A DNA stretch of 64,000 bases from Rhodospirillaceae bacterium. GTDB taxonomy: Bacteria > Pseudomonadota > Alphaproteobacteria > Kiloniellales > DSM-21159. The stretch lies in the NCBI GenBank assembly GCA_006969625.1, contig CP030885.1, forward strand, positions 1,054,001 to 1,118,000. The letters are read 5' to 3'. Under the pieces are notes generated by a model that was not told where the DNA came from, did not search any database, and worked only from the letters and a program-made list of their open reading frames with translations. Below are positions 1 to 64,000 of this stretch, piece by piece. Every line of letters starts with the position of its first letter. Within the stretch, counting starts at the first letter, position 1. Both the position numbers and the translations under genes were made by a program.

Positions 1-987
1 GACAGTGGAACCGCGGTGCTCGCCCTCGGCTCGACCAACGACGTCACCCTCTACCGCCACCTGCGCACGGCGGGGGCCGCCGACTACCTGCTGAAACCGG
101 TCGACGCCGCCGGCCTGATCGCCGCCGCCGAGGAGAGCCTGCGCGCCGCCAGCCGCCGGGACGCGGTGTCCGGCACCGCGCACGAGGATGCCACCGCCCA
201 GGCGCACCTGACTGTCGTCACCGGCGTGCGCGGCGGCGCCGGCGCCAGCACCATTGCCGTCAACCTGGCCTGGTTCCTGGCGCACGAGCTCGACTTCAAG
301 ACCTGCCTGTTCGATCTCGACCTGCACTTCGGCATTTCCTCCCTGGCGCTCGACCTGGAGCCGGGGTTCGGCCTGCGCGAGGCGCTGGAGAGCCCGGAGC
401 GGATGGATGCCCTGATGCTCGCCTCCTCGATGGTCGCCGAAAGCGAGATACTGTCGGTGCTGGCCGCCGAGGAGCCGATCGAACAGAGCTTCCGCTCCGA
501 CCCGGCGGCAGTGCACGCGCTGATCGACCAGCTCGCCGGGAGCTTCGGTGCGGTCGTCGTCGACCTGCCGCGCAGCCTGCTGTGCAGCCAGCCCGACCTG
601 CTGGCGCGTGCCGACGAGGTGCTGCTGGTCACTGACATGTCGCTGGTCGGCATCCGCGACTGCGGGCGGGTCAAGGCGGCGATCGAGGCGACTGGCAGCC
701 AGGCGCGGGTGATGACGCTGGCCAGTCGCGTCGGCAAGGATCGGCCGGCGCAGATCGACCGCGCCACCTTCGAGCGCTCGCTCGACGGCAAGCTGGCCTG
801 CGTCGTGCCCGAGGACGCCAAGACTCTGGCGGCCTGCGCCAACGCCGGTAAGGCGATCGGCGCCGTCGCGGGTAACACCCCGATCGCCACGGTATTGCGC
901 GATCTGGCCGGCGAGCTGACCGGGCGCAGCCAAGCGCGCCGTGGGAGCCTGTTCGGCAAGCTGCGCCGCATGGCGGCCTCGCTGTAG
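1..987 (+). CDS. tadZ: TadZ/CpaE pilus assembly ATPase-like protein (5' partial)
   Basis: The reading frame is open from the first base, so the true start lies upstream. The first ~35 residues (ending ADYLLKPVDA) look like the end of a receiver-like domain. A MinD/ParA-type domain follows from about residue 70. Its Walker A is atypical: VRGGAGAST has no lysine where MinD-type ATPases carry GKGGxGKT. Receiver-like plus deviant ATPase is the known layout of TadZ/CpaE, which helps place the Tad pilus machine at the pole. tadA begins 11 bases downstream on the same strand, which fixes the identity. Confidence 0.88.
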   Translation, partial: DSGTAVLALGSTNDVTLYRHLRTAGAADYLLKPVDAAGLIAAAEESLRAASRRDAVSGTAHEDATAQAHLTVVTGVRGGAGASTIAVNLAWFLAHELDFKTCLFDLDLHFGISSLALDLEPGFGLREALESPERMDALMLASSMVAESEILSVLAAEEPIEQSFRSDPAAVHALIDQLAGSFGAVVVDLPRSLLCSQPDLLARADEVLLVTDMSLVGIRDCGRVKAAIEATGSQARVMTLASRVGKDRPAQIDRATFERSLDGKLACVVPEDAKTLAACANAGKAIGAVAGNTPIATVLRDLAGELTGRSQARRGSLFGKLRRMAASL

Positions 988-997
988 GGGCGCGGCG

Positions 998-2863
998 ATG
1001 GGCTGGCTCAACGGTCGCGGCGGCACGGCGGACGGGCAGCAGGGCAGCGACGGCCGGCAAGGCCCGCCCCCGCTGCTGCGCGCCGGTGGACCGGGCGACG
1101 CACATGCCGGCGGCAGCCTGGCCGAACTGGCGGCGCGCGTCCTGCCGGAATTGGCGGCGAGGATCGAGCCGGCCGCCGCGGCGGCGCTGCCGCGCGGCGA
1201 GCTCGCCAAGCGGGTCAAGGCGCTGCTTCCGGAGATCCTGGGGACCGACTATACGCAGCTCAATCTGCTGGAACAGCGCGACCTGACCACCCAGACCCTC
1301 AACGGGCTGCTGGCCAAGGCGCCGCGACTCCAGCCGCCGGCCGCGCCGCCACCGGCCACTTCGGCGCCGGCCACTCCGGCGCCGGCCGCTCCGGCGCCGG
1401 CCGCTGCAACCGCGACTGCGGCGCCGGCGACCGAACCGCCGCCGGGCACGGCACCGGCCGAGGCGCCGGCTGCCACTGCGGTCGAGGCGCCGGCAGCGCC
1501 GTTCAAGGCCAAGGCCTGCCGCCCCTGCGCGCCGATCCCGCCGGGCGGCGAGCGGCAGGGACAAGACCGGCAGGCGGTCGAGCGTCAACCGCTCGGCGCC
1601 CAGGCCAAGGCCCGTGTCGCCGACGCCAAGGCCCGCGTTCAGGCGCGCCTGTTCGACCGCATCGACGCGACCACCGCAGCGCGCATGGCGCGCGAGGAGC
1701 TGGTGCGCGAGATGACTCCGATCGTCAGCGAGCTGCTGGCCGAGGAGAAGCTGCAGCTCAACATGCAGGAGCGGGCGGCACTGATCGACGAGCTGCTCGA
1801 CGACATGCTGGGGCTGGGGCCGCTCGAGCCGCTGCTGGCCGACGAGGCGATCACCGACATCATGGTCAACGGCGCCAAGCAGATTTACGTCGAGCGCAAG
1901 GGCAAGCTGGAGTTGGCCGACGTCGAGTTCCGCAACGACGCCCATGTCATGCAGGTGGCGAAGCGCATCGTCAGCGCGGTCGGCCGCCGGGTCGACGAGT
2001 CGGTGCCGTTGGTCGATGCGCGCCTGGCCGACGGCAGCCGCGTCAACATCATCATCCCGCCGCTGGCCATCGACGGTCCCTCGATCTCGATCCGCAAGTT
2101 CGCCAAGAAGAAGATCACTCTTGAGGTGATGGCCCGCCAGCAGAACATCTCGCCGGAAATGGCGACGGTGATGCGCATCGCCGCGCGCTCGCGCCTCAAC
2201 ATCCTGATCTCAGGGGGTACCGGCTCGGGCAAGACGACGCTGCTGAACGCCATGTCGCAGATGATCGACACCGGCGAGCGCGTAGTGACCATCGAGGATG
2301 CCGCCGAGCTGCAGCTCCAGCAGCCGCACGTCGTACGCCTGGAGACGCGCCCCGCCAACCTGGAGGGCAAGGGCGAGATTTCCATGCGTGACCTGGTCAA
2401 GAACGCTCTGCGCATGCGCCCCGACCGCATCATCCTCGGCGAGATCCGCTCGTCCGAGGCGATCGACATGCTGCAGGCGATGAACACCGGCCACGACGGC
2501 TCGCTGTCGACCATCCACGCCAACCGGCCGCGCGAGGCGCTGATGCGGCTGGAGAACATGGTCTCCATGGCCGGTTTCAAGCTGCCCAGCTCGGCGGTGC
2601 GCTCCCTGATCGCCTCGGCGATCGACGTGATCGTGCAGGTCAGCCGCATGCGCGACGGCGTCCGGCGCGTGACCCACATCTCCGAGGTGGTCGGCATGGA
2701 GGGGGAGGTGATCACCATGCAGGATCTCTTCACCTTCGAGTACGCCGGCGAGGGGCCGGACGGCCGCCTGCAGGGCACCTTCAAGTCGCACGGCATCCGG
2801 CCGCACTTCGCACCCAAGGCCGCCTACTTCGGGCTCGAGCGCGCATTGATGGAGGCGGTGTGA
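998..2863 (+). CDS. tadA: TadA/CpaF pilus assembly ATPase
   Basis: Hexameric secretion ATPase of the VirB11/CpaF family, driving Flp pilus extension and retraction. The protein is 621 aa. Walker A GGTGSGKTT lies near residue 406, an Asp-box (VTIEDAAELQLQQPHVVRLETR region) follows, and Walker B RIILGEIR is near 480 with the conserved STIHAN after it. The ATG at 998 was chosen because it sits just after the tadZ stop; the frame is open further upstream but only inside tadZ. The first ~210 residues are a long Ala/Pro-rich low-complexity linker, longer than in typical CpaF proteins, with an odd arginine/proline patch near residues 168-205. The catalytic core is intact. Confidence 0.93.
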   Translation: MGWLNGRGGTADGQQGSDGRQGPPPLLRAGGPGDAHAGGSLAELAARVLPELAARIEPAAAAALPRGELAKRVKALLPEILGTDYTQLNLLEQRDLTTQTLNGLLAKAPRLQPPAAPPPATSAPATPAPAAPAPAAATATAAPATEPPPGTAPAEAPAATAVEAPAAPFKAKACRPCAPIPPGGERQGQDRQAVERQPLGAQAKARVADAKARVQARLFDRIDATTAARMAREELVREMTPIVSELLAEEKLQLNMQERAALIDELLDDMLGLGPLEPLLADEAITDIMVNGAKQIYVERKGKLELADVEFRNDAHVMQVAKRIVSAVGRRVDESVPLVDARLADGSRVNIIIPPLAIDGPSISIRKFAKKKITLEVMARQQNISPEMATVMRIAARSRLNILISGGTGSGKTTLLNAMSQMIDTGERVVTIEDAAELQLQQPHVVRLETRPANLEGKGEISMRDLVKNALRMRPDRIILGEIRSSEAIDMLQAMNTGHDGSLSTIHANRPREALMRLENMVSMAGFKLPSSAVRSLIASAIDVIVQVSRMRDGVRRVTHISEVVGMEGEVITMQDLFTFEYAGEGPDGRLQGTFKSHGIRPHFAPKAAYFGLERALMEAV

Positions 2864-3855
2864 TGGCGCTGACGCCCGAGCTGACGGTGTTGGGCCTCGG
2901 TGCCGCCGCCTTGCTTAGCGTGCTGCTGCTCGGCTTTGCGCTGTCGGACGACACGCCGGGCGGCGCGCGCGCCGTCAAGCGCCGCCTGCGTCGGGTGGCG
3001 CCCGGCGCCGTGCGCAGCGAGCCCGTGGCGGTGAACCGCCTGCGCCGCAGCCGGCAGGACAGCTCGAACCCGCTGCTCGACCGCTTGATCAAGTCGCTGC
3101 TGCCGGCGCCCGACAAGCTGCGCGCGCGCCTGCAGCGTACCGGCCTGGACCTCACCGTCGGGCGCTATCTGCTGATCAGTCTCGCCGTGGCGCTCGCCTT
3201 CGGCCTCACCGGCCATTTCCTCCTCGGCCTGCCGCCGGTCGGAGCTGTCGCGCAAGGCATCTCCTCCGGAGCGATCCTCCCGCACTTGGCCGTCGGCTAC
3301 CTGGCGCAGCGCCGCCTCAACAAGTTCCTGGCGCTATTCCCCGACGCCATCGACCTGATCGTGCGCGGCTTGCGCTCCGGCCTGCCGGTCAGCGAATCGA
3401 TCGCCACGGTCGGCCACGAGGTGGGCGAGCCCATCGGCATCGAGTTCCGCCGCGTCAGCGACGCGGTGCGCGTGGGCGCCGATCTGGAGGAGGCGATGTG
3501 GGAGGTGGCCCGGCGCATCGACCTGCCGGAGTTCAAGTACCTGATCATCACGCTGTCGATCCAGCGCGAGACCGGCGGCAACTTGGCGGAGACGCTGAGC
3601 AACCTGTCGGACCTGCTGCGCAAGCGCCGGCAGATGAAGCTGAAGGTCAAGGCGATGAGCTCGGAGGCGAAAGTCAGCGCCTACATCATCGGCAGCCTGC
3701 CCTTCATCATGTTCGGCATCCTCTTCGTGCTGAACCCCGGCTACGTGATGCAACTGCTGACCGATCCGCGCGGACAAATCCTGCTCGGCGCCGGCCTGGC
3801 CGTCATCGTGTTGGGTGCCGGCGTCATGTACAAGATGGTGAAGTTCGAGATATGA
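2863..3855 (+). CDS. tadB: TadB inner-membrane platform protein (type II secretion F domain)
   Basis: Integral membrane platform protein of the Tad pilus. The 330-aa protein has an N-terminal TM segment, a basic cytoplasmic stretch, paired TM segments around residues 100-150, the T2SSF cytoplasmic domain (LIVRGLRSGLPVSESI, then LSIQRETGGNLAETL) and a C-terminal TM pair. The start overlaps the tadA stop (TGATG), which implies translational coupling. The motif QRETGGNLAE is typical of TadB/GspF. Confidence 0.92.
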   Translation: MALTPELTVLGLGAAALLSVLLLGFALSDDTPGGARAVKRRLRRVAPGAVRSEPVAVNRLRRSRQDSSNPLLDRLIKSLLPAPDKLRARLQRTGLDLTVGRYLLISLAVALAFGLTGHFLLGLPPVGAVAQGISSGAILPHLAVGYLAQRRLNKFLALFPDAIDLIVRGLRSGLPVSESIATVGHEVGEPIGIEFRRVSDAVRVGADLEEAMWEVARRIDLPEFKYLIITLSIQRETGGNLAETLSNLSDLLRKRRQMKLKVKAMSSEAKVSAYIIGSLPFIMFGILFVLNPGYVMQLLTDPRGQILLGAGLAVIVLGAGVMYKMVKFEI

Positions 3856-4820
3856 ACGACGCGGTCCTCTTCGGCTTCGCGCTGCGCGACATCGCCACCG
3901 CCACCTCGGCGATCTCCGCCGTCTCGATGGTGCTCTTCGTCTGGTATGCGCTGATCGAGCGCGACCCGCTGCCCGGCCGCTTGAAGGCGCTGAACGAGCG
4001 ACGCCAGGCGATGAAGGCGGGCGTCGTGCGCCCCGGCCGCCGCAAGCAGCTCATCGCCGGCCGCTCGCTGATGCGCGAGGTGGTCCAGCGCCTGAAGCTC
4101 ATGCGCGGCCATTCGACCGCCAAGTTGACGCTGAACCTGGCACGCGCCGGCTTTCGCTCGCGCGACGCGCTGGTCATCTATCTCTTCGCCAAGGTCGCCA
4201 TGCCCTTGGTCGGTGCAGTGGTCGGGGCGGTGCTGTTCCAGTTCCTCGACATCGGACAGCTTCCGCAGCTCGGCGGTCTGGCCGCCAGCGCCGGCTGCGT
4301 CGTCCTCGGTGCCTATCTGCCCGAGCTCTACGTCAAGAACGCGGCGCAGAAGCGCATCGAGCGGATCCGCAAGGCGCTGCCGGACGCTTTCGACCTGATG
4401 GTGATCTGCGCCGAGGCGGGGCTCAGCCTGGACGCCACGCTCGACCGCGTGGCGCGCGAGGTCGGACGTTCCTGCCCGGAGCTGACCGACGAGCTGGGTC
4501 TGGCCTCGCTCGAACTCAGCTTCCTGCCCGACCGCCACAAGGCGCTCGAAGGCCTGGCCGAGCGCGTGCCCCTGTCGCAGATGCGCGCATTGGTCAGCAC
4601 CCTGGTGCAGACCGAGCGCTACGGCACCCCGTTAGCGGCCTCGCTGCGTGTGCTGGCGGCAGAGCTGCGCCACGAGCGGCTGATGCGCGCCGAGGAGAAG
4701 GCGGCGCGCCTGCCCGCGATCATGACCGTGCCGATGATCGTCTTCATCCTGCCGCCGCTGTTCATCGTGCTGGTCGGCCCCGCCGCCCTGCGCGTCTACG
4801 ACAGCTTCATCAACATGTAG
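3852..4820 (+). CDS. tadC: TadC inner-membrane platform protein (type II secretion F domain)
   Basis: Second platform protein of the Tad system, 322 aa, with N-terminal and central TM segments, the T2SSF domain (DLMVICAEAGLSLDATLDRVARE, then VQTERYGTPLAASLRVLA) and C-terminal TM segments. ATG at 3852 overlaps the tadB stop by four bases (ATGA). It closes the same-strand tad run; the next tad gene is convergent. Confidence 0.92.
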   Translation: MNDAVLFGFALRDIATATSAISAVSMVLFVWYALIERDPLPGRLKALNERRQAMKAGVVRPGRRKQLIAGRSLMREVVQRLKLMRGHSTAKLTLNLARAGFRSRDALVIYLFAKVAMPLVGAVVGAVLFQFLDIGQLPQLGGLAASAGCVVLGAYLPELYVKNAAQKRIERIRKALPDAFDLMVICAEAGLSLDATLDRVAREVGRSCPELTDELGLASLELSFLPDRHKALEGLAERVPLSQMRALVSTLVQTERYGTPLAASLRVLAAELRHERLMRAEEKAARLPAIMTVPMIVFILPPLFIVLVGPAALRVYDSFINM

Positions 4821-4881
4821 GTGGCGGCCGGCCGGGGGTCGAAGCTCTTTGGCGGGGGTTGCGACGTTTCGGCGCTTCGCG

Positions 4882-5844
4882 TCAGTCGGCGAGGAAGCCG
4901 CCGAGGCTGAGGGACGGGTCGCCGGTCTCCGGTGTCGCCGCCGCCACGACTTCCTCCTCCACCGTCTCCAAGGGCGCCGCTTCGGCGAGCGGATTGCGCA
5001 GCGGCTGGGGCGCCCGGCTCTCGGTCGGGGCGAGCGGCGTGGCGCTGCGGCGGGCCCGGTAGTAGGCCAGGTTGCGCGTCACCTCGTCGTCGCCGAAGTC
5101 CATGCGGATCATCCGCGCCGCCTGCTCCTCGCGTCCGGCGAGACCATAGGCGAGCGCCAGGTTCTGCCGGTGCTGCGCGGTCGATTGGGGCTGCGCGACG
5201 GCCATTTCCAGCAGCGCGATCGCCTCTTCGTAGTCGGCCGAAAGGATCAGCGAGTAGCCGAGGTTGTTCAGCAGCGTCACGTCGTCGGGAGCGATCTCCA
5301 GGCCGCGCCGCAAGAAGTTCTGTGCGCGCCTGGACTCGCCGGCGAGATCGGCGGCCACGCCGGCGCCGCTCAGGGCCTTGAGGTCGTCCGGGTTCTGGTT
5401 CAGGCGCACCTCGAACTGCTGCAGGGCGGCAAGCGGCTGGTCCAGCTTGATCAGCGTGCCGCCGAGACCCAGCAGCGCGCGGCTGTTGCCGGGCTGCAGG
5501 TCGAGCGTCGCGCGGTAGGCCGCTGCGGCCTCGCGCAGGCGGCCCGCTTCCGCCAGGGCGTCGCCGAGGTGGACGAGCGGCAGCGGTTCTTCGGGCGCCT
5601 GGCTGTGCGCCTGGCGGTAGAACTGCACGGCGGTCTGCAGATCGCCCTTTTCGCGGCTGGCGTGGCCGAGGTCGAGCAGCTTTCGCCAGGGCTCGGCTTC
5701 GAGCTGGCCGACGGCGGTGCCGAGCGCCTGCTCCTGAGTGGCGCAGCCGGCTGCCGTAAACGTCAGCAGGGCGGCCGCGGCGGCGGCCAGGAGTCGGCTG
5801 CGGCGAGAGCCGTGTTGCCTGTCGCGCGCCGAAGTCACGGCCAT
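4882..5844 (-). CDS. tadD: TadD-like TPR lipoprotein
   Basis: Periplasmic outer-membrane-anchored TPR protein, the likely pilotin or assembly factor of the Tad secretin. The 320-aa sequence from ATG 5844 starts with a basic region, a hydrophobic stretch and a lipobox TAAGC (Cys34), followed by about five TPR-like repeats (GNSRALLGLGGTLIKL, DLKALSGAGVAADLAG, DVTLLNNLGYSLIL, TAQHRQNLALAYGLAG). The frame is open further upstream, but only this start gives a proper lipoprotein signal. It is convergent with tadC, so it has its own promoter. Confidence 0.85.
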   Translation of the reverse strand: MAVTSARDRQHGSRRSRLLAAAAAALLTFTAAGCATQEQALGTAVGQLEAEPWRKLLDLGHASREKGDLQTAVQFYRQAHSQAPEEPLPLVHLGDALAEAGRLREAAAAYRATLDLQPGNSRALLGLGGTLIKLDQPLAALQQFEVRLNQNPDDLKALSGAGVAADLAGESRRAQNFLRRGLEIAPDDVTLLNNLGYSLILSADYEEAIALLEMAVAQPQSTAQHRQNLALAYGLAGREEQAARMIRMDFGDDEVTRNLAYYRARRSATPLAPTESRAPQPLRNPLAEAAPLETVEEEVVAAATPETGDPSLSLGGFLAD

Positions 5845-6052
5845 GACCGGTTGCCCTCCGATACGGAAAAGACTTGCAATGGTTGCTGTTTCATCTGTCG
5901 TGTCATGAGAAAAACTATCGGGGCACTCTTTAAGAGTTATTAAAGCTTCGCAGTCTTGACTCGCCACCTGCGATCGGCACCAGCGCCGCATCTCGTCCGC
6001 GAGGGTGGGGTGTGGCGCGCCGCTCGCCGTGCAGTGACGGGAGAGGCCCAGG

Positions 6053-6637
6053 ATGGCAGTCGGACACGCCCAGTCCTCGGCTGCGGTGCGCCGTACCGAC
6101 GACAAGCGGCAGACCGCCTCGGCAGTCGAGGGCGAACGGCCGGCGGCCGGCGCCGCGCAGCCGGCAGATCAGGCCGCACAGCTCTATCGCGAAACGACAC
6201 GCCTGCTCGAACGGATGCATCGGCGCATGCTCGACGTGCTGCGCGTCGAGCTGACCCGGCGCGGCGTCGACGATGTCAGCCCGGCCCAGGTGATGATGCT
6301 GCTGAACATCGGCAGCGAGGAAGTCTCCGTGCGCGACCTGATCGAACGCGGCTACTACCTCGCCTCCAACGCCTCCTACAATCTCAAGGCGTTGCTGGAA
6401 GCCGGCTACATCGACCGCACCACCGCCCAGCGCGACAAGCGCGCTGCGCGCATCCGGCTGTCTGACAAGGGGCTGGAGCTGTGCGCCGCGCTGTCCGAGA
6501 TGGAGAGCTTTCACGCCGGTCGCCTGATGCGCACGGAGGAAGAGCGCCAGTCCTTCGAAGGCGCCTTCCGCATGCTCCGCCAGCTCGAGATGGCTTGGTC
6601 GGACGCCATCCGCTACGACGACCGGCAGTTCCTCTGA
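6053..6637 (+). CDS. MarR-family winged-helix regulator (LdtR-like)
   Basis: DNA-binding regulator of 194 aa. After a disordered ~40-residue N-terminus comes a MarR winged helix: VSPAQVMMLLNIG, the recognition helix region SVRDLIERGYYLASNASYNLKALLEAGYI, and the wing RTTAQRDKRAARIRLSDKG. The phrase GYYLASNASYNLKAL is typical of the alphaproteobacterial LdtR group, whose members respond to envelope and osmotic stress. A GGGAGAGG ribosome-binding site precedes the ATG. It is divergent from tadD, so control of tadD is possible but unsupported. Confidence 0.82.
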   Translation: MAVGHAQSSAAVRRTDDKRQTASAVEGERPAAGAAQPADQAAQLYRETTRLLERMHRRMLDVLRVELTRRGVDDVSPAQVMMLLNIGSEEVSVRDLIERGYYLASNASYNLKALLEAGYIDRTTAQRDKRAARIRLSDKGLELCAALSEMESFHAGRLMRTEEERQSFEGAFRMLRQLEMAWSDAIRYDDRQFL

Positions 6638-6801
6638 GCGGCCGCCGCCTGTGCCGCGAAGTATACGCTCGGCAAGGCATTCCGGGCATCTTCCTTCACG
6701 ATTTGCTTACGCTTGACCGCTAGCCTTCGTGCGTTGCGAGAACGCCCCCGTCCGCGCGTCCACGTAGGGTGTGGCGACGGTTCGACAGGAGGTCGCTAGA
6801 G

Positions 6802-8001
6802 ATGGGCGGTGCGATGGGCGGTGCCCGCCGCGGGCTGTCGTACCAGGATGTCGAGCGCCTGCTGTCCGATCGCACGGCGGAGGCGCGCATCGAGACGATG
6901 CGCAAGGTGGCCGGTGCGATGGACGGCGAGGGGCTGTCGTACGAAGAGCGCCGCATGGCCGAAGGCGTCATCGAGGCCTATGGCCGGCACGCCGAGCAGG
7001 CGGTGCGCGAGGCGTTGGCCTGGCAGATCGCCCACTCGCCGCTGCTCTCGCGCGAACTGGCCGAGCGGCTGGCCCGCGACATGAGCTCCGTGGCCTTCCC
7101 GGTGCTGCGGCACGCCGACGGACTGCCCGACGACCTGCTGCTCGAGGTGATCGCCGAGGGCGACGGGCGCAAACAGGTGGCGGTCGCGCTGCGGCGCGAG
7201 GTCTCCGCCGTCGTGTCCGACGCGCTGGTCGACCGAGGCACCGAGGAGGCGGTGGCCGCGCTGATGGGCAACAGCGGCGCGACGATTCGCGATGCGGCCT
7301 ACGACCGCGCGCTGAACCGCTTCGAAGGCGTTTCCGCGGTCGCCGATGCCATGGCCGGACGTCCGGGCCTGCCGCTGCCCATCGCCGAGAAGCTGGTGCA
7401 TCGTGTCGCCGAGGAGATGCGGCGGACGCTGGTCCAGCGCTACAAGCTCTCCCCCGTGCTGCTGCGCGGGCTGGTAGATCATGCGCGAGAATCGGTCACC
7501 GTTCTGCTGCTCAAGCCGGTGGCCGGCCGGCAGGGCGACCTGGAACTCTTCGTCGAGCACCTGCACGTCAACAACCGCCTGTCGCCCAGCTTCATGTTGC
7601 GCGCGCTGTGCGCCGGCGACCTCGGCTTCTTCGTGGCGGCGCTCGCCAAGCTGTGCCGGATCACCCCCGACAACGCCCGCCGCCTGGCCCTGCAGGGCGG
7701 TAGCCTGGGCCTGCGCGCAGCTTTCGAGAAGGGCGGCCTGCCGGTCAACCTGCTGCCGCCGTTCCGCTCGGCGATCGAGGTGGTCAACGAGATGGACTAC
7801 GTCGAAGGGGACGATCCGCAGGTGCGCCACGCCTTTCAGGTGCGTGCCCTCGGGCGGGTCTTCGGCGCCAACAGCGCAACCGAGGACCCCGCCGTCGACG
7901 AGTTGTTGCGCCAGCTCTTCGACGGCAAGCCTGAGCCTCTGGTGCAGCAGGCGCTGGAGGAGGCCGGAATCCCCTTCGCGCCGGTCTTTGCGCGCGGCTG
8001 A
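6802..8001 (+). CDS. DUF2336 domain-containing protein
   Basis: Predicted soluble, all-helical protein of 399 aa with HEAT-like repeats (EQAVREALAWQIAHSPLLSRELAERLARD; SVAFPVLRHADGLPDDLL; VVSDALVDRGTEEAVAALMGN). This matches the alphaproteobacterial DUF2336 family, which has no firm biochemical role. The start is ATG 6802, eight bases after AGGAGG. No enzymatic motif is visible. It stands alone between a regulator and the sulfide dehydrogenase genes. Confidence 0.8.
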   Translation: MGGAMGGARRGLSYQDVERLLSDRTAEARIETMRKVAGAMDGEGLSYEERRMAEGVIEAYGRHAEQAVREALAWQIAHSPLLSRELAERLARDMSSVAFPVLRHADGLPDDLLLEVIAEGDGRKQVAVALRREVSAVVSDALVDRGTEEAVAALMGNSGATIRDAAYDRALNRFEGVSAVADAMAGRPGLPLPIAEKLVHRVAEEMRRTLVQRYKLSPVLLRGLVDHARESVTVLLLKPVAGRQGDLELFVEHLHVNNRLSPSFMLRALCAGDLGFFVAALAKLCRITPDNARRLALQGGSLGLRAAFEKGGLPVNLLPPFRSAIEVVNEMDYVEGDDPQVRHAFQVRALGRVFGANSATEDPAVDELLRQLFDGKPEPLVQQALEEAGIPFAPVFARG

Positions 8002-8176
8002 GAAACTCTCGATCCAGTTTGTATAAATTCCCCATTGCCCTGTTCCCAGGCGCGATCGATTGCCGCTCTGCGGATGCGAAAACCGCAGGCGCGAATTGAC
8101 AGCGCCCCCGCTTGGGCGCACGCTTGACCCATTCCAAAAACCTTAAACGACAAAGAGATCAGGGGAAGGAAACGCG

Positions 8177-8488
8177 ATGAGGAGAGGGCTCTGGGCCGTA
8201 TCCCTTGCGGCTGGGCTTGCCGTTGGTCTGTCCAGCCTGCCGACGGCGGCCGAGGAATCCGTCGACATCCGCCTGCTCGCCGGCACCTGTGCCGGCTGCC
8301 ATGGCGCCGAGCTGCAGGGCTCCGGCGCCATCCCGACCTTGCGCGGGCACAGCGCCGAGTACATCCGCTTCATGCTGACCGCCTTCAAGTCGGGCGAGCG
8401 ACAGGCGACGGTGATGAATCGTCTCGCCGCCGGCTACGCCGACAGCGAGATCGATGCGCTCGCCGACTATCTCAGTTCGCTGCAATAG
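8177..8488 (+). CDS. fccA: Flavocytochrome c sulfide dehydrogenase, monohaem cytochrome subunit
   Basis: Small periplasmic class I cytochrome c, 103 aa, with a cleavable signal peptide (residues 1 to ~25) and one haem site CAGCH (C38, C41, H42). A likely Met ligand lies in the TVMNRLA region. It takes electrons from the flavoprotein encoded 12 bases downstream. It has one haem, unlike the dihaem FccA of Allochromatium; SoxE is another possible name. The upstream AGGGGAAGGA is a good ribosome-binding site. The preceding 175-base gap must hold the promoter, but I cannot fix it. Confidence 0.83.
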   Translation: MRRGLWAVSLAAGLAVGLSSLPTAAEESVDIRLLAGTCAGCHGAELQGSGAIPTLRGHSAEYIRFMLTAFKSGERQATVMNRLAAGYADSEIDALADYLSSLQ

Positions 8489-8500
8489 GGAGGGCAGGCC

Positions 8501-9805
8501 ATGAGCAAGCGCGAGATTTCCCGCCTGTCGCGGCGGCGTTTCACCCAACTGGCGGCTGCGGCGGCGGCCGCCCCGCTGCTCGCCCCCGCCGTCGCGCGCG
8601 GCCAGGCGGCCGCCCACGTCGTCGTGGTGGGCGGCGGCTTCGGCGGCGCCACAGCGGCCAAGTACCTGAAGAAAAAGGCGCCCGACCTGCGCGTCACACT
8701 GGTCGAACCGAACGAGAGCTTCATCACCTGCCCCTACAGCAACCTGGTGCTGGCGGGCTGGCGCGACCTGCCCTCGATCACCCACTCCTATGCGGCGCTG
8801 CGCGACCGCTGGGGCGTCGAGCAGGTGCGCGACGAGGCGGTGGGCATCGACGCGGACGCGCGCACGGTGACCCTGGCCGGCGGCGACAGCCTGTCCTACG
8901 ACCGGCTCATCGTTTCGCCGGGCATCGACCTGCGTCCGCCCGAAGAGGGCGGCATCGCCGGCTACGACGAGGCCGCGCACGAGGCCATGCCGCACGCTTG
9001 GAAGCCCGGTGCGCAGACCTTGCTGCTCCGCCGCCAGCTCGAGGCGATGGAGGACGGCGGCACCTTCGTGCTGGCGGCGCCGCCCAACCCGTTCCGCTGC
9101 CCGCCCGGACCCTACGAGCGCGCCTCGATGATCGCTGCCTACTTCAAGGCGGCAAAGCCGAACTCCAAGATCCTGATCCTGGACGCCAAGGAGAGGTTCT
9201 CCAAGCAGGGGCTCTTCCAGCAGGGTTGGGCGCAGCACTACGGCGAGATGATCGAGTGGGTCTCGCTCAGCGCCGACGGCAAGGTGGTCGAGGTCGATCC
9301 GGCCAGCAAGACGCTGATAACCGAGTTCGGCATGGAGCATACCGCCGACGTCGCCAACGTGGTACCGCCGCAGTACGCCAAGGCGATCGCACGCAACTCC
9401 GGGCTGGCCGACGAGTCCGGCTGGTGCCCGGTCGATGGCCGTACCTTCGAATCGGCGCTGATGCCGGGCGTCCACGTGGTCGGCGACGCCTCGATCGCCT
9501 CGCCGATGCCGAAGTCCGGCTTCGCCGCGAACAGCCAGGGCAAGACGGCGGCCGACGCGGTCGTGGCGCTGCTGGCCGAGCGGGAGCCCGGCAACCCGGC
9601 CTGGGTCAACACCTGCTACAGCCACGTGGCGCCCGATTATGCGATCTCGGTCGCCGGCGTCTACAAGGCGGTGGACGGCAAGATCGTCTCCATCGAGGGC
9701 TCGGGCGGCGTCAGCCCGACGGACGCCGACGATCAGGTCCGCCAGCTCGAATCGGTCTACGCCGACGCCTGGTACGACAGCATCACCTCGGACATGTTCT
9801 CGTAA
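8501..9805 (+). CDS. fccB: Flavocytochrome c sulfide dehydrogenase flavoprotein (FccB/SoxF)
   Basis: FAD-dependent sulfide dehydrogenase that oxidises sulfide or polysulfide and passes electrons to the adjacent cytochrome. The 434-aa protein has a Tat signal (SRRRFTQ at residues 10-16), an FAD-binding VVGGGFGGA (42-50), and Cys77 in ITCPYSN, the position of the covalent 8-alpha-cysteinyl FAD in this family. Two more cysteines (FRCPPG and NTCYS) match the redox-active disulfide of FccB. The C-terminal flavocytochrome domain is complete. Confidence 0.9.
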   Translation: MSKREISRLSRRRFTQLAAAAAAAPLLAPAVARGQAAAHVVVVGGGFGGATAAKYLKKKAPDLRVTLVEPNESFITCPYSNLVLAGWRDLPSITHSYAALRDRWGVEQVRDEAVGIDADARTVTLAGGDSLSYDRLIVSPGIDLRPPEEGGIAGYDEAAHEAMPHAWKPGAQTLLLRRQLEAMEDGGTFVLAAPPNPFRCPPGPYERASMIAAYFKAAKPNSKILILDAKERFSKQGLFQQGWAQHYGEMIEWVSLSADGKVVEVDPASKTLITEFGMEHTADVANVVPPQYAKAIARNSGLADESGWCPVDGRTFESALMPGVHVVGDASIASPMPKSGFAANSQGKTAADAVVALLAEREPGNPAWVNTCYSHVAPDYAISVAGVYKAVDGKIVSIEGSGGVSPTDADDQVRQLESVYADAWYDSITSDMFS

Positions 9806-9825
9806 GGGAGCCTTCCGCTACAGGT

Positions 9826-9850
9826 CCTGCCCGGACGAAGGCCGGGCAGG
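9826..9850 (+). terminator. Hairpin after fccB
   Basis: Perfect 9-bp stem CCTGCCCGG / CCGGGCAGG with a 7-base loop, 20 bases after the fccB stop. There is no U-tract, so it is a probable but not classical terminator. Confidence 0.55.
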
Positions 9851-10011
9851 GGCTCGCGCAGGGTACGGGCTGGCGGTTTCGCCGGCCCGTGCCGTCTGCG
9901 CCCATGCCCGCCAAACGCCGCTCCGCCGACCTTGCCTTCCGCGGCACGCATTGCGCCGGCGTGCGGCAGCGGGTGGAATGCCGCCGGCAGCGTAGAGCGG
10001 GGAGGGACGGG

Positions 10012-11325
10012 ATGCGTGCCGACAGCGATCTGGTGATGATCTGCACCAGCGACATCGCCGGGCAGTTGCGCGGCAAGGCGGTGCCGCGGCACGCCCTGGC
10101 GGCGCGGCAACAGATCGGTGTCGGCTGGACGCCGACCAACGTCCTGATCACCGCCTTCGGGCCGATCGCGCCCTCGCCCTGGGGCGCCCTGGGCGATCTC
10201 TGCCTGGTGCCGGACCCGGCGACCGCCGTGGACCTGGAATTGCCCGAATGGGGCATCGACGAGTGCTTCGTGCTCGGCGATGTGCGCGAGCTGGACGGCA
10301 CGCCTTGGGCCTGCTGCCTGCGCAGCCAGCTTGCGACGGCGGCCCGGCGGCTGGAGCGCGACCACGGGCTGCGGCTGCTGACCAGCTTCGAACAGGAGTT
10401 CCACTACTTCGGCGCGGAGGCTCAGCCGGGCCTCGGCTACGCCCTGCGCGCGCACCGTCGCCTCGGTCCCTTCCCCAACCGGCTGATGGCGGTGCTGGAA
10501 TCGGCCGGTCTGGAGACCGACAGCTTCATGCCGGAGTACGGCCCGGGCCAGTGCGAGGCGACGATCGGGCCTCAGGCGGCACCGAAGGCTGCCGACCAGG
10601 CGTCGATCCTGCGCGAGCTTGTGCGCGCCACCGCCCGGGGTCTGGGCGCGCGCGCCAGCTTCGCGCCGATCCTCGACCCCGGCGGGGTCGGCAACGGCAC
10701 CCACGTGCACTTTTCCCTTTGGGACACGGAGGGACGTCCCGTCTCTTACGATTCCGCGCGGCCGCACGGCGTCTCGCACGTCGCCGGCGCCTTCCTGGCC
10801 GGCGTGCTGCGGCATTTGCCGGAGTACCTGGCAATGACGGCCTCGGCTGTCGTCTCCTACCTGCGCCTGACGCCGCACCGCTGGAGCGCCGCCTTCGACA
10901 ACCTCGGCCGGCAGGACCGCGAGGCGGCCGTGCGCATCTGCCCGATCTTCGGCACGGCCGCCGAGGCGCCGCAGCGCTTCAACTTCGAGTTCCGCGCGGC
11001 CGACGCGGCGGCCAGCCCGCACCTGGTGCTGGCCGCCGTCTTGAACGCCGGCCTGAGCGGCTTGGAGCAGGGGCTGCCGATGCCGCCGGTCACCCAGACA
11101 GATCTGGCGGCGCTTTCAGAGGCGGATCTGGCGCGCACCGGCTGCCGACGCCTGCCGACGAGCCTGACCGAAGCGCTCGCGCTGACCGCGGAGAGCGCCT
11201 GGGCCGAGGCGGCCTTCGGCGCCACGCTCGTCGACGCCTTCGTGCGCCACAAGCGCGCCGAGATCGAGGCGCTGCGCGACCTCACCGACGCGGAGCGCTG
11301 TGCGCGCTACGCGCAAGCCTACTGA
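10012..11325 (+). CDS. Glutamine synthetase family protein
   Basis: ATP-dependent amide ligase of the glutamine synthetase fold, 437 aa from ATG 10012, preceded by GGGGAGGG. Catalytic-domain signatures are present: the metal-binding FEQEFHYFG and GQCEATI, the ATP/Glu site GNGTHVHFSLWD, TPHRWSAAFDNLG and FNFEFRAADAAASPHLVLAA. The N-terminal beta-grasp is short. Sequence style is closer to the gamma-glutamylamide/polyamine synthetases (PuuA/GlnT-like) than to nitrogen-assimilating GlnA, and no adenylylation-site region is evident. The substrate is unknown. It sits between the flavocytochrome and sox genes. Confidence 0.8.
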   Translation: MRADSDLVMICTSDIAGQLRGKAVPRHALAARQQIGVGWTPTNVLITAFGPIAPSPWGALGDLCLVPDPATAVDLELPEWGIDECFVLGDVRELDGTPWACCLRSQLATAARRLERDHGLRLLTSFEQEFHYFGAEAQPGLGYALRAHRRLGPFPNRLMAVLESAGLETDSFMPEYGPGQCEATIGPQAAPKAADQASILRELVRATARGLGARASFAPILDPGGVGNGTHVHFSLWDTEGRPVSYDSARPHGVSHVAGAFLAGVLRHLPEYLAMTASAVVSYLRLTPHRWSAAFDNLGRQDREAAVRICPIFGTAAEAPQRFNFEFRAADAAASPHLVLAAVLNAGLSGLEQGLPMPPVTQTDLAALSEADLARTGCRRLPTSLTEALALTAESAWAEAAFGATLVDAFVRHKRAEIEALRDLTDAERCARYAQAY

Positions 11326-11363
11326 CGGCCGGCGGGCGGGCGCTCCTGTCCGCGCAGATCCGC

Positions 11364-11897
11364 TCAGAAGGGCAGGCGGTCCTCGATGCTGGCGATGCCG
11401 GCCTCGGCGCAGGCATGGTCGTCTTCGCCGCTCGGCGCGCCGGAGACGCCGACTGCGCCGACCAGACGCCCCTGCACCAGGATCTGGGTGCCGCCACCCA
11501 GCATCAGGGCGCCAGGGATGTCGCGTGCGCCGCTCTGCGGCCCCTCGGCGGTGGCGCCGACCAACTCCACCGTGTCGGTGCGGAAGCTGACGGCGGTCCA
11601 GGCCTTGCGGGTCGCCGTGTCCGGGGTGTGCGGCCCGGCGAAGCGGTCGCGCACGAAGGCTTGCAACACGCCGAAGCGGTCGACGACGGCGACGCCGACC
11701 ATGAAGCCCTGCTCGCGGCAGGCCAGCATGCTGTTGCTCGCCAGCTCGTCGGCCAGCTCCGGCGTCAAGACCTCGAAGGCGACCAGCGCCTCCTCGGCCT
11801 CGGCGCGCGGCGCGGCGGCCAGCAGGCCGGCGGCCACGGCGGCGGCGGCGAGGCTGCGGGCGACCGTACGGGTGGCTGTCGTCTCGAAGTTCAACAT
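11364..11897 (-). CDS. Secreted GlcG/HbpS-like (DUF336) protein
   Basis: Exported 177-aa protein with a signal peptide (RSLAAAAVAAGLLAAAPRAEA). Its GlcG/HbpS fold includes GVAVVDRFGVLQAFVRDRFAGPHTPDTATRKAWTA, then the glycine-rich IPGALMLGGGTQILVQGRLVGAVGVSG. Family members bind haem or corrinoids, or are of unknown role. ATG 11897 has AGGGGAGG upstream. It lies 62 bases after soxS on the same strand and probably shares its transcript. Confidence 0.8.
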   Translation of the reverse strand: MLNFETTATRTVARSLAAAAVAAGLLAAAPRAEAEEALVAFEVLTPELADELASNSMLACREQGFMVGVAVVDRFGVLQAFVRDRFAGPHTPDTATRKAWTAVSFRTDTVELVGATAEGPQSGARDIPGALMLGGGTQILVQGRLVGAVGVSGAPSGEDDHACAEAGIASIEDRLPF

Positions 11898-11959
11898 TGG
11901 TGTCCTCCCCTTAGACATGGTTGTGATCGGCGGCATGGTTGCGGATCGCGGTGTGGCGG

Positions 11960-12334
11960 TCACTGCGTTGCCAGGCCGGCGTCGGCCAGCAGGTTCTGCA
12001 GCAGCGGCCAGAAGAAGTGTTCCCCGGGATAGCCCTGGATGCGTCCCACCTCGCGACCCGCGTCGAGCAGCACGAAGGTCGGCGTATAGACGATGCCGCG
12101 GGCCGTTTCGCCCAGGTCTCCGGGTGGCGGCGCGTGGATATCGACCCGGCGCAGCGGCGCGGCGCGGCCCTCCGGCGTCTTCCCGTAGATGCCGCCGATC
12201 TCCTCGTGCCACTGTCGGCAATAGGGGCAGGCGGCCGACTCGAACATCACCAGCTCCGCGGCCATCGCAGTGCCTGTCAGGGGCACCGGCAGCAGGCTGA
12301 TCGCGAGCGTCGCCGCTGCGACAAGAAGGCGCAT
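11960..12334 (-). CDS. soxS: SoxS-type periplasmic thioredoxin
   Basis: Thiol-disulfide protein of 124 aa with a signal peptide (LLVAAATLAISLLPVPLTGTAMA) and active site CPYC (C36, C39), followed by the cis-Pro region YTPTFVLLD. In Paracoccus, SoxS reactivates the SoxY carrier cysteine. It diverges from soxX across a 215-base intergenic region. ATG 12334 (GGAA upstream) was chosen; an in-frame ATG at 12355 would add seven residues before the signal. Confidence 0.84.
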   Translation of the reverse strand: MRLLVAAATLAISLLPVPLTGTAMAAELVMFESAACPYCRQWHEEIGGIYGKTPEGRAAPLRRVDIHAPPPGDLGETARGIVYTPTFVLLDAGREVGRIQGYPGEHFFWPLLQNLLADAGLATQ

Positions 12335-12353
12335 GATCCGTTCCCAGGGCATC

Positions 12354-12374
12354 ACATTCGTTCTTGATATAGTG
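12354..12374 (+). promoter_or_regulatory. Candidate sox operator (copy 1)
   Basis: A 21-base sequence with core TTCTTGATATAGTG in the soxS-soxX intergenic region. Its match upstream of soxC at 27042-27062 (reverse strand) is identical at 17 of 21 positions. It overlaps the proposed -35 of soxX, as a repressor site would. It is inferred to be the site of the SoxR/SqrR-type protein encoded at 23923. Confidence 0.5.
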
Positions 12375-12391
12375 TTTCAACTCGCTACGAT
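12364..12391 (+). promoter_or_regulatory. Candidate soxX promoter
   Basis: TTGATA (12364-12369), 16 bases, TACGAT (12386-12391). The fit to sigma-70 is moderate. The leader to the soxX start would be about 150 bases. Confidence 0.35.
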
Positions 12392-12549
12392 TGACGCAAG
12401 AAAACATGAAGGGGCACGCCTGCATGGCAGGAACGTGTCTCTTGCCGGTTGCACGATCCCCGCTCAAGAGGGGCCGGGCCGGTCAAGCAACGGGAAGCCG
12501 CGGTCGCCGGACGCCGAGACAGGCCGCGCCAGTCAGGGGAGAACGCCAG

Positions 12550-13017
12550 TTGGATCGTAAGCTGCTGTCGGCCGTCGCCGCGGTCGGATTCGTCTCCGTC
12601 GCCGCCGTGTCGGCACCGCAAGCGCCGAAGGCCGAAGAACTCGTCGCCTACACCGTTGTGGACTACGCCATCCCGGAGCCGCTGACCGGCGAGCCGGGCG
12701 ATCCGGAGCGCGGGCGCGCCGTGGCGATCAACCGCCAGCTCGGCAACTGCCTGTCGTGCCATGCCATGCCGATCCCGGAGCAGCCGTTCCACGGCGAGAC
12801 GGGGCCGGCGCTGCACGGCGTCGGCGATCGCCTGAGCGAGGCGCAGTTGCGCCTGCAGGTCGTCAATTCGCACGAGATCAACCCGATGAGCATGATGCCG
12901 CCGTTCTACGCGGTGGAGGGCCGCCATCGGGTCGCCGAGAACTTCGAGGGCAAGCCCATCCTGTCCGCCCAGCAGGTGGAGGATGTGGTCGCCTATCTGA
13001 AAACCTTGAAAGAGTAG
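12550..13017 (+). CDS. soxX: SoxX monohaem cytochrome c
   Basis: Small subunit of SoxXA, which oxidatively couples thiosulfate to the SoxY cysteine. The 155-aa protein starts at TTG 12550, chosen because it has GGGGAGA just upstream and gives a proper signal peptide; the frame continues upstream without one. The haem site is CLSCH (C67, C70, H71), and the distal Met lies in NPMSMMPPFY. It heads the plus-strand X-Y-Z-A-B run. Confidence 0.9.
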   Translation: MDRKLLSAVAAVGFVSVAAVSAPQAPKAEELVAYTVVDYAIPEPLTGEPGDPERGRAVAINRQLGNCLSCHAMPIPEQPFHGETGPALHGVGDRLSEAQLRLQVVNSHEINPMSMMPPFYAVEGRHRVAENFEGKPILSAQQVEDVVAYLKTLKE

Positions 13018-13146
13018 CGGCACCAGCGCCGCTCCGAGAGAGGGCGTCCGACCACCGTGCGAGCCGAGCGGCCGAGAGAAGCGCGCAGGCGAAGCGGCCC
13101 GGTGCAGGCGGCACGCCAGAGCGAGATGCAAAAGGAGTTTCGCCCG

Positions 13147-13626
13147 ATGACGACCCCCGTGACGGCGCCCGCGATCACCCGGCGCCACTTCATGATCACC
13201 GTCGCGGCCGGAAGCGCGGCGGCGGCTTGGCTTGCCGCCGCGCCGGCGCGCGCCGACAAGGCGATGGTCGACGAGGCCATGAAGGCGCTGATCGGCGACG
13301 CCACGCCGGCGGACGGTGCCGAGATCATCCGCCTCGACCTGCCGCAGATCGCCGAGAACGGCAATACCGTGCCGCTCGGCGTGTCGATCGACAGCCCGAT
13401 GACCGAGGACACCTACGTCAAGGACGTGCACGTCTTCGCCGACGGCAATCCGCGCCCGGACGTCATCTCCTTCCACTTCACGCCGAAGTCCGGCCTGGCC
13501 GAGGCCTCGACCCGCATGCGCCTGGCGCAGACGCAGAATATCGTCGCGGTCGCCGAGATGTCCGACGGCAAGGTCTACATGACCCAGGCGGAAGTGAAGG
13601 TGACGATCGGCGGCTGCGGCGGCTGA
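13147..13626 (+). CDS. soxY: SoxY sulfur-carrier subunit
   Basis: Carrier of the sulfur intermediate in the periplasmic Sox cycle. The 159-aa protein has a Tat signal (TRRHFM, residues 11-16, then a hydrophobic stretch ending APARA) and the diagnostic C-terminal swinging arm GGCGG with carrier Cys157. ATG 13147 has AAGGAG upstream. It pairs with SoxZ, encoded 25 bases downstream. Confidence 0.95.
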   Translation: MTTPVTAPAITRRHFMITVAAGSAAAAWLAAAPARADKAMVDEAMKALIGDATPADGAEIIRLDLPQIAENGNTVPLGVSIDSPMTEDTYVKDVHVFADGNPRPDVISFHFTPKSGLAEASTRMRLAQTQNIVAVAEMSDGKVYMTQAEVKVTIGGCGG

Positions 13627-13651
13627 GGCAGGACGAGAGGAGACGACAGAC

Positions 13652-13984
13652 ATGGCCAAGAAGCACAAGCCCCGCGTCAAGGCGCCGAAGACGGCCAGCC
13701 CCGGCGAGGTGATGGAGATCAAGACGCTGATCTCGCACGAGATGGAGTCGGGCCAGCGCAAGGACCGCAAGACCGGCGAGCTGATCCCGCGCCAGATCAT
13801 CAACAGGTTCGAGTGCAAGTATAACGGCGAGACGGTGTTTTCCGCCGACATGCACCCGGCGATTTCCGCCAATCCTTACATGGCCTTCTACGTCAAGGCC
13901 GGCGAGAGCGGCGAGCTGGAGTTCCTCTGGCACGACGACAACGGCGACGTCTACAGCCACAGTCAGAAGCTCGAGGTCGCCTGA
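13652..13984 (+). CDS. soxZ: SoxZ sulfur-carrier partner
   Basis: Partner of SoxY, 110 aa with an immunoglobulin-like fold and no signal peptide; it is exported bound to SoxY by the Tat route. Family features visible are LISHEMESGQRKD, RQIINRFECKYNGE and SADMHPAISANPYMAFY. GAGGAGACGACAGAC precedes the ATG. Confidence 0.95.
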   Translation: MAKKHKPRVKAPKTASPGEVMEIKTLISHEMESGQRKDRKTGELIPRQIINRFECKYNGETVFSADMHPAISANPYMAFYVKAGESGELEFLWHDDNGDVYSHSQKLEVA

Positions 13985-14115
13985 GGTAGAGCGTCTCCGC
14001 TCCTGCCGCCGCTGCGGCCGACACGGGCGGCGGGCGGCGGGTGCGGAGGAGCGCAAGCGAAGCAACACGCGGACGATCGAGGACACAACAACAAGACTCG
14101 ACAGGGGAGATCGCC

Positions 14116-14976
14116 TTGACCTTCAAGACCATCGCCATCGCGCTGGCGGTCGGCTCGCTTGCCGGCGGCGCGGCCCTGGTCGCCAGCTACGGAAGCTCGG
14201 CGGCCGACAAGTCCGGCATCCCGTACCGTGACGGCGAATACGAAACGGTCGAAGCCCCGGAGGGCAGCCCGTTGTCGGAGCTGATCAGCGGCTACTATTT
14301 CCGCACGCCCGAAACGCGGGAATTGCAGGATGACGACTTCATGAACCCGGCCTTCATCTGGATGGAGCAGGGCGCCGAGCTCTGGTCCACGGTCGAGGGC
14401 GAGGCGGGCGAGTCCTGCGCGTCCTGCCACGAGGACGTCGAAGCCTCCATGAAGGGCGTCGGCGCGAGCTACCCGAAGTACCACGAGGCCTCCGGCAAGC
14501 TGATCAACCTCGAGCAGCGCATCAACCTGTGCCGCACCGAGAGCATGCAGGCCGAGCCCTGGAAGTGGGAGTCGGACGAGTTGCTCGGGATGACGGCTTA
14601 CGTCAGGCATCAGTCCAAAGGCATGCCGGTGAACGTCAGCATCGAAGGTCCGGCCGCGCCCTTCTTCGAGAAGGGCAAGGACTTCTACTACCAGCGCCGG
14701 GGACAGCTCGACATGGCCTGCGCCACCTGCCACGAGGTCAACTACGGCATGTACATCCGCGCCGACCTGCTGAGCCAGGGCCAGAGCAACGGCTTTCCGA
14801 CCTACCGGTTGAAGTGGCAGAAGCTCGGCTCCTTGCACCGCCGCTTCCGCGGCTGCAACCGCCAGGTGCGCGCGGTCCCCTATGCCAACGGCTCGGACGA
14901 GTACGTGAACCTCGAACTCTACCTGGCCTGGCGCGGCCAGGGCCTGCCCGTCGAGACACCGGCGGTGCGACAGTAG
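14116..14976 (+). CDS. soxA: SoxA dihaem cytochrome c
   Basis: Catalytic subunit of SoxXA. The 286-aa protein starts at TTG 14116, with GGGGAGA upstream and a signal peptide directly after. It has two haem sites: CASCH (101-105) and CATCH (202-206). Cys139 (INLCR) and Cys247 (FRGCN) fit the unusual cysteine haem ligands of SoxA; Cys247 is the position that is persulfurated in the family. This is the full dihaem form. Confidence 0.94.
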   Translation: MTFKTIAIALAVGSLAGGAALVASYGSSAADKSGIPYRDGEYETVEAPEGSPLSELISGYYFRTPETRELQDDDFMNPAFIWMEQGAELWSTVEGEAGESCASCHEDVEASMKGVGASYPKYHEASGKLINLEQRINLCRTESMQAEPWKWESDELLGMTAYVRHQSKGMPVNVSIEGPAAPFFEKGKDFYYQRRGQLDMACATCHEVNYGMYIRADLLSQGQSNGFPTYRLKWQKLGSLHRRFRGCNRQVRAVPYANGSDEYVNLELYLAWRGQGLPVETPAVRQ

Positions 14977-15133
14977 GCGTTGCGGACGGCGGCGCGGAAT
15001 CGGGTGCCGCCGCCGTCCGGTCCCTTGCGGCAGGGTGATGGCGCCCGGTAGGGCCGGGCGGGACGGGCCGGCATGCCTGTCCGCCGTTCCATCTGCCGCC
15101 CGACAACAGCGAGACCGACAGGCGGCGAGACGC

Positions 15134-16819
15134 ATGTTTTCACGGCGCGATTTCCTGACGGTGGCGGCGGCCACCGCGATCCTGACCGGCGGCAAGGGCC
15201 AGCTCGGCCGCCTGGCGGCGCAGCAGCGCATCTCCCAGGACGACCTGCTGAACTTCGAGCCCTTGGGCCAGGTGACGCTGCTGCACGTCACCGACGTGCA
15301 TGCCCAACTCAAGCCCATCTACTTCCGCGAGCCCTCGATCAACCTGGGCGTCGGCGAGGTCACCGGGCTGCCGCCGCACGTCACCGGGGCGGACTTCCTC
15401 GCCCGCTACGGCCTGGAGCCGGGCAGCCTCGGGGCCTACACCTTGACCGACCAGGACTTCGTGGCGCTTGCCCGCGACTACGGCCAGGTCGGCGGCATGG
15501 ACCGGCTCGCCACCCTGATCAAGGCGATCCGCGCCGAACGGCCCGACAACACGCTGTTCCTCGACGGCGGCGACACCTGGCAGGGTTCCTACACCTCGCT
15601 GCACACCCAGGGCGGCGACATGGTCGAGGTCTTCAAGGCGTTGGGCTGCGACGCCATGACCGCGCACTGGGAGTTCACCTTCGGCCAGGAGCGCGTCGAG
15701 GAGCTGGTCGGCGAACTCGGCTTCCCCTTCCTGTGCGGCAACGTGCGCGACACTGCCTGGGACGAGCCTGTGTTCGAAAACACCGCCTTCTTCGAGCGCG
15801 GCGGCGTGCGCATCGCCGTCGTCGGCCAGGCCTTCCCCTACACGCCGGTCGCCAACCCGCGCTACAAGATCCCCGACTGGTCGTTCGGCATTCGCGAGGA
15901 GGACGTGCAACAGCACGTCAGCACGGCCCGCGCCGAAGGCGCCGAGGTCGTCGTGCTGCTGAGCCACAACGGCTTCGACGTCGACCGCAAGCTGGCCGGC
16001 CGCGTGCCCGGCATCGACGTCATCCTGACCGGCCACACCCACGACGCCCTGCCGAAGGTGGAGCGGGTGGGCGATACCCTGCTGGTGGCTTCGGGCAGCC
16101 ACGGGAAGTTCCTGTCGCGCCTGGACCTGGAGGTGCGGAACGGCCGGGTGGCCGACTTCCGCTACCGTCTGATCCCCGTGCTCGCCGACGCTATCGCCCC
16201 GGATCCGGAGATGGCGGCGCTGGTCGAGCGAATCCGCGCCCCCTTCGCCGGCGAGATCGATCGGGTGCTCGGCACCACCGACCAGTTGCTCTACCGGCGC
16301 GGCAACTTCAACGGCACCTTCGACGACCTGATCTGCCAGGCCCTGCTCGACGAGCGCGACGCCGAGATCGCGCTTTCGCCCGGCTTCCGCTGGGGCGCGA
16401 CGCTGCTGCCGGGCCAGGAGATCACCCTCGACGACGTCTACTCGATGACCTCGATCACCTATCCGGCGGCCTACCGCCAGGAGATGAGCGGCGAGATGCT
16501 GAAGCTCATCATGGAGGACGTCGCCGACAACCTCTTCAACCCTGACCCCTATTACCAGCAGGGCGGCGACATGGTGCGCGTCGGCGGCATGGGCTACACC
16601 ATCGACGTGCACAAGCCGATCGGCGAGCGCATCTCCAACATGACGTTCCTGAAGGACGGCAACCCGATCGACCCGAAGCGCAACTATGTGGTCACCGGCT
16701 GGGCCAGCGTGAACGAGGGCACCGAGGGGCCGCCGGTCTATGACCTGGTCAGCCGCTGGATCGAAAAGCGGGGCACGGTCAAGGTCGCGCCCAACAGCGC
16801 GATCGAGGTGAAGGCCTGA
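15134..16819 (+). CDS. soxB: SoxB dimanganese thiosulfohydrolase
   Basis: Hydrolyses sulfate from the SoxY-bound intermediate. The 561-aa protein has a Tat signal (FSRRDFLTV) and a 5'-nucleotidase-type metallophosphoesterase domain with metal-site motifs TDVHAQL, DGGDTWQGS, AHWEFTFG, LSHNGFD and LTGHTHDA, followed by the C-terminal nucleotidase domain. ATG 15134 was chosen because it gives the Tat leader; the frame stays open upstream. Confidence 0.95.
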   Translation: MFSRRDFLTVAAATAILTGGKGQLGRLAAQQRISQDDLLNFEPLGQVTLLHVTDVHAQLKPIYFREPSINLGVGEVTGLPPHVTGADFLARYGLEPGSLGAYTLTDQDFVALARDYGQVGGMDRLATLIKAIRAERPDNTLFLDGGDTWQGSYTSLHTQGGDMVEVFKALGCDAMTAHWEFTFGQERVEELVGELGFPFLCGNVRDTAWDEPVFENTAFFERGGVRIAVVGQAFPYTPVANPRYKIPDWSFGIREEDVQQHVSTARAEGAEVVVLLSHNGFDVDRKLAGRVPGIDVILTGHTHDALPKVERVGDTLLVASGSHGKFLSRLDLEVRNGRVADFRYRLIPVLADAIAPDPEMAALVERIRAPFAGEIDRVLGTTDQLLYRRGNFNGTFDDLICQALLDERDAEIALSPGFRWGATLLPGQEITLDDVYSMTSITYPAAYRQEMSGEMLKLIMEDVADNLFNPDPYYQQGGDMVRVGGMGYTIDVHKPIGERISNMTFLKDGNPIDPKRNYVVTGWASVNEGTEGPPVYDLVSRWIEKRGTVKVAPNSAIEVKA

Positions 16820-16860
16820 GGCGCCGGGGCGCGAGACGCTAGCTGCCTTGCGGCGACTGA

Positions 16861-16907
16861 CCTCGTCCTGCGAGACGACGTGCTGCCCACGTCTGCTCAG
16901 GACGAGG
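16861..16907 (+). terminator. Nested hairpin after soxB
   Basis: Outer stem CCTCGTCCTG / CAGGACGAGG (10 bp, perfect) encloses an inner stem GACGTG / CACGTC with a 5-base loop. It starts 42 bases after the soxB stop. There is no U-tract; it could be a terminator or a stability element between soxB and the ccdA gene. Confidence 0.5.
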
Positions 16908-17017
16908 CCATGATGTCGGTTCTCCCGCGCTCCTTCTGAGGGCGTCGCGTCAGCGGCCGTCCGGAAGGACGAGCGCAGCGGCCAACGGCCGCTATTCGAT
17001 GGGCGACGCGAACGCAG

Positions 17018-17764
17018 ATGGACTTCGGAGTCACATATCTGGGGGCCTTGGGGGCGGGGGCGCTGTCTTTTCTCAGCCCCTGCGTGCTGCCCCTGGTGCC
17101 GCCCTACCTGGCGTTTCTGGCCGGCGTCAGCCTGCAGATGACCGGCGAGGGCACGCTGGCGCTGGACCGCGGCGTCGCCCGCCGGGTCTTCATCGCCGCG
17201 CTCGCCTTCGTGCTGGGCTTCTCGACGGTCTTCGTGCTGATGGGGCTGGGCGCCAGCGCCATCAGCCTGTTCATCGCCCGTTGGGGCCACATCCTGGGGC
17301 CGATCGCCGGCATCATCATCATCGTGCTCGGCCTGCATTTCCTCGGCGTCTTCCGCATCGGCCTGCTTTACCGCGAGGCGCGTTTCCAGGTGCAGGACAA
17401 GCCGGCCGGCCTGCTCGGCGCCTACGTCATCGGGCTGGCCTTCGCCTTCGGCTGGACTCCCTGCGCCGGGCCGGTGCTCTCTGCCGTGCTGGCGACCGCG
17501 GCGACCAGCGACAACATCTACTACGGCGCCAGCCTGCTCGGCACCTATGCCGCCGGCATCGGCATCCCCTTCCTGCTCGCCGCCTTGTTCCTCGAGGGCT
17601 TCATGCGCTGGTTCCAGAAGTTCAAGCGCCACCTGCCGAAGGTGGAAAAGGCCATGGGCGCCTTCCTGGTGCTGACCGGCCTGCTGTTCGTCACCGGCTC
17701 GATGAACCTGATCGGCGAGTGGATGTACAACGAGATCGAGTTCTTCCAGCGCCTGGAATTCTGA
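17018..17764 (+). CDS. soxV: CcdA/SoxV-type thiol electron transporter
   Basis: Six-TM inner-membrane protein (248 aa) of the CcdA/DsbD family, which moves reducing power from cytoplasmic thioredoxin to periplasmic thioredoxins. The redox cysteines are visible in LSPCVLPLVPPYL (Cys22) and GWTPCAGPVL (about residue 149). Its place downstream of soxB suggests the SoxV role of feeding SoxS or SoxW, but a role in cytochrome c maturation (CcdA) is equally possible from sequence. No strong ribosome-binding site is seen before the ATG. Confidence 0.8.
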   Translation: MDFGVTYLGALGAGALSFLSPCVLPLVPPYLAFLAGVSLQMTGEGTLALDRGVARRVFIAALAFVLGFSTVFVLMGLGASAISLFIARWGHILGPIAGIIIIVLGLHFLGVFRIGLLYREARFQVQDKPAGLLGAYVIGLAFAFGWTPCAGPVLSAVLATAATSDNIYYGASLLGTYAAGIGIPFLLAALFLEGFMRWFQKFKRHLPKVEKAMGAFLVLTGLLFVTGSMNLIGEWMYNEIEFFQRLEF

Positions 17765-17928
17765 TGGTGCCCGACTAGCCGGACGAAGCGCCTGGACGGC
17801 TGTTGCCGATCGGGCACAGGCAATTCCGCGGCGCCCCCTGCGACATTTTCGAGCCTGTTGCCGGAGGTGGCGGCCTCATAGATCGGGAGCGGTCGAGACT
17901 GCCCCTTTCGACGAGGAGACGAAGTCCG

Positions 17929-20634
17929 ATGCGAATGGCCGAGACGCCGGCGGCGACTGCGTGGCATGCTCGGCCGGTCGCGGAGACGCTGGTCGAGCTC
18001 GGGACGGCGCCCGAGGGCCTGGACGAAAACGAAGCGGCCGAGCGGCTGCGCTGCCACGGGCCCAATCGCCTGCCCGAGCCGAAGCGCCCCGGTTCTCTGC
18101 TGCGCCTGCTGCGCCAGTTCAACAACCTGCTGATCTACGTGCTGCTGGCCGCCGCCGCCGTCACGGCGCTGCTCGGCCACTGGATCGACACCGGCGTCAT
18201 CCTCGCCGTGGTCGTGGTCAACGCCGTCATCGGCTTCATCCAGGAGGGCAAGGCCGAGCAGGCGCTGGATGCGATCCGCGACATGCTGGCCCCGAAGGCC
18301 ACCGTGCTGCGTGCCGGGCGCCGGCAGACGCTGCCCGGCGAGGCGCTGGTGCCGGGCGACCTGGTGGTGCTGGAGGCCGGCGACCGGGTGCCGGCGGACC
18401 TGCGCCTGATCGAGGTGCGCGGCTTGGGCGTGCAGGAGGCGGCGCTGACCGGCGAGTCGGTCGCGGTCGAGAAGGCCGTCGCGCCGGTAGCGGCCCAGGC
18501 CCCCTTGGGCGACCGGCGCAGCCTGGCATTCAGCGGCACCCTGGTGACCGCGGGGCTCGGGCGCGGCGTGGTGGTGGCGACCGGGGCGGCGACCGAGATC
18601 GGCCGTATCAGCGGACTGATCGCCGAGGTGCAGGCGACCGCCACGCCGCTGCTGCGCCAGATGGCCGTCTTCGCCAAGTGGCTGACCGCCGTCATCCTGG
18701 CGATCAGCGCACTGATCCTGGCCTTCGGCCTCAGCTTCGCCGACTACGGCTTCGCCGAGCTGTTCATGGCCGTCGTCGGTCTGTCGGTCGCCGCCATCCC
18801 GGAGGGGCTGCCGGCGATCCTGACCGTCACCCTGGCGATCGGGGTCCAGGGCATGGCCCGGCGCAACGCCATCGTCCGTCGCCTACCGGCGATCGAGGCG
18901 CTCGGATCCGTCTCGGTGATCTGCTCGGACAAGACCGGGACGCTGACCCGCAACGAGATGACGGTGGCCGCCGTGGCCACCGCCGAGCGGCTGTTCGAGG
19001 TCTCCGGCTCCGGCTATGCGCCGCACGGCGGCTTCGCGCTGGACGGCCTCGACGCCGACGTCGGCGACTACCCGCTGCTCGCCGAGCTGGCCACCGCGGC
19101 CCTGCTGTGCAGCGAGGCGGAGCTGCGCGAGGCGGACGGCGATTGGGACGTCGTCGGCGACCCCATGGAGGGGGCCCTGTTGAGCCTGGCCATCAAGGCG
19201 GGCCTGGACCCCGACCAGGTGCGCCGCCAACGGCCGCGCACGGACGCCATTCCCTTCGACTCGCAGCATCGCTTCATGGCCAGTCTGCATCACGACCATG
19301 CCGGCAATGCCGCGATCTTCGTCAAGGGGGCGCCCGAGCGGCTGCTGCAGATGTGCAGCCACCAGCGCCACGAGGGTGGCGAAGACGTCGCCCTCGACCC
19401 GGACTATTGGCACGCATGCGCCGAGGCGATCGCGCACCGCGGTCAGCGCGTCCTGGCGATCGCCGTCAAACCGACCCACGGCGGCCAGGGCGAATTGCTG
19501 TTCGACGACGTCGAGGGCGACCTCACCCTGCTCGGCCTGGTCGGGCTGATCGACCCGCCGCGGGCCGAGGCGATCGCCGCCGTCGCCGAGTGTGCCGCGG
19601 CCGGTATTCGGGTGAAGATGATCACCGGCGACCACGCCGGCACCGCCGCCGCCATCGCCCGCCAGCTCGGCCTGCAGAACACCAACGACGTCCTGCAAGG
19701 TGGCGAGATCGACGGCCTCGACGCCGCCGCGCTGCGGGCGCGCGCACAAGACGTCGACGTCTTCGCGCGCACCAGCCCCGAGCATAAGCTGCGCCTGGTC
19801 GAGGCGTTGCAGGACGGCGGCGCCGTGGTGGCGATGACCGGCGACGGCGTCAACGACGCGCCGGCGCTGAAGCGCGCCGACATCGGCATCGCCATGGGCC
19901 GCAAGGGCACCGAGGCGGCGAAGGAGGCGGCCGAGATCGTGCTCGCCGACGACAATTTCGCCACCATCGCCGCCGCCGTGCGGGCCGGCCGCACGGTCTA
20001 CGACAACCTGAAGAAGGCGATCGTCTTCCTGCTGCCGGTCAACGGCGGCGAGTCGCTGAGCCTGGTCGCCGCCATCCTGCTCGGCCTGACCCTGCCGATC
20101 ACCCCGGTGCAGATCCTTTGGGTCAACATGGTCAGCTCCGTGCTGCTGGCCATGACCCTGGCCTTCGAGCCCTCCGAGCCCGGCGTCATGCGCCGGGCGC
20201 CGCGGCCGCCGGGCGAGCCGATCCTGTCGCGCTTCGTCCTCTGGCGGGTGGCCTTCGTCTCGGCGTTGTTCTGCGCCGGAATCTTCGGCAGCTTCGCCTG
20301 GGCGCGCGCCCAGGGCGCCGGCATCGAGGAGGCGCGCACTCTGGCGGTCAACACCTTGGTGGCCATGGAGATCTTCTATCTCTTCTCGGTTCGCTTCCTG
20401 AACGCCAGCTCGCTGAGCTGGCGGGCGGCGCTGGGCACACGGCCGGTGCTGATCGCCGTGGGGGCGGTCACGGCCCTGCAGTTCCTCTTCACCTACGCCC
20501 CCTTCATGGAGACCTTTTTCGGCACGCGGCCGCTGTCCGTCGTGGAGGGCGCAGTCGCGGTGGCCTCGGGCGTCGCCGTACTGCTGCTGCTCGAGATCGA
20601 GAAGCATCTGCGTGCCCGCCTGCTGCCGACCTGA
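17929..20634 (+). CDS. P-type cation-transporting ATPase (P2 type)
   Basis: Ion pump of 901 aa with a complete core: N-terminal cation-ATPase domain, actuator motif LTGES, phosphorylated Asp334 in CSDKTGTLT, nucleotide domain and TGDGVNDAPALK. M4 has PEGLP as in calcium pumps, and M5 has PVNGGES. M6 reads WVNMVSSVLLAMTLAFEP: Asn is kept, but the Asp of the Ca2+-ATPase site is Ser. The ion is therefore not assignable (Ca2+, Na+ or other). ATG 17929 has GAGGAG upstream. Confidence 0.88.
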   Translation: MRMAETPAATAWHARPVAETLVELGTAPEGLDENEAAERLRCHGPNRLPEPKRPGSLLRLLRQFNNLLIYVLLAAAAVTALLGHWIDTGVILAVVVVNAVIGFIQEGKAEQALDAIRDMLAPKATVLRAGRRQTLPGEALVPGDLVVLEAGDRVPADLRLIEVRGLGVQEAALTGESVAVEKAVAPVAAQAPLGDRRSLAFSGTLVTAGLGRGVVVATGAATEIGRISGLIAEVQATATPLLRQMAVFAKWLTAVILAISALILAFGLSFADYGFAELFMAVVGLSVAAIPEGLPAILTVTLAIGVQGMARRNAIVRRLPAIEALGSVSVICSDKTGTLTRNEMTVAAVATAERLFEVSGSGYAPHGGFALDGLDADVGDYPLLAELATAALLCSEAELREADGDWDVVGDPMEGALLSLAIKAGLDPDQVRRQRPRTDAIPFDSQHRFMASLHHDHAGNAAIFVKGAPERLLQMCSHQRHEGGEDVALDPDYWHACAEAIAHRGQRVLAIAVKPTHGGQGELLFDDVEGDLTLLGLVGLIDPPRAEAIAAVAECAAAGIRVKMITGDHAGTAAAIARQLGLQNTNDVLQGGEIDGLDAAALRARAQDVDVFARTSPEHKLRLVEALQDGGAVVAMTGDGVNDAPALKRADIGIAMGRKGTEAAKEAAEIVLADDNFATIAAAVRAGRTVYDNLKKAIVFLLPVNGGESLSLVAAILLGLTLPITPVQILWVNMVSSVLLAMTLAFEPSEPGVMRRAPRPPGEPILSRFVLWRVAFVSALFCAGIFGSFAWARAQGAGIEEARTLAVNTLVAMEIFYLFSVRFLNASSLSWRAALGTRPVLIAVGAVTALQFLFTYAPFMETFFGTRPLSVVEGAVAVASGVAVLLLLEIEKHLRARLLPT

Positions 20635-20945
20635 CCCCGTTGGCGCTGTCGTGCCGCCACGGCATACCTGTCTTGACGTTTTGCGCGAAGCGCGGCCAAA
20701 ACCGCAGAATTCCGGATTTCCCGGTGGCGTCCGCCCGCGGCGCGAGATGTCACCGAGACACTTCTTGGCTTGCGCTGGGCGGTGCCTCCGGCAAGCTCGC
20801 GCGTGGGTACGTTCCCTGTGCCCGAACCGCCAAACTGGGCCCGCGCGGCCGACGCCGAACCGGCGCAGCCGCGCGGGTCATTTTCCGGACCCGACGCGAC
20901 GCGTTCGCGGTTCGGCCGACAGCCGCTCCGCCACGGGGTCGCGCC
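20635..20945. other. 311-base intergenic region
   Basis: No convincing gene or terminator. A small imperfect inverted repeat (TTTTGCGCG / CGCGGCCAAAA) lies near 20680-20702. The promoter for the LysE gene should be here, but I cannot assign it. Confidence 0.4.
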
Positions 20946-21569
20946 ATGGCTCTCGCGGACCTCGCGCTCGCCGTCTTCGCCTTTTCAGTCGCCGCCTCCT
21001 GGACGCCGGGGCCGAACACGATGATGCTGGCCGCATCCGGCGCCAACTTCGGATTCCGGCGCAGCCTGCCGCATCAGTTCGGCATCCTGCTCGGCGTCGG
21101 GGCGCTGCTCAGTCTCTCCCTGGCCGGCGTCGGCGCAGCCATCGAGGCGCGGCCCGACTTGCGTCTGGCGCTGCAGCTCGCGGGTGCCGCCTGGCTGCTC
21201 TGGCTGGCCTGGCGCATCGCCACCGCGGCGCCCGCCTGGGACAGGGCGGAGAAGGGCGACCAAGGCCGGCCGCTGACCCTGGTCGAGGCCGCGGGCTTTC
21301 AGTTCATGAACCCCAAAGCCTGGGCCGTGACCCTGGGCGCCGCCTCGACCTTCATCGACCCGGGTCTCGGCGCCGAGGCGACCGGCGCCACCATCGTCCT
21401 CGTCTTCGTCGGCACCGCGGCGATCGGCTGCGGTCTCTGGGTGCTCTTCGGCATCGGCATCGGCCAACTGCTGCACTCGCGCCGGCGCCTGCGGATCTTC
21501 AACATGACGATGGGCGCGCTGCTCGCCGTCTCCGTCCTGTTGATCCTCGACCTGCCGCTGCCGTGGTGA
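20946..21569 (+). CDS. LysE/RhtB-family amino acid exporter
   Basis: Inner-membrane exporter of 207 aa with about six TM segments. The family signature near the N-terminus, SWTPGPNTMMLAASGANFGFRRSLPHQFGILLG, is intact, as is GFQFMNPKAWAV in the middle. Members export lysine, homoserine, threonine or related compounds; the substrate cannot be told. Its stop codon directly abuts the stop of the convergent dehydrogenase gene, with no intergenic base. Confidence 0.86.
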   Translation: MALADLALAVFAFSVAASWTPGPNTMMLAASGANFGFRRSLPHQFGILLGVGALLSLSLAGVGAAIEARPDLRLALQLAGAAWLLWLAWRIATAAPAWDRAEKGDQGRPLTLVEAAGFQFMNPKAWAVTLGAASTFIDPGLGAEATGATIVLVFVGTAAIGCGLWVLFGIGIGQLLHSRRRLRIFNMTMGALLAVSVLLILDLPLPW

Positions 21570-22697
21570 TCAGGCCGGAACCAGCACCTGGCGCACGGTC
21601 TCGCCGCTCGCCAAGCGGTCGAAGGCGGCGTTGAGCTCCGCGAAGGTGACACGCTCGCTCATCAGGCGGTCGACCGGGAGGCGGCCGCGCCGGAACAGGC
21701 CGATGTAGCGCGGGATGTCGCGGCTCGGGACGCAGGAGCCGATGTAGCTGCCCTTGAGCGTGCGCTCCTCGCCGACCAGCGAGACCTGCTGGATCGAGAG
21801 CTGCTTGGAGGGGTGGGCGAGGCCGCCGGTGACGGTTGTGCCGCCGCGCCGGGTGATCTTGTAGGCGTGCTCCAGGGCCGGCACCGAGCCCGCCATCTCG
21901 AAGGCGAAGTCGACGCCGCCGCCGGTCAGGTCCTTGACCTGGTCGACGGCGTCCTCGGCGCGGGCATCGACCGTGTCGGTGGCGCCGAGCTGGCGCGCGA
22001 GGTCGAGCTTGGACGGGACGATGTCGAGCGCCACCACTTGCTCGGCGCCGACCAGCAGCGCCGCCAGCAGGGAGTTGAGGCCGACGCCCCCCAGGCCGAT
22101 CACCGCCACCTTGCTGCCGGCGGCGACGCGGGCGGTATTCACCACCGCGCCGACACCCGTCATCACGGCACAGCCGAACAGCGCTGCCTGCTCCAGCGGC
22201 AGCGCAGGGTCGACCTTCACCAGGGAGCGGCGCGAGACCACCGTCAGGGTGGAGAAGGCGGCGACGCCCATGTGGTGGCTGACCGCCTGGCCGTCGCGCG
22301 ACAGGCGCCGGGCGCCCGACAGCAGGGTGCCAGCGGTGTTGGCGGCGGCGGCGGGCTCGCAGAGCGCCGGCCGGCCCTCGGCGCAGGGCACGCAGTGGCC
22401 GCAGGCGGGCACGAAGATCATCACCACATGGTCGCCGGGCGCCAGGTCGTCGACGCCGGGTCCCACCTCCCGCACCACGCCGGCGGCCTCGTGGCCCAGC
22501 GCCATGGGGGTCGGGCGTGGCCGGGCACCGTTCATCACCGAGAGGTCGGAGTGGCACAGGCCGGCGGCCTTGACCTCGACCAGGACCTCGTCCGGGCCCG
22601 GTCCTTCCAGGTCCAACTCCAGGATCTCCAGCGGGCGACTGTTCGCGTAGGGCGCCGGCCGGCCCATCTCCATCAGCACTGCTGCCCTGGTCTTCAT
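21570..22697 (-). CDS. Zinc-dependent alcohol dehydrogenase family protein
   Basis: Medium-chain NAD(P)-dependent dehydrogenase, 375 aa. The catalytic zinc site is visible (GLCHSDLS, GHEAAGVV, GCAVMTGVGAV), as is the structural zinc loop CGHCVPCAEGRPALC. The Rossmann motif is GLGGVGLNSLLAALL. It is most like the class III/AdhC-type subgroup; the natural substrate is unknown. It is divergent from the DMT transporter gene. Confidence 0.85.
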   Translation of the reverse strand: MKTRAAVLMEMGRPAPYANSRPLEILELDLEGPGPDEVLVEVKAAGLCHSDLSVMNGARPRPTPMALGHEAAGVVREVGPGVDDLAPGDHVVMIFVPACGHCVPCAEGRPALCEPAAAANTAGTLLSGARRLSRDGQAVSHHMGVAAFSTLTVVSRRSLVKVDPALPLEQAALFGCAVMTGVGAVVNTARVAAGSKVAVIGLGGVGLNSLLAALLVGAEQVVALDIVPSKLDLARQLGATDTVDARAEDAVDQVKDLTGGGVDFAFEMAGSVPALEHAYKITRRGGTTVTGGLAHPSKQLSIQQVSLVGEERTLKGSYIGSCVPSRDIPRYIGLFRRGRLPVDRLMSERVTFAELNAAFDRLASGETVRQVLVPA

Positions 22698-22782
22698 TCC
22701 GCGCGCCTCCCCGCTATCGCCGCCGCCTCCGTGCGTCTATGACTAGCATCGATCCCGAGCCGACGAGAAGGAGCAGCACACG

Positions 22783-23688
22783 GTGAGCCGCGGCACCCAG
22801 GCCGTCATTTTCGCAGGGCAGGACGCGCAACGCGGAATCGCCTGGATGTTGCTGACCATGGCGCTCTTCGTCTCGATGGATGCGCTGGCCAAGTGGCTGA
22901 TGCAAAGCTATCCCGTGCCGCAGGTGATCTGGGCGCGCTACGCCTTTCATTTCCTGCTGCTCGCCGCGTTTCTCAATCTGCGCCTGCCGCGGCTGTTGCG
23001 CAGCGCCAATCCGCGCTTGCAGGTTGGCCGCGCGCTGCTGCTGGTGGTCACGACCACGCTGTTCTTCTTCGCCATCAGCCAGGTCGAGCTTGCCACCGCC
23101 AGCGCGCTGATGTACGTGGCGCCGCTGATCGTCACACTGCTGTCGATCCCGCTGCTGGGGGAGCAGGTCGGGCCGCGGCGCCTGGCCTCGGTGGCGGTCG
23201 GCCTTCTCGGGGCTCTGGTCATCCTGCGCCCGGGCGCCGAGGTCTTCGAGCTGGCGGCGCTGCTGCCGCTCGCTGCGGCCTGTAGCTACGCCGTCTACCA
23301 GATCACGACGCGCATGCTCTCCGCCGTCGACCCGCCGCTGACGACGCTGCTCTACACGGCGCTGATCGGCGCGCTGCTGGCCAGCATTCTGGTGCCGCTG
23401 TTCTGGCAGATGCCCGATGCGCTCGGCTGGACCGTCATGGTCGCCACCGGCGGTCTCGGGGGGCTCAGCCAGTTCTGCCTGATCAAGGCCTTCCAGGCGG
23501 CGCCGGCCTCGACGGTGACACCCTTCACCTATTCCTCGATCCTCTGGGCGACGCTGTACGGCTGGCTGCTGTTCGGCGAACTGCCGGATCTCTGGACTCT
23601 GGCCGGCGCTGGGATCATCGTGGTGAGCGGCCTTTACATCCTGCACCGCGAACATGTCCGTGCCCGTACAGCCTCCGCATCGCCGTAA
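22783..23688 (+). CDS. DMT-superfamily (EamA) transporter
   Basis: Ten-TM transporter of 301 aa made of two EamA repeats (first ending VALGLLGALVILRPG-like VAVGLLGALVILRPGAEVFE, second ending LAGAGIIVVSGLYIL). Starts at GTG 22783 with AAGGAG upstream. The substrate is unknown; relatives export amino acids or metabolites. Confidence 0.85.
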   Translation: MSRGTQAVIFAGQDAQRGIAWMLLTMALFVSMDALAKWLMQSYPVPQVIWARYAFHFLLLAAFLNLRLPRLLRSANPRLQVGRALLLVVTTTLFFFAISQVELATASALMYVAPLIVTLLSIPLLGEQVGPRRLASVAVGLLGALVILRPGAEVFELAALLPLAAACSYAVYQITTRMLSAVDPPLTTLLYTALIGALLASILVPLFWQMPDALGWTVMVATGGLGGLSQFCLIKAFQAAPASTVTPFTYSSILWATLYGWLLFGELPDLWTLAGAGIIVVSGLYILHREHVRARTASASP

Positions 23689-23922
23689 ACCGGGGTTTGG
23701 CCCGGTGCCGGCGCTGGACTGCATGGAAGCGCTTGTTTTTCGGGCCGCTCTCGCCGATATACAGTGTGTGCGGTCGTATAGATCAACTCGACTTGACTGT
23801 GTTTCTGCTATCGCGGCTGCGGTTTCGTTGTAGAATCTCCGGCGGAGGGTCGCGGACGCACCGCGGCCAGCTCGCGATATCGGATAGGTGGGGCGGCGCC
23901 GCGCTGCGGGGCCGAAGGACGT

Positions 23923-24267
23923 GTGGATCAGATTGTCACCAAGGCGAAAGCCCTCAGCGAGATGGAAGACGGGGCCGAACGGGCGTCGGAGTTCCTCAAG
24001 GCCCTGGCGAACCGCCATCGTTTGATCGTGCTGTGCCTTTTGGCGGAGCGTGAACGCACAGTCAGCGAGCTCGAGGACATTCTGGCGATTCGCCAGCCGA
24101 CCCTGTCGCAACAGCTCGCCCGTCTGCGCGCCGAGAACCTGGTGGAGACCCGGCGCGACGGCAAGCACATCTACTACAGCCTGGCCAGCGACGAGACGCG
24201 CCACGTCATCGAGCTGCTCTACGGCATGTTCTGCGGTCCGATGGCCCAGCAACGCCGCGCCGGCTGA
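23923..24267 (+). CDS. soxR: ArsR-family persulfide-sensing repressor (SoxR/SqrR/BigR type)
   Basis: Winged-helix repressor of 114 aa with ArsR-fold helix-turn-helix (TVSELEDILAIRQPTLSQQLARLRAENLVETRRDGKHIYYSL). It lacks the ArsR metal box but has exactly two cysteines, Cys38 (IVLCLLAE) and Cys104 (GMFCGP). The 66-residue spacing equals that of the SqrR, BigR and P. denitrificans SoxR cysteines, which form a polysulfide link when persulfides are present. Starts at GTG 23923. Placed between sox blocks, it probably represses sox genes in the absence of sulfide or thiosulfate; the target is inferred. Confidence 0.78.
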   Translation: MDQIVTKAKALSEMEDGAERASEFLKALANRHRLIVLCLLAERERTVSELEDILAIRQPTLSQQLARLRAENLVETRRDGKHIYYSLASDETRHVIELLYGMFCGPMAQQRRAG

Positions 24268-24303
24268 TCCCCCGGTCCGGCGCCGACACCGCGTATCCGC
24301 ACA

Positions 24304-24335
24304 CGAAAAGCGCGCCGCCCGATGGGCGACGCGCC
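24304..24335 (-). terminator. Intrinsic terminator of the soxCD-cytochrome transcript
   Basis: On the minus strand, an 11-bp stem with one mismatch (GGGCG-type arms at 24310-24320 and 24324-24334, loop of 3) is followed directly by CTTTTCG. It is 35 bases after the cytochrome c stop. This is the only clear hairpin with a U-tract that I found in the window. Confidence 0.75.
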
Positions 24336-24369
24336 TTCGATCTTCCGGTAAGACTCCGAATGGACCGGA

Positions 24370-24759
24370 TCAGTCCTGCATCGTCTTCAGGTAGGCGATG
24401 ACGTCGGCGATTTCCTGCGGGTCGCGCAACTGGAAAGCCATGCGGCTGCCCTGAATGACGTCGCGCGGATTGGCCAGGTACTCGGTCAGCGTCTCTTCGT
24501 TCCACTCGAACTCGGCGTTCTTCAAACCCTGCGAGTAGCGTGCCGCGAAGGCCTCGTCGGCGCCCGCCTGGCTGCCGTAGATGCCATAGAGGTTCGGGCC
24601 GACGCGCGGCGGGCCGCCCGCCTCGATGGTGTGGCAGGTCTTACACTTGTTGAAAACCGTCTCCCCGGCCGCCGGGTCTCCCTCGGCCAAGGCGGTGCCC
24701 GCGAAGAGGGTGACAGCGGCCGCCGCGGCGATCGCGGCGATGCTCTTGGTCGCTTTCAT
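24370..24759 (-). CDS. Small class I cytochrome c (possible detached SoxD C-terminal domain)
   Basis: Periplasmic cytochrome of 129 aa with a signal peptide (SIAAIAAAAAVTLFAGTALA), haem site CKTCH (C39, C42, H43), VGPNLYGIYG and a likely Met ligand in GSRMAF, as in cytochromes c550/c552. It follows soxD by 210 bases on the same strand. The second domain of Paracoccus SoxD is a cytochrome of this kind, so it may serve as the missing second haem domain, or as a free carrier to the cbb3 oxidase. Confidence 0.85.
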   Translation of the reverse strand: MKATKSIAAIAAAAAVTLFAGTALAEGDPAAGETVFNKCKTCHTIEAGGPPRVGPNLYGIYGSQAGADEAFAARYSQGLKNAEFEWNEETLTEYLANPRDVIQGSRMAFQLRDPQEIADVIAYLKTMQD

Positions 24760-24968
24760 GGCTCTCCCAATCCTTAGTGCGTTCCGTCCGTCGAGCGCTT
24801 TTTCTTGCTCAGGCTCGATTGCGGCGCGGACGTTACCAGTGTGAAATGGCGCAGTCGAGCCGCCTGACAATGGGGTATACGCGACACGTCGGCGCCGCCA
24901 TCCCCACGCGGCGGCGCGCCGGCGGTGCCGAGAGTTCGTGCGCAAGGGAGCGCTCGGGGCAGACCCGC

Positions 24969-25628
24969 TCAGTCGATCGGCGCCTGGCCGCCGTCGTCCG
25001 GCGTGACGTCGAGGATGCGCGCCTTGCCGAGGATCTCCACCGAGTCCCGGCAGTCCGTCATGCAGGGCTCGTGCGGCGGAAACTCCGGCTCGCTCATCAG
25101 GAAGAAGCCGTCGGCGTTCGGCATCTCGACCTCGGCCAGGTTGTCCTGGTCGAGCACCTGCTCGTACTCGACGATGTCGTTCAGCCAGAGCACGTAGGCG
25201 GTCAGCGCGTAGGTCTCGTCGACGCTCAGCGACTGCGCGTTGCCAAAGGGCATGGCGCGGTAGATGTAATCCCAGACCGTGGAGGCGTAGGGCCAGTAGC
25301 TGCCGACCGTCTTTTCCGGGCGGTCCTGGGTCAGCGACTCGAAGCCGCCCATCAGCACCGGATAGCGTCCGATGCCCTCGCCGAAGTCCCCGTGGCAGAA
25401 GGCGCACTGGTTGGCGTAGAGCTCCTCGCCGTCGGCGGCCGAGCCGCTGCCCGGCGGCAGGCCCGCGCCGTCGGGCCGGATGTCGATGTCCCACGCGGCG
25501 ATCTGCTCCGGCGTCGCCGGCGTGCCCAGTCCGTAGGTCTTGCCCTCCTCGGCGAGCGCTTGGGCGCCGGCCAGAAGGGCGGCCGCAGCCGCGGCGAGCA
25601 GCAGGCCGCGCTTAGCCGAGACGGACAT
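24969..25628 (-). CDS. soxD: SoxD-type cytochrome c subunit of sulfane dehydrogenase (monohaem)
   Basis: Cytochrome partner of SoxC, 219 aa, with a signal peptide and one haem site CAFCH (C75, C78, H79). Typical SoxD text is present (YGLGTPATPEQIAAWDIDIRPDG, then GSYWPYASTVWDYIYRAMPFG). Paracoccus SoxD is dihaem and about 380 residues; this one stops before the second cytochrome domain. The start ATG 25628 (GGAGTGG upstream) lies inside the soxC 3' end, overlapping by 17 bases. Confidence 0.88.
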   Translation of the reverse strand: MSVSAKRGLLLAAAAAALLAGAQALAEEGKTYGLGTPATPEQIAAWDIDIRPDGAGLPPGSGSAADGEELYANQCAFCHGDFGEGIGRYPVLMGGFESLTQDRPEKTVGSYWPYASTVWDYIYRAMPFGNAQSLSVDETYALTAYVLWLNDIVEYEQVLDQDNLAEVEMPNADGFFLMSEPEFPPHEPCMTDCRDSVEILGKARILDVTPDDGGQAPID

Positions 25629-26946
25629 TGTCGACCACTCCGTTCGCATTCACCAGCCAGGTCTGGATCGAGTTGTTGTGGTAGATCGAATTGACGCCGC
25701 GGACTTCCTGCAGCGCCGCCATCCGCGGCTGCACGTAGCCCGTCTCGTCCATCGCCCGGCTCTGCAGCAGCAACTCCTGGCCGTGCCACTCGAAGGGCAG
25801 GGTGAAAAAGGTCAGCGCCTTGGGTAGCACCGGCCCGTGGAGCTGGGCGGCCTGCCAGTTGATGCCGCCGTCGAGCGAGACGTCAACCCGGCTGATCCGG
25901 CCGTGGCCCGACCAGGCCAGACCCTTGAGCACCTGCGGCCCTTCCGCGCGCATCGGCTTCTCGGGGCTCGGACTGGTGATCACCGACTTGGCGTCCATCA
26001 CCCAGGTGAACTTGCGCGCCTTGCCGTTGGGCAGCAGGTCCGTGTACTTCGAGGTCTCCTCGCGGTGGTACCAGGCCTTGTCGCCGACCTCGATCCGGCG
26101 CAGCCACTTGACCCACATGTTGCCTTCCCAACCGGGCACGATCAGGCGCACCGGGTAGCCCTGCTCGGCGCGCAGCCGCTCGCCGTTCATAGAGTAGACG
26201 ACCATGCAGTCGTCGAGCGCCTTTTCCAGCGGGATCGAGCGGGTCATGCCGGCGGAGTCGCCGCCCTCGGCCAGGATCCACTTGGCGCTGGTCTTGACGC
26301 CGGCTTCCTGCAGCAGGGTCTTCAGCGGCACGCCCGTGTAGTAGACGCAGTGGATCATGCCGTGGGTGTACTGGACGCCGTTGAGTTGGGCGCCGCGCCA
26401 TTCCATGCCGGAGTTCGCCGCGCACTCCAGGAAGTGGAAGCGCGATTCCGGCGGGAAGCGCATGATGTCCTGGTAGGTGAAGATCAGCGGCCGGTCGACC
26501 AGGCCGTTGATCATCAGGCGGTAATCCTCCGGCGGGACGATCGCCATGCCGCCGTGATGGCGCTCGAAGCACAGGCCGTTCGGCGTGACGAAGCCGTCCA
26601 TTTCGTGGATCGGCGTGAAGTTCACCGAGGACTCGCTGGTCGCCGTCAACCATTCCACGTTGCGTCGCACGACGTGGCTTTCGAACTCGACCGGCATGCC
26701 GTAGGGGTGCGCGTCGACGCCGGCCCCCAGGTAACGGCTCCAGTCGGGGATGTTGGGGGGCAGGTTCTCAGGATTGCCGGCCAGCGCCTTGCCGCCGAGC
26801 AGTCCGCCGGCCGCCAGGGCGCCGCCGGCCGCGGCCGAGCCGGCCAGGAAGCGGCGGCGGGCGGCGGACACCGGTCCGCCTTGCCGCTGCGCGTCTGCGG
26901 GGATCTGCATGGGCAGTCGCCCGCGCGTGCGCGTCTTGTCCGTCAT
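25612..26946 (-). CDS. soxC: SoxC molybdenum subunit of sulfane dehydrogenase
   Basis: Sulfite-oxidase-family molybdoenzyme of 444 aa that, with SoxD, oxidises the outer sulfur on SoxY. It has a Tat signal (ARRRFLAG, residues 29-36), a molybdopterin domain with the Mo-ligating Cys175 in FLECAANSG, and a C-terminal dimerisation domain (VDVSLDGGINW). It has no haem of its own, as expected. A shared regulatory motif lies about 100 bases upstream. Confidence 0.92.
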   Translation of the reverse strand: MTDKTRTRGRLPMQIPADAQRQGGPVSAARRRFLAGSAAAGGALAAGGLLGGKALAGNPENLPPNIPDWSRYLGAGVDAHPYGMPVEFESHVVRRNVEWLTATSESSVNFTPIHEMDGFVTPNGLCFERHHGGMAIVPPEDYRLMINGLVDRPLIFTYQDIMRFPPESRFHFLECAANSGMEWRGAQLNGVQYTHGMIHCVYYTGVPLKTLLQEAGVKTSAKWILAEGGDSAGMTRSIPLEKALDDCMVVYSMNGERLRAEQGYPVRLIVPGWEGNMWVKWLRRIEVGDKAWYHREETSKYTDLLPNGKARKFTWVMDAKSVITSPSPEKPMRAEGPQVLKGLAWSGHGRISRVDVSLDGGINWQAAQLHGPVLPKALTFFTLPFEWHGQELLLQSRAMDETGYVQPRMAALQEVRGVNSIYHNNSIQTWLVNANGVVDNVRLG

Positions 26947-27024
26947 GGGCTGTCTCTCTCCCCAAATGCGGCCCGCCCCGCGCGCTCTGGCACAACGCGT
27001 CTTGCGGCGGGCGGTTCAGCAGCA

Positions 27025-27052
27025 ACCCTACCGAGCCCGCTCATTATATCAA
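27025..27052 (-). promoter_or_regulatory. Candidate soxC promoter
   Basis: On the minus strand, TTGATA (27052-27047), 16 bases, TAGGGT (27030-27025). The -10 is poor; the call rests mainly on the same spacing and -35 as the soxX candidate. Confidence 0.3.
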
Positions 27053-27062
27053 GAGTGAATAT
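27042..27062 (-). promoter_or_regulatory. Candidate sox operator (copy 2)
   Basis: On the minus strand this reads ATATTCACTCTTGATATAAT plus G. It is the partner of the motif at 12354-12374 and is itself an imperfect palindrome with ATAT at both ends. It sits between the soxW stop and the soxC start, so it marks soxC as a separately regulated transcript. Confidence 0.5.
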
Positions 27063-27097
27063 GTTTAGCCGTCACCTACCTGCGACCTTTTGTTGCG

Positions 27098-27685
27098 TCA
27101 GCTCGCTTGCTGGCGCTTCAGGAAGGCCCTGAAGTCCTTCTCCTCGTAAGCCTTCTCGCGAACGTAGCGGAACATCGCCAGGAAGTGCGGCGGCTTGAAG
27201 TAGCCGGGCATGCGCGCGACCTCGATTTCGATGCCGACCTGGCCGGCGGCCACCTCCGGGTCTGCCGGGAAGAAGTGCACGGTCGGGGTGAAGCGGATGC
27301 CCCAGCGCCGCGCCATGCTGCGTTCGTCCAGCACTTCGCCGTCGAAGTCGACCGTCTCGCGCAGCCCGTGGATGTTGAGTTGCAGGATTTCGAAGTTGTC
27401 GCGGACGTAGGCGTTGATCTCCGGATCAGCGAAGTTCACCAGGTGCATTTCCTTGCAGTAGGGGCAGCCCTTCTGCTCCCAGATCACTGCAAGGCGCTTG
27501 CCGTTGTCCGCCGCCTCGGCCAGGTCTTCCTGCAGGTCGAGGAAAGAGTGCATGAACCAGGGCTGGGTATAGAGTCCGTCGTCGTTGACGAGCGGCTCGA
27601 CTCGCTCGGCCCCGCCGGCCGACCGGCCGCCCAGCGCCAGCAGGCCGCCGGCGGCGGCCAGCAGAAGGTCGCGTCGCTTGAACAT
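27098..27685 (-). CDS. soxW: SoxW-type periplasmic thioredoxin
   Basis: Exported thiol-disulfide protein, 195 aa, with a signal peptide (FKRRDLLLAAAGGLLALGG) and a thioredoxin active site GCPYCKEMH (C74, C77), then a cis-Pro loop RFTPTVHFF. SoxW in Paracoccus receives electrons from SoxV. It lies upstream of soxC on the same strand but is separated by the candidate soxC promoter. Confidence 0.86.
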   Translation of the reverse strand: MFKRRDLLLAAAGGLLALGGRSAGGAERVEPLVNDDGLYTQPWFMHSFLDLQEDLAEAADNGKRLAVIWEQKGCPYCKEMHLVNFADPEINAYVRDNFEILQLNIHGLRETVDFDGEVLDERSMARRWGIRFTPTVHFFPADPEVAAGQVGIEIEVARMPGYFKPPHFLAMFRYVREKAYEEKDFRAFLKRQQAS

Positions 27686-27875
27686 AGGCCGGTCTCGCTC
27701 CCGATCTCGCTCGCTGCGGCCTGGCCTCCGCGCCCCGGGGTGACGGCACCGCTCGGCCAGCCTATCCTTGGCGATCATATTCTTGTGGCTGAAAGTGTAC
27801 GGCCTGGGGTAGGGCAGAAGCAAGCGGGCGCACGCGGTCCGTCGAGAGGGCGGCGGCGCCACGGGGGAGGAAGGC

Positions 27876-29444
27876 ATGCAGCACGCGGCCGCCCAGGTCA
27901 GCGTTCCCGACCGCGGCCGCGGCCTGCGCCGGTTCGGCTATGCCGTGGCGCTGCTGGTGTCCTCGGCCGGGGGCCTGGTGCTGGAGATCGTCGCCGGGCG
28001 CATGATCGCGCCTTACGTCGGCATGTCGCTCTACACCTGGACGGCCGTCATCGCGGTGGTACTGGCCGGCTTCTCGGCGGGCCACTGGATCGGCGGCATG
28101 CTGACCGAGGGCAGCCTGCGCGCCTGCTACCGGCGGCTGGCTTGGCTGCTGCTGGCGGCGGCGGCGAGCGCCGGGGCCTGCCTGCCGCTGATCCGCCTGA
28201 TTTCGCCGCTGGTGCTCGGCGGCGACGGCGACCCGCTGGTATCCATCGTCGTCTTCACCGGCCTGCTGTTTTTCCTGCCGAGCCTGTTCGTCGGCACGGT
28301 CTCGCCGATCCTGACCCGGCTGGCGGTGCTCGAGCTGCCGCAGCGACCGGGCGTGGCGATCGGCCAGATGTTCGCCCTCGGCGCCGTCGGCTCGATCGCC
28401 GGCACGCTGCTGGCCGGCTACCTCTTCCTCTCCTGGATCGGCTCGACCTGGACCGTCGTCGCGGTCGCCGCCAGCTATCTGGCGCTGACGGCTGGCTTCG
28501 CCTTCGCCGCCCGGTTGCGCGCCCGCGAGGCGGCGGCCCTGGCGGCGGCGGCCGGGGCGGCCTTGCTGGCGGTCCTCGTGCCCGGCCAACGGCTGGCGGC
28601 GCTGACGCCGCCCTGCCTCGTCGAGTCGGACTACTACTGCCTGAACGCCGTCGACTTCACCGCGCAGGCCGGCCGCCCGGCCACGTTGATGGTGATCGAC
28701 CACATGGCGCACGGCATCAACGACCGCGACGACCCGACGGCGCTGCATTCCAGCTACATCGACCTGATCGACGCGCTGGTGCCGGTGCGCCTGGCCGGCG
28801 CCGAGGCCTTCGAGGCGCTGTTCCTCGGCGGCGGCGCCTACACCCTGCCGCGCGCCTGGCAGGCGCGCTATCCCCAGGCCGGCCAACTGGTCTACGAGAT
28901 CGACCCGCAGGTTACGGCCTTGGCCGAGGCCCGCTTCTGGTTCGATCCCACCGGCATCGACATCCGGCACGAGGACGGCCGTCTGGGTCTCGAGCGGCTG
29001 CCGGCGACCCGGCAGTTCGACGTCGTCGTCGGCGACGCCTTCCACGACTTCGCGGCGCCGCCCCACCTGGTGACGCGCGAGTTCGCGGCGCTGTTGCGCG
29101 CGCGCCTGTCGCCCGGCGGCTTCTATGCCCAGAACGTGATCGACAGCGCCGAGGATCCGCACTTCCTCTACGCCTTCGTCAAGACGCTGCGGCGGGTCTT
29201 CGCCCACGTCGAGGTCTGGGTCGATCTGGAGCAGCTCCGCGGTGGCGGGCGCGGCACCTATCTGGTCGTCGCGGGGGCCGAGGCGACGCCGCAAGACCGG
29301 CTGGCCTCGCCGCGGCACAGTTGGGTGATCTGGCCGGACTCGATCCTGACGCCGCGCATCGCCGCCGCCGACGTCCCGGTGCTGCGCGACGACTACGCAC
29401 CGGTGGCGCGCTTGATGCGCCGGGTCCTGGAGGACGATCTTTAG
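27876..29444 (+). CDS. Membrane-fused spermidine-synthase-like methyltransferase-fold protein
   Basis: Protein of 522 aa. The first ~235 residues form about seven TM segments in the MFS-like style of fused spermidine synthases (SSAGGLVLEIVAGRMIAPYVG, FSAGHWIGGML). The rest is a spermidine-synthase fold: FLGGGAYTLPRAWQARYPQ, VYEIDPQVTALAEARFWFD, DVVVGDAFHDFAAPPHLVTREF. The polyamine-binding pocket is not conserved clearly enough to claim spermidine synthesis. It is divergent from soxW and begins a three-gene run with two secreted proteins. Confidence 0.8.
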   Translation: MQHAAAQVSVPDRGRGLRRFGYAVALLVSSAGGLVLEIVAGRMIAPYVGMSLYTWTAVIAVVLAGFSAGHWIGGMLTEGSLRACYRRLAWLLLAAAASAGACLPLIRLISPLVLGGDGDPLVSIVVFTGLLFFLPSLFVGTVSPILTRLAVLELPQRPGVAIGQMFALGAVGSIAGTLLAGYLFLSWIGSTWTVVAVAASYLALTAGFAFAARLRAREAAALAAAAGAALLAVLVPGQRLAALTPPCLVESDYYCLNAVDFTAQAGRPATLMVIDHMAHGINDRDDPTALHSSYIDLIDALVPVRLAGAEAFEALFLGGGAYTLPRAWQARYPQAGQLVYEIDPQVTALAEARFWFDPTGIDIRHEDGRLGLERLPATRQFDVVVGDAFHDFAAPPHLVTREFAALLRARLSPGGFYAQNVIDSAEDPHFLYAFVKTLRRVFAHVEVWVDLEQLRGGGRGTYLVVAGAEATPQDRLASPRHSWVIWPDSILTPRIAAADVPVLRDDYAPVARLMRRVLEDDL

Positions 29445-29496
29445 GCGACTTCGGCCCGCCCGCAGAGGCGGGGTTTCGTACGGGAGAAACGTCACC

Positions 29497-30222
29497 ATGC
29501 TTCGCCTGCTTGCGCCCCTGGCCGTCTGCCTCGGCCTCAGCGTCAGCCTGCCGGCCGCCGCCAGCGAGCTGTCCGACTTCAACGCCGCCGTCGACGCGGC
29601 GATGGATCACCAGCGCGCAGCCTTGTTCTACCTGCGCACCGGCAATCCCCTGGTCGCCGAGATCGAGCTGGAGAGCGCAGCGGAGCGCTGGTCCGAGGTG
29701 ATGGGGCGCTGGGGCGCGCAGGGCCCGGCCGCCTTTTCCGACGTGGCGGACTGGGCCGGCGAGATGGCCGCCGTCGAAGCCGCGCTCGCCGGCGCCGCGG
29801 CGGCGGCGGCCGAGGGAGAGGCCGAGGCGGCGGCGGCGGCGCTGAAGCCGATCGGGGGCCGGCTGTCGGACCTGCGCCAGGCGGCCGGCGTCCTCGTCTT
29901 CGCCGACCGCGTCGCCGAGGCCAACCGGGCGATGGACGCGCTCTGGGTCTACCGCCGCCAGGAGATCGACTGGGCGGACGCGGCGCAGGTGAACGACCTG
30001 CGCGCCAAGACAGCGGTGACGGCCTACCTCTACCGCCGGCTGATGCAGACAGCCGCGCCGGCGGTGGCGGGCGATCCGGAATTCGTGCGCATGGCCGAGG
30101 GCACGCTGGACGGCCTCGGCCTGATGTGGGGCGCCATCGACCGCCAGGATGCCGGCACCGTGGTCAACATCCTGCGCGAGATCCGCTCGTTCGACGACCT
30201 GCTGTGGCTGAGGTTCGGATGA
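29497..30222 (+). CDS. Secreted helical protein of unknown function
   Basis: I do not recognise this 241-aa protein. It has a clear signal peptide (LRLLAPLAVCLGLSVSLPAAAS). The mature part is predicted almost all helical and alanine-rich (residues ~90-120), with amphipathic stretches such as DAAMDHQRAALFYLRTGNPLVAEIELESA. There is no CXXCH and no catalytic motif. A four-helix-bundle, cytochrome-c556-like fold without haem is one possibility. It is followed by the DsrE-like gene with a 4-base overlap, so the two are co-translated. Confidence 0.7.
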   Translation: MLRLLAPLAVCLGLSVSLPAAASELSDFNAAVDAAMDHQRAALFYLRTGNPLVAEIELESAAERWSEVMGRWGAQGPAAFSDVADWAGEMAAVEAALAGAAAAAAEGEAEAAAAALKPIGGRLSDLRQAAGVLVFADRVAEANRAMDALWVYRRQEIDWADAAQVNDLRAKTAVTAYLYRRLMQTAAPAVAGDPEFVRMAEGTLDGLGLMWGAIDRQDAGTVVNILREIRSFDDLLWLRFG

Positions 30223-30668
30223 CCTGCCGACTGCTGACCCTGCTCGCCCTGCTGCTGCTGGCGGCGCCGGCCTCGGCCGACCGGGTTGAGACCGAACTGG
30301 CCGAGCCGCAGCCCGATTTCGCCCAGCCGCGCCAGATCCTGCTGCAGATCTCCAGCGACGACGAGACGGCAATCAATAACATTCTCTGGAACGCCATCAA
30401 CCTGCAGAAGTTCTACGGCGTCGACAACGTCGAGATCGCCGTCGTCGTCTTCGGCCCCGGCATGGCGGCGCTCTACCGGGACTCGCCGGTGCAAGCGCGG
30501 ATCGAAAGTCAGTTGAAGTACGGCATCCGCTTCATCGGCTGCGGCAACACGATGGAGGCCACCGGCCGCAGCGCGGACGACTTGATCGACGGCGTGGATC
30601 ACGTCCAGGCCGGGATCGCCGAGATCGTCGAGCGGCAACTGCGCGGCTGGGTCTACGTCCGCCCCTGA
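30219..30668 (+). CDS. Periplasmic DsrE-family protein
   Basis: DsrE/DsrF-like fold, 149 aa, with a signal peptide (LLTLLALLLLAAPASA). Family signatures are ILLQISSDDETAINNILWNAINLQ, IAVVVFGPGMAAL and GIRFIGCGNTMEA; Cys108 is at the position that carries sulfur in DsrE-type proteins. ATG 30219 overlaps the previous stop (ATGA). Exported DsrE-like proteins are common near sulfur-oxidation genes, but their reaction is not settled; a persulfide carrier role is inference. Confidence 0.82.
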   Translation: MTCRLLTLLALLLLAAPASADRVETELAEPQPDFAQPRQILLQISSDDETAINNILWNAINLQKFYGVDNVEIAVVVFGPGMAALYRDSPVQARIESQLKYGIRFIGCGNTMEATGRSADDLIDGVDHVQAGIAEIVERQLRGWVYVRP

Positions 30669-31198
30669 GGGCGATCGCGCGCGAGTCAAGGCGTCGTTTG
30701 GCGCGCTTTCGGCCTTGGCAGAAATGGCCCTCAGCCGGAGCCGCGAGCGAGTTTCGGGACAGTCGCCGCCGCTGGCGCAGCGGTTCGTCGGGTGGTTCTA
30801 CCGTTGCATACTCTTCGTAGAATGATTTCGCTGCGAACTCGCTGAGGTGTCGGGCTTTCCCGGACTACCTTAACGAGGAAACATGCGTCCGCACTCACTT
30901 TTAAGTGACGATTATTGCGGATTTGTCTGGTTCGATTACGCGGGAATTACAAATCGAGGCCGGAAATTCAGAACTCGGTAAGCTTTCGCATCGATGCTGA
31001 TGGTATCCAATGTGCCTGCATGCGGCCGTGGTTTTCGGTCATGCGGCGGCTGCAGCGCGCGAGGACGCTTCCGCATCGTGCGGATTCGGGTCGTCGGGGA
31101 CCTCGTAGGCGCGAGGAGTCGGCCCGGATGCCGAAGAAGCGGGGCGTATCGATCAGACGCCGCGCGCTTGCGGCCACTCGCTAGGGAAACGCAGGACC
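30669..31198. other. 530-base intergenic region
   Basis: No convincing gene. The middle (about 30780-30960) is noticeably richer in A+T than its surroundings and includes an inverted repeat at 30895-30908. Promoters for the following chemoreceptor probably lie here, but no box stands out. Confidence 0.45.
30895..30908. repeat. Inverted repeat upstream of the first chemoreceptor
   Basis: TCACTT TT AAGTGA: 6-base arms around a 2-base centre, the size of a dimeric regulator site. Function unknown. Confidence 0.35.
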
Positions 31199-33214
31199 AT
31201 GATCACGAAACTCAGTGACGTCAGGATCACCACCAAGACCTTCGGGGGTTTCGCCGTGGTGCTGCTGCTGTTGGTTGCCATCGGCGGCGGTGCCATCTTC
31301 GCCCTCTCCGGCGCCAGCGACACTTTCGAGCGGTATCGCCAGTTGGCCCGGCAGTCCAACGCCATGGCGAGCGTCACCGACGCGATGATGCTGACCCGCA
31401 TCGCCGTGAAGGACTTCATCATCCGCGGCGACGAGGAGAGCGCAGCCCGTGTGCGCAAGCACGAGAAGCAGGGCATGGAAGCATCGTCCGCGGCCGCAGG
31501 CCTCTTCAAGAGCCCAGAGAAGATCGAGGTTCTCAAGCGCATCGAGAATGGGCTGAAGGGCTACGAGGCCGCCTTCGAGGAGGTGGTGCAACGCCAGGCG
31601 CGCCGCGACGAGCTGGTGCTGAACGGCATGAACCAGGTCGGCCCGGAAGTCCGCAAGAAGCTCACGGAAATCATGGAGAGTGCCTATAGCGACGGCGACG
31701 CCGAGGCCGCCTACCGCGCCGGTGTCGTCCAGCAGCACCTGATGCTGGCGCGCTTCTACGTGCAGAAGTTCCTGGTCGCGAACGAAGAGGCGGACTACCA
31801 GCGGGTCATGGCCGAGCTCGAGTCGATGCGTCAGGCGGCCGACGTGCTGCAGCGCGAGCTGCAGAACCCGACGCGGCGCCAGCTCGCCGACGCGGTGCTC
31901 GAAGGGACCGAGACCTACAAGGATTTCTTCGAGCAGGTGCATGCGACCATCGTCGATCGCAACGGCATCATCGCCGGACGCCTGGACGTGGTCGGCCCGG
32001 AGATCATGGGGGCGGCCGCGGAGCTGTCGGACCTCGCGCGCGCCGAACAGGACGAGCTGGGCCCGCAGGCGACGGCTGCCATGCAGTCCGCGGTGACCAT
32101 GGTCATCGTGGCGGCGGTGATCGCCGTGCTGCTGGGAGCGGCCGCGGCCTGGCTGATCGGCACCGGCATCGCCCGTCCGATCGGTGCGATGACGGCGGCG
32201 ATGCGGCGTCTGGCGGACGGCGACAAGACGGTCGAGATCCCGGCGGTCGGCCAGAAGGACGAGATCGGCGAGATGGCCGAGACGGTGCAGGTGTTCAAGG
32301 ACTCGATGATCGAGGCCGAGCGCCTGGCGGCCGAGCAGGCCAAGGCGCAGGAGGCGCAGGTGGCGCGCGCCAAGCGGCTGGAGGAGCTGACGGCGAACTT
32401 CGACGCGGCGGTCGCCCAGGTGCTGCAGGGCGTCTCCGGGGCGGCCGAGGAGATGCAGGCCACGGCGCAGTCGATGTCCTCGATCGCCGACCAGACCAAG
32501 GGCCAGGCGAGCTCGGCCTCGAGCGCCTCGACGCAGGCTTCGGCCAACGTGCAGACGGTGGCCTCGGCGGCGGAGGAGCTGAGCGGCTCGATCCGCGAGA
32601 TCGCCCGCCAGGTCGAGCAGTCGGCCGGCACCTCCAAGCACGCGGTGGGTCAGGCCGACCAGACCAAGGAGACGGTGCAGCAGCTCGCCAAGGCGGCGGA
32701 GAAGATCGGCGAGGTGGTCAATCTGATCTCCGACATCGCCGAGCAGACCAACCTGCTGGCGCTGAACGCCACGATCGAGGCGGCGCGCGCCGGCGAGGCG
32801 GGCAAGGGCTTCGCGGTGGTCGCCTCGGAGGTCAAGTCGCTGGCGACCCAGACGGCCAAGGCGACCGAGGAGATCGCGCAGCAGATCTCGGAGATCCAGG
32901 GGGCGACCGGCGGCGCGGTCGAGGCGATCGGTCAGATCGCCAAGACGGTCGAGGAGCTGAACGGCATCGCCGGGTCGATCTCGGCGGCGGTCGAGCAGCA
33001 GACGGCGGCCACCGGCGAGATCGCCCGCAACGTCCAGGAGGCGGCCACCGGCACCAACGAGGTCACCCAGACCCTGACCCACGTGAACGGCGGCGCGGAC
33101 GAGACCAGCCGTGCCGCGGGCCAGGTGCTGGAGGCGGTCGGCGAGCTGAGCCGCCAGACCGACGGCCTGCGCCGCGAGGTCGACGAGTTCCTCGCCGGCG
33201 TCAGGGCGGCCTGA
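31199..33214 (+). CDS. Methyl-accepting chemotaxis protein (helical ligand-binding domain)
   Basis: Transmembrane chemoreceptor, 671 aa. TM1 is at about residues 15-38. An all-helical periplasmic domain of about 260 residues follows, the size of a helical bimodular (HBM) domain, then TM2 ([23 protein letters not shown]), a HAMP domain ([22 protein letters not shown]) and a methyl-accepting signalling domain with the hairpin tip [38 protein letters not shown]. The ligand is unknown. The last 1042 bases are nearly identical to those of the next chemoreceptor. Confidence 0.93.
32173..33214 (+). repeat. Near-identical direct repeat, copy 1 (chemoreceptor 3' half)
   Basis: Aligns without gaps to 35111-36152 (constant offset 2938), with about two dozen differences by eye. 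It starts at the HAMP domain and ends at the stop codon. Upstream of it the two genes are unrelated. Confidence 0.9.
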
Positions 33215-33225
33215 GGCTCGGGCCA

Positions 33226-33260
33226 CGCCACCCGGAGGGCAGACCGCCCTCCGGGTGGCG
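33226..33260 (+). terminator. Strong hairpin after the first chemoreceptor gene
   Basis: Perfect 15-bp stem CGCCACCCGGAGGGC / GCCCTCCGGGTGGCG with a 5-base loop, 11 bases after the stop. It lacks a U-tract. A second, 8-bp hairpin (33289-33307) follows. Confidence 0.65.
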
Positions 33261-33801
33261 GACCGGCCAAGGGCGTTCTTAAGAAGGGCGGCCGTCGCTG
33301 ACGGCCGTTCGCCGTTTCTGCAATAGCGATCGCGCTCGCCGCGTCCCCGAAACAACGCCGCGGCTGCGAAAAGGGCGGCGTCTTGGCGTGTCCGGCTGTA
33401 CGACCCGCGGCACGGCTGATCGCGCATTGGCCGTTCGATCGCACCTGTCGGGCGCAGCCTCGGCCAGCTTCGTGGATCTCGGTCGATTCAAACGAGAAAA
33501 TCTCGAAGACATTTCGTCTCACACAAGAAAAAAGGCAACAAGAGCATAACGTTGCCACAGAAAATTTTGCTCTGTTTAAGATATTCTACCAAAAGTGTTT
33601 GATCACATGGAATTTTTTAGGAGTATGTTAGATTTTTTGTCTGAAATATCGAACGCAACGACAGCGACTTCAAAAATTTCCAATTTGCAACTGGAAATAT
33701 CGACTGTCGACACCAGTCTTGCCGCGAATTTGGGCTGTGTGACTTGGGTTGAACACGGTCAATACCCGAAGATTGTTGGTTAGTCCCGTGAGAGAAGTGG
33801 A

Positions 33802-33819
33802 AAGAAGTCAACACTTCTT
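33802..33819. repeat. Inverted repeat upstream of the second chemoreceptor
   Basis: AAGAAGT CAAC ACTTCTT: perfect 7-base arms with a 4-base centre, about 85 bases before the start codon. It could be an operator or an mRNA hairpin. Confidence 0.4.
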
Positions 33820-33905
33820 GAAACTTTCCGGCCGGACTGACCGGTCAAATCTTGGGAGCGTCTTTCGGCTTCTAGAACTGATCGGACTAACAACTGGAGA
33901 GTGTC

Positions 33906-36152
33906 ATGTCGTTGCAACCTCGGATCGACGCTCCCCGCCCGGCTCGGGTGGGTGACGCACAGCGCAAGGCCGGTGCCTGGACCTGGCTGACCAGGGTCAA
34001 GATCTCGACACGGCTGATCGCCGGCTTCGCCGCCTTGACGGTGACCGGCGCGGCCACGGGCGTGACCGGCCTGATCTATCTCGAAGAGATCAACGCGACG
34101 GTGAACCGGATCACCGACGTGACCGCGCCGACGGTCGAGACCTCGGACGACCTGATCGCCAACATCTGGCAGTCGACCAAGGTGGCCGAAGAGATCGTCG
34201 CGGAGGAGGAGCTGGCCGACACCGCAGAGCTGATCGAGGAGTTCGAGGCACTGGCCAAGGCCTTCGCCGTGTCCTATCAGGAGTTGAGCGGTCTGGTGGA
34301 CGACCCCGACCTGCTCGACGAGCTCGATGCGGCGCGCACCGAGCATGGCGAGTTCACCGGGCACACGCGCGAGATGATCGACGCGCATCGCGCCATGCTG
34401 GAAGAAGAGGCGAAGGCCAAGCGGCTGATCGCGGAGTTCGATGACGCCGGGGCGGAGCTGATCGTCGCCCTGGACGAGTTCGCGGAAGAGAACGAGGCGG
34501 AAATGGCGGAGGCCGAAGAGGAAGGCGACCGCCTGGCCCAGACCGGCGCCGGCGCGGCCCAGCTCAACGACGTCCTCGGCCGTCTGTTCGAGGAGGATTA
34601 TCCGGTTGTCGAGGCGGCGCTCAAGCTGCAGCGGCTGGTCATGGAGATGCAGGACACGGCCGGCGAGTACCTGGCCGAGGAGGATGCCGCGCGGCTGGCG
34701 CCGATCCAGGCCGAGTTCATGGCCCTGTACGACTCCACCCGCGCCTTCACCCAGATCCTGGGCGATCTGGCCGAGACGCAAGAGGACCGGGACGACGCGG
34801 CGGCGATCCAGAGCCTGTTCGCGAACTGGGTCAAGCGGGCAACCGACGACGAGCTGCTGTTCGACACCCACCGCGACATGCTCGAGGCCGAAGCCCAGGC
34901 CAAGGAGCTCACCGAACGTCTGGAAGGCGATGCCGACAGCGTGGCGGGCGCGCTGGACGACGTCGCCAGTGCCGCCGACGCCCTGAACGACACTGCCGAC
35001 GAGGCGGCCAATGCCGCGGTCGGTGCGGCCGAACTCCTGATCGCCGGGATGCTGGTCCTCTGCCTGCTGCTGTCGCTCGCCCTGGCCGCCGTGGTGATCG
35101 GCACCGTCACCCGTCCGATCGGCGCGATGACGGCGGCGATGCGGCGTCTGGCGGACGGCGACAAGACGGTCGAGATCCCGGCGGTCGGCCAGAAGGACGA
35201 GGTCGGCGAGATGGCCGAGACGGTGCAGGTGTTCAAGGACTCGATGATCGAGGCCGAGCGCCTGGCGGCCGAGCAGGCCAAGGCGCAGGAGGCGCAGGTG
35301 GCGCGCGCCAAGCGGCTGGAGGAGCTGACGGCGAACTTCGACGCGGCGGTCGCCCAGGTGCTGCAGGGCGTCTCCGGGGCGGCCGAGGAAATGCAGGCCA
35401 CGGCGCAGTCGATGTCCTCGATCGCCGACCAGACCAAGGGCCAGGCGAGCTCGGCCTCGAGCGCCTCGACGCAGGCTTCGGCCAACGTGCAGACGGTGGC
35501 CTCGGCGGCGGAGGAGCTGAGCGGCTCGATCCGCGAGATCGCCCGCCAGGTCGAGCAGTCGGCGGAGACTTCCAAACACGCGGTGGGCCAGGCCGACCAG
35601 ACCAAGGAGACGGTGCAGCAGCTCGCCAAGGCGGCGGAGAAGATCGGCGAGGTGGTCAACCTGATCTCCGACATCGCCGAGCAGACCAACCTGCTGGCGC
35701 TGAACGCCACGATCGAGGCGGCGCGCGCCGGCGAGGCGGGCAAGGGCTTCGCGGTGGTCGCCTCGGAGGTCAAGTCGCTGGCGACCCAGACGGCGAAGGC
35801 GACCGAGGAGATCGCGCAGCAGATCTCGGAGATCCAGGGGGCGACCGGCGGCGCGGTCGAGGCGATCGGTCAGATCGCCAAGACGGTCGAGGAGCTGAAC
35901 GGCATCGCCGGGTCGATCTCGGCGGCGGTCGAGCAGCAGACGGCGGCCACCGGCGAGATCGCCCGCAACGTCCAGGAGGCGGCCACCGGCACCAACGAGG
36001 TCACCCAGACCCTGACCCAGGTCAACGGCGGCGCCGAGGAGACCAGCAACTCCGCCGGCCAGGTGCTGGAGGCGGTCGGCGAGCTGGGCCGCCAGACCGA
36101 CGGCCTGCGCCGCGAGGTCGACCAGTTCCTCGCCGGCGTCAAGGCCGCCTGA
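33906..36152 (+). CDS. Methyl-accepting chemotaxis protein (acidic helical ligand-binding domain)
   Basis: Transmembrane chemoreceptor, 748 aa. TM1 lies at about residues 38-60. An unusually acidic helical periplasmic domain of about 310 residues follows (for example [20 protein letters not shown] and [15 protein letters not shown]). Then come TM2, HAMP and a signalling domain almost identical to the preceding receptor. The start ATG 33906 has CTGGAGAG upstream. The periplasmic half is not homologous to that of its neighbour by eye, so the pair shares output but senses different things. Confidence 0.92.
35111..36152 (+). repeat. Near-identical direct repeat, copy 2 (chemoreceptor 3' half)
   Basis: Partner of 32173-33214; same length and no gaps. 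Most differences cluster around 35563-35592 and in the last ~140 bases, a pattern that fits gene conversion tracts. Confidence 0.9.
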
Positions 36153-36161
36153 CGTCAAGTG

Positions 36162-36192
36162 CCTGCGTGCGGGCGGGCCGCCCGCATGCAGG
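36162..36192 (+). terminator. Strong hairpin after the second chemoreceptor gene
   Basis: A 14-bp stem with one G-T pair (CCTGCGTGCGGGCG / CGCCCGCATGCAGG) and a 3-base loop, 10 bases after the stop. No U-tract. Confidence 0.65.
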
Positions 36193-36266
36193 CGGATCTG
36201 ACATAGCGCAAGGCTCCGGAGCCGTCCTGTCCCTAGCCTTCGGACCCCGTACGAGGGCCACGGGCA

Positions 36267-37820
36267 TTGGCGAAGGGAATGGACTCCGGAGCCTTTTCGC
36301 ATGCGGTGACGCGGCAAGCCTTCGACGCCGCGATTTTCGATCTCGACGGGGTGCTGACGGACACCGCGGCGTTGCACGCGCACGCCTGGAAGGCGCTGTT
36401 CGACCCCCTTCTCGCCCGACACGGCCAACCGCCCTTCGACATCGAAACGGACTATCGCCGCTACGTCGACGGCATGCGGCGGGAGGACGGCATCCGCAGC
36501 TTCCTCGCGGCGCGCGGCATCGACCTGCCGGAGGCCGAGCGCAAGCGCTTGGCCGCCGAGAAGAACGATCACTTCCGCCGGATGCTCGACGAGCGGGGCG
36601 TGCCGAAGCTGGCGGCCAACATCGCCTTTCTGCGGCGCCTGCGCCGGGCCGGCTATCGCACCGCCGTGGTCTCGGCCAGCCGCAATGCGCCGCACATCGT
36701 GGACAGGGCCGGCCTGGCCGGCGAGCTCGACGCGCTGGTCAGCGGCATCACCGCCGCCGAGGAGGGCCTGGCAGGCAAGCCGGCGCCCGACACCTTTCTC
36801 GCCGCTGCGGCCCGGCTCGGCGTGCCGCCGGCGCGCTGCCTGGTCGTCGAGGACGCCCAGTCGGGCGTCCGGGCCGGGCATGACGGGCGGTTCGGCCTGG
36901 TGATCGGCCTGGCCGGGCCGGCCGCCGACGCACGCACCCGCGACGGCCTGCGCCGGCACGGCGCCGATCTCGTCGTCACCGATCTCAGCGAGGTACCCGT
37001 GAGCGACCCGCAAACCCGCAGCGCCGCGGCGCTGCCCTCGGCCCTGGCCGAGGTGGACGGCCTGCTCGGCCGGCTCGGCAGCCGCCGGCCCGCCTTCTTC
37101 CTGGACTATGACGGCACGCTGACGCCGATCGTCGACCGGCCCGACCTGGCCAGGCTGTCGCCCGAAATGCGCGACACCCTGGAGCGGCTGGCGCAGGTCT
37201 GCACCGTCGCCGTGGTCAGCGGCCGCGGGCTGGAGGATGTGCGCAACCTGGTGGGCGCCCCCGATCTGATCTACGCCGGCAGCCACGGCTTCGAGATCGC
37301 CGGACCTGAGGGCCTGTCGATCCGCTCCGAGAAGGGCACCGAGTACCTGCCGGCGCTGGACGAGATGGAAGCGCGGCTGCAGGCGCGCCTGCAGCCGGTT
37401 TCCGGCGCCCTGGTCGAGCGCAAGCGATTCTCCATTGCGGTGCATTACCGTCTGGTCGATCCGCACGACCAGCCGCAGATCGAGGCCGCGGTGGCGGCGG
37501 CGCTGCAGGCGCACCGCGGCTTCCGTAAGGGCCTGGGCAAGAAGGTCTACGAGATCCAGCCGGACATCGACTGGCACAAGGGCCGCGCCGTGCGCTGGTT
37601 GATCGAGGCGCTGGAATTGGATTTGGCGGCGACGCTGCCGATCTACATCGGCGACGACGTCACCGACGAAGACGCCTTTCGTGTGCTGGCCGACGACGGC
37701 CTCGGCATCCTGGTCCGCGATGGCGGCGGCGAAGCGCAGGAGACCGCTGCCATCTACGCGCTCGACTCGACGGACGAGGTGCGCGCCTTTTTCGACCGCA
37801 TCCTGGAGCGTTTGGCATGA
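36267..37820 (+). CDS. HAD hydrolase/beta-phosphoglucomutase-like + trehalose-phosphatase fusion
   Basis: Two-domain protein of 517 aa. Residues ~15-235 are a beta-phosphoglucomutase-type HAD domain (FDLDGVLTDTA with Asp25 and Asp27; AGKPAPDTF; VVEDAQSGV). Residues ~265-515 are a trehalose-6-phosphate phosphatase (FFLDYDGTLTPI with Asp280 and Asp282; VSGRGLEDV; GSHGFEI; GDDVTDEDAF). The GH65 gene follows with a 4-base overlap. Together the two equal the M. tuberculosis OtsB1 (HAD-TPP-GH65) in order and total length. TTG 36267 with GAGGG upstream was preferred; ATG 36279 is the alternative. Confidence 0.87.
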   Translation: MAKGMDSGAFSHAVTRQAFDAAIFDLDGVLTDTAALHAHAWKALFDPLLARHGQPPFDIETDYRRYVDGMRREDGIRSFLAARGIDLPEAERKRLAAEKNDHFRRMLDERGVPKLAANIAFLRRLRRAGYRTAVVSASRNAPHIVDRAGLAGELDALVSGITAAEEGLAGKPAPDTFLAAAARLGVPPARCLVVEDAQSGVRAGHDGRFGLVIGLAGPAADARTRDGLRRHGADLVVTDLSEVPVSDPQTRSAAALPSALAEVDGLLGRLGSRRPAFFLDYDGTLTPIVDRPDLARLSPEMRDTLERLAQVCTVAVVSGRGLEDVRNLVGAPDLIYAGSHGFEIAGPEGLSIRSEKGTEYLPALDEMEARLQARLQPVSGALVERKRFSIAVHYRLVDPHDQPQIEAAVAAALQAHRGFRKGLGKKVYEIQPDIDWHKGRAVRWLIEALELDLAATLPIYIGDDVTDEDAFRVLADDGLGILVRDGGGEAQETAAIYALDSTDEVRAFFDRILERLA

Positions 37821-40282
37821 ACGAGTGGTCGCTGATCTACGAGGGCTTCGATCCGGAAGCCGAGCCGACGCGCGAGGCGCTCTGCACGCTCGGCAACGGC
37901 TACATGGCGACGCGCGGAGCGCAGGACGAAACGCACGCGGGCGGCCCGCATTATCCCGGGACCTATCTGGCCGGCGGCTACAACCGTCTGGTCACGGAGG
38001 TCGCCGGGCGGCCGATCGAGAACGAGGACCTGGTCAACTTCCCCAACTGGCTGCCGGTCGGCTTCCGCCATACGGACGGCGCCGACGAGGACGCGCGCGG
38101 CTGGTTCGATCTGCACAAGGTGGAGATCCTGGACTATCGCCAGGAACTCGACATGGCCGAGGCGGTGCTGCACCGCCGGCTGCGGGTCCGCGATGCGGAA
38201 GGCCGGATCTCGCGGATCGAAAGCCGCCGCCTGGTCTCGATGGACGCCCCGCACCTGGCCGCGCAGCGCTGGTCGCTGACGCCCGAGAACTGGCGCGGCC
38301 CGATCGAAGTGCGCGCCGCGCTCGACGGTCGCGTCGTCAACGGCGGCGTCGCCCGTTACCAGTCCCTGCGCAACCAGCACCTCGAAGTAGAGACGGCCGA
38401 GGTCACCGAGGACGGGCTGCTGCAGCTGGACGCGCGGACCAGCCAGTCGCGCCTGCGCATGGTCCAGGCGGCGCGCGTGCGCCTGTTTCACGGCCAGGAA
38501 CCGCTGGACACGCCGCCGCTGCCGGCCTCGTCCGCCGGCGTGGCGGAGGCGCGCTATCGTCTGGAGGCCCGCCAGGGCGAGCCGATCGTCCTGGAGAAGG
38601 TGGTCGCCGTCTTCACCGCGCGCGACCGCGCGATCAGCGAACCCGGCAGCGCCGCACGCGAGTCGGCGCACGCCGCGGGCGACTTCGAGGCGCTGCACCG
38701 CCGCCATGCCCTCCAATGGGGGCAGCTCTGGCGCCGCTTCGACATGCGAATCTCGAACACGACGCAGGAAGACACCGCGCGGATGAATCTGATCCTGCGC
38801 CTGCACGTCTTCCACCTCTTGCAGACCACCAGCCCGCACACCTGCGACCTGGACGTCGGCGTGCCGGCGCGTGGTCTGCATGGCGAGGCCTACCGCGGCC
38901 ATGTCTTCTGGGACGAGCTCTTCATCTTCCCCTTGCTGAACCAACGGCTCCCGGAGATCACGCGGGGCTTGCTGCTGTACCGCTACCGGCGACTGAACGC
39001 GGCGCGCGCGCTGGCGGCGAGCCAGGGGTGCAGAGGCGCCATGTATCCCTGGCAGTCCGGCAGCAGCGGGCGCGAGGAAACCCAGCAGGTCCACCTGAAC
39101 CCGAAGTCCGGCCGCTGGTTGCCGGACAACAGCCACCTGCAGCGGCATGTCAACCTGGCGATCGCCTACAATGTCTGGCGCTACGTGCAGGTCAACGACG
39201 ACACCGAGTTCCTGAGCGCCTACGGCGCCGAGATGATATTGGAGATCGCCCGCTTCTTCGCCTCGCTGTCCAGCTACAACGCCACCACAGGGCGCTGGGA
39301 GATCCTCGGCGTGATGGGGCCGGACGAGTACCACGACGGCTATCCCGACGCCGATGAACCGGGCCTCGACAACAACGCCTACACCAACGTGATGGTCTGC
39401 TGGCTGCTCCGCCGGGCCCGTCGGCTGCTCGATCGCGTGCCCTTCCACCGGCGCGAGGAGCTCTGCGAGGACCTGGAGATCAGCGACGACGAGCTGGCGC
39501 GCTGGGACGAGATCGCCGCCGGCATGACCGTTTGCTTCCATCCGGACGACGACGGCAATCCGGTGATCAGCCAGTTCCAGGGCTACGGCGATCTGCTGGA
39601 GTTCGACTGGGTCGGCTACGCCCACAAGTACGGCGACATCCAGCGGCTCGACCGCATTCTCGAGGCGGAAGGCGACACGCCCAACCGCTACAAGCTGTCG
39701 AAGCAGGCCGACGTCCTGATGCTGTTCTATCTGCTGTCGACGGAAGAGCTGGACGAACTCTTCCAGGTCATGGGCTACGCCTGGGACGGCAAGCTGTTGG
39801 AGCGCACCATCGCCTACTACTCGGCACGCACCTCGCACGGCTCCACGCTCAGCCGCGTCGTGCACTCCTGGGTGCTGGCGCGCGTCGACCGCGGGCGCTC
39901 CTGGCAGCTCTTCTGCGAAGCGCTGAAGAGCGACGTATCCGACATCCAGGGCGGTACCACCTCGGAGGGCATCCACCTCGGCGCCATGGCCGGGACGGTC
40001 GACCTGATGCAGCGCGGCTACACCGGCATGCAGCTCGCAGAGGACGTGCTCTGGCTCAACCCACGCCTGCCGGCAGAGCTGACGCGCCTCGAAATGGAGA
40101 TGCGCTATCGCGGTCACTTCCTGCAGTTCCTGGTCACCCACGACCGACTGCGAATCGCGGCCTCGAACCATCTCGTCGGGCCGATCCGCATCGGCTTCGA
40201 GGGGCGGGTCTACGACATCTCCGACGGCCGGAGCCTCGACTTCGATCTCGCCGAGGCCGAGCCTCGGCGCAGGACTGGCTAG
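37817..40282 (+). CDS. Glycoside hydrolase family 65 protein (alpha-glucoside phosphorylase type)
   Basis: GH65 enzyme of 821 aa, the family of trehalose, maltose, kojibiose and nigerose phosphorylases. It has an N-terminal beta-sandwich domain (LIYEGFDPEAEPTREALCTLGNGYMATRGA), an (alpha/alpha)6 barrel with GLHGEAYRGHVFWDELF, and the general-acid region GVMGPDEYH (Glu504), then the C-terminal jelly roll. The substrate cannot be told; the phosphatase and phosphoglucomutase-like partner upstream points to trehalose or trehalose-6-phosphate. ATG overlaps the preceding stop (ATGA). Confidence 0.87.
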   Translation: MNEWSLIYEGFDPEAEPTREALCTLGNGYMATRGAQDETHAGGPHYPGTYLAGGYNRLVTEVAGRPIENEDLVNFPNWLPVGFRHTDGADEDARGWFDLHKVEILDYRQELDMAEAVLHRRLRVRDAEGRISRIESRRLVSMDAPHLAAQRWSLTPENWRGPIEVRAALDGRVVNGGVARYQSLRNQHLEVETAEVTEDGLLQLDARTSQSRLRMVQAARVRLFHGQEPLDTPPLPASSAGVAEARYRLEARQGEPIVLEKVVAVFTARDRAISEPGSAARESAHAAGDFEALHRRHALQWGQLWRRFDMRISNTTQEDTARMNLILRLHVFHLLQTTSPHTCDLDVGVPARGLHGEAYRGHVFWDELFIFPLLNQRLPEITRGLLLYRYRRLNAARALAASQGCRGAMYPWQSGSSGREETQQVHLNPKSGRWLPDNSHLQRHVNLAIAYNVWRYVQVNDDTEFLSAYGAEMILEIARFFASLSSYNATTGRWEILGVMGPDEYHDGYPDADEPGLDNNAYTNVMVCWLLRRARRLLDRVPFHRREELCEDLEISDDELARWDEIAAGMTVCFHPDDDGNPVISQFQGYGDLLEFDWVGYAHKYGDIQRLDRILEAEGDTPNRYKLSKQADVLMLFYLLSTEELDELFQVMGYAWDGKLLERTIAYYSARTSHGSTLSRVVHSWVLARVDRGRSWQLFCEALKSDVSDIQGGTTSEGIHLGAMAGTVDLMQRGYTGMQLAEDVLWLNPRLPAELTRLEMEMRYRGHFLQFLVTHDRLRIAASNHLVGPIRIGFEGRVYDISDGRSLDFDLAEAEPRRRTG

Positions 40283-40419
40283 CCGGCTGTAGACGGGCCT
40301 TGACGTGTCTCAAGGCCGCCGGGCGCCAGAACTGCCAGTTTTGCGCCGCAGTATGACGTGCCGCGTGGCCGCCGGACATCGGCGGCTTTCCAGTGGACGC
40401 CTTTCAGCGGACGTGGGGC

Positions 40420-41766
40420 ATGACCCGCAGCCTTGTGCGCTACACCCAGGTGCAGTCGATCGTCGGCGACATCCTGACGGTCGGTGTGCCGGATTCTCCG
40501 CCCGGCGAGCGTGGCGCGGCCGGCTTCGGCGAGCTGGCGCTGGTGGAGGGCGCCGACGGTACGCGTTCGCTGGCCCGGGTCGTGCGCCTGGCGCGCGAGT
40601 CCGTGGCGTTGCAGGTTTTCTCCGGTACCAAGGGGCTGTCGACCTCGGCCAGCGTGCGCTTCCTCGGCCGGCCGATGCAGGCGACCTACTCCGACAACGT
40701 GCTCGGCCGGGTCTTCGGCGGGCACGGCCGGCCGATCGACGGCGGCCCGAGCCTGGACGACGACGCCCGCGTCGACATCGCCGGTCCGCCGGTCAATCCC
40801 GCGCGCCGCATCCTGGCCAGCCGGATGATCCGCACCGACGTGCCGATGATCGACGTCTTCAACTCGCTGGTCGAAAGCCAGAAGATCCCGATCTTCTCGG
40901 TCGCCGGCGAGCCCTACAACGCGCTGCTGGCGCGCATCGGCATCCAGGCGGATGCCGACATCGTCGTCTTCGGCGGCCTGGGGCTGATCTTCGACGACTA
41001 TCACTTCTTCCGCACGACCTTCGAGAAGGCGGGCGTCTTCGGGCGCACCGTGATGGTGGTCAACCAGGCCTCCGACCCGGTGGTCGAGCGCCTGCTGGTG
41101 CCCGACCTGGCGCTCGCCGTCGCCGAGCACTTCGCGGTCGAGCAGGGCAAGCGCGTCCTCGTCCTGCTGACCGACATGACCGCCTTCGCAGATGCGCTGA
41201 AGGAGATCGGGATCGCCATGGAGCACGTACCCTCCAACCGCGGCTACATGGGCGACCTCTACACCCAGCTCGCCCGCCGCTACGAGAAGGCCTGCGACTT
41301 CAGGGGCGCCGGCTCGGTGACCATCCTGTCGGTCACCACCATGCCCGGCGACGACGTCACCCACCCGGTGCCGGACAACACCGGCTACATCACCGAAGGC
41401 CAGTTCTATCTGCACGACGGCGTGCTCGACCCCTTCGGCTCGCTCTCGCGCCTGAAGCAGCACGTGGTCGGCAAGGTCACCCGCGAGGACCACGGGCAGA
41501 TCATGAACGCCATGATCCGCCTCTACGCCGGCGCGCGCGACGCGCAGCAGAAGCAGGCCATGGCCTTCGATCTCAGTCCCTTCGACCGTAAGCTGCTCGC
41601 CTTCGGCCGGCTGTTCCGCCAGCGCTTCATGGACATCGAGGTGGCGATGCCGCTGGAGGACGCGCTCGATCTCTGCTGGCACACGCTGGCCGAGTGCCTT
41701 GAGGCCGAGGAGACGCTGATCCGCAGCGACCTGATCGCCCGCTTCTGGCCGCGCGAGGCGGCGTAA
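40420..41766 (+). CDS. ntpB: V-type ATP synthase subunit B
   Basis: Non-catalytic nucleotide-binding subunit of the A3B3 head, 448 aa. Family text is clear: ARVVRLARESVALQVFSGTKGL, LGRVFGGHGRPIDGGP, SVAGEPYNALLARI (in place of a Walker A, as expected for B), LTDMTAFADALKEI and PSNRGYMGDLYTQLARRYEKA. ATG 40420 was chosen because the conserved N-terminus begins there; a GTG at 40393 would add nine residues. It is first in the operon here, separated from subunit A, which is last. Confidence 0.92.
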   Translation: MTRSLVRYTQVQSIVGDILTVGVPDSPPGERGAAGFGELALVEGADGTRSLARVVRLARESVALQVFSGTKGLSTSASVRFLGRPMQATYSDNVLGRVFGGHGRPIDGGPSLDDDARVDIAGPPVNPARRILASRMIRTDVPMIDVFNSLVESQKIPIFSVAGEPYNALLARIGIQADADIVVFGGLGLIFDDYHFFRTTFEKAGVFGRTVMVVNQASDPVVERLLVPDLALAVAEHFAVEQGKRVLVLLTDMTAFADALKEIGIAMEHVPSNRGYMGDLYTQLARRYEKACDFRGAGSVTILSVTTMPGDDVTHPVPDNTGYITEGQFYLHDGVLDPFGSLSRLKQHVVGKVTREDHGQIMNAMIRLYAGARDAQQKQAMAFDLSPFDRKLLAFGRLFRQRFMDIEVAMPLEDALDLCWHTLAECLEAEETLIRSDLIARFWPREAA

Positions 41767-41829
41767 AGTCTGGGCCCACAACCGGGGTCCGCCCGGTCGC
41801 TGCAGGCGGCCCCGAGTTCAGGAGCGACG

Positions 41830-41940
41830 ATGCAGGATATGCAGAGCGCATTCGAGGCGGGGCGACGCGAGAGCGGGGCCGCCTGCAGCGAATGGACGGG
41901 CGCGCCGCGGGCACGCCGCGCTTGTGGGGCAAGGCACTAG
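41830..41940 (+). CDS. Small ORF between ntpB and ntpD (36 aa)
   Basis: ATG 41830 is preceded by CAGGAG at ideal spacing and the frame ends with TAG directly abutting the GTG start of subunit D. The peptide begins MQDMQSAFEAGRRESGA and ends in an Arg/Ala-rich tail. I know no homologue. It is too small to be any missing V-ATPase subunit (F is about 100 aa). A leader peptide coupling translation to subunit D is the simplest reading. Confidence 0.45.
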   Translation: MQDMQSAFEAGRRESGAACSEWTGAPRARRACGARH

Positions 41941-42567
41941 GTGCCCCGCGAGCAGCTCAGCAAGGCGGCGCTGCACCGTCAACAGGCGCGACTCAAGGGC
42001 TTCGAGCGCTTCCTGCCGTCGCTCGATCTGAAGCGCCGGCAGCTCCTGCAGGAGCTGCGTCGCGAGCGGGACGCGCTGGCCGAAACCGCGGCCGAGCTGA
42101 CGCGCCTGCAGGCGGCGGCGGCCGAGCGCATGCCGATGCTGTCCAACCCCAACGTCGACCTCGCCGAGCTGGTCCAGGTGGTCGCCATCGAATTGGATGA
42201 GGAGAACCGCCTCGGCACCCGCCTGCCCAGGCTTGCCGGGGTGGAAGCACGGGTGCGGCCCTACGGCTTTCTCGCCAAGCCGCACTGGGTGGATGCGCTG
42301 GCGGCCGACCTGGTGCGCGCCGCGGAGGTTTCGGTCTCGATCCGCGTGCAGGAGGCGCGGGTGACCCGGCTGGAGGCGGCGATGAAGGTGATCACCCAGC
42401 GCGTCAATCTTTTCGAGAAAGTGCTGATCCCGCGCACCCGCGCGCACATCCGCAAGATCCAGGTGCACCTGTCCGACGCCGAGCGGGCGGCCGTGGTGCG
42501 GGCCAAGATCGCCAAGTCGAAGCGCGCGGCCGGTCCGGCGGACGGGCGCAGGGAGGCGGCGGCATGA
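41941..42567 (+). CDS. ntpD: V-type ATP synthase subunit D
   Basis: Central rotor shaft subunit, 208 aa, predicted as two long coiled-coil helices: N-terminal KAALHRQQARLKGFERFLPSLDLKRRQLLQEL and C-terminal EARVTRLEAAMKVITQRVNLFEKVLIPRTRAHIRKIQ, both typical of subunit D. GTG start at 41941, immediately after the small ORF. The 3' end overlaps the next gene (ATGA). Confidence 0.9.
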   Translation: MPREQLSKAALHRQQARLKGFERFLPSLDLKRRQLLQELRRERDALAETAAELTRLQAAAAERMPMLSNPNVDLAELVQVVAIELDEENRLGTRLPRLAGVEARVRPYGFLAKPHWVDALAADLVRAAEVSVSIRVQEARVTRLEAAMKVITQRVNLFEKVLIPRTRAHIRKIQVHLSDAERAAVVRAKIAKSKRAAGPADGRREAAA

Positions 42568-44381
42568 GCATCCTTCCGCTGGTTCGTGTCACGCTGTTCG
42601 GCTCGGCCGCCGCCAAGGACGCGACGCTGCGTGGTCTCCAGCGGCTCGGCTGCCTGCATTTGGTGCCTCTGCGCGAGCCCGAGGCGGATGCGCTCGAGTC
42701 GCCGCCCGACGATGTGATGGCGCGCACCCTCGGCGAGGCGATCCGCGACCTGGCCGACTGCCCGCGCAAGCGCAAGTCGCTGAGCGACGATGGGGCAGGC
42801 CCCCAAGCCGTCGCTCGGCGGGTCCTGGAGGTCCGCGACCGCCGCCGGCAGCTCGAGGATCGGCGCGACTTCGTGCGCCGCCGCCTCGGCGCGCTGGAAC
42901 CCTGGGGGGCTTTCGAGTTCCCGGCCCTGGAAGAGCTGGGTGGCTGGCGGCTGTGGTTCTACACCGTGCCGCTCTATCTGGCGAAGCGGCTGCCGGACGA
43001 GCGGCCCTGGCGCATCACCCACCGTGACAACCGGCATGCCTACGTGATCCTGCTCGCGCGTGAGGAGCCGCCCGCCGAGGCCATGCCGGTGCCGCGCACC
43101 CACACCGGCGCCCTCGCGCCGGCGCAGCTCCGCCATCAACTCGACCGTATCGAAAGCGAGCTCGACGAACTGCAGGCCGAACGCGAGAGCCTGACCCGGC
43201 ACCTGCCGTTGTTGCTCGACAGCCAAGCGCGCTTCGAGGATGCCGCCGACCTGCGCCTGGCGGCGGCAGGTACGCTGGACGCGCAGGGCGTCTATGCCCT
43301 GACCGGCTGGGCGCCGCAGGCGCGTCTGAACGAGATCGCCGCCTTCGCACAGGCGCACACGCTGGCTCTGCGCAGCGCGCCGCCGGCCCCCGGTGAGGCG
43401 CCGCCGACGCTGCTCGACAACGCCGAGGAATGGCGCGGCGGCGAGGAATTGGTGCGCTTCTACATGACGCCGGGCTACCGGACCTGGGATCCCTCGCGGG
43501 CGGTCTTCTTCTCCTTCGCCGTCTTCTTCGCGATGATCGTCTCGGACGCCGGCTATGCCCTGCTGCTCGGCGCCATCCTGGCGTTGGCCTGGCGCCGCCT
43601 GGGCCGCAGCCCGACCGGAGCGCGGCTGCGCCGTCTCGGGCTCGCGCTGGTCGCCACCGCGGCCGCCTACGGGGTTCTGGCCGGCAGCTACTTCGGCGCA
43701 CCGGCGCCGCATCCCCTGCTGACCCGCGCGGAGCTGCTCGACCTGCAGGACTTCGAGGCGATGATGGCGCTTTCGATCGCCATCGGCGGGCTGCACGTCG
43801 CCTTCGCCAACCTGGCGCTGGCCTGGGTGCAGCGCTGGCGTTGGGCAATGCTGGCGCCGCTCGGCTGGATCGCCGCGCTGCTCGGCGGTGTCCTGGTCTA
43901 CCTTGGGCGCCCGGAGGCCGGTTTCGCACTGGTCGGTGCCGGGCTGTTGTCGGTCGTCGCCTTCACCGGCGCCGGGCGGCCGCCGCTGCGGCGCCTGCTG
44001 TCGGGCCTGCTGGGCCTGGCCCAGATCACCAAGCTGTTCGGCGACGTCTTGAGCTACCTGCGGCTCTTCGCGCTCGGCCTGGCCTCCGCCTCGCTGGCGC
44101 TGACCTTCAACGAGTTGGCCGGCCAGGTGATCGCGGCCTACCCGCAGACCGGCCTGTTGATGGCCATCCCGATCCTGCTGTTCGGCCATGGCCTCAATTT
44201 CGTACTGGCGATGATGAGCGGCGTCGTCCATGGGCTGCGGCTCAACTTCATCGAGTTCTTCAATTGGAGCCTGTCCGAAGAGGGCTACCCCTTCCGGCCC
44301 TTCGCCAAGCGGGCCGCGGAAGCGCGGCCGGACACGGCGCAGCCCCTGAACGAACGGGAGATGTCGCAATGGACCCCCTGA
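42564..44381 (+). CDS. ntpI: V-type ATP synthase subunit I (membrane stator)
   Basis: Homologue of the eukaryotic 116-kDa a subunit, 605 aa. The N-terminal ~300 residues are cytoplasmic. About seven TM segments follow, starting at DPSRAVFFSFAVFFAMIVSDAGYALLLGA. The essential arginine helix is likely LGLAQITKLFGDVLSYLRLFALGLASASLALTFNE. It provides the ion half-channels. It overlaps both neighbours. Confidence 0.9.
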   Translation: MSILPLVRVTLFGSAAAKDATLRGLQRLGCLHLVPLREPEADALESPPDDVMARTLGEAIRDLADCPRKRKSLSDDGAGPQAVARRVLEVRDRRRQLEDRRDFVRRRLGALEPWGAFEFPALEELGGWRLWFYTVPLYLAKRLPDERPWRITHRDNRHAYVILLAREEPPAEAMPVPRTHTGALAPAQLRHQLDRIESELDELQAERESLTRHLPLLLDSQARFEDAADLRLAAAGTLDAQGVYALTGWAPQARLNEIAAFAQAHTLALRSAPPAPGEAPPTLLDNAEEWRGGEELVRFYMTPGYRTWDPSRAVFFSFAVFFAMIVSDAGYALLLGAILALAWRRLGRSPTGARLRRLGLALVATAAAYGVLAGSYFGAPAPHPLLTRAELLDLQDFEAMMALSIAIGGLHVAFANLALAWVQRWRWAMLAPLGWIAALLGGVLVYLGRPEAGFALVGAGLLSVVAFTGAGRPPLRRLLSGLLGLAQITKLFGDVLSYLRLFALGLASASLALTFNELAGQVIAAYPQTGLLMAIPILLFGHGLNFVLAMMSGVVHGLRLNFIEFFNWSLSEEGYPFRPFAKRAAEARPDTAQPLNEREMSQWTP

Positions 44382-44827
44382 TCGTGGCGCTCGGCTGGGC
44401 CGGGCTGTACGGTCCCATGGCGTTGGGCGCGATCGGCAGCATCATGGGCTGCGCCATCGCCGGCCAGGCGGCGATCGGTGCCCTGCTGGAGACCGAGACG
44501 GGGCACGGTCGTTGGATCGGCCTCTCGGCCATGCCTTCGTCGCAGTCGATCTACGGGATCGTTGTGATGTTCTCGCTGGAACGGCCGGTGACGCCCGAGA
44601 CCGGCCCCGGTCTTTTCGCGGTCGGTCTGCTGGCCGGTCTGGCGCTGCTCGCCAGTGCCGCCTATCAGGGACGTTGCTGCGCCTCGGCGATCAACGTCGC
44701 CAAGGCCAAGCCCGAGGTCTTCGGCCTGTCGATCGCGCCGGCGGCGATCGTTGAGGGCTTCGCCGTCTTCGCCTTCATCTTCGCCATCGTCATCGCCGGC
44801 GGCATCCCGACGGGAGCCTTGCCGTGA
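44369..44827 (+). CDS. ntpK: V-type ATP synthase proteolipid subunit K
   Basis: Rotor-ring subunit of 152 aa with four TM helices, i.e. a duplicated hairpin with a single ion-carrying Glu129 (IVEGFAVFAFIFAI). Ser58-Gln59 (SSQSIYG) and Gln100 (AYQGR) sit where E. hirae NtpK has its Na+ ligands Thr64-Gln65 and Gln110; the Gln-to-Glu spacing of 29 residues is the same. This suggests Na+ coupling. The start overlaps subunit I by 13 bases. Confidence 0.88.
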   Translation: MDPLIVALGWAGLYGPMALGAIGSIMGCAIAGQAAIGALLETETGHGRWIGLSAMPSSQSIYGIVVMFSLERPVTPETGPGLFAVGLLAGLALLASAAYQGRCCASAINVAKAKPEVFGLSIAPAAIVEGFAVFAFIFAIVIAGGIPTGALP

Positions 44828-45513
44828 GCCCCGCCGAGCCGCCCGGACCTGAGGAGACCTCCGGCGTTCAGGAGTTGATCGACCGGCTGCGCGACGAAGG
44901 CGTCGCCGAGGGGCGGGCGCGCGCGCAGCAGATCGTCGAGGAGGCCGATCGGCGTGCCGCCTGGACGCTGCGGCAGGCGGAGGACGAGGCCGAGCGGATC
45001 AAGCGCGAGGCGCGGCAGGAGGCCGAGCGTCTGCGCGCCGCGGCCGACCAGGCGATCCGGGCGGCTGGGCGGGACGCCATCCTGGACCTCAAGGCGGAGC
45101 TGACCGCGCGCTTTTCGGCGCGGGTCGAACAACTGGTCGGGCAGGCCATGGACGAGCCCGAGGTGCTGCGCGACCTGATCCTCGCCGTGGCCGGGCGGGT
45201 GCGCGAGGGCGAACGGCTGGAGGCGGCCGAGCGTCTGCAGGTCCTTTTGCCCGCGCGGACGCCCGACCTGGCTGAACTGCGGCGGCATGCCGGCGAAGGC
45301 GGCGACTCGCTGGCGCGCCTGACGATCGGGCTCTCGGCGGCCGACCTGCGCGACGGTGTGGAGATCGGCGTCGGCGACCAGGGTCGCGGCATCCGCCTGC
45401 GCCTGGTCGACACCGACATCGCCATCGACCTGACCGACGAGGCGGTGGCCGACCTGCTGCTGGAGCACCTGCTGCCGCGCTTCCGCGCGTTGCTCGAGGG
45501 GATCGTTCGCTAG
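44824..45513 (+). CDS. ntpE: V-type ATP synthase subunit E
   Basis: Peripheral stalk subunit, 229 aa. The first half is a long coiled coil rich in Arg/Glu/Ala (RAQQIVEEADRRAAWTLRQAEDEAERIKREARQEAERLR), the second a small globular domain (VEIGVGDQGRGIRLRLVDTDIAIDLTDEAVADLLLEHLLPRFRALLEG), as in bacterial E subunits. GTG start overlaps the ntpK stop. I see no separate G/H stalk subunit. Confidence 0.85.
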   Translation: MSPAEPPGPEETSGVQELIDRLRDEGVAEGRARAQQIVEEADRRAAWTLRQAEDEAERIKREARQEAERLRAAADQAIRAAGRDAILDLKAELTARFSARVEQLVGQAMDEPEVLRDLILAVAGRVREGERLEAAERLQVLLPARTPDLAELRRHAGEGGDSLARLTIGLSAADLRDGVEIGVGDQGRGIRLRLVDTDIAIDLTDEAVADLLLEHLLPRFRALLEGIVR

Positions 45514-45516
45514 GCC

Positions 45517-46218
45517 ATGCGACGCACGGGCACCGCCTATCTGACCTTGATGGCCAGCCTGCCCTGGCTGCCGCCGATCTTCGCGGCGCGCCAGCTCCCG
45601 ATCTCGCGCCGGCGCCTCGACCGCCGGCTCGAGATGCTGGAGCCGGATGACGCCGCCCTGCTGCGTCGGATCGAGGCGGTGGTCCAATGGGACCGTCTGG
45701 GCATGCATCAGAGCGATGCGGAGATCGTCGGCGCCGCCGACGCGCTGCTCCCCGAGATCGCCGATGCCGATCTGCGGAACTACCTGGGTTGGCGTCTGGA
45801 GGTGCGCAGTCTCGTCGCGGCGATGCGGCGGCGCGCCGCAGGCCAGCCCGCCCCGGCGCGCGGCGACGCTTGGGGCATCGGTCCGGCCGTGGACCGCATC
45901 CGCCGACACTGGGACGCGCCCGATTTCGGCATGGGCGCGCGGCATCGCTGGCTGGCGGAGGCGCAGAGCCTCTATGCGGCCGGTGACACCCTAGCGCTCG
46001 AACGCCAACTGATCGACCTGGTCTGGGGCCGCACCGGCCGGGCGGCCGAGGGGCACGAGTTCGACTTCTCGGCGGTGGTCTTCTACCTGCTGCGCTGGCA
46101 CCTGCTGCAGCGCTGGACCAGCTACGACCGCCATGCCGCCGAGCGCCGCTTCGTCGCGCTGCTGGAAGAGGCGTTGGACCGCCCGGCCGTCGATACGCTG
46201 GCGGAGCGCCTGGCATGA
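45517..46218 (+). CDS. DUF2764 V-ATPase operon protein
   Basis: Protein of 233 aa, all-helical. Its start, YLTLMASLPWLPPIFAARQLPISRRRL, matches the DUF2764 family found between E and A in Chlamydia and spirochaete V-ATPase operons. Position here is the same: after E and overlapping A. The family is thought to replace subunit C as the connector between stalk and rotor, but I cannot show this from sequence. Confidence 0.78.
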   Translation: MRRTGTAYLTLMASLPWLPPIFAARQLPISRRRLDRRLEMLEPDDAALLRRIEAVVQWDRLGMHQSDAEIVGAADALLPEIADADLRNYLGWRLEVRSLVAAMRRRAAGQPAPARGDAWGIGPAVDRIRRHWDAPDFGMGARHRWLAEAQSLYAAGDTLALERQLIDLVWGRTGRAAEGHEFDFSAVVFYLLRWHLLQRWTSYDRHAAERRFVALLEEALDRPAVDTLAERLA

Positions 46219-48044
46219 GCGCGGCATCGCAGCGCAATGCGGACGAGGCGATCGCCCGGGTCGTCGGCGTGCGCGACGACATCGTCCGCATCGAGGCGCT
46301 GACCGGCGATGAGGGGGCCCCGCACGCGCTGACCAAGAACGAGGTGGTGCTGATCCGGCTGAGCGAACGCGACGGCAGCCTGCGCAAGCTGCGCGCCGAA
46401 GTGCTGCGGGTGGCGGGGCGGACCGCCGACGCCCAGGTCTACGAGGACACCTCGTCCTTGGCGATCGGCGATCTGGTGGAAGGCACCGGCGCCCTTCTGT
46501 CGGTCACGCTGGGGCCGGGCCTTCTCGGCCAAGTCTACGACGGCCTGCAGGCGCCGCTCGAAGAGCTGGCGGAGAGCTTCGGCTACTTCCTGCCGCGCGG
46601 CGTTTCGGTGAACGCGCTCGACACGGCGAAGACTTGGGCCTTCGTACCGGCGCGGCGCAGCGGCGAGGCGGTGGTGGCGGGTGACGTGCTCGGCCACGTC
46701 ATGGAGGGCCGCTTCGAGCACAAGATCATGGTGCCCCTCGATCTGCGCGGACGCTGGAGCGTCGACTGGATCCAGGCCGCCAGCGTGACGGTCGACGAGC
46801 CGGTGGTGCGCCTGCAGGATGCCGAGGGCAACGGCCGCCTTGTGACCCTTGCGCAGCGCTGGCCGGTGCGCCGCGCCCTGCCGCAGGCTCTGCTGGCCGC
46901 GCGCACCACCGAGCGGCTCTATCCAGACGAGCCGCTGGTCACGCGCATGCGGCTGATCGACACCTTCTTCCCGGTCGCGCGCGGCGGCACGGCGTGCATT
47001 CCCGGCCCTTTCGGCGCCGGCAAGACGGTGCTGCAGAACCTGATTTCGCGGCATGCCGCGGTCGACGTGGTGGTGATCGTCGCCTGCGGCGAGCGCGCCG
47101 GCGAGGTGGTCGAGACCATCACAGAGTTCCCCAAGACGCCGGACCCGCAGGGCGAGGGCGTGCTGATGGACCGCACGGTGATCATTTGCAACACCTCGGC
47201 CATGCCGGTGGCCGCGCGCGAAGCCTCGATCTACACCGGCCTGACCATCGGCGAGTACTACCGCCAGATGGGGCTCAATGTGCTGTTGATCGCCGACTCC
47301 ACCTCGCGCTGGGCCCAGGCCATGCGCGAGACCTCCGGCCGGCTGGAGGAGATCCCCGGCGAGGAGGCCTTTCCCGCCTACCTCGATTCGGCGATCAAGG
47401 GCATCTACGAGCGTGCCGGGGTGCTGCGCACCAACGACGGCACCATCGGCTCGCTGACCATGATCGGCACGGTCTCGCCGGCGGGCGGCAACTTCGAGGA
47501 GCCGGTCACCCAGTCGACCCTGGCGACCGTCAAGGCCTTCCTGGGGCTGTCCGCCGAGCGCGCCTACAAGCGCTTCTATCCGGCCGTCGATCCGCTGCTG
47601 TCCTGGTCGCGCTATCTCAAGCAGCTCCAGCCCTGGTACGTGCGCGAGCTGGAGCCGGACTGGGTGAGTCGCGTCGAGTCGCTGATCGCGCTGCTGGAGG
47701 CCGGCGACGGCGTCGAGCAGATGATGCAGGTGACCGGGGAGGAGGGGGTGACGCTGGACGACTTCGTCACCCACCAGAAGGCGCGCTTCCTGGACTTCGT
47801 CTACCTGCAGCAGGACGCCTTCGACCCGGTCGACGCTGCGGTGCCGCTGGAGCGCCAGCAGACGATGCTGCGCCTGGTGCACCGCATCGTCGAGCACGAC
47901 TTCGGCTTCGCCGAGAAGGAGGAGGCGCGCAACCGCTTCACCCGCCTGACCGCCCTGTTCCGCGACCTGAACTACACCGCCGCCGACGCCCCCGGCTACG
48001 CGCGCCTGATCGCAGAGATCGAGACGACGGCGGGGCTGGCCTGA
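46215..48044 (+). CDS. ntpA: V-type ATP synthase subunit A (catalytic)
   Basis: Catalytic subunit, 609 aa. Walker A GPFGAGKTVLQN lies near residue 262, with CGERAGEVVETITEFP, VLLIADSTSRWAQAMRETSGRLEEIPGEEAFPAYL and the A-specific non-homologous region (VRLQDAEGNGRLVTLAQRWPVR). All catalytic elements are present. It ends the V-ATPase run, with ATGA overlap to DUF2764 upstream and TGATG overlap to the kinase-like gene downstream, so that gene is in the same transcript. Confidence 0.93.
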   Translation: MSAASQRNADEAIARVVGVRDDIVRIEALTGDEGAPHALTKNEVVLIRLSERDGSLRKLRAEVLRVAGRTADAQVYEDTSSLAIGDLVEGTGALLSVTLGPGLLGQVYDGLQAPLEELAESFGYFLPRGVSVNALDTAKTWAFVPARRSGEAVVAGDVLGHVMEGRFEHKIMVPLDLRGRWSVDWIQAASVTVDEPVVRLQDAEGNGRLVTLAQRWPVRRALPQALLAARTTERLYPDEPLVTRMRLIDTFFPVARGGTACIPGPFGAGKTVLQNLISRHAAVDVVVIVACGERAGEVVETITEFPKTPDPQGEGVLMDRTVIICNTSAMPVAAREASIYTGLTIGEYYRQMGLNVLLIADSTSRWAQAMRETSGRLEEIPGEEAFPAYLDSAIKGIYERAGVLRTNDGTIGSLTMIGTVSPAGGNFEEPVTQSTLATVKAFLGLSAERAYKRFYPAVDPLLSWSRYLKQLQPWYVRELEPDWVSRVESLIALLEAGDGVEQMMQVTGEEGVTLDDFVTHQKARFLDFVYLQQDAFDPVDAAVPLERQQTMLRLVHRIVEHDFGFAEKEEARNRFTRLTALFRDLNYTAADAPGYARLIAEIETTAGLA

Positions 48045-49642
48045 TGGCCGTCGTCGCCGACCAGAGCGCCGTCGCGGAATTCCTGGGCGATCCGGCCAGC
48101 CACGCCGGCGCCGTCGAGACGGTCGAGCGGATCGATACCCACGCCGCCCTCGTCTTCCTAGCCGGGCCGCGGGTCTACAAGATCAAGCGCGCGGTGCGCT
48201 TCTCCTTCATGGATTTCTCGACGATCGAGAAGCGCACCGAGGCCTGCGTGTCCGAGTTGCGCCTCAACCGGCGCACGGCGCCCGAGCTCTACCTGGGACT
48301 GGTGCCGATCCTGCGCTGCGGTGCGGGCTTCGCCTTCGGCGCCCTGATCGAAGAGCCCGATGAGGAGCTTGCACTGCCCGCCGGCACCGAGGAAGTCGCG
48401 GTGGCGATGCGCCGCTTCGACCAGGACAAGCTGTTCGATCGGTTGGCCCAGCGCGGCGCCCTGGGCCGCGGGCTGATCGAGGAGCTGGCGCGTGCAGTGG
48501 TCGCCCTGCATGCGGCCGCCGCGCCGGCGGGCCCGCCCTTCGGCGGCGCCGAGGGGCTGACCAAGGTGATTGCCGAGAACGCCGAGGATCTCGCGGAGTT
48601 TCCGCAGGTGCTCCCGGCCGAGGCGGTCGAGGCCTGCCTGGCGGCGAGCCGCGCGAAGCTCGACGCGCTCGCCGGGCTGCTCGACGCGCGCCGGCAGCGC
48701 GGGCTGGTGCGCCGCTGCCATGGCGACCTGCACCTGCGCAACATCGTGCTGATCGAGGGCCGCCCCGTGCTGTTCGACTGCATCGAGTTCGACGCGGCGA
48801 TCGGCACCATCGACGTCGGCTACGACATCGCATTCCTGCTGATGGACCTGGACTACCGAGAGCGCCGCGACCTCGCCAACGCAGCCTTGAACCGCTACCT
48901 GGACACCGCCGCCCGCGCCGGCCTCGGCGATCCCGACTGGCTGGCGGCGCTGCCGTTGTTCCTCGGCCTGCGCGCCGGCGTGCGCGCCAAGGTAACCGCG
49001 CCGGCAGCGGCGGCGGAGCAGGACGCGGCCAAGGCCGGCGATCTGGCGGCGGAGGCGCACCGCTACCTGGCCGCGGCGACAGGCTATTTGCAGCCGACGC
49101 CGCCGCGGCTGGTCGCCATCGGCGGCCTATCGGGCACCGGCAAGAGCACCCTGGCGCGCGACCTGGCTCCGGACCTGGGCGCCTGCCCCGGTGCGCTGGT
49201 GCTGCGCAGCGACCAGATCCGCAAGCGCCTGGCCGGCGTGCCGGAGACCGAGACGCTGCCGGAATCGGCCTACGGTCCCGAAAGCGCGCAGGCGGTCTAT
49301 GCCGAGATCGCCCGGTTGGGCGCGATGGCGCTGGCGGCTGGCCACAGTGTCGTCATGGATGCGGTCTCTGCCCGGCCGGCCGAGCGCGCACTGTTCGAGC
49401 GGGTGGCGCGCGAGGCTGGGGTGCCCTTCGACGGGCTGTGGCTGGAGGCCGCCCCCGAGACCTTGAAGGCGCGGGTCGGCGCACGCCGGTCCGATGCCTC
49501 CGACGCCGACGCCCGAGTCGTCGAGGCGCAGCTCGGCTACGCCCTCGGAGAAATCGCCTGGCGGCAGGTCCGGACGCACGACGGCCCGGACGCCACCTCG
49601 CGGCGTGCCCGGGCCGTCCTGGGCCTTCCCGAGGCCGGTTAG
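48044..49642 (+). CDS. Aminoglycoside-phosphotransferase-like + P-loop kinase-like fusion protein
   Basis: Two-domain protein, 532 aa. Residues ~1-330 resemble APH/choline kinase-type phosphotransferases: VYKIKRAVRFSFMDF, catalytic CHGDLHLRNIVL, and DCIEFDAAIGTIDVGYD. Residues ~355-530 form an AAA_33 P-loop domain: GLSGTGKSTLARDLAP and the conserved LRSDQIRKRL. Such fusions are widespread and their substrate is unknown. It overlaps ntpA by one base. Confidence 0.84.
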   Translation: MAVVADQSAVAEFLGDPASHAGAVETVERIDTHAALVFLAGPRVYKIKRAVRFSFMDFSTIEKRTEACVSELRLNRRTAPELYLGLVPILRCGAGFAFGALIEEPDEELALPAGTEEVAVAMRRFDQDKLFDRLAQRGALGRGLIEELARAVVALHAAAAPAGPPFGGAEGLTKVIAENAEDLAEFPQVLPAEAVEACLAASRAKLDALAGLLDARRQRGLVRRCHGDLHLRNIVLIEGRPVLFDCIEFDAAIGTIDVGYDIAFLLMDLDYRERRDLANAALNRYLDTAARAGLGDPDWLAALPLFLGLRAGVRAKVTAPAAAAEQDAAKAGDLAAEAHRYLAAATGYLQPTPPRLVAIGGLSGTGKSTLARDLAPDLGACPGALVLRSDQIRKRLAGVPETETLPESAYGPESAQAVYAEIARLGAMALAAGHSVVMDAVSARPAERALFERVAREAGVPFDGLWLEAAPETLKARVGARRSDASDADARVVEAQLGYALGEIAWRQVRTHDGPDATSRRARAVLGLPEAG

Positions 49643-49646
49643 CCGG

Positions 49647-50474
49647 TCAGCTTTCGGCCACCAGATCCTTGTAGGCGTGCCAGGTGGCGTGACCGATCAG
49701 CGGCAGGGTGACGATCAGCCCGACGTAAAAGGTCAGCAGCCCGGCCGCGGTGAACAGCACGATCAGCGAGGCCCAGACCATCATCGGGAAGAAGTTCTGC
49801 CGCACCGCCTCGACGCTGGTGACGATCGCGGCGATGACGTTGAAGTCGCGGTCCATCAACAGCGGTACGGAGACGGCAGAAATCGCGAAGGCGATGATCG
49901 CCAGCACCGCGCCGACCGCCGTGCCGGTCAGCAGGAAGGGAATGGTGATGTCGGACAGGAAGACGTCGGCCAGGAAGTTGTCCGGGCGCGGCGGCTCGTA
50001 GGCGAAGAACAGCATGAAGATCAGGAAGGCCAGGCGCATCCAGGCGATCCACAGCACCAGACCGGCGACGCCGACCAGCGCAAGCTGACCGAGGTTGCGG
50101 TTCCAGCCGGTCAGGGCGAGCTTCATCGAGGTCGGCTCGCCGGCCTGCAGCCGGCGCGAAGTCTCGTAGAGGCCGACGGCGAGCACCGGCGCGACCAGAA
50201 GGAAGCCGCCGGCCAGCGGCAGCAGCACCTGCCAGAACAGCTCCAGCTCGTAGGCGATGCCGAGCAGCAGGAAGCCGGCGACGGCGAAGAGGGCGCCGTA
50301 GCCCAAGCCGACGGCGGGGGCGCTGCGCAGATCCTGCCAGCCTGCGGCCAGCCAGGCCCACGGGCGGTCGACGCTGATCTTGCGGATCTTCGGCAGCGGT
50401 TGGCCGAAGACCGGGACGACCTCGCCCTCGGGTGCCTGTCCGCTGGGCGTGGCGGTGTCTTCCTGAGAGGTCAT
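49647..50474 (-). CDS. DUF2189 integral membrane protein
   Basis: Inner-membrane protein of 275 aa with about six TM segments in the DUF2189 pattern (IRKISVDRPWAWLAAGWQDLRSAPAVGLGYGALFAV; LTFYVGLIVTLPLIGHATWHAYKDLV at the end). Function unknown. It is divergent from ccoN across 411 bases that contain an FNR/FixK-type site, so oxygen control of this gene is possible too. Its end lies four bases from the convergent kinase-like gene. Confidence 0.83.
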   Translation of the reverse strand: MTSQEDTATPSGQAPEGEVVPVFGQPLPKIRKISVDRPWAWLAAGWQDLRSAPAVGLGYGALFAVAGFLLLGIAYELELFWQVLLPLAGGFLLVAPVLAVGLYETSRRLQAGEPTSMKLALTGWNRNLGQLALVGVAGLVLWIAWMRLAFLIFMLFFAYEPPRPDNFLADVFLSDITIPFLLTGTAVGAVLAIIAFAISAVSVPLLMDRDFNVIAAIVTSVEAVRQNFFPMMVWASLIVLFTAAGLLTFYVGLIVTLPLIGHATWHAYKDLVAES

Positions 50475-50885
50475 GCTCGCCGACTTTCTTGTCTGTGCGC
50501 CGCGCGCCGGGCCTCCGGGGCGGGCCGGGCGCCCGAACGCACGGCGTCCGGTGAGGGTTACGCTCGTTCTGTGCCGGGGCGGCCCGGCAAGCATCCACAG
50601 GCCGGATGGTATCTCAACATCCTAGGTCCCACGCAAGTCCACATGTAGACCAACAATGCAGGTCAAGTCGTTCTACGATGGCCTGCGGCGATTTGACTGG
50701 CCTGAATTGCACTGATCCCAGTCCCGCCACTTCCGGGCATTGACGCACGTCAATGTGCGGCCCCGGCCGCCTGGAGTTGTCTGCGACCGTGACGGCGGGG
50801 GCGCGTGCGTCCGCACGCGGCGGCCCGTGGCCGCTGGAGACCGCCGGGGTCCGGAACCTGAATAGACAAGAAAGGTCGCCCTCCC
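50475..50885. other. 411-base divergent intergenic region (DUF2189 / ccoN)
   Basis: Non-coding as far as I can see. It holds one clear FNR/FixK palindrome at 50740-50753 and must carry promoters for both directions. Confidence 0.6.
50740..50753. promoter_or_regulatory. FNR/FixK-type box upstream of ccoN
   Basis: TTGACGCACGTCAA has perfect 5-base arms (TTGAC / GTCAA) and a 4-base spacer, close to the FNR/FixK consensus TTGAT-N4-ATCAA. It is 133 bases before the ccoN start. An activating role under low oxygen would match how cbb3 operons are controlled in alphaproteobacteria. Confidence 0.72.
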
Positions 50886-52403
50886 ATGAGCGACGCAACC
50901 GCGGCAAGCACGGCCGGTGCCCACGCCGGCGACCCGAAGGCGCCGCCGTCCTCGGCCATCGCCTACGCCGACGACGTCATCCGGCTGTTCGTCATCGCCA
51001 CCGTCTTCTGGGGCGTGGTCGGCTTCCTGATGGGCGTGATCATCGCCTTCCAGCTCGCCTTCCCGGCGCTCAACCTCGATCTGCCCTGGACCACCTTCGG
51101 GCGGCTGCGGCCGGTGCACACCTCGGGGGTGATCTTCGGCTTCGGCGGCAACGCGCTGATCGCCACCTCGCTCTATGTGGTCCAGCGCACCTGTAAGGCG
51201 CGGCTGTTCGGCGGCGAGGAGGGCGCCGCCTTCATCTTCTTCGGCTACCAGCTTTTCCTGGTGATGGCCGCCTGGGGCTACGTCAACGGCATCACCCAGG
51301 GCAAGGAGTACGCCGAGCCGGAGTGGTACGTCGACCTGTGGCTGACCATCGTCTGGGTGGTCTACCTGGTCGTCTTCGCCGGCACGATCTTCAAGCGCCG
51401 CGAGCCGCACATCTACGTCGCGAACTGGTTCTACCTGGCCTTCATCGTGACCATCGCGATGCTGCACATCGTCAACAACCTGGCGCTGCCGGTCGACTTC
51501 ACCGGGACCAAGAGCTACTCGCTGTTCGCCGGCGTGCAGGACGCCCTGACCCAGTGGTGGTACGGCCACAACGCGGTGGGCTTCTTCCTGACGGCCGGCT
51601 TCCTGGGCATGATGTACTACTTCATCCCCAAGCAGGCCGAACGGCCGGTCTACTCCTACCGCCTGTCGATCATCCACTTCTGGGCGCTGATCTTCCTCTA
51701 CATCTGGGCGGGTCCGCACCACCTGCACTACACCAGCCTGCCGGACTGGGCGCAGACGCTCGGCATGACCTTCTCGGTGATGCTCTGGATGCCCTCCTGG
51801 GGCGGCATGATCAACGGCCTCATGACCCTGTCGGGCGCCTGGGACAAGCTGCGCACCGACCCGGTCCTGCGCTTCCTGGTCACTTCGGTCGCGTTCTACG
51901 GCATGAGCACCTTCGAGGGGCCGCTGATGTCGGTGAAGCCGGTGAACGCGCTCAGCCACTACACCGACTGGACCGTCGGCCACGTGCACTCCGGCGCACT
52001 CGGCTGGGTCGCCTTCATCACCTTCGGCGCGCTCTACTACCTGGTGCCGAAGATGTGGGGGCGCGCGCGGCTCTACTCGGTCCGTCTGGTCGGCTACCAC
52101 TTCTGGATCTCGACCATCGGCATCGTGCTCTACATCACCGCGATGTGGATCAGCGGCATCATGCAGGGCCTGATGTGGCGCTCCTACGACGAGCTCGGCT
52201 TCCTGCAGTACTCCTTCGTGGAGACCGTAGAGGCGATGCATCCCTTCTATGTGATCCGCGCGCTCGGCGGGGTGCTGTTCCTCGTCGGTGCGCTGATCAT
52301 GGTCTACAACCTCTGGCGGACGGCCCGGGGCGAGATCCGCGACGAGCGGCCGATCCTCGTGCGTCGGACGCCCGCCGGCGCCGCCGGTCAGGCGGCCGAG
52401 TAA
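50886..52403 (+). CDS. ccoN: cbb3-type cytochrome c oxidase subunit I (CcoN)
   Basis: Catalytic subunit of the high-affinity oxidase, 505 aa, about twelve TM segments. Haem and copper ligand regions are visible: [68 protein letters not shown], and [18 protein letters not shown]. It starts a complete ccoNOQP cluster. The first ~30 residues are hydrophilic. Confidence 0.95.
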
Positions 52404-52415
52404 GGGGGCGCTGCG

Positions 52416-53141
52416 ATGTTCAAGTATCATTCCCTGGTCGAGAAGAACCTGTCGCTGATGACTGTGCTCGTGCTGATCACCGTCTCCATCGGCGGGCTTG
52501 TCGAGATCACGCCGCTGTTCACGATCGAAAGCACGATCGAGCGGGTGAAGGGCGTACGCCCCTATACCCCGCTGGAGCTGGCCGGCCGCAACATCTACAT
52601 CCGCGAGGGCTGCTACACCTGCCACTCCCAGCAGGTCCGGCCGTTCCGCGACGAGGTCGAGCGCTATGGCCACTACTCTCTGGCGGCGGAGTCGATGTAC
52701 GACCACCCCTTCCAGTGGGGCTCCAAGCGCACGGGGCCGGACTTGGCGCGGGTCGGCGGCAAGTACTCGAACGACTGGCACGTGGCGCACATGATCGATC
52801 CGCGCGCCGTGGTGCCGGAATCGATCATGCCGCCCTACGCCTTCCTGCTGGAGCGGACTCTCGATCCTGAGGAGAAGGCGGCGCATCTGCAGGCTAACAA
52901 GACCCTTGGCGTGCCCTACACCGACGAGATGGTCGAGATGGCGGCGGCCGACATGCAGGCCCAGGCCGATCCCAACGGCGACCACGCCGGGCTGCTGGAG
53001 CGCTATCCGAAGGCCGTCGTCGGCGACCTCGACGGAGAGCCGGGCCGGCTGACCGAGATGGACGCGCTGGTGGCCTACCTGCAGATCCTCGGACAGATGG
53101 TCGATTTCACCCAGGTCGAGCCGGAGCAGTTGGTCCAGTAA
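52416..53141 (+). CDS. ccoO: cbb3-type oxidase subunit II, monohaem (CcoO)
   Basis: Membrane-anchored cytochrome c of 241 aa. One N-terminal TM ([22 protein letters not shown]), haem site [32 protein letters not shown], and a Met ligand in [10 protein letters not shown]. Lies 12 bases after ccoN and overlaps ccoQ by one base. Confidence 0.95.
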
Positions 53142-53350
53142 TGGAGGATGTCACCAGTTCGGCCCCGACGATTTTCCTGGTTTGGCTGGTCCTGATCTTC
53201 GTCGGCATCCTGGCTTGGGTCTACTGGCCCAGCCGGCGGCGCCGGAAGCAGATGCAGAGCCATGCCGAGATTCCTTTCCGCGAAGCGCCCGAGGCGCCGG
53301 AGGACGACGAGCGCGACGCCGGCCCGCGGAACGACAAGAAGGACTCGTGA
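53141..53350 (+). CDS. ccoQ: cbb3-type oxidase subunit CcoQ
   Basis: Small one-TM protein of 69 aa (APTIFLVWLVLIFVGILAWVYWPSRRRRKQMQSHAEIPF), followed by an acidic tail. It stabilises the oxidase in known systems. The start overlaps the ccoO stop (TAATG). Confidence 0.9.
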   Translation: MEDVTSSAPTIFLVWLVLIFVGILAWVYWPSRRRRKQMQSHAEIPFREAPEAPEDDERDAGPRNDKKDS

Positions 53351-53354
53351 AGTC

Positions 53355-54227
53355 ATGCCGACGAAGGTTGAAAAGGACCAGCTCACCGGCACGGAGACCA
53401 CCGGCCACGAGTGGGACGGCATCAAGGAGCTGAACACGCCACTGCCGAAGTGGTGGGTCTATGTTTTCTACGCCACCATCGTCTGGTCGCTCGGCTACTT
53501 CGTGCTCTACCCGGCGATTCCGCTCGGCAGCACCTACACCAAGGGCATTCTCGGCTGGTCCAGCCGCGAGCAGGTGGAGGAGCAGCTCGCGCGCGCCGAG
53601 GAGCGGCAGGCCGAGTTTCTGAACGGCATCCGCGAGTCCTCGCTGCCGGAAATCGTCGACGACCCGACCCTGTTCCAGTTCGCCCGCCAGGGCGGCGCCG
53701 TCTACTTCGCCGACAACTGCGCCGCCTGCCACGGCGCCGGCGGCATGGGCAACCCGGGCGGCTTCCCGGTGCTGGCCGACGACGCCTGGATCTGGGGCGG
53801 CGATCTCGAGGCGATCCACGCGACCATCCGGCACGGCGTGCGTTGGGACGACGATCCCGACACGCGCTTCAGCATGATGCCGGCCTACGGCGATGGCCTT
53901 TTGACCGCCGAGGAAATCGGCCAGGTGGCGGATTATGTGCTCTCGCTGTCGGGGGCCGCGCCGGAGGGGGCCGACCCGGCCGCAGGCGCGGAGATCTTCG
54001 CCGTCCAGTGCGCCGCCTGCCACGGCGAGAACGGGACCGGACTCGCCGATCTGGGCGCCCCCAACCTGACCGACGCGATCTGGCTGTACGGGGGCGAGCG
54101 CTCGGACGTCGTGGCGCAGATCACCAATCCGCAGCACGGGGTCATGCCGTCCTGGGCCAATCGCCTCGACAGCGAGGTCGTGAAGATGCTGACCGTCTAC
54201 GTCCACTCGCTGGGCGGCGGGCAGTAA
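53355..54227 (+). CDS. ccoP: cbb3-type oxidase subunit III, dihaem (CcoP)
   Basis: Dihaem cytochrome c of 290 aa. A TM anchor lies at residues ~33-55 (WWVYVFYATIVWSLGYFVLYPAI), then two haem sites CAACH (CAACHGAGGMGN and CAACHGENGTG) and LAGGQ-like C-terminus. ATG 53355 was chosen; the frame is open further upstream only inside ccoQ. Electron entry point of the oxidase. Confidence 0.95.
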   Translation: MPTKVEKDQLTGTETTGHEWDGIKELNTPLPKWWVYVFYATIVWSLGYFVLYPAIPLGSTYTKGILGWSSREQVEEQLARAEERQAEFLNGIRESSLPEIVDDPTLFQFARQGGAVYFADNCAACHGAGGMGNPGGFPVLADDAWIWGGDLEAIHATIRHGVRWDDDPDTRFSMMPAYGDGLLTAEEIGQVADYVLSLSGAAPEGADPAAGAEIFAVQCAACHGENGTGLADLGAPNLTDAIWLYGGERSDVVAQITNPQHGVMPSWANRLDSEVVKMLTVYVHSLGGGQ

Positions 54228-54284
54228 CGGGTCCCGAAGACGTCCCGCCGGCGGGGCGGCGGAAACAAGGAGCGATCCAGGCCG

Positions 54285-55826
54285 ATGGCCGAAGCTGCGC
54301 GCAAGCTGGACACCGAGCTTCCCGAGCCGCCGGGCCGCCTGACGGACCTCGCCGCGCCGGCGGTCGAGGACGAGCAGGCCGTCTCCTGGAAGGAGGCGCA
54401 GCGACCGGACTCGCCGCTCTACGCCAACCGCATCAAGGTCCATCCGCGCGACGTGCGCGGGCCGATCCGCCGCATCAAGTGGCTGGTGCTCGGCGTGCTG
54501 CTGGCGATCTACTACGTCACCCCCTGGATCCGCTGGGACCGCGGGCCCGACGCGCCGGACCAGGCGGTGCTGATCGATATGACCGCCCGCCGCGCCTACT
54601 TCTTCTTCATCGAGATCTGGCCGCAGGAGGTCTACTACCTGACCGGCCTGCTGGTGCTGGGCGCGGTCGGCCTGTTCTTCGTCACCTCCCTGTTCGGCCG
54701 CCTGTGGTGCGGCTACGCCTGCCCGCAGACCGTCTGGACCGACCTCTTCATGTGGGTCGAGCGCAAGGTCGAGGGCGACCGCAATGCCCGCATGCGGCTG
54801 GACAAGCAGGCGATGAGCGGCGCCAAACTGCGTAAGCGGCTGACCAAGCACGGCATCTGGCTGCTGATCGCGCTGCTGACCGGCGGCGCCTGGATCATGT
54901 ACTTCCAGGACGCCCCGACCTTCGTCGCCGAGTTCTTCACCGGTCAGGCCTCCAGCGGCACCTACTTCTTCGTCGGCCTGTTCACCGCCACCACCTACTT
55001 GCTCGCCGGCTGGGCGCGCGAGCAAGTCTGCACCTACATGTGCCCTTGGCCGCGCTTCCAGGCCGCCATGTTCGACGAAGACACACTGGTGGTGACCTAT
55101 CAGCGCTGGCGCGGCGAACCGCGCGGAAAGCATAAGAAGGGCGAGTCCTGGGAGGGCCGCGGCGACTGCATCGACTGCTCGGCCTGCGTCGCCGTCTGCC
55201 CGACCGGCATCGACATCCGCGACGGCCAGCAGCTCGAGTGCATCGGCTGCGGCCTGTGCATCGATGCCTGCAACGACGTGATGCAGAAGGTCGGCCGGCC
55301 GAAGGAGCTGATCACCTTCGACACCGAGGCCAATCAGGCGGCGCTCGAGGAAGGGCGGCCGAAGCCCACTTGGAAGCTGATACGCCTGCGCACGATCTTC
55401 TACGCCATGCTGTTCTTCGGCGTCGCCGCTGCGATGCTGGTGACCTACGTCACGCGCGCCAGCGTCGACATCAGCGTGCTGCACGACCGTGCGCCGCTGT
55501 TCGTCACCCTGTCGGACGGCGACATCCGCAACGGCTACACCATCAAGATTCTCAACATGACGCGCGAGCCGCGCAGCTTCCGCCTCGCCTACGAGATCGA
55601 CGATGGGCTGCCGAGCACCAGCATGGAGGTGCTGGGCGTCGAGGGGACCGGCGAGGTCGCCACCCTGACCGCGGAGTCGGACTCCGTCGCCACCTATCAA
55701 GTCTACGTCCGCGCCCCGGCCGAGGCGCTGGACGCCGCCTCTCTGCCGATCGCCTTCACGCTGACCGACCCCTCGCGCGGCGACCGCGTGACCTACGACA
55801 GCGTCTTCCGGGGACCCGAGAAATGA
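54285..55826 (+). CDS. ccoG: Cytochrome c oxidase accessory protein CcoG (FixG/RdxA)
   Basis: Polyferredoxin-like membrane protein, 513 aa, needed for copper handling during cbb3 assembly. It has five TM segments, LWCGYACPQTVWTDLFMW, CTYMCPWPRFQ, and two 4Fe-4S motifs (CIDCSACVAVCP and CIGCGLCIDACN), and a C-terminal periplasmic Ig-like FixG domain. Overlaps ccoH by four bases. Confidence 0.94.
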   Translation: MAEAARKLDTELPEPPGRLTDLAAPAVEDEQAVSWKEAQRPDSPLYANRIKVHPRDVRGPIRRIKWLVLGVLLAIYYVTPWIRWDRGPDAPDQAVLIDMTARRAYFFFIEIWPQEVYYLTGLLVLGAVGLFFVTSLFGRLWCGYACPQTVWTDLFMWVERKVEGDRNARMRLDKQAMSGAKLRKRLTKHGIWLLIALLTGGAWIMYFQDAPTFVAEFFTGQASSGTYFFVGLFTATTYLLAGWAREQVCTYMCPWPRFQAAMFDEDTLVVTYQRWRGEPRGKHKKGESWEGRGDCIDCSACVAVCPTGIDIRDGQQLECIGCGLCIDACNDVMQKVGRPKELITFDTEANQAALEEGRPKPTWKLIRLRTIFYAMLFFGVAAAMLVTYVTRASVDISVLHDRAPLFVTLSDGDIRNGYTIKILNMTREPRSFRLAYEIDDGLPSTSMEVLGVEGTGEVATLTAESDSVATYQVYVRAPAEALDAASLPIAFTLTDPSRGDRVTYDSVFRGPEK

Positions 55827-56323
55827 TCGCGCACCTCGCCCGCAACCTGACCCGCGACAGCCGCTGGATCCCGCTGCTCTTCGTCGCCTTCTTCCTGATC
55901 GTCTTCGCCGTCAACGGGACGATGGTGGCGATCGCGCTCAGCACCTGGACCGGTCTGACCACCGAGACCCACTACCGCGACGGCGTGGAGTACAACGACC
56001 GCCTTCAGGCCGCTGCCAACCAGGCGGCGCTCGGCTGGACTCTGGAGATCGACAGCCGCGACGCCGGCCCGAACCGGCTGGACTTCGCGGTCGGCGTGAG
56101 CGGCGGGCAGGGCCAGACCCTGACGCCCGACAGCGTGACGGTGGTCTTCTGGCGGCCGACGCATGAAGGCTTCGACCGGGCGGAGACGCTGCGCCCGACC
56201 GGCGACGGCCGCTTCGGCGCGACGGTGGAGCTGCCGATGGCCGGCGTGTGGGACGCGCGGATCACCGTCAACCGAGACGGGCGGCGCTACCAGACCGTCA
56301 AGCGCCTCTTCGTCGAGCCCTGA
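55823..56323 (+). CDS. ccoH: FixH/CcoH family protein
   Basis: One-TM protein of 166 aa (WIPLLFVAFFLIVFAVNGTMVAIALSTWTGLTT), then a periplasmic FixH domain (DGVEYNDRLQAAANQAALGW). Assembly or stability factor of cbb3 oxidase. ATG 55823 overlaps the ccoG stop. Confidence 0.9.
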   Translation: MIAHLARNLTRDSRWIPLLFVAFFLIVFAVNGTMVAIALSTWTGLTTETHYRDGVEYNDRLQAAANQAALGWTLEIDSRDAGPNRLDFAVGVSGGQGQTLTPDSVTVVFWRPTHEGFDRAETLRPTGDGRFGATVELPMAGVWDARITVNRDGRRYQTVKRLFVEP

Positions 56324-56330
56324 GCCTGTC

Positions 56331-58535
<2,205 letters not shown>

Positions 58536-58652
58536 CGCGCAGCGCGCGGATACCTATCTACAAGGCTCGACAGTCCGGGTTGCCGACGGGCGAGGCCCGT
58601 GGGCAAGCGCAATTGCGCGCCCGCAGCGAAGCGAGGACAAGCCGGCGTGGCG

Positions 58653-58679
58653 TCCGAACGCGATACGCATCGCGTCGGA
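58653..58679 (+). other. Hairpin between ccoI and ccoS
   Basis: Stem ACGCGAT / ATCGCGT extended by TCCG / CGGA with one bulged base, loop ACGC. It lies 27 bases before ccoS, inside a 170-base gap. It may modulate expression of ccoS relative to ccoI, or mark the end of the ccoI mRNA. Confidence 0.4.
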
Positions 58680-58705
58680 TGCTGTCCGAGGCGAGGCGGT
58701 ATCTC

Positions 58706-58897
58706 ATGGACGTCCTGATCTACCTGATTCCGGCCGCCCTCTTCCTGGGGCTGCTCGGGCTCGGCGCCTTCCTCTGGTCGCTCAGAAAGGGCCAGTACGA
58801 GGATCTGGACGGTGCCGCCGAACGCATCCTGTTCGACGACGAGGCCGATCAAGGGCCGAAGCCGTCGCGCAAAGATCAGGACAGGGGCCCGAGCTGA
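58706..58897 (+). CDS. ccoS: cbb3-type oxidase assembly protein CcoS
   Basis: Small one-TM protein of 63 aa: LIPAALFLGLLGLGAFLWSLRKGQYEDLDGAAERILFDD is the family signature. Needed for cofactor insertion in other species. GAGGCGG precedes ATG 58706. The last 22 bases overlap the convergent permease gene. Confidence 0.92.
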   Translation: MDVLIYLIPAALFLGLLGLGAFLWSLRKGQYEDLDGAAERILFDDEADQGPKPSRKDQDRGPS

Positions 58898-60120
58898 ATC
58901 GCCAGGCCGTAGGCGAGGGCTGCCAGGCTGATCAGGCAGCCGAGCCAGGGTGCCCAGACGGGAATGCGGAACAGGGCCGGTGCGCGCGGGGCCCGGCGTT
59001 TGAGGACGATCAGGGCCGCGTTGACCAGGGCGAAGACGGCGAGCGCCAGCAGCGAGGTGATCTGCGCCAGGGTGACCAGCGGCAGGGCCAGCGCGAAGAC
59101 CAGCACCACGACTGTCACCAACGCCGTCGCGCGCACCGGCGTGTGCGTCCGCTGGGCGACCCGGGCGAGGCCTCGCGGCAGCCAGCCCTCGTTGGCCAAG
59201 CCGTAGAGCACACGGCTGGCCATGACGATCTGGATCAATGCGCCGTTCACGGTGGCGAAGATGGCGATGGCGCTGATCACCTGCAGCGAGCCGCCGCTGC
59301 CGCGCTCCCACACCAGGGCCAACGGCGCCTCCGAGGCGCCCAGTTCAGCGACCGGCACCGCGGCGACCGCGATCACGGCCACGGCGACGTAGAGCACAAG
59401 GGTGATCGCCAGGGTCAGGACGATGGCGCGTGGCATGGTGCGGTGCGGGTCGCGCACCTCCTCGGCGACGTTGACCATGTCCTCGAAGCCGATGAAGGCA
59501 TAGAAGGCGAGCACCGTGCCGAGCAGGACGCCGGCCACCGGGGCGGCCGGCAACGGCTGGGCGGCCAGGGCGTCGGGGATATCCGGCGTCGCCGACCAGC
59601 CGGCCCAGATGACCAGGCCGAGGCCGACGATCTCCAGCACCGTCAGGACCGCGGCGAGACCGACGGATTCCCCGATGCCCCAAGCCGCGATGGCGCCCAG
59701 CATCAGCACCACGAGCACCACCAGAATCCACACCGGCACCGCAACGAACTCGCGGATGTAGCCGACGGCGCCGTTGACAATGGTGCCGCTGGAGACGATC
59801 CCCGCCAGCATCACCAGCAGCCCGACGAGCAGCGCCAGATGCTTGCGCTGGAAAGCCTGGCCGACGTAGACCGCCTCGCCGGCGCTCTTGGGAAAGCGCG
59901 TCGAAAGCTCGGCGAAGCTGAAGGCGCTGGCAGCGACCAGCACGCAGGCCAGCAGGAAGGAGACCGGCGCAAGCACGCCGGCGGCCAGCGCGACCTTGCC
60001 GACCAGGACATAAATGCCGGCGCCGACCGTGGTCCCGACCCCATAGAGGGTCAGCAGGGTCAGCGACAGACGGCGTTGCAGCTTGGGCGCGGTCTCGGAG
60101 GCGGGCAGGGGCGGGCGCAT
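58876..60120 (-). CDS. APC-superfamily amino acid permease
   Basis: Transporter of 414 aa with about twelve TM segments. The APC TM1 motif is YGVGTTVGAGIYVLVG and TM6-7 carries FYAFIGFEDMVNVAEEVRDPHRTMPRAI, typical of amino acid/polyamine permeases. Substrate unknown. ATG 60120 was chosen; ATG 60147 would add nine residues. Confidence 0.86.
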   Translation of the reverse strand: MRPPLPASETAPKLQRRLSLTLLTLYGVGTTVGAGIYVLVGKVALAAGVLAPVSFLLACVLVAASAFSFAELSTRFPKSAGEAVYVGQAFQRKHLALLVGLLVMLAGIVSSGTIVNGAVGYIREFVAVPVWILVVLVVLMLGAIAAWGIGESVGLAAVLTVLEIVGLGLVIWAGWSATPDIPDALAAQPLPAAPVAGVLLGTVLAFYAFIGFEDMVNVAEEVRDPHRTMPRAIVLTLAITLVLYVAVAVIAVAAVPVAELGASEAPLALVWERGSGGSLQVISAIAIFATVNGALIQIVMASRVLYGLANEGWLPRGLARVAQRTHTPVRATALVTVVVLVFALALPLVTLAQITSLLALAVFALVNAALIVLKRRAPRAPALFRIPVWAPWLGCLISLAALAYGLAIQLGPLS

Positions 60121-60181
60121 CCGCGGCAGCCTGCCGCATGCCGGCACGCCGGGAAACGACCTGGATCAAGCGGCGCGGCGG

Positions 60182-60829
60182 TTAGGCAAGCTCGGCGAAG
60201 CGCGCCAGAAAGCGCCGCTTGGCTTCGGGCGGGGCGATCGGCTCCAGCGGCCAGGTCTGAATCTCCGCCGCCGCCTTGCCGCGCGGCCGGGCGAAGGTGC
60301 GGTCCGCTTCGCTGCGGTCGAAGCCGGCGAGCTGCGTCGCCTCCATGTAGGCGGCGATACCGTCGGCGCGCTTGATCAGCTCCGCTACCTTGTCCGGCAG
60401 CTCGGCCGGCAGGCCGAAGCGCAGGTGCACCGCCTGCATCAGGCGCCGCTCGAGCTGCTTGTAGCCGGGACCGACCGCCGCCTTGAAGGGCGTGATCAGG
60501 TCGCCGACGACGTATTCCGGCGCGTCGTGCAGCAAGGCGGCGCGCCGCCAGGCGCCGGCGAGCCTGGGCTCCAGCCGCCCGACGATCCGCTCGACCAACA
60601 GGGAATGCTGGGCGACCGAAAAAGCCCAGTCGCCGTGGGTCTGACCGTTCCAGCGGGCGACCCGCGACAGCCCCTGGGCGATGTCCTCGATCTCCACGTC
60701 GAGCGGCGAGGGGTCGAGCAGATCGAGCCGCCGGCCGGAAAGCATGCGCTGCCAGGCGCGCGGCACCGGAATGCCGGAGTCGTTCTTGACGAGGCGGCGC
60801 GCGGCGGTCGGGCGGGTCGAAGCGGACAT
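60182..60829 (-). CDS. HD-domain phosphohydrolase (YfbR-like)
   Basis: Metal-dependent phosphohydrolase of 215 aa. HD-type metal-binding residues are visible in FSVAQHSLLVERI, RAALLHDAPEYVVGD (the HD pair) and LIKRADGIAAY. YfbR-like proteins are 5'-deoxynucleotidases; the activity here is inferred. ATG 60829 was chosen over TTG 60838. Confidence 0.8.
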   Translation of the reverse strand: MSASTRPTAARRLVKNDSGIPVPRAWQRMLSGRRLDLLDPSPLDVEIEDIAQGLSRVARWNGQTHGDWAFSVAQHSLLVERIVGRLEPRLAGAWRRAALLHDAPEYVVGDLITPFKAAVGPGYKQLERRLMQAVHLRFGLPAELPDKVAELIKRADGIAAYMEATQLAGFDRSEADRTFARPRGKAAAEIQTWPLEPIAPPEAKRRFLARFAELA

Positions 60830-60878
60830 GCCCCGCAAGCTAGCCCCGGGGCGCGCGGGAATCGAGGGGGCGGCGCGC

Positions 60879-61787
60879 TCAGGTCGAGGTGCCGGGCCGG
60901 GCCAGGCGCAGGGGCAGCACGTCGCGGCTTTCCAGGCTGCCGTCCTTCAGCCGGGTGACTACGCTGAGAACCTCTCCACCGTCCGCCTCCAGACGCGGAA
61001 AGACCAGGCGCCCTTCCGGCCGCAGCCGGGCAAGCAGATCCTCGGGCGCCTTGCGCGCGGCGCGTTCGACCAGGATCGCGTCGTAGCCCTCTTGGGGTTT
61101 CGGAGTCCGGCTGCAGATCTGCACGCACAGCCCGACGTTGCTGATGCCGAGCCGCAGCAGGATGCTGCGCGCATGGCTGGCCATCGCCGCCCGCGAGCTG
61201 CCGACGTCGACCCGCTCGGCCAGGCGCGCCAGGACGGCCGTCTGGTAGCCGATGCGCAGTTCCGTCTGCAGCACCCGCTCGTGCGGCTCGATCTCGGCCA
61301 CCTGCGCCATCAGGGCGGTCAGGAAGGGCGAGGGCATCTCCAGGTCCCAGCCGAGCGGCAGGGGTCGGTTGAGATAGGACAGCGGACGCAGGGAGCGGGG
61401 GACGAAGTCGTGCCGCGGCACTTCGGCCATGGCGTCCAGGACGCGCGTATCGAAGCTCGGCAGGCCCGTGTGGCGGGCGGCCAGCAGGGCCTCGACCTGC
61501 AGGGCCGCCACCATGCCGCGGCGCTGGGCTTCGAAGTCGAACCCGGTGCCGTCCTCGAGGATGAGGAGAGAGGCAAGCTCGCCGCGCGCGGTCTTGGTGA
61601 GCTTCGGCGCCGATTCGTGCGCCGTCGCACGCGAATGACCGGTCGGCGGCGAGGTTTCCGCCAGGAACGGACTGCCGCCTCGAGCGGCGGCCTCGGCAGC
61701 CGGCTGGGCTGCGCCCGGCGCCGTCATAAGGAAGACGAATATCGCCAGAAGCAAGACCACCCCGAGCCCTGCCGTCACCCCGCGCAT
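60879..61787 (-). CDS. Secreted protein-L-isoaspartate methyltransferase homologue, probably inactive
   Basis: 302-aa PCMT-fold protein. Conserved PCMT text is present: MVAALQVEALLAARHTGLPSFDTRVLDAMAEVPRHDFVP, PLPLGWDLEMPSPFLTALM, GYQTAVLARLAERV, and YDAILVERAARKAPEDLLARLRPEGRLVFP. However, SAM motif I, normally VLEIGTGSGYQ, reads VLQTELRIGYQ and lacks the glycines. A hydrophobic segment at residues ~5-25 would export or anchor it. It is probably a non-catalytic or differently acting homologue. Confidence 0.75.
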   Translation of the reverse strand: MRGVTAGLGVVLLLAIFVFLMTAPGAAQPAAEAAARGGSPFLAETSPPTGHSRATAHESAPKLTKTARGELASLLILEDGTGFDFEAQRRGMVAALQVEALLAARHTGLPSFDTRVLDAMAEVPRHDFVPRSLRPLSYLNRPLPLGWDLEMPSPFLTALMAQVAEIEPHERVLQTELRIGYQTAVLARLAERVDVGSSRAAMASHARSILLRLGISNVGLCVQICSRTPKPQEGYDAILVERAARKAPEDLLARLRPEGRLVFPRLEADGGEVLSVVTRLKDGSLESRDVLPLRLARPGTST

Positions 61788-62044
61788 GGCCGCACCCCTT
61801 AGACCAACCCTGGTTCGGCAGGCACCCTGCCCGGCGGTGGGCCGCCTTCGTGTCGGCCGCACAACGCCCAGGCGAAGGCAGAGCGTGGTGCAATCGACCA
61901 GGTGACTCCAAACTGTTTATTCAAGCATATACATCAAGCGGGCAGGTCGATAGTGAAATCTACGTAAAACCACGTATGGGTGTAGCCTCGACGCGGGACG
62001 TCGGCGAGAGGCCCGCAAGATGGGCGGCTGACGCTAGAAGCGCG

Positions 62045-62072
62045 GCGGCCGTCGGAAGGCGCCGACGGCCGC
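62045..62072 (-). terminator. Hairpin after the betaine-type binding protein gene
   Basis: Perfect 11-bp stem GCGGCCGTCGG / CCGACGGCCGC with a 6-base loop, 10 bases after the stop on the minus strand. No U-tract. Confidence 0.6.
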
Positions 62073-62082
62073 ACGGATCGGA

Positions 62083-63039
62083 TCAACGGGTCAGCCACTC
62101 GAGCACGATGTTCTCGTTTTCGCCGACCCACGCTCGGGCGAAGTCGGCCGGGTCCATGTTCTGGACCGAGAGTGCGTAGCCGGCCTCGCTGAGTACTTCC
62201 GCAGGCATTCGGTAGCTCTCGAACATCGCGGCGACCTCGGGGAAGCGTTCCTCGACGGCCTTGGCGTAGTGCAGATGCAGGGTCGCGCCCTTCCACGCGG
62301 TCGAGGCCTCGGACTTGGCAAGCCAGTCAGGGTCGTCGGTCGGTTGAACGATGGTCCAGGTGTCCGGGTCGTGCGGCGGCTCGTCGAGGAAGCGGATGTC
62401 GTAAGCGACGAAGGCGAAGTGCGGGCGGTAGCAAAAGCCGATCCAGGGCTCTTTGGCCTCGGTCGCGGTCGCTAGCGAGCCCCAGGCGATGGTCTCGTCG
62501 AATTCCTCGAGCTCGAAGACCTGGTCGTAGCCGTAGGACTTCGCCCGAATCCGCTCGATCGCCGTGGAGGCCCAGCCCGGCGCACCGATCCAGATCTCAG
62601 GCGTGCCGTCGCCGTCGCCGTCGAAGATCGCCGCCTTGTCCGGGTCGGTCAGATCGTCGATCGAGGTGATGCCGTGGTCTTGCGCGACGTAGTCGGGAAC
62701 GCAGACGCCCTGCTCCGCCTGTGCCGGATTGGCGTTCATGACGACCGTGCCGCGCTCCTGCACGTAGGTCCGGTTGAGGCTGGCCTGATTGGGCATCCAG
62801 ACCTCGGGATGTGCGTGCATCGCGCCGCGGTCCATGGCCTCGAAGATGATCGGATTGGTGCCGTTCTGCAGGTCGACCTCGAGACCGAAGTTCTCCTCGA
62901 TCACGACCTTGAGAATGTTCGCAGTCGCGGTACCGGACGCCCAGTTGGGCACGCCGAGCACCAGGTCGGCTGCGCTGGCGGCCGTGGCGCTTCCGGCCAG
63001 CAGGCCGGCGCTCGCCGCGAGCAGGATGTGCGTTTTCAT
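62083..63039 (-). CDS. Glycine betaine/proline-type ABC transporter substrate-binding protein
   Basis: Periplasmic binding protein of 318 aa (ProX/OpuAC family) with a signal peptide (LLAASAGLLAGSATAASA). Ligand-region aromatic residues are in VPNWASGTATANILK, VWMPNQASLN, and GAPGWASTAIERIRAKSYG. Ligand is probably a quaternary amine such as betaine or choline. No permease or ATPase gene is in the window, so the rest of the transporter lies elsewhere. ATG 63039 (GGGAG upstream) was chosen. Confidence 0.84.
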   Translation of the reverse strand: MKTHILLAASAGLLAGSATAASAADLVLGVPNWASGTATANILKVVIEENFGLEVDLQNGTNPIIFEAMDRGAMHAHPEVWMPNQASLNRTYVQERGTVVMNANPAQAEQGVCVPDYVAQDHGITSIDDLTDPDKAAIFDGDGDGTPEIWIGAPGWASTAIERIRAKSYGYDQVFELEEFDETIAWGSLATATEAKEPWIGFCYRPHFAFVAYDIRFLDEPPHDPDTWTIVQPTDDPDWLAKSEASTAWKGATLHLHYAKAVEERFPEVAAMFESYRMPAEVLSEAGYALSVQNMDPADFARAWVGENENIVLEWLTR

Positions 63040-63103
63040 AGCGTGAGCTCCCATGCGTTTCGATATGTGCCTTTATCGAGGTCTAGGGCCGTTCGTTTGC
63101 GAT

Positions 63104-63132
63104 CCGCCGGTCTGGCCCCCTGGGGCCGGCGG
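63104..63132 (-). terminator. Possible hairpin between the PanB-like and binding-protein genes
   Basis: Two stacked stems, CCGCC / GGCGG and GGCCCC / GGGGCC, with a 5-base bulge on one side. The inner loop is tight. It could end or attenuate the upstream minus-strand transcript. Confidence 0.35.
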
Positions 63133-63252
63133 TGGACTGCCGATGGAGGACTGTCCGCGCACCCCGGTTCGAATTGGCCGACCTGGCTGCGGCGGCGGAG
63201 GGTGTCGGTTGGCGGAGACTTCGGCTGGTGCGCACGGCGACGCGGGCTCCCC

Positions 63253-64000
63253 TCAGTCGATCTCGCGCAGGACGTGGCGAAGTGCCGCTTCGGGCATCTC
63301 GACGGTATGGGCCGCCGACGGAAACGCCCCTGCGGCCACCTCCGCGGCGAAGGCGGTGTAGGCGGCCACGCGTTCGCGCTGCAGGCCGGCGTACGCGGCC
63401 GAAAGGTCGCGGTACGTCTTGCCGTGGCGCGGGACCCGCTCGGCCTCGCCCAGGATGTCGGCGGAGAAGAGGTACTGCGCATCGCATCCGCTGCCGGATC
63501 CGAGCGAGATCGTGAAGAGGCTGGTACGCCTCGCGACTTCGGTCGCGAGTTGGTGGGGGACCAGCTCGATCTCCACTGCGAAGGCGCCGGCGGCCTCCAG
63601 GTCCTTGACCTTGCGGTAGACGGCCAAGGCCTGCTCCGCCGTCTTGCCGACCGCGCGCAGTCCGCCGACCCAGGTCGCCGTGGGTGGCACCAGGCCGACA
63701 TGCCCGATCACGGGAATGCCTTCGCGCGCAAGCCGCTCGACAACGCCGGCGCTCATCGCGCAGTAGACGGTGACCGCACCGTCGGCCATTGCGGCAAAGG
63801 CCGCGCGCATGGCCTCGTCGGCGTTGACGAACTGCCCGTACGGCAGGCCGAACTGGAAGTGCGTTTGCGGCACGACGCGGGGGAAGTGGCGACGCTCCGG
63901 CAGATAAGCTGTCCCGATCATCTCGATCCCTGCCTCGGCGGCTGCCATCGCCTGTTCGACCGTCGTGACCTGGACAAAGGTGCGCTGGCGGTGCCCCTTG
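63253..64000 (-). CDS. PanB-superfamily protein (5' partial, divergent)
   Basis: The frame is open to the window edge, so the start is missing. The visible ~248 residues have the ketopantoate hydroxymethyltransferase fold: PVIGHVGLVPPTATWVGGLRAVGKTAEQALAVYRKVKDLEAAGAFAVEIELVP, then TISLGSGSGCDAQYLFSADILGE. In true PanB the metal-binding aspartates lie in VGDS and ADMPF segments; here those places read GTAYL and HFQFG. It is therefore likely a divergent relative with another substrate, not PanB proper. Confidence 0.7.
   Translation of the reverse strand, partial: KGHRQRTFVQVTTVEQAMAAAEAGIEMIGTAYLPERRHFPRVVPQTHFQFGLPYGQFVNADEAMRAAFAAMADGAVTVYCAMSAGVVERLAREGIPVIGHVGLVPPTATWVGGLRAVGKTAEQALAVYRKVKDLEAAGAFAVEIELVPHQLATEVARRTSLFTISLGSGSGCDAQYLFSADILGEAERVPRHGKTYRDLSAAYAGLQRERVAAYTAFAAEVAAGAFPSAAHTVEMPEAALRHVLREID

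Follow-up and report, generated by a model that had tools for sequence, protein, structure and literature searches.

An exported helical protein encoded beside soxW as a very probable, previously overlooked component of the Sox system in Alphaproteobacteria

The stretch of DNA analysed here (the window, 64 kb from a 4.62 Mb single-contig genome) carries a sox locus in two halves, about 6 kb apart, with unrelated genes between them. One half consists of soxX, soxY, soxZ, soxA and soxB (12391-16819, plus strand), all identified by NCBIfam equivalogs over their cut-offs, followed by soxV for a CcdA/DsbD-like protein (17018-17764, plus strand). The other contains a gene for a SoxR-like ArsR-type repressor with two cysteines (23923-24267, plus strand; assigned by sequence and conserved position in sox loci), a soxD-type cytochrome c gene (24969-25649, minus strand; PF00034 and position), soxC for sulfane (sulfite) dehydrogenase (25612-26946, minus strand; TIGR04555, 635 bits, over the NCBIfam cut-off) and soxW for a periplasmic thioredoxin (27098-27685, minus strand; PF13098 and position in homologous sox loci). 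Divergent from soxW and starting 190 bp from it lies gene A (27876-29444, plus strand, 522 amino acids), followed by gene B (29497-30222, plus strand, 241 amino acids) and gene C (30219-30668, plus strand, 149 amino acids; ATG at 30219, stop ending at 30668). The gene order in relatives is soxR, soxD, soxC and soxW, then A, B and in some cases C, then soxV, soxB and soxA; the soxXYZABV half of the window is inverted relative to this order, and soxV lies about 12 kb from B. Minus-strand frames for a SoxS-like protein (11960-12355) and a GlcG-like protein (PRK09732 match), within 11364-12467, adjoin soxX and are kept in the sox loci of relatives.

The initial annotation had described three same-strand genes diverging from soxW, all with membrane or export signals and the last two translationally coupled. 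The coordinates bear this out, with A, B and C on the plus strand and soxW on the minus strand. The predicted structure of A has seven transmembrane helices, and B and C each start with a typical signal peptide as judged by eye. The ATG of C overlaps the stop codon of B (ATGA), which makes translational coupling of these two genes plausible. All three are coding, in that GC content by codon position fits and substitutions among homologues fall mostly at third positions. An origin of B as a shadow-ORF artefact was ruled out by its conserved homologues and the same third-position substitutions.

B had been called an unrecognised, secreted, helical protein, and it remains one: comparison with Pfam and NCBIfam returned nothing above chance. 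Weak Pfam matches (YfdX, DUF4363 and cytochrome b562) all fall below their cut-offs. Structure prediction of B alone, which had been suggested as a check, gave a confident AF2 model (pLDDT 91.3, pTM 0.78) with eight main helices arranged as two tandem four-helix bundles, residues 18-132 and 133-241. That the two bundles arose by internal duplication is only suggested, at an hhalign probability of 55%. Foldseek found no significant match for B among solved structures (best E 0.06), and VIA aligned each half with cytochrome b562/c'-like and sensor bundles at Z of about 11-13 over 99-104 residues, values that are common for helical bundles. Since the Foldseek search was null and generic bundles dominated the VIA list, the fold alone names no function for B. 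As far as Pfam, NCBIfam and the open papers show, B represents an undescribed family.

Conserved residues of B bear on two readings of its function. Each half shares the fold type of cytochrome b562 and cytochrome c' (6r6m, 3iq5) and aligns with such structures, and one distant paralogue scores 24.5 bits with the Pfam cytochrome b562 model, below its cut-off of 30, as might be expected if B were a b- or c-type cytochrome of this group carrying electrons for Sox. However, window B differs from these proteins by its tandem bundles and has no significant sequence match to them, and neither a CxxCH motif nor a histidine conserved among sox-linked members was found as a heme ligand; a cytochrome is thus a highly improbable identity for B. 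Arginines are near-invariant in the family at positions 40, 127, 129, 153, 198, 227 and 230, and the second bundle alone resembles the helical domains of sensors, McpS among them (Z 13.0, 103 residues). B could accordingly bind a small sulfur-oxygen anion (thiosulfate, tetrathionate or sulfate) through these arginines as a sensor or buffer, but helical bundles often reach a Z of about 13, B has no attached signalling domain and the arginines may only form salt bridges, so that we consider anion binding improbable. A glycine is also near-invariant at the extreme C-terminal end. Many homologues carry cysteines at 138 and 182, which helix-hairpin geometry would make neighbours; window B has arginine and leucine there and neither family cysteine. 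Disulfide chemistry as the essential activity of B was rejected for the window copy on this ground.

The place of B in sox loci is conserved. It lies beside soxW and divergent from it in 27 sampled loci from distinct genomes (the window, L015-L025, L047, L051-L057, L068-L071, L073, L126 and L127), with A between the two in 10. B is tail-to-tail with soxV in 24 of the 27 (C intervening in three), the remaining loci being the window, L055 and L070. Even in L126 and L127, which come from a different family and are much diverged, B is antisense between soxV and soxW. B also stays by soxW where soxXYZAB or soxCD have moved (the window, L025 and L070), and in genome G405 soxW ends one contig and B starts another, which fits adjacency of the two.

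Co-occurrence of the three genes with sox genes, which had likewise been set as a check, was found for B. In the order to which the window belongs, 14 of 61 genomes carry B, 13 of them with true soxB; the fourteenth is 69% complete and has soxAZYX on the same contig as B. A profile search of 386 alphaproteobacterial genomes detected B in nine and soxB in 36, all nine B genomes being soxB-positive, while profile A2 found B in none of the 350 soxB-negative genomes. The resulting P of about 2e-10 overstates the evidence, given the relatedness of the genomes; the conserved position of B supports the link separately. Detection depended on the query: a contig scan with a single B sequence missed all relatives and an alignment-based scan found 17, and a plasmid collection searched with two B proteins gave no match. 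Genome comparison shows B to be part of the sox locus, placed next to soxW and usually soxV, with close homologues only in soxB-positive genomes. Its constant place beside soxW in 27 sampled loci makes B a very probable, hitherto overlooked component of the Sox system, and we regard its membership of Sox as almost certain. A wider profile, A3, also picks up diverged paralogues of B that lie away from sox loci (L074, L125 and L128); with L129, likewise outside them, these may point to a wider family of exported double four-helix-bundle proteins.

About three quarters of soxB-positive Alphaproteobacteria have no detectable B (9 of 36 carry it), and two congeners (L137 and L138) keep soxC, soxD and A with no detectable B or C. 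B is therefore not essential to Sox. These congeners (L137 and L138, with L076 and L084) have soxC, soxD and A at one site and soxXYZABV at another. The same distribution bears on the suggestion that B serves a Sox enzyme (SoxAX, SoxCD or SoxYZ) in the periplasm as a chaperone or maturation factor, independently of SoxV/SoxW redox chemistry. An exported, all-helical protein that is strictly sox-linked at close range, lacks a catalytic motif and ends in a near-invariant glycine would suit such a role. However, the position of B follows that of soxW and soxV and not that of an enzyme gene, and many genomes with the same Sox enzymes have no B, which leaves this role unlikely, if still worth weighing.

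In most sox loci the interval between soxW and A or B holds a palindrome, ACATATTC-N8-GAATATGT, often as the sole copy in the stretch. It is perfect in L015 and L017, most other loci match it at 10-15 of 16 positions, and L126 has it too; no convincing copy was found in L127, L166, L138 or L071. The window copy, TCATATTC-N8-GAAAGTGT at 27775-27798 in the divergent soxW/A promoter region, is the best match in the 64 kb (13 of 16 positions) and forms a candidate SoxR/SqrR-type operator. The palindrome matches in sequence the SqrR recognition site ATTC-N8-GAAT, as quoted in PMC9774250, and SoxR is described in PMC10451225 as a close relative of SqrR. In a dinucleotide-shuffle test at two mismatches, 13 of 100 shuffles reached two matches, so that the two matches in the window are not significant and the weight of the operator rests on its position and conservation. 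The A/B region is thus likely to be under SoxR control through a candidate operator common with soxW. The second-best ATTC-N8-GAAT-like palindrome in the window (27041-27064) lies upstream of soxC and is possibly another SoxR site. Together with synteny and co-occurrence, the SqrR/SoxR-type operator common with soxW strongly supports the earlier proposal of a module attached to Sox.

The description of the first gene as encoding a membrane spermidine-synthase-like protein was borne out. A scores 603 bits with the NCBIfam family NF037959, fused MFS/spermidine synthase (cut-off 40), and its AF2 model (pLDDT 80.5) shows seven transmembrane helices followed by a Rossmann domain, for which the best Foldseek match is 3gjy of C. 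glutamicum (E 8e-11). A 12-helix MFS membrane part was ruled out by the seven helices in the model. Lysine and arginine are concentrated in the N-terminus and loops 2, 4 and 6 and are lacking from loops 1, 3 and 5 in 12 of 12 homologues, a positive-inside pattern that predicts a soluble domain outside, in the periplasm. C247 and C255 (CX7C) are invariant in the 12 sox-linked homologues and are also kept in more distant A proteins. The catalytic DxxD pair of spermidine synthase was not found in A: the DGSDP motif of 6qmm aligns to GDAFHD, the second aspartate being replaced by histidine or arginine. A thus shares the soluble fold of 3gjy and scores far above the NF037959 cut-off, but differs in its seven helices, predicted periplasmic domain, CX7C pair and lost second aspartate. 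The fold and profile match would also suit a true spermidine synthase that lies near soxW incidentally; however, besides the lost aspartate, a periplasmic domain would lack access to decarboxylated SAM, and A is repeatedly sox-linked, making this reading very improbable. The predicted periplasmic domain, invariant cysteine pair and lost catalytic aspartate indicate that A probably does not act as a spermidine synthase. Relatives of A also occur outside sox loci (L171).

The product of C had been described as a periplasmic DsrE-like protein, which agrees with its signal peptide (by eye) and its alignment with the solved MTH1491 (1l1s; E 1.7e-20) over 111 residues including the conserved cysteine. 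The Pfam DsrE model (PF02635) scores window C at 20.7 bits, below its curated cut-off of 22.7; sox-linked C homologues in L139 and L056 pass it. The single cysteine of C, in an F..C.NT motif, is invariant in 23 sox-locus sequences. Within the order, C was found in 9 of 29 soxB-positive genomes and in none of the remaining 32 (P 6e-4). Whereas C resembles MTH1491-type proteins in sequence, it differs from them in being exported and sox-linked. To our knowledge, those DsrEFH proteins whose function is known reside in the cytoplasm.

The initial annotation had treated the three genes as a unit, and this was only partly upheld. All three adjoin in four genomes (the window, L016, L018 and L019), but B is also found where A or C is missing, directly following soxW with no intervening A in L023, L025, L047, L051-L057, L126 and L127, some loci have A but no B (L078, L166 and two congeners, L137 and L138), and C-like proteins fill the soxW-soxV slot instead of B (L139, L152 and L157) or follow soxD or an FccB-like gene in sox clusters. 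B is thus the core, and A-B-C is not a fixed unit. The sulfur-handling role assigned to the trio fared similarly, being plausible for C with its invariant cysteine and possible for A with its invariant pair, but not apparent for window B, which lacks cysteines at the usual family positions.

The sox locus of Paracoccus, Rhodovulum and Bradyrhizobium (soxRS-VW-XYZABCD) has the same core genes, soxV/soxW/soxS thiol helpers and SoxR control. Neither of two published gene lists, soxTRSVWXYZABCD (PMC5748708) and soxT(R)S-soxVW-soxAX-soxYZBCDorf1Forf2 (PMC3797975), names a B-type gene between soxV and soxW. Among the open papers searched, none described a gene between soxV and soxW or linked spermidine-synthase-like proteins to sox. 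A and C are known families in an unusual setting; B adds a component to a known system and does not amount to a new kind of system.

Work cited in PMC10451225 holds that SoxV reduces SoxW, with involvement in thiosulfate oxidation, and that SoxS protects SoxYZ. The place of B in the soxW-soxV slot, the candidate operator common with soxW and the export of the protein are most economically explained if B helps the thiol branch as a non-catalytic partner. We tentatively propose that A, B and C may form a SoxR-controlled accessory module of the SoxV/SoxW branch. They would be transcribed from the SoxR-controlled region common with soxW, and B, exported and folded as two heme-free four-helix bundles, would act as a binding partner or scaffold where this branch delivers thiol reductant to the periplasm. 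B might, for example, dock SoxW or the carrier SoxYZ and so allow thiols that are wrongly oxidized or over-sulfurated to be reset; gene order alone cannot name SoxW, SoxV or SoxYZ as the partner. By further inference, C would be a periplasmic carrier holding sulfane sulfur on its only cysteine, and A would present a redox-active or disulfide-bonded Rossmann-like domain at the outer face of the inner membrane through its invariant cysteine pair, making no spermidine. That B in the SoxV-SoxW reductant branch, the redox domain of A and the periplasmic DsrE carrier together form a relay or repair complex for SoxYZ-borne sulfur is a more doubtful step.

A protein family with a constant place between soxW and soxV in several lineages, and apparently controlled by the same repressor, offers a direct genetic handle on two questions of the Sox pathway: which proteins receive the reducing power of SoxV/SoxW, and how the periplasm manages sulfane sulfur. 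These data also suggest that textbook lists of sox genes do not cover the full set in Alphaproteobacteria.

Downstream of C lie two tandem chemoreceptor genes (31199-33214 and 33906-36152) with near-identical C-terminal halves, and a similar chemoreceptor gene follows A in the congener L138. Beyond them, an apparent HAD phosphatase/trehalose-phosphatase fusion (36267-37820) overlaps a GH65-like phosphorylase gene (37817-40282), both as judged by eye only.
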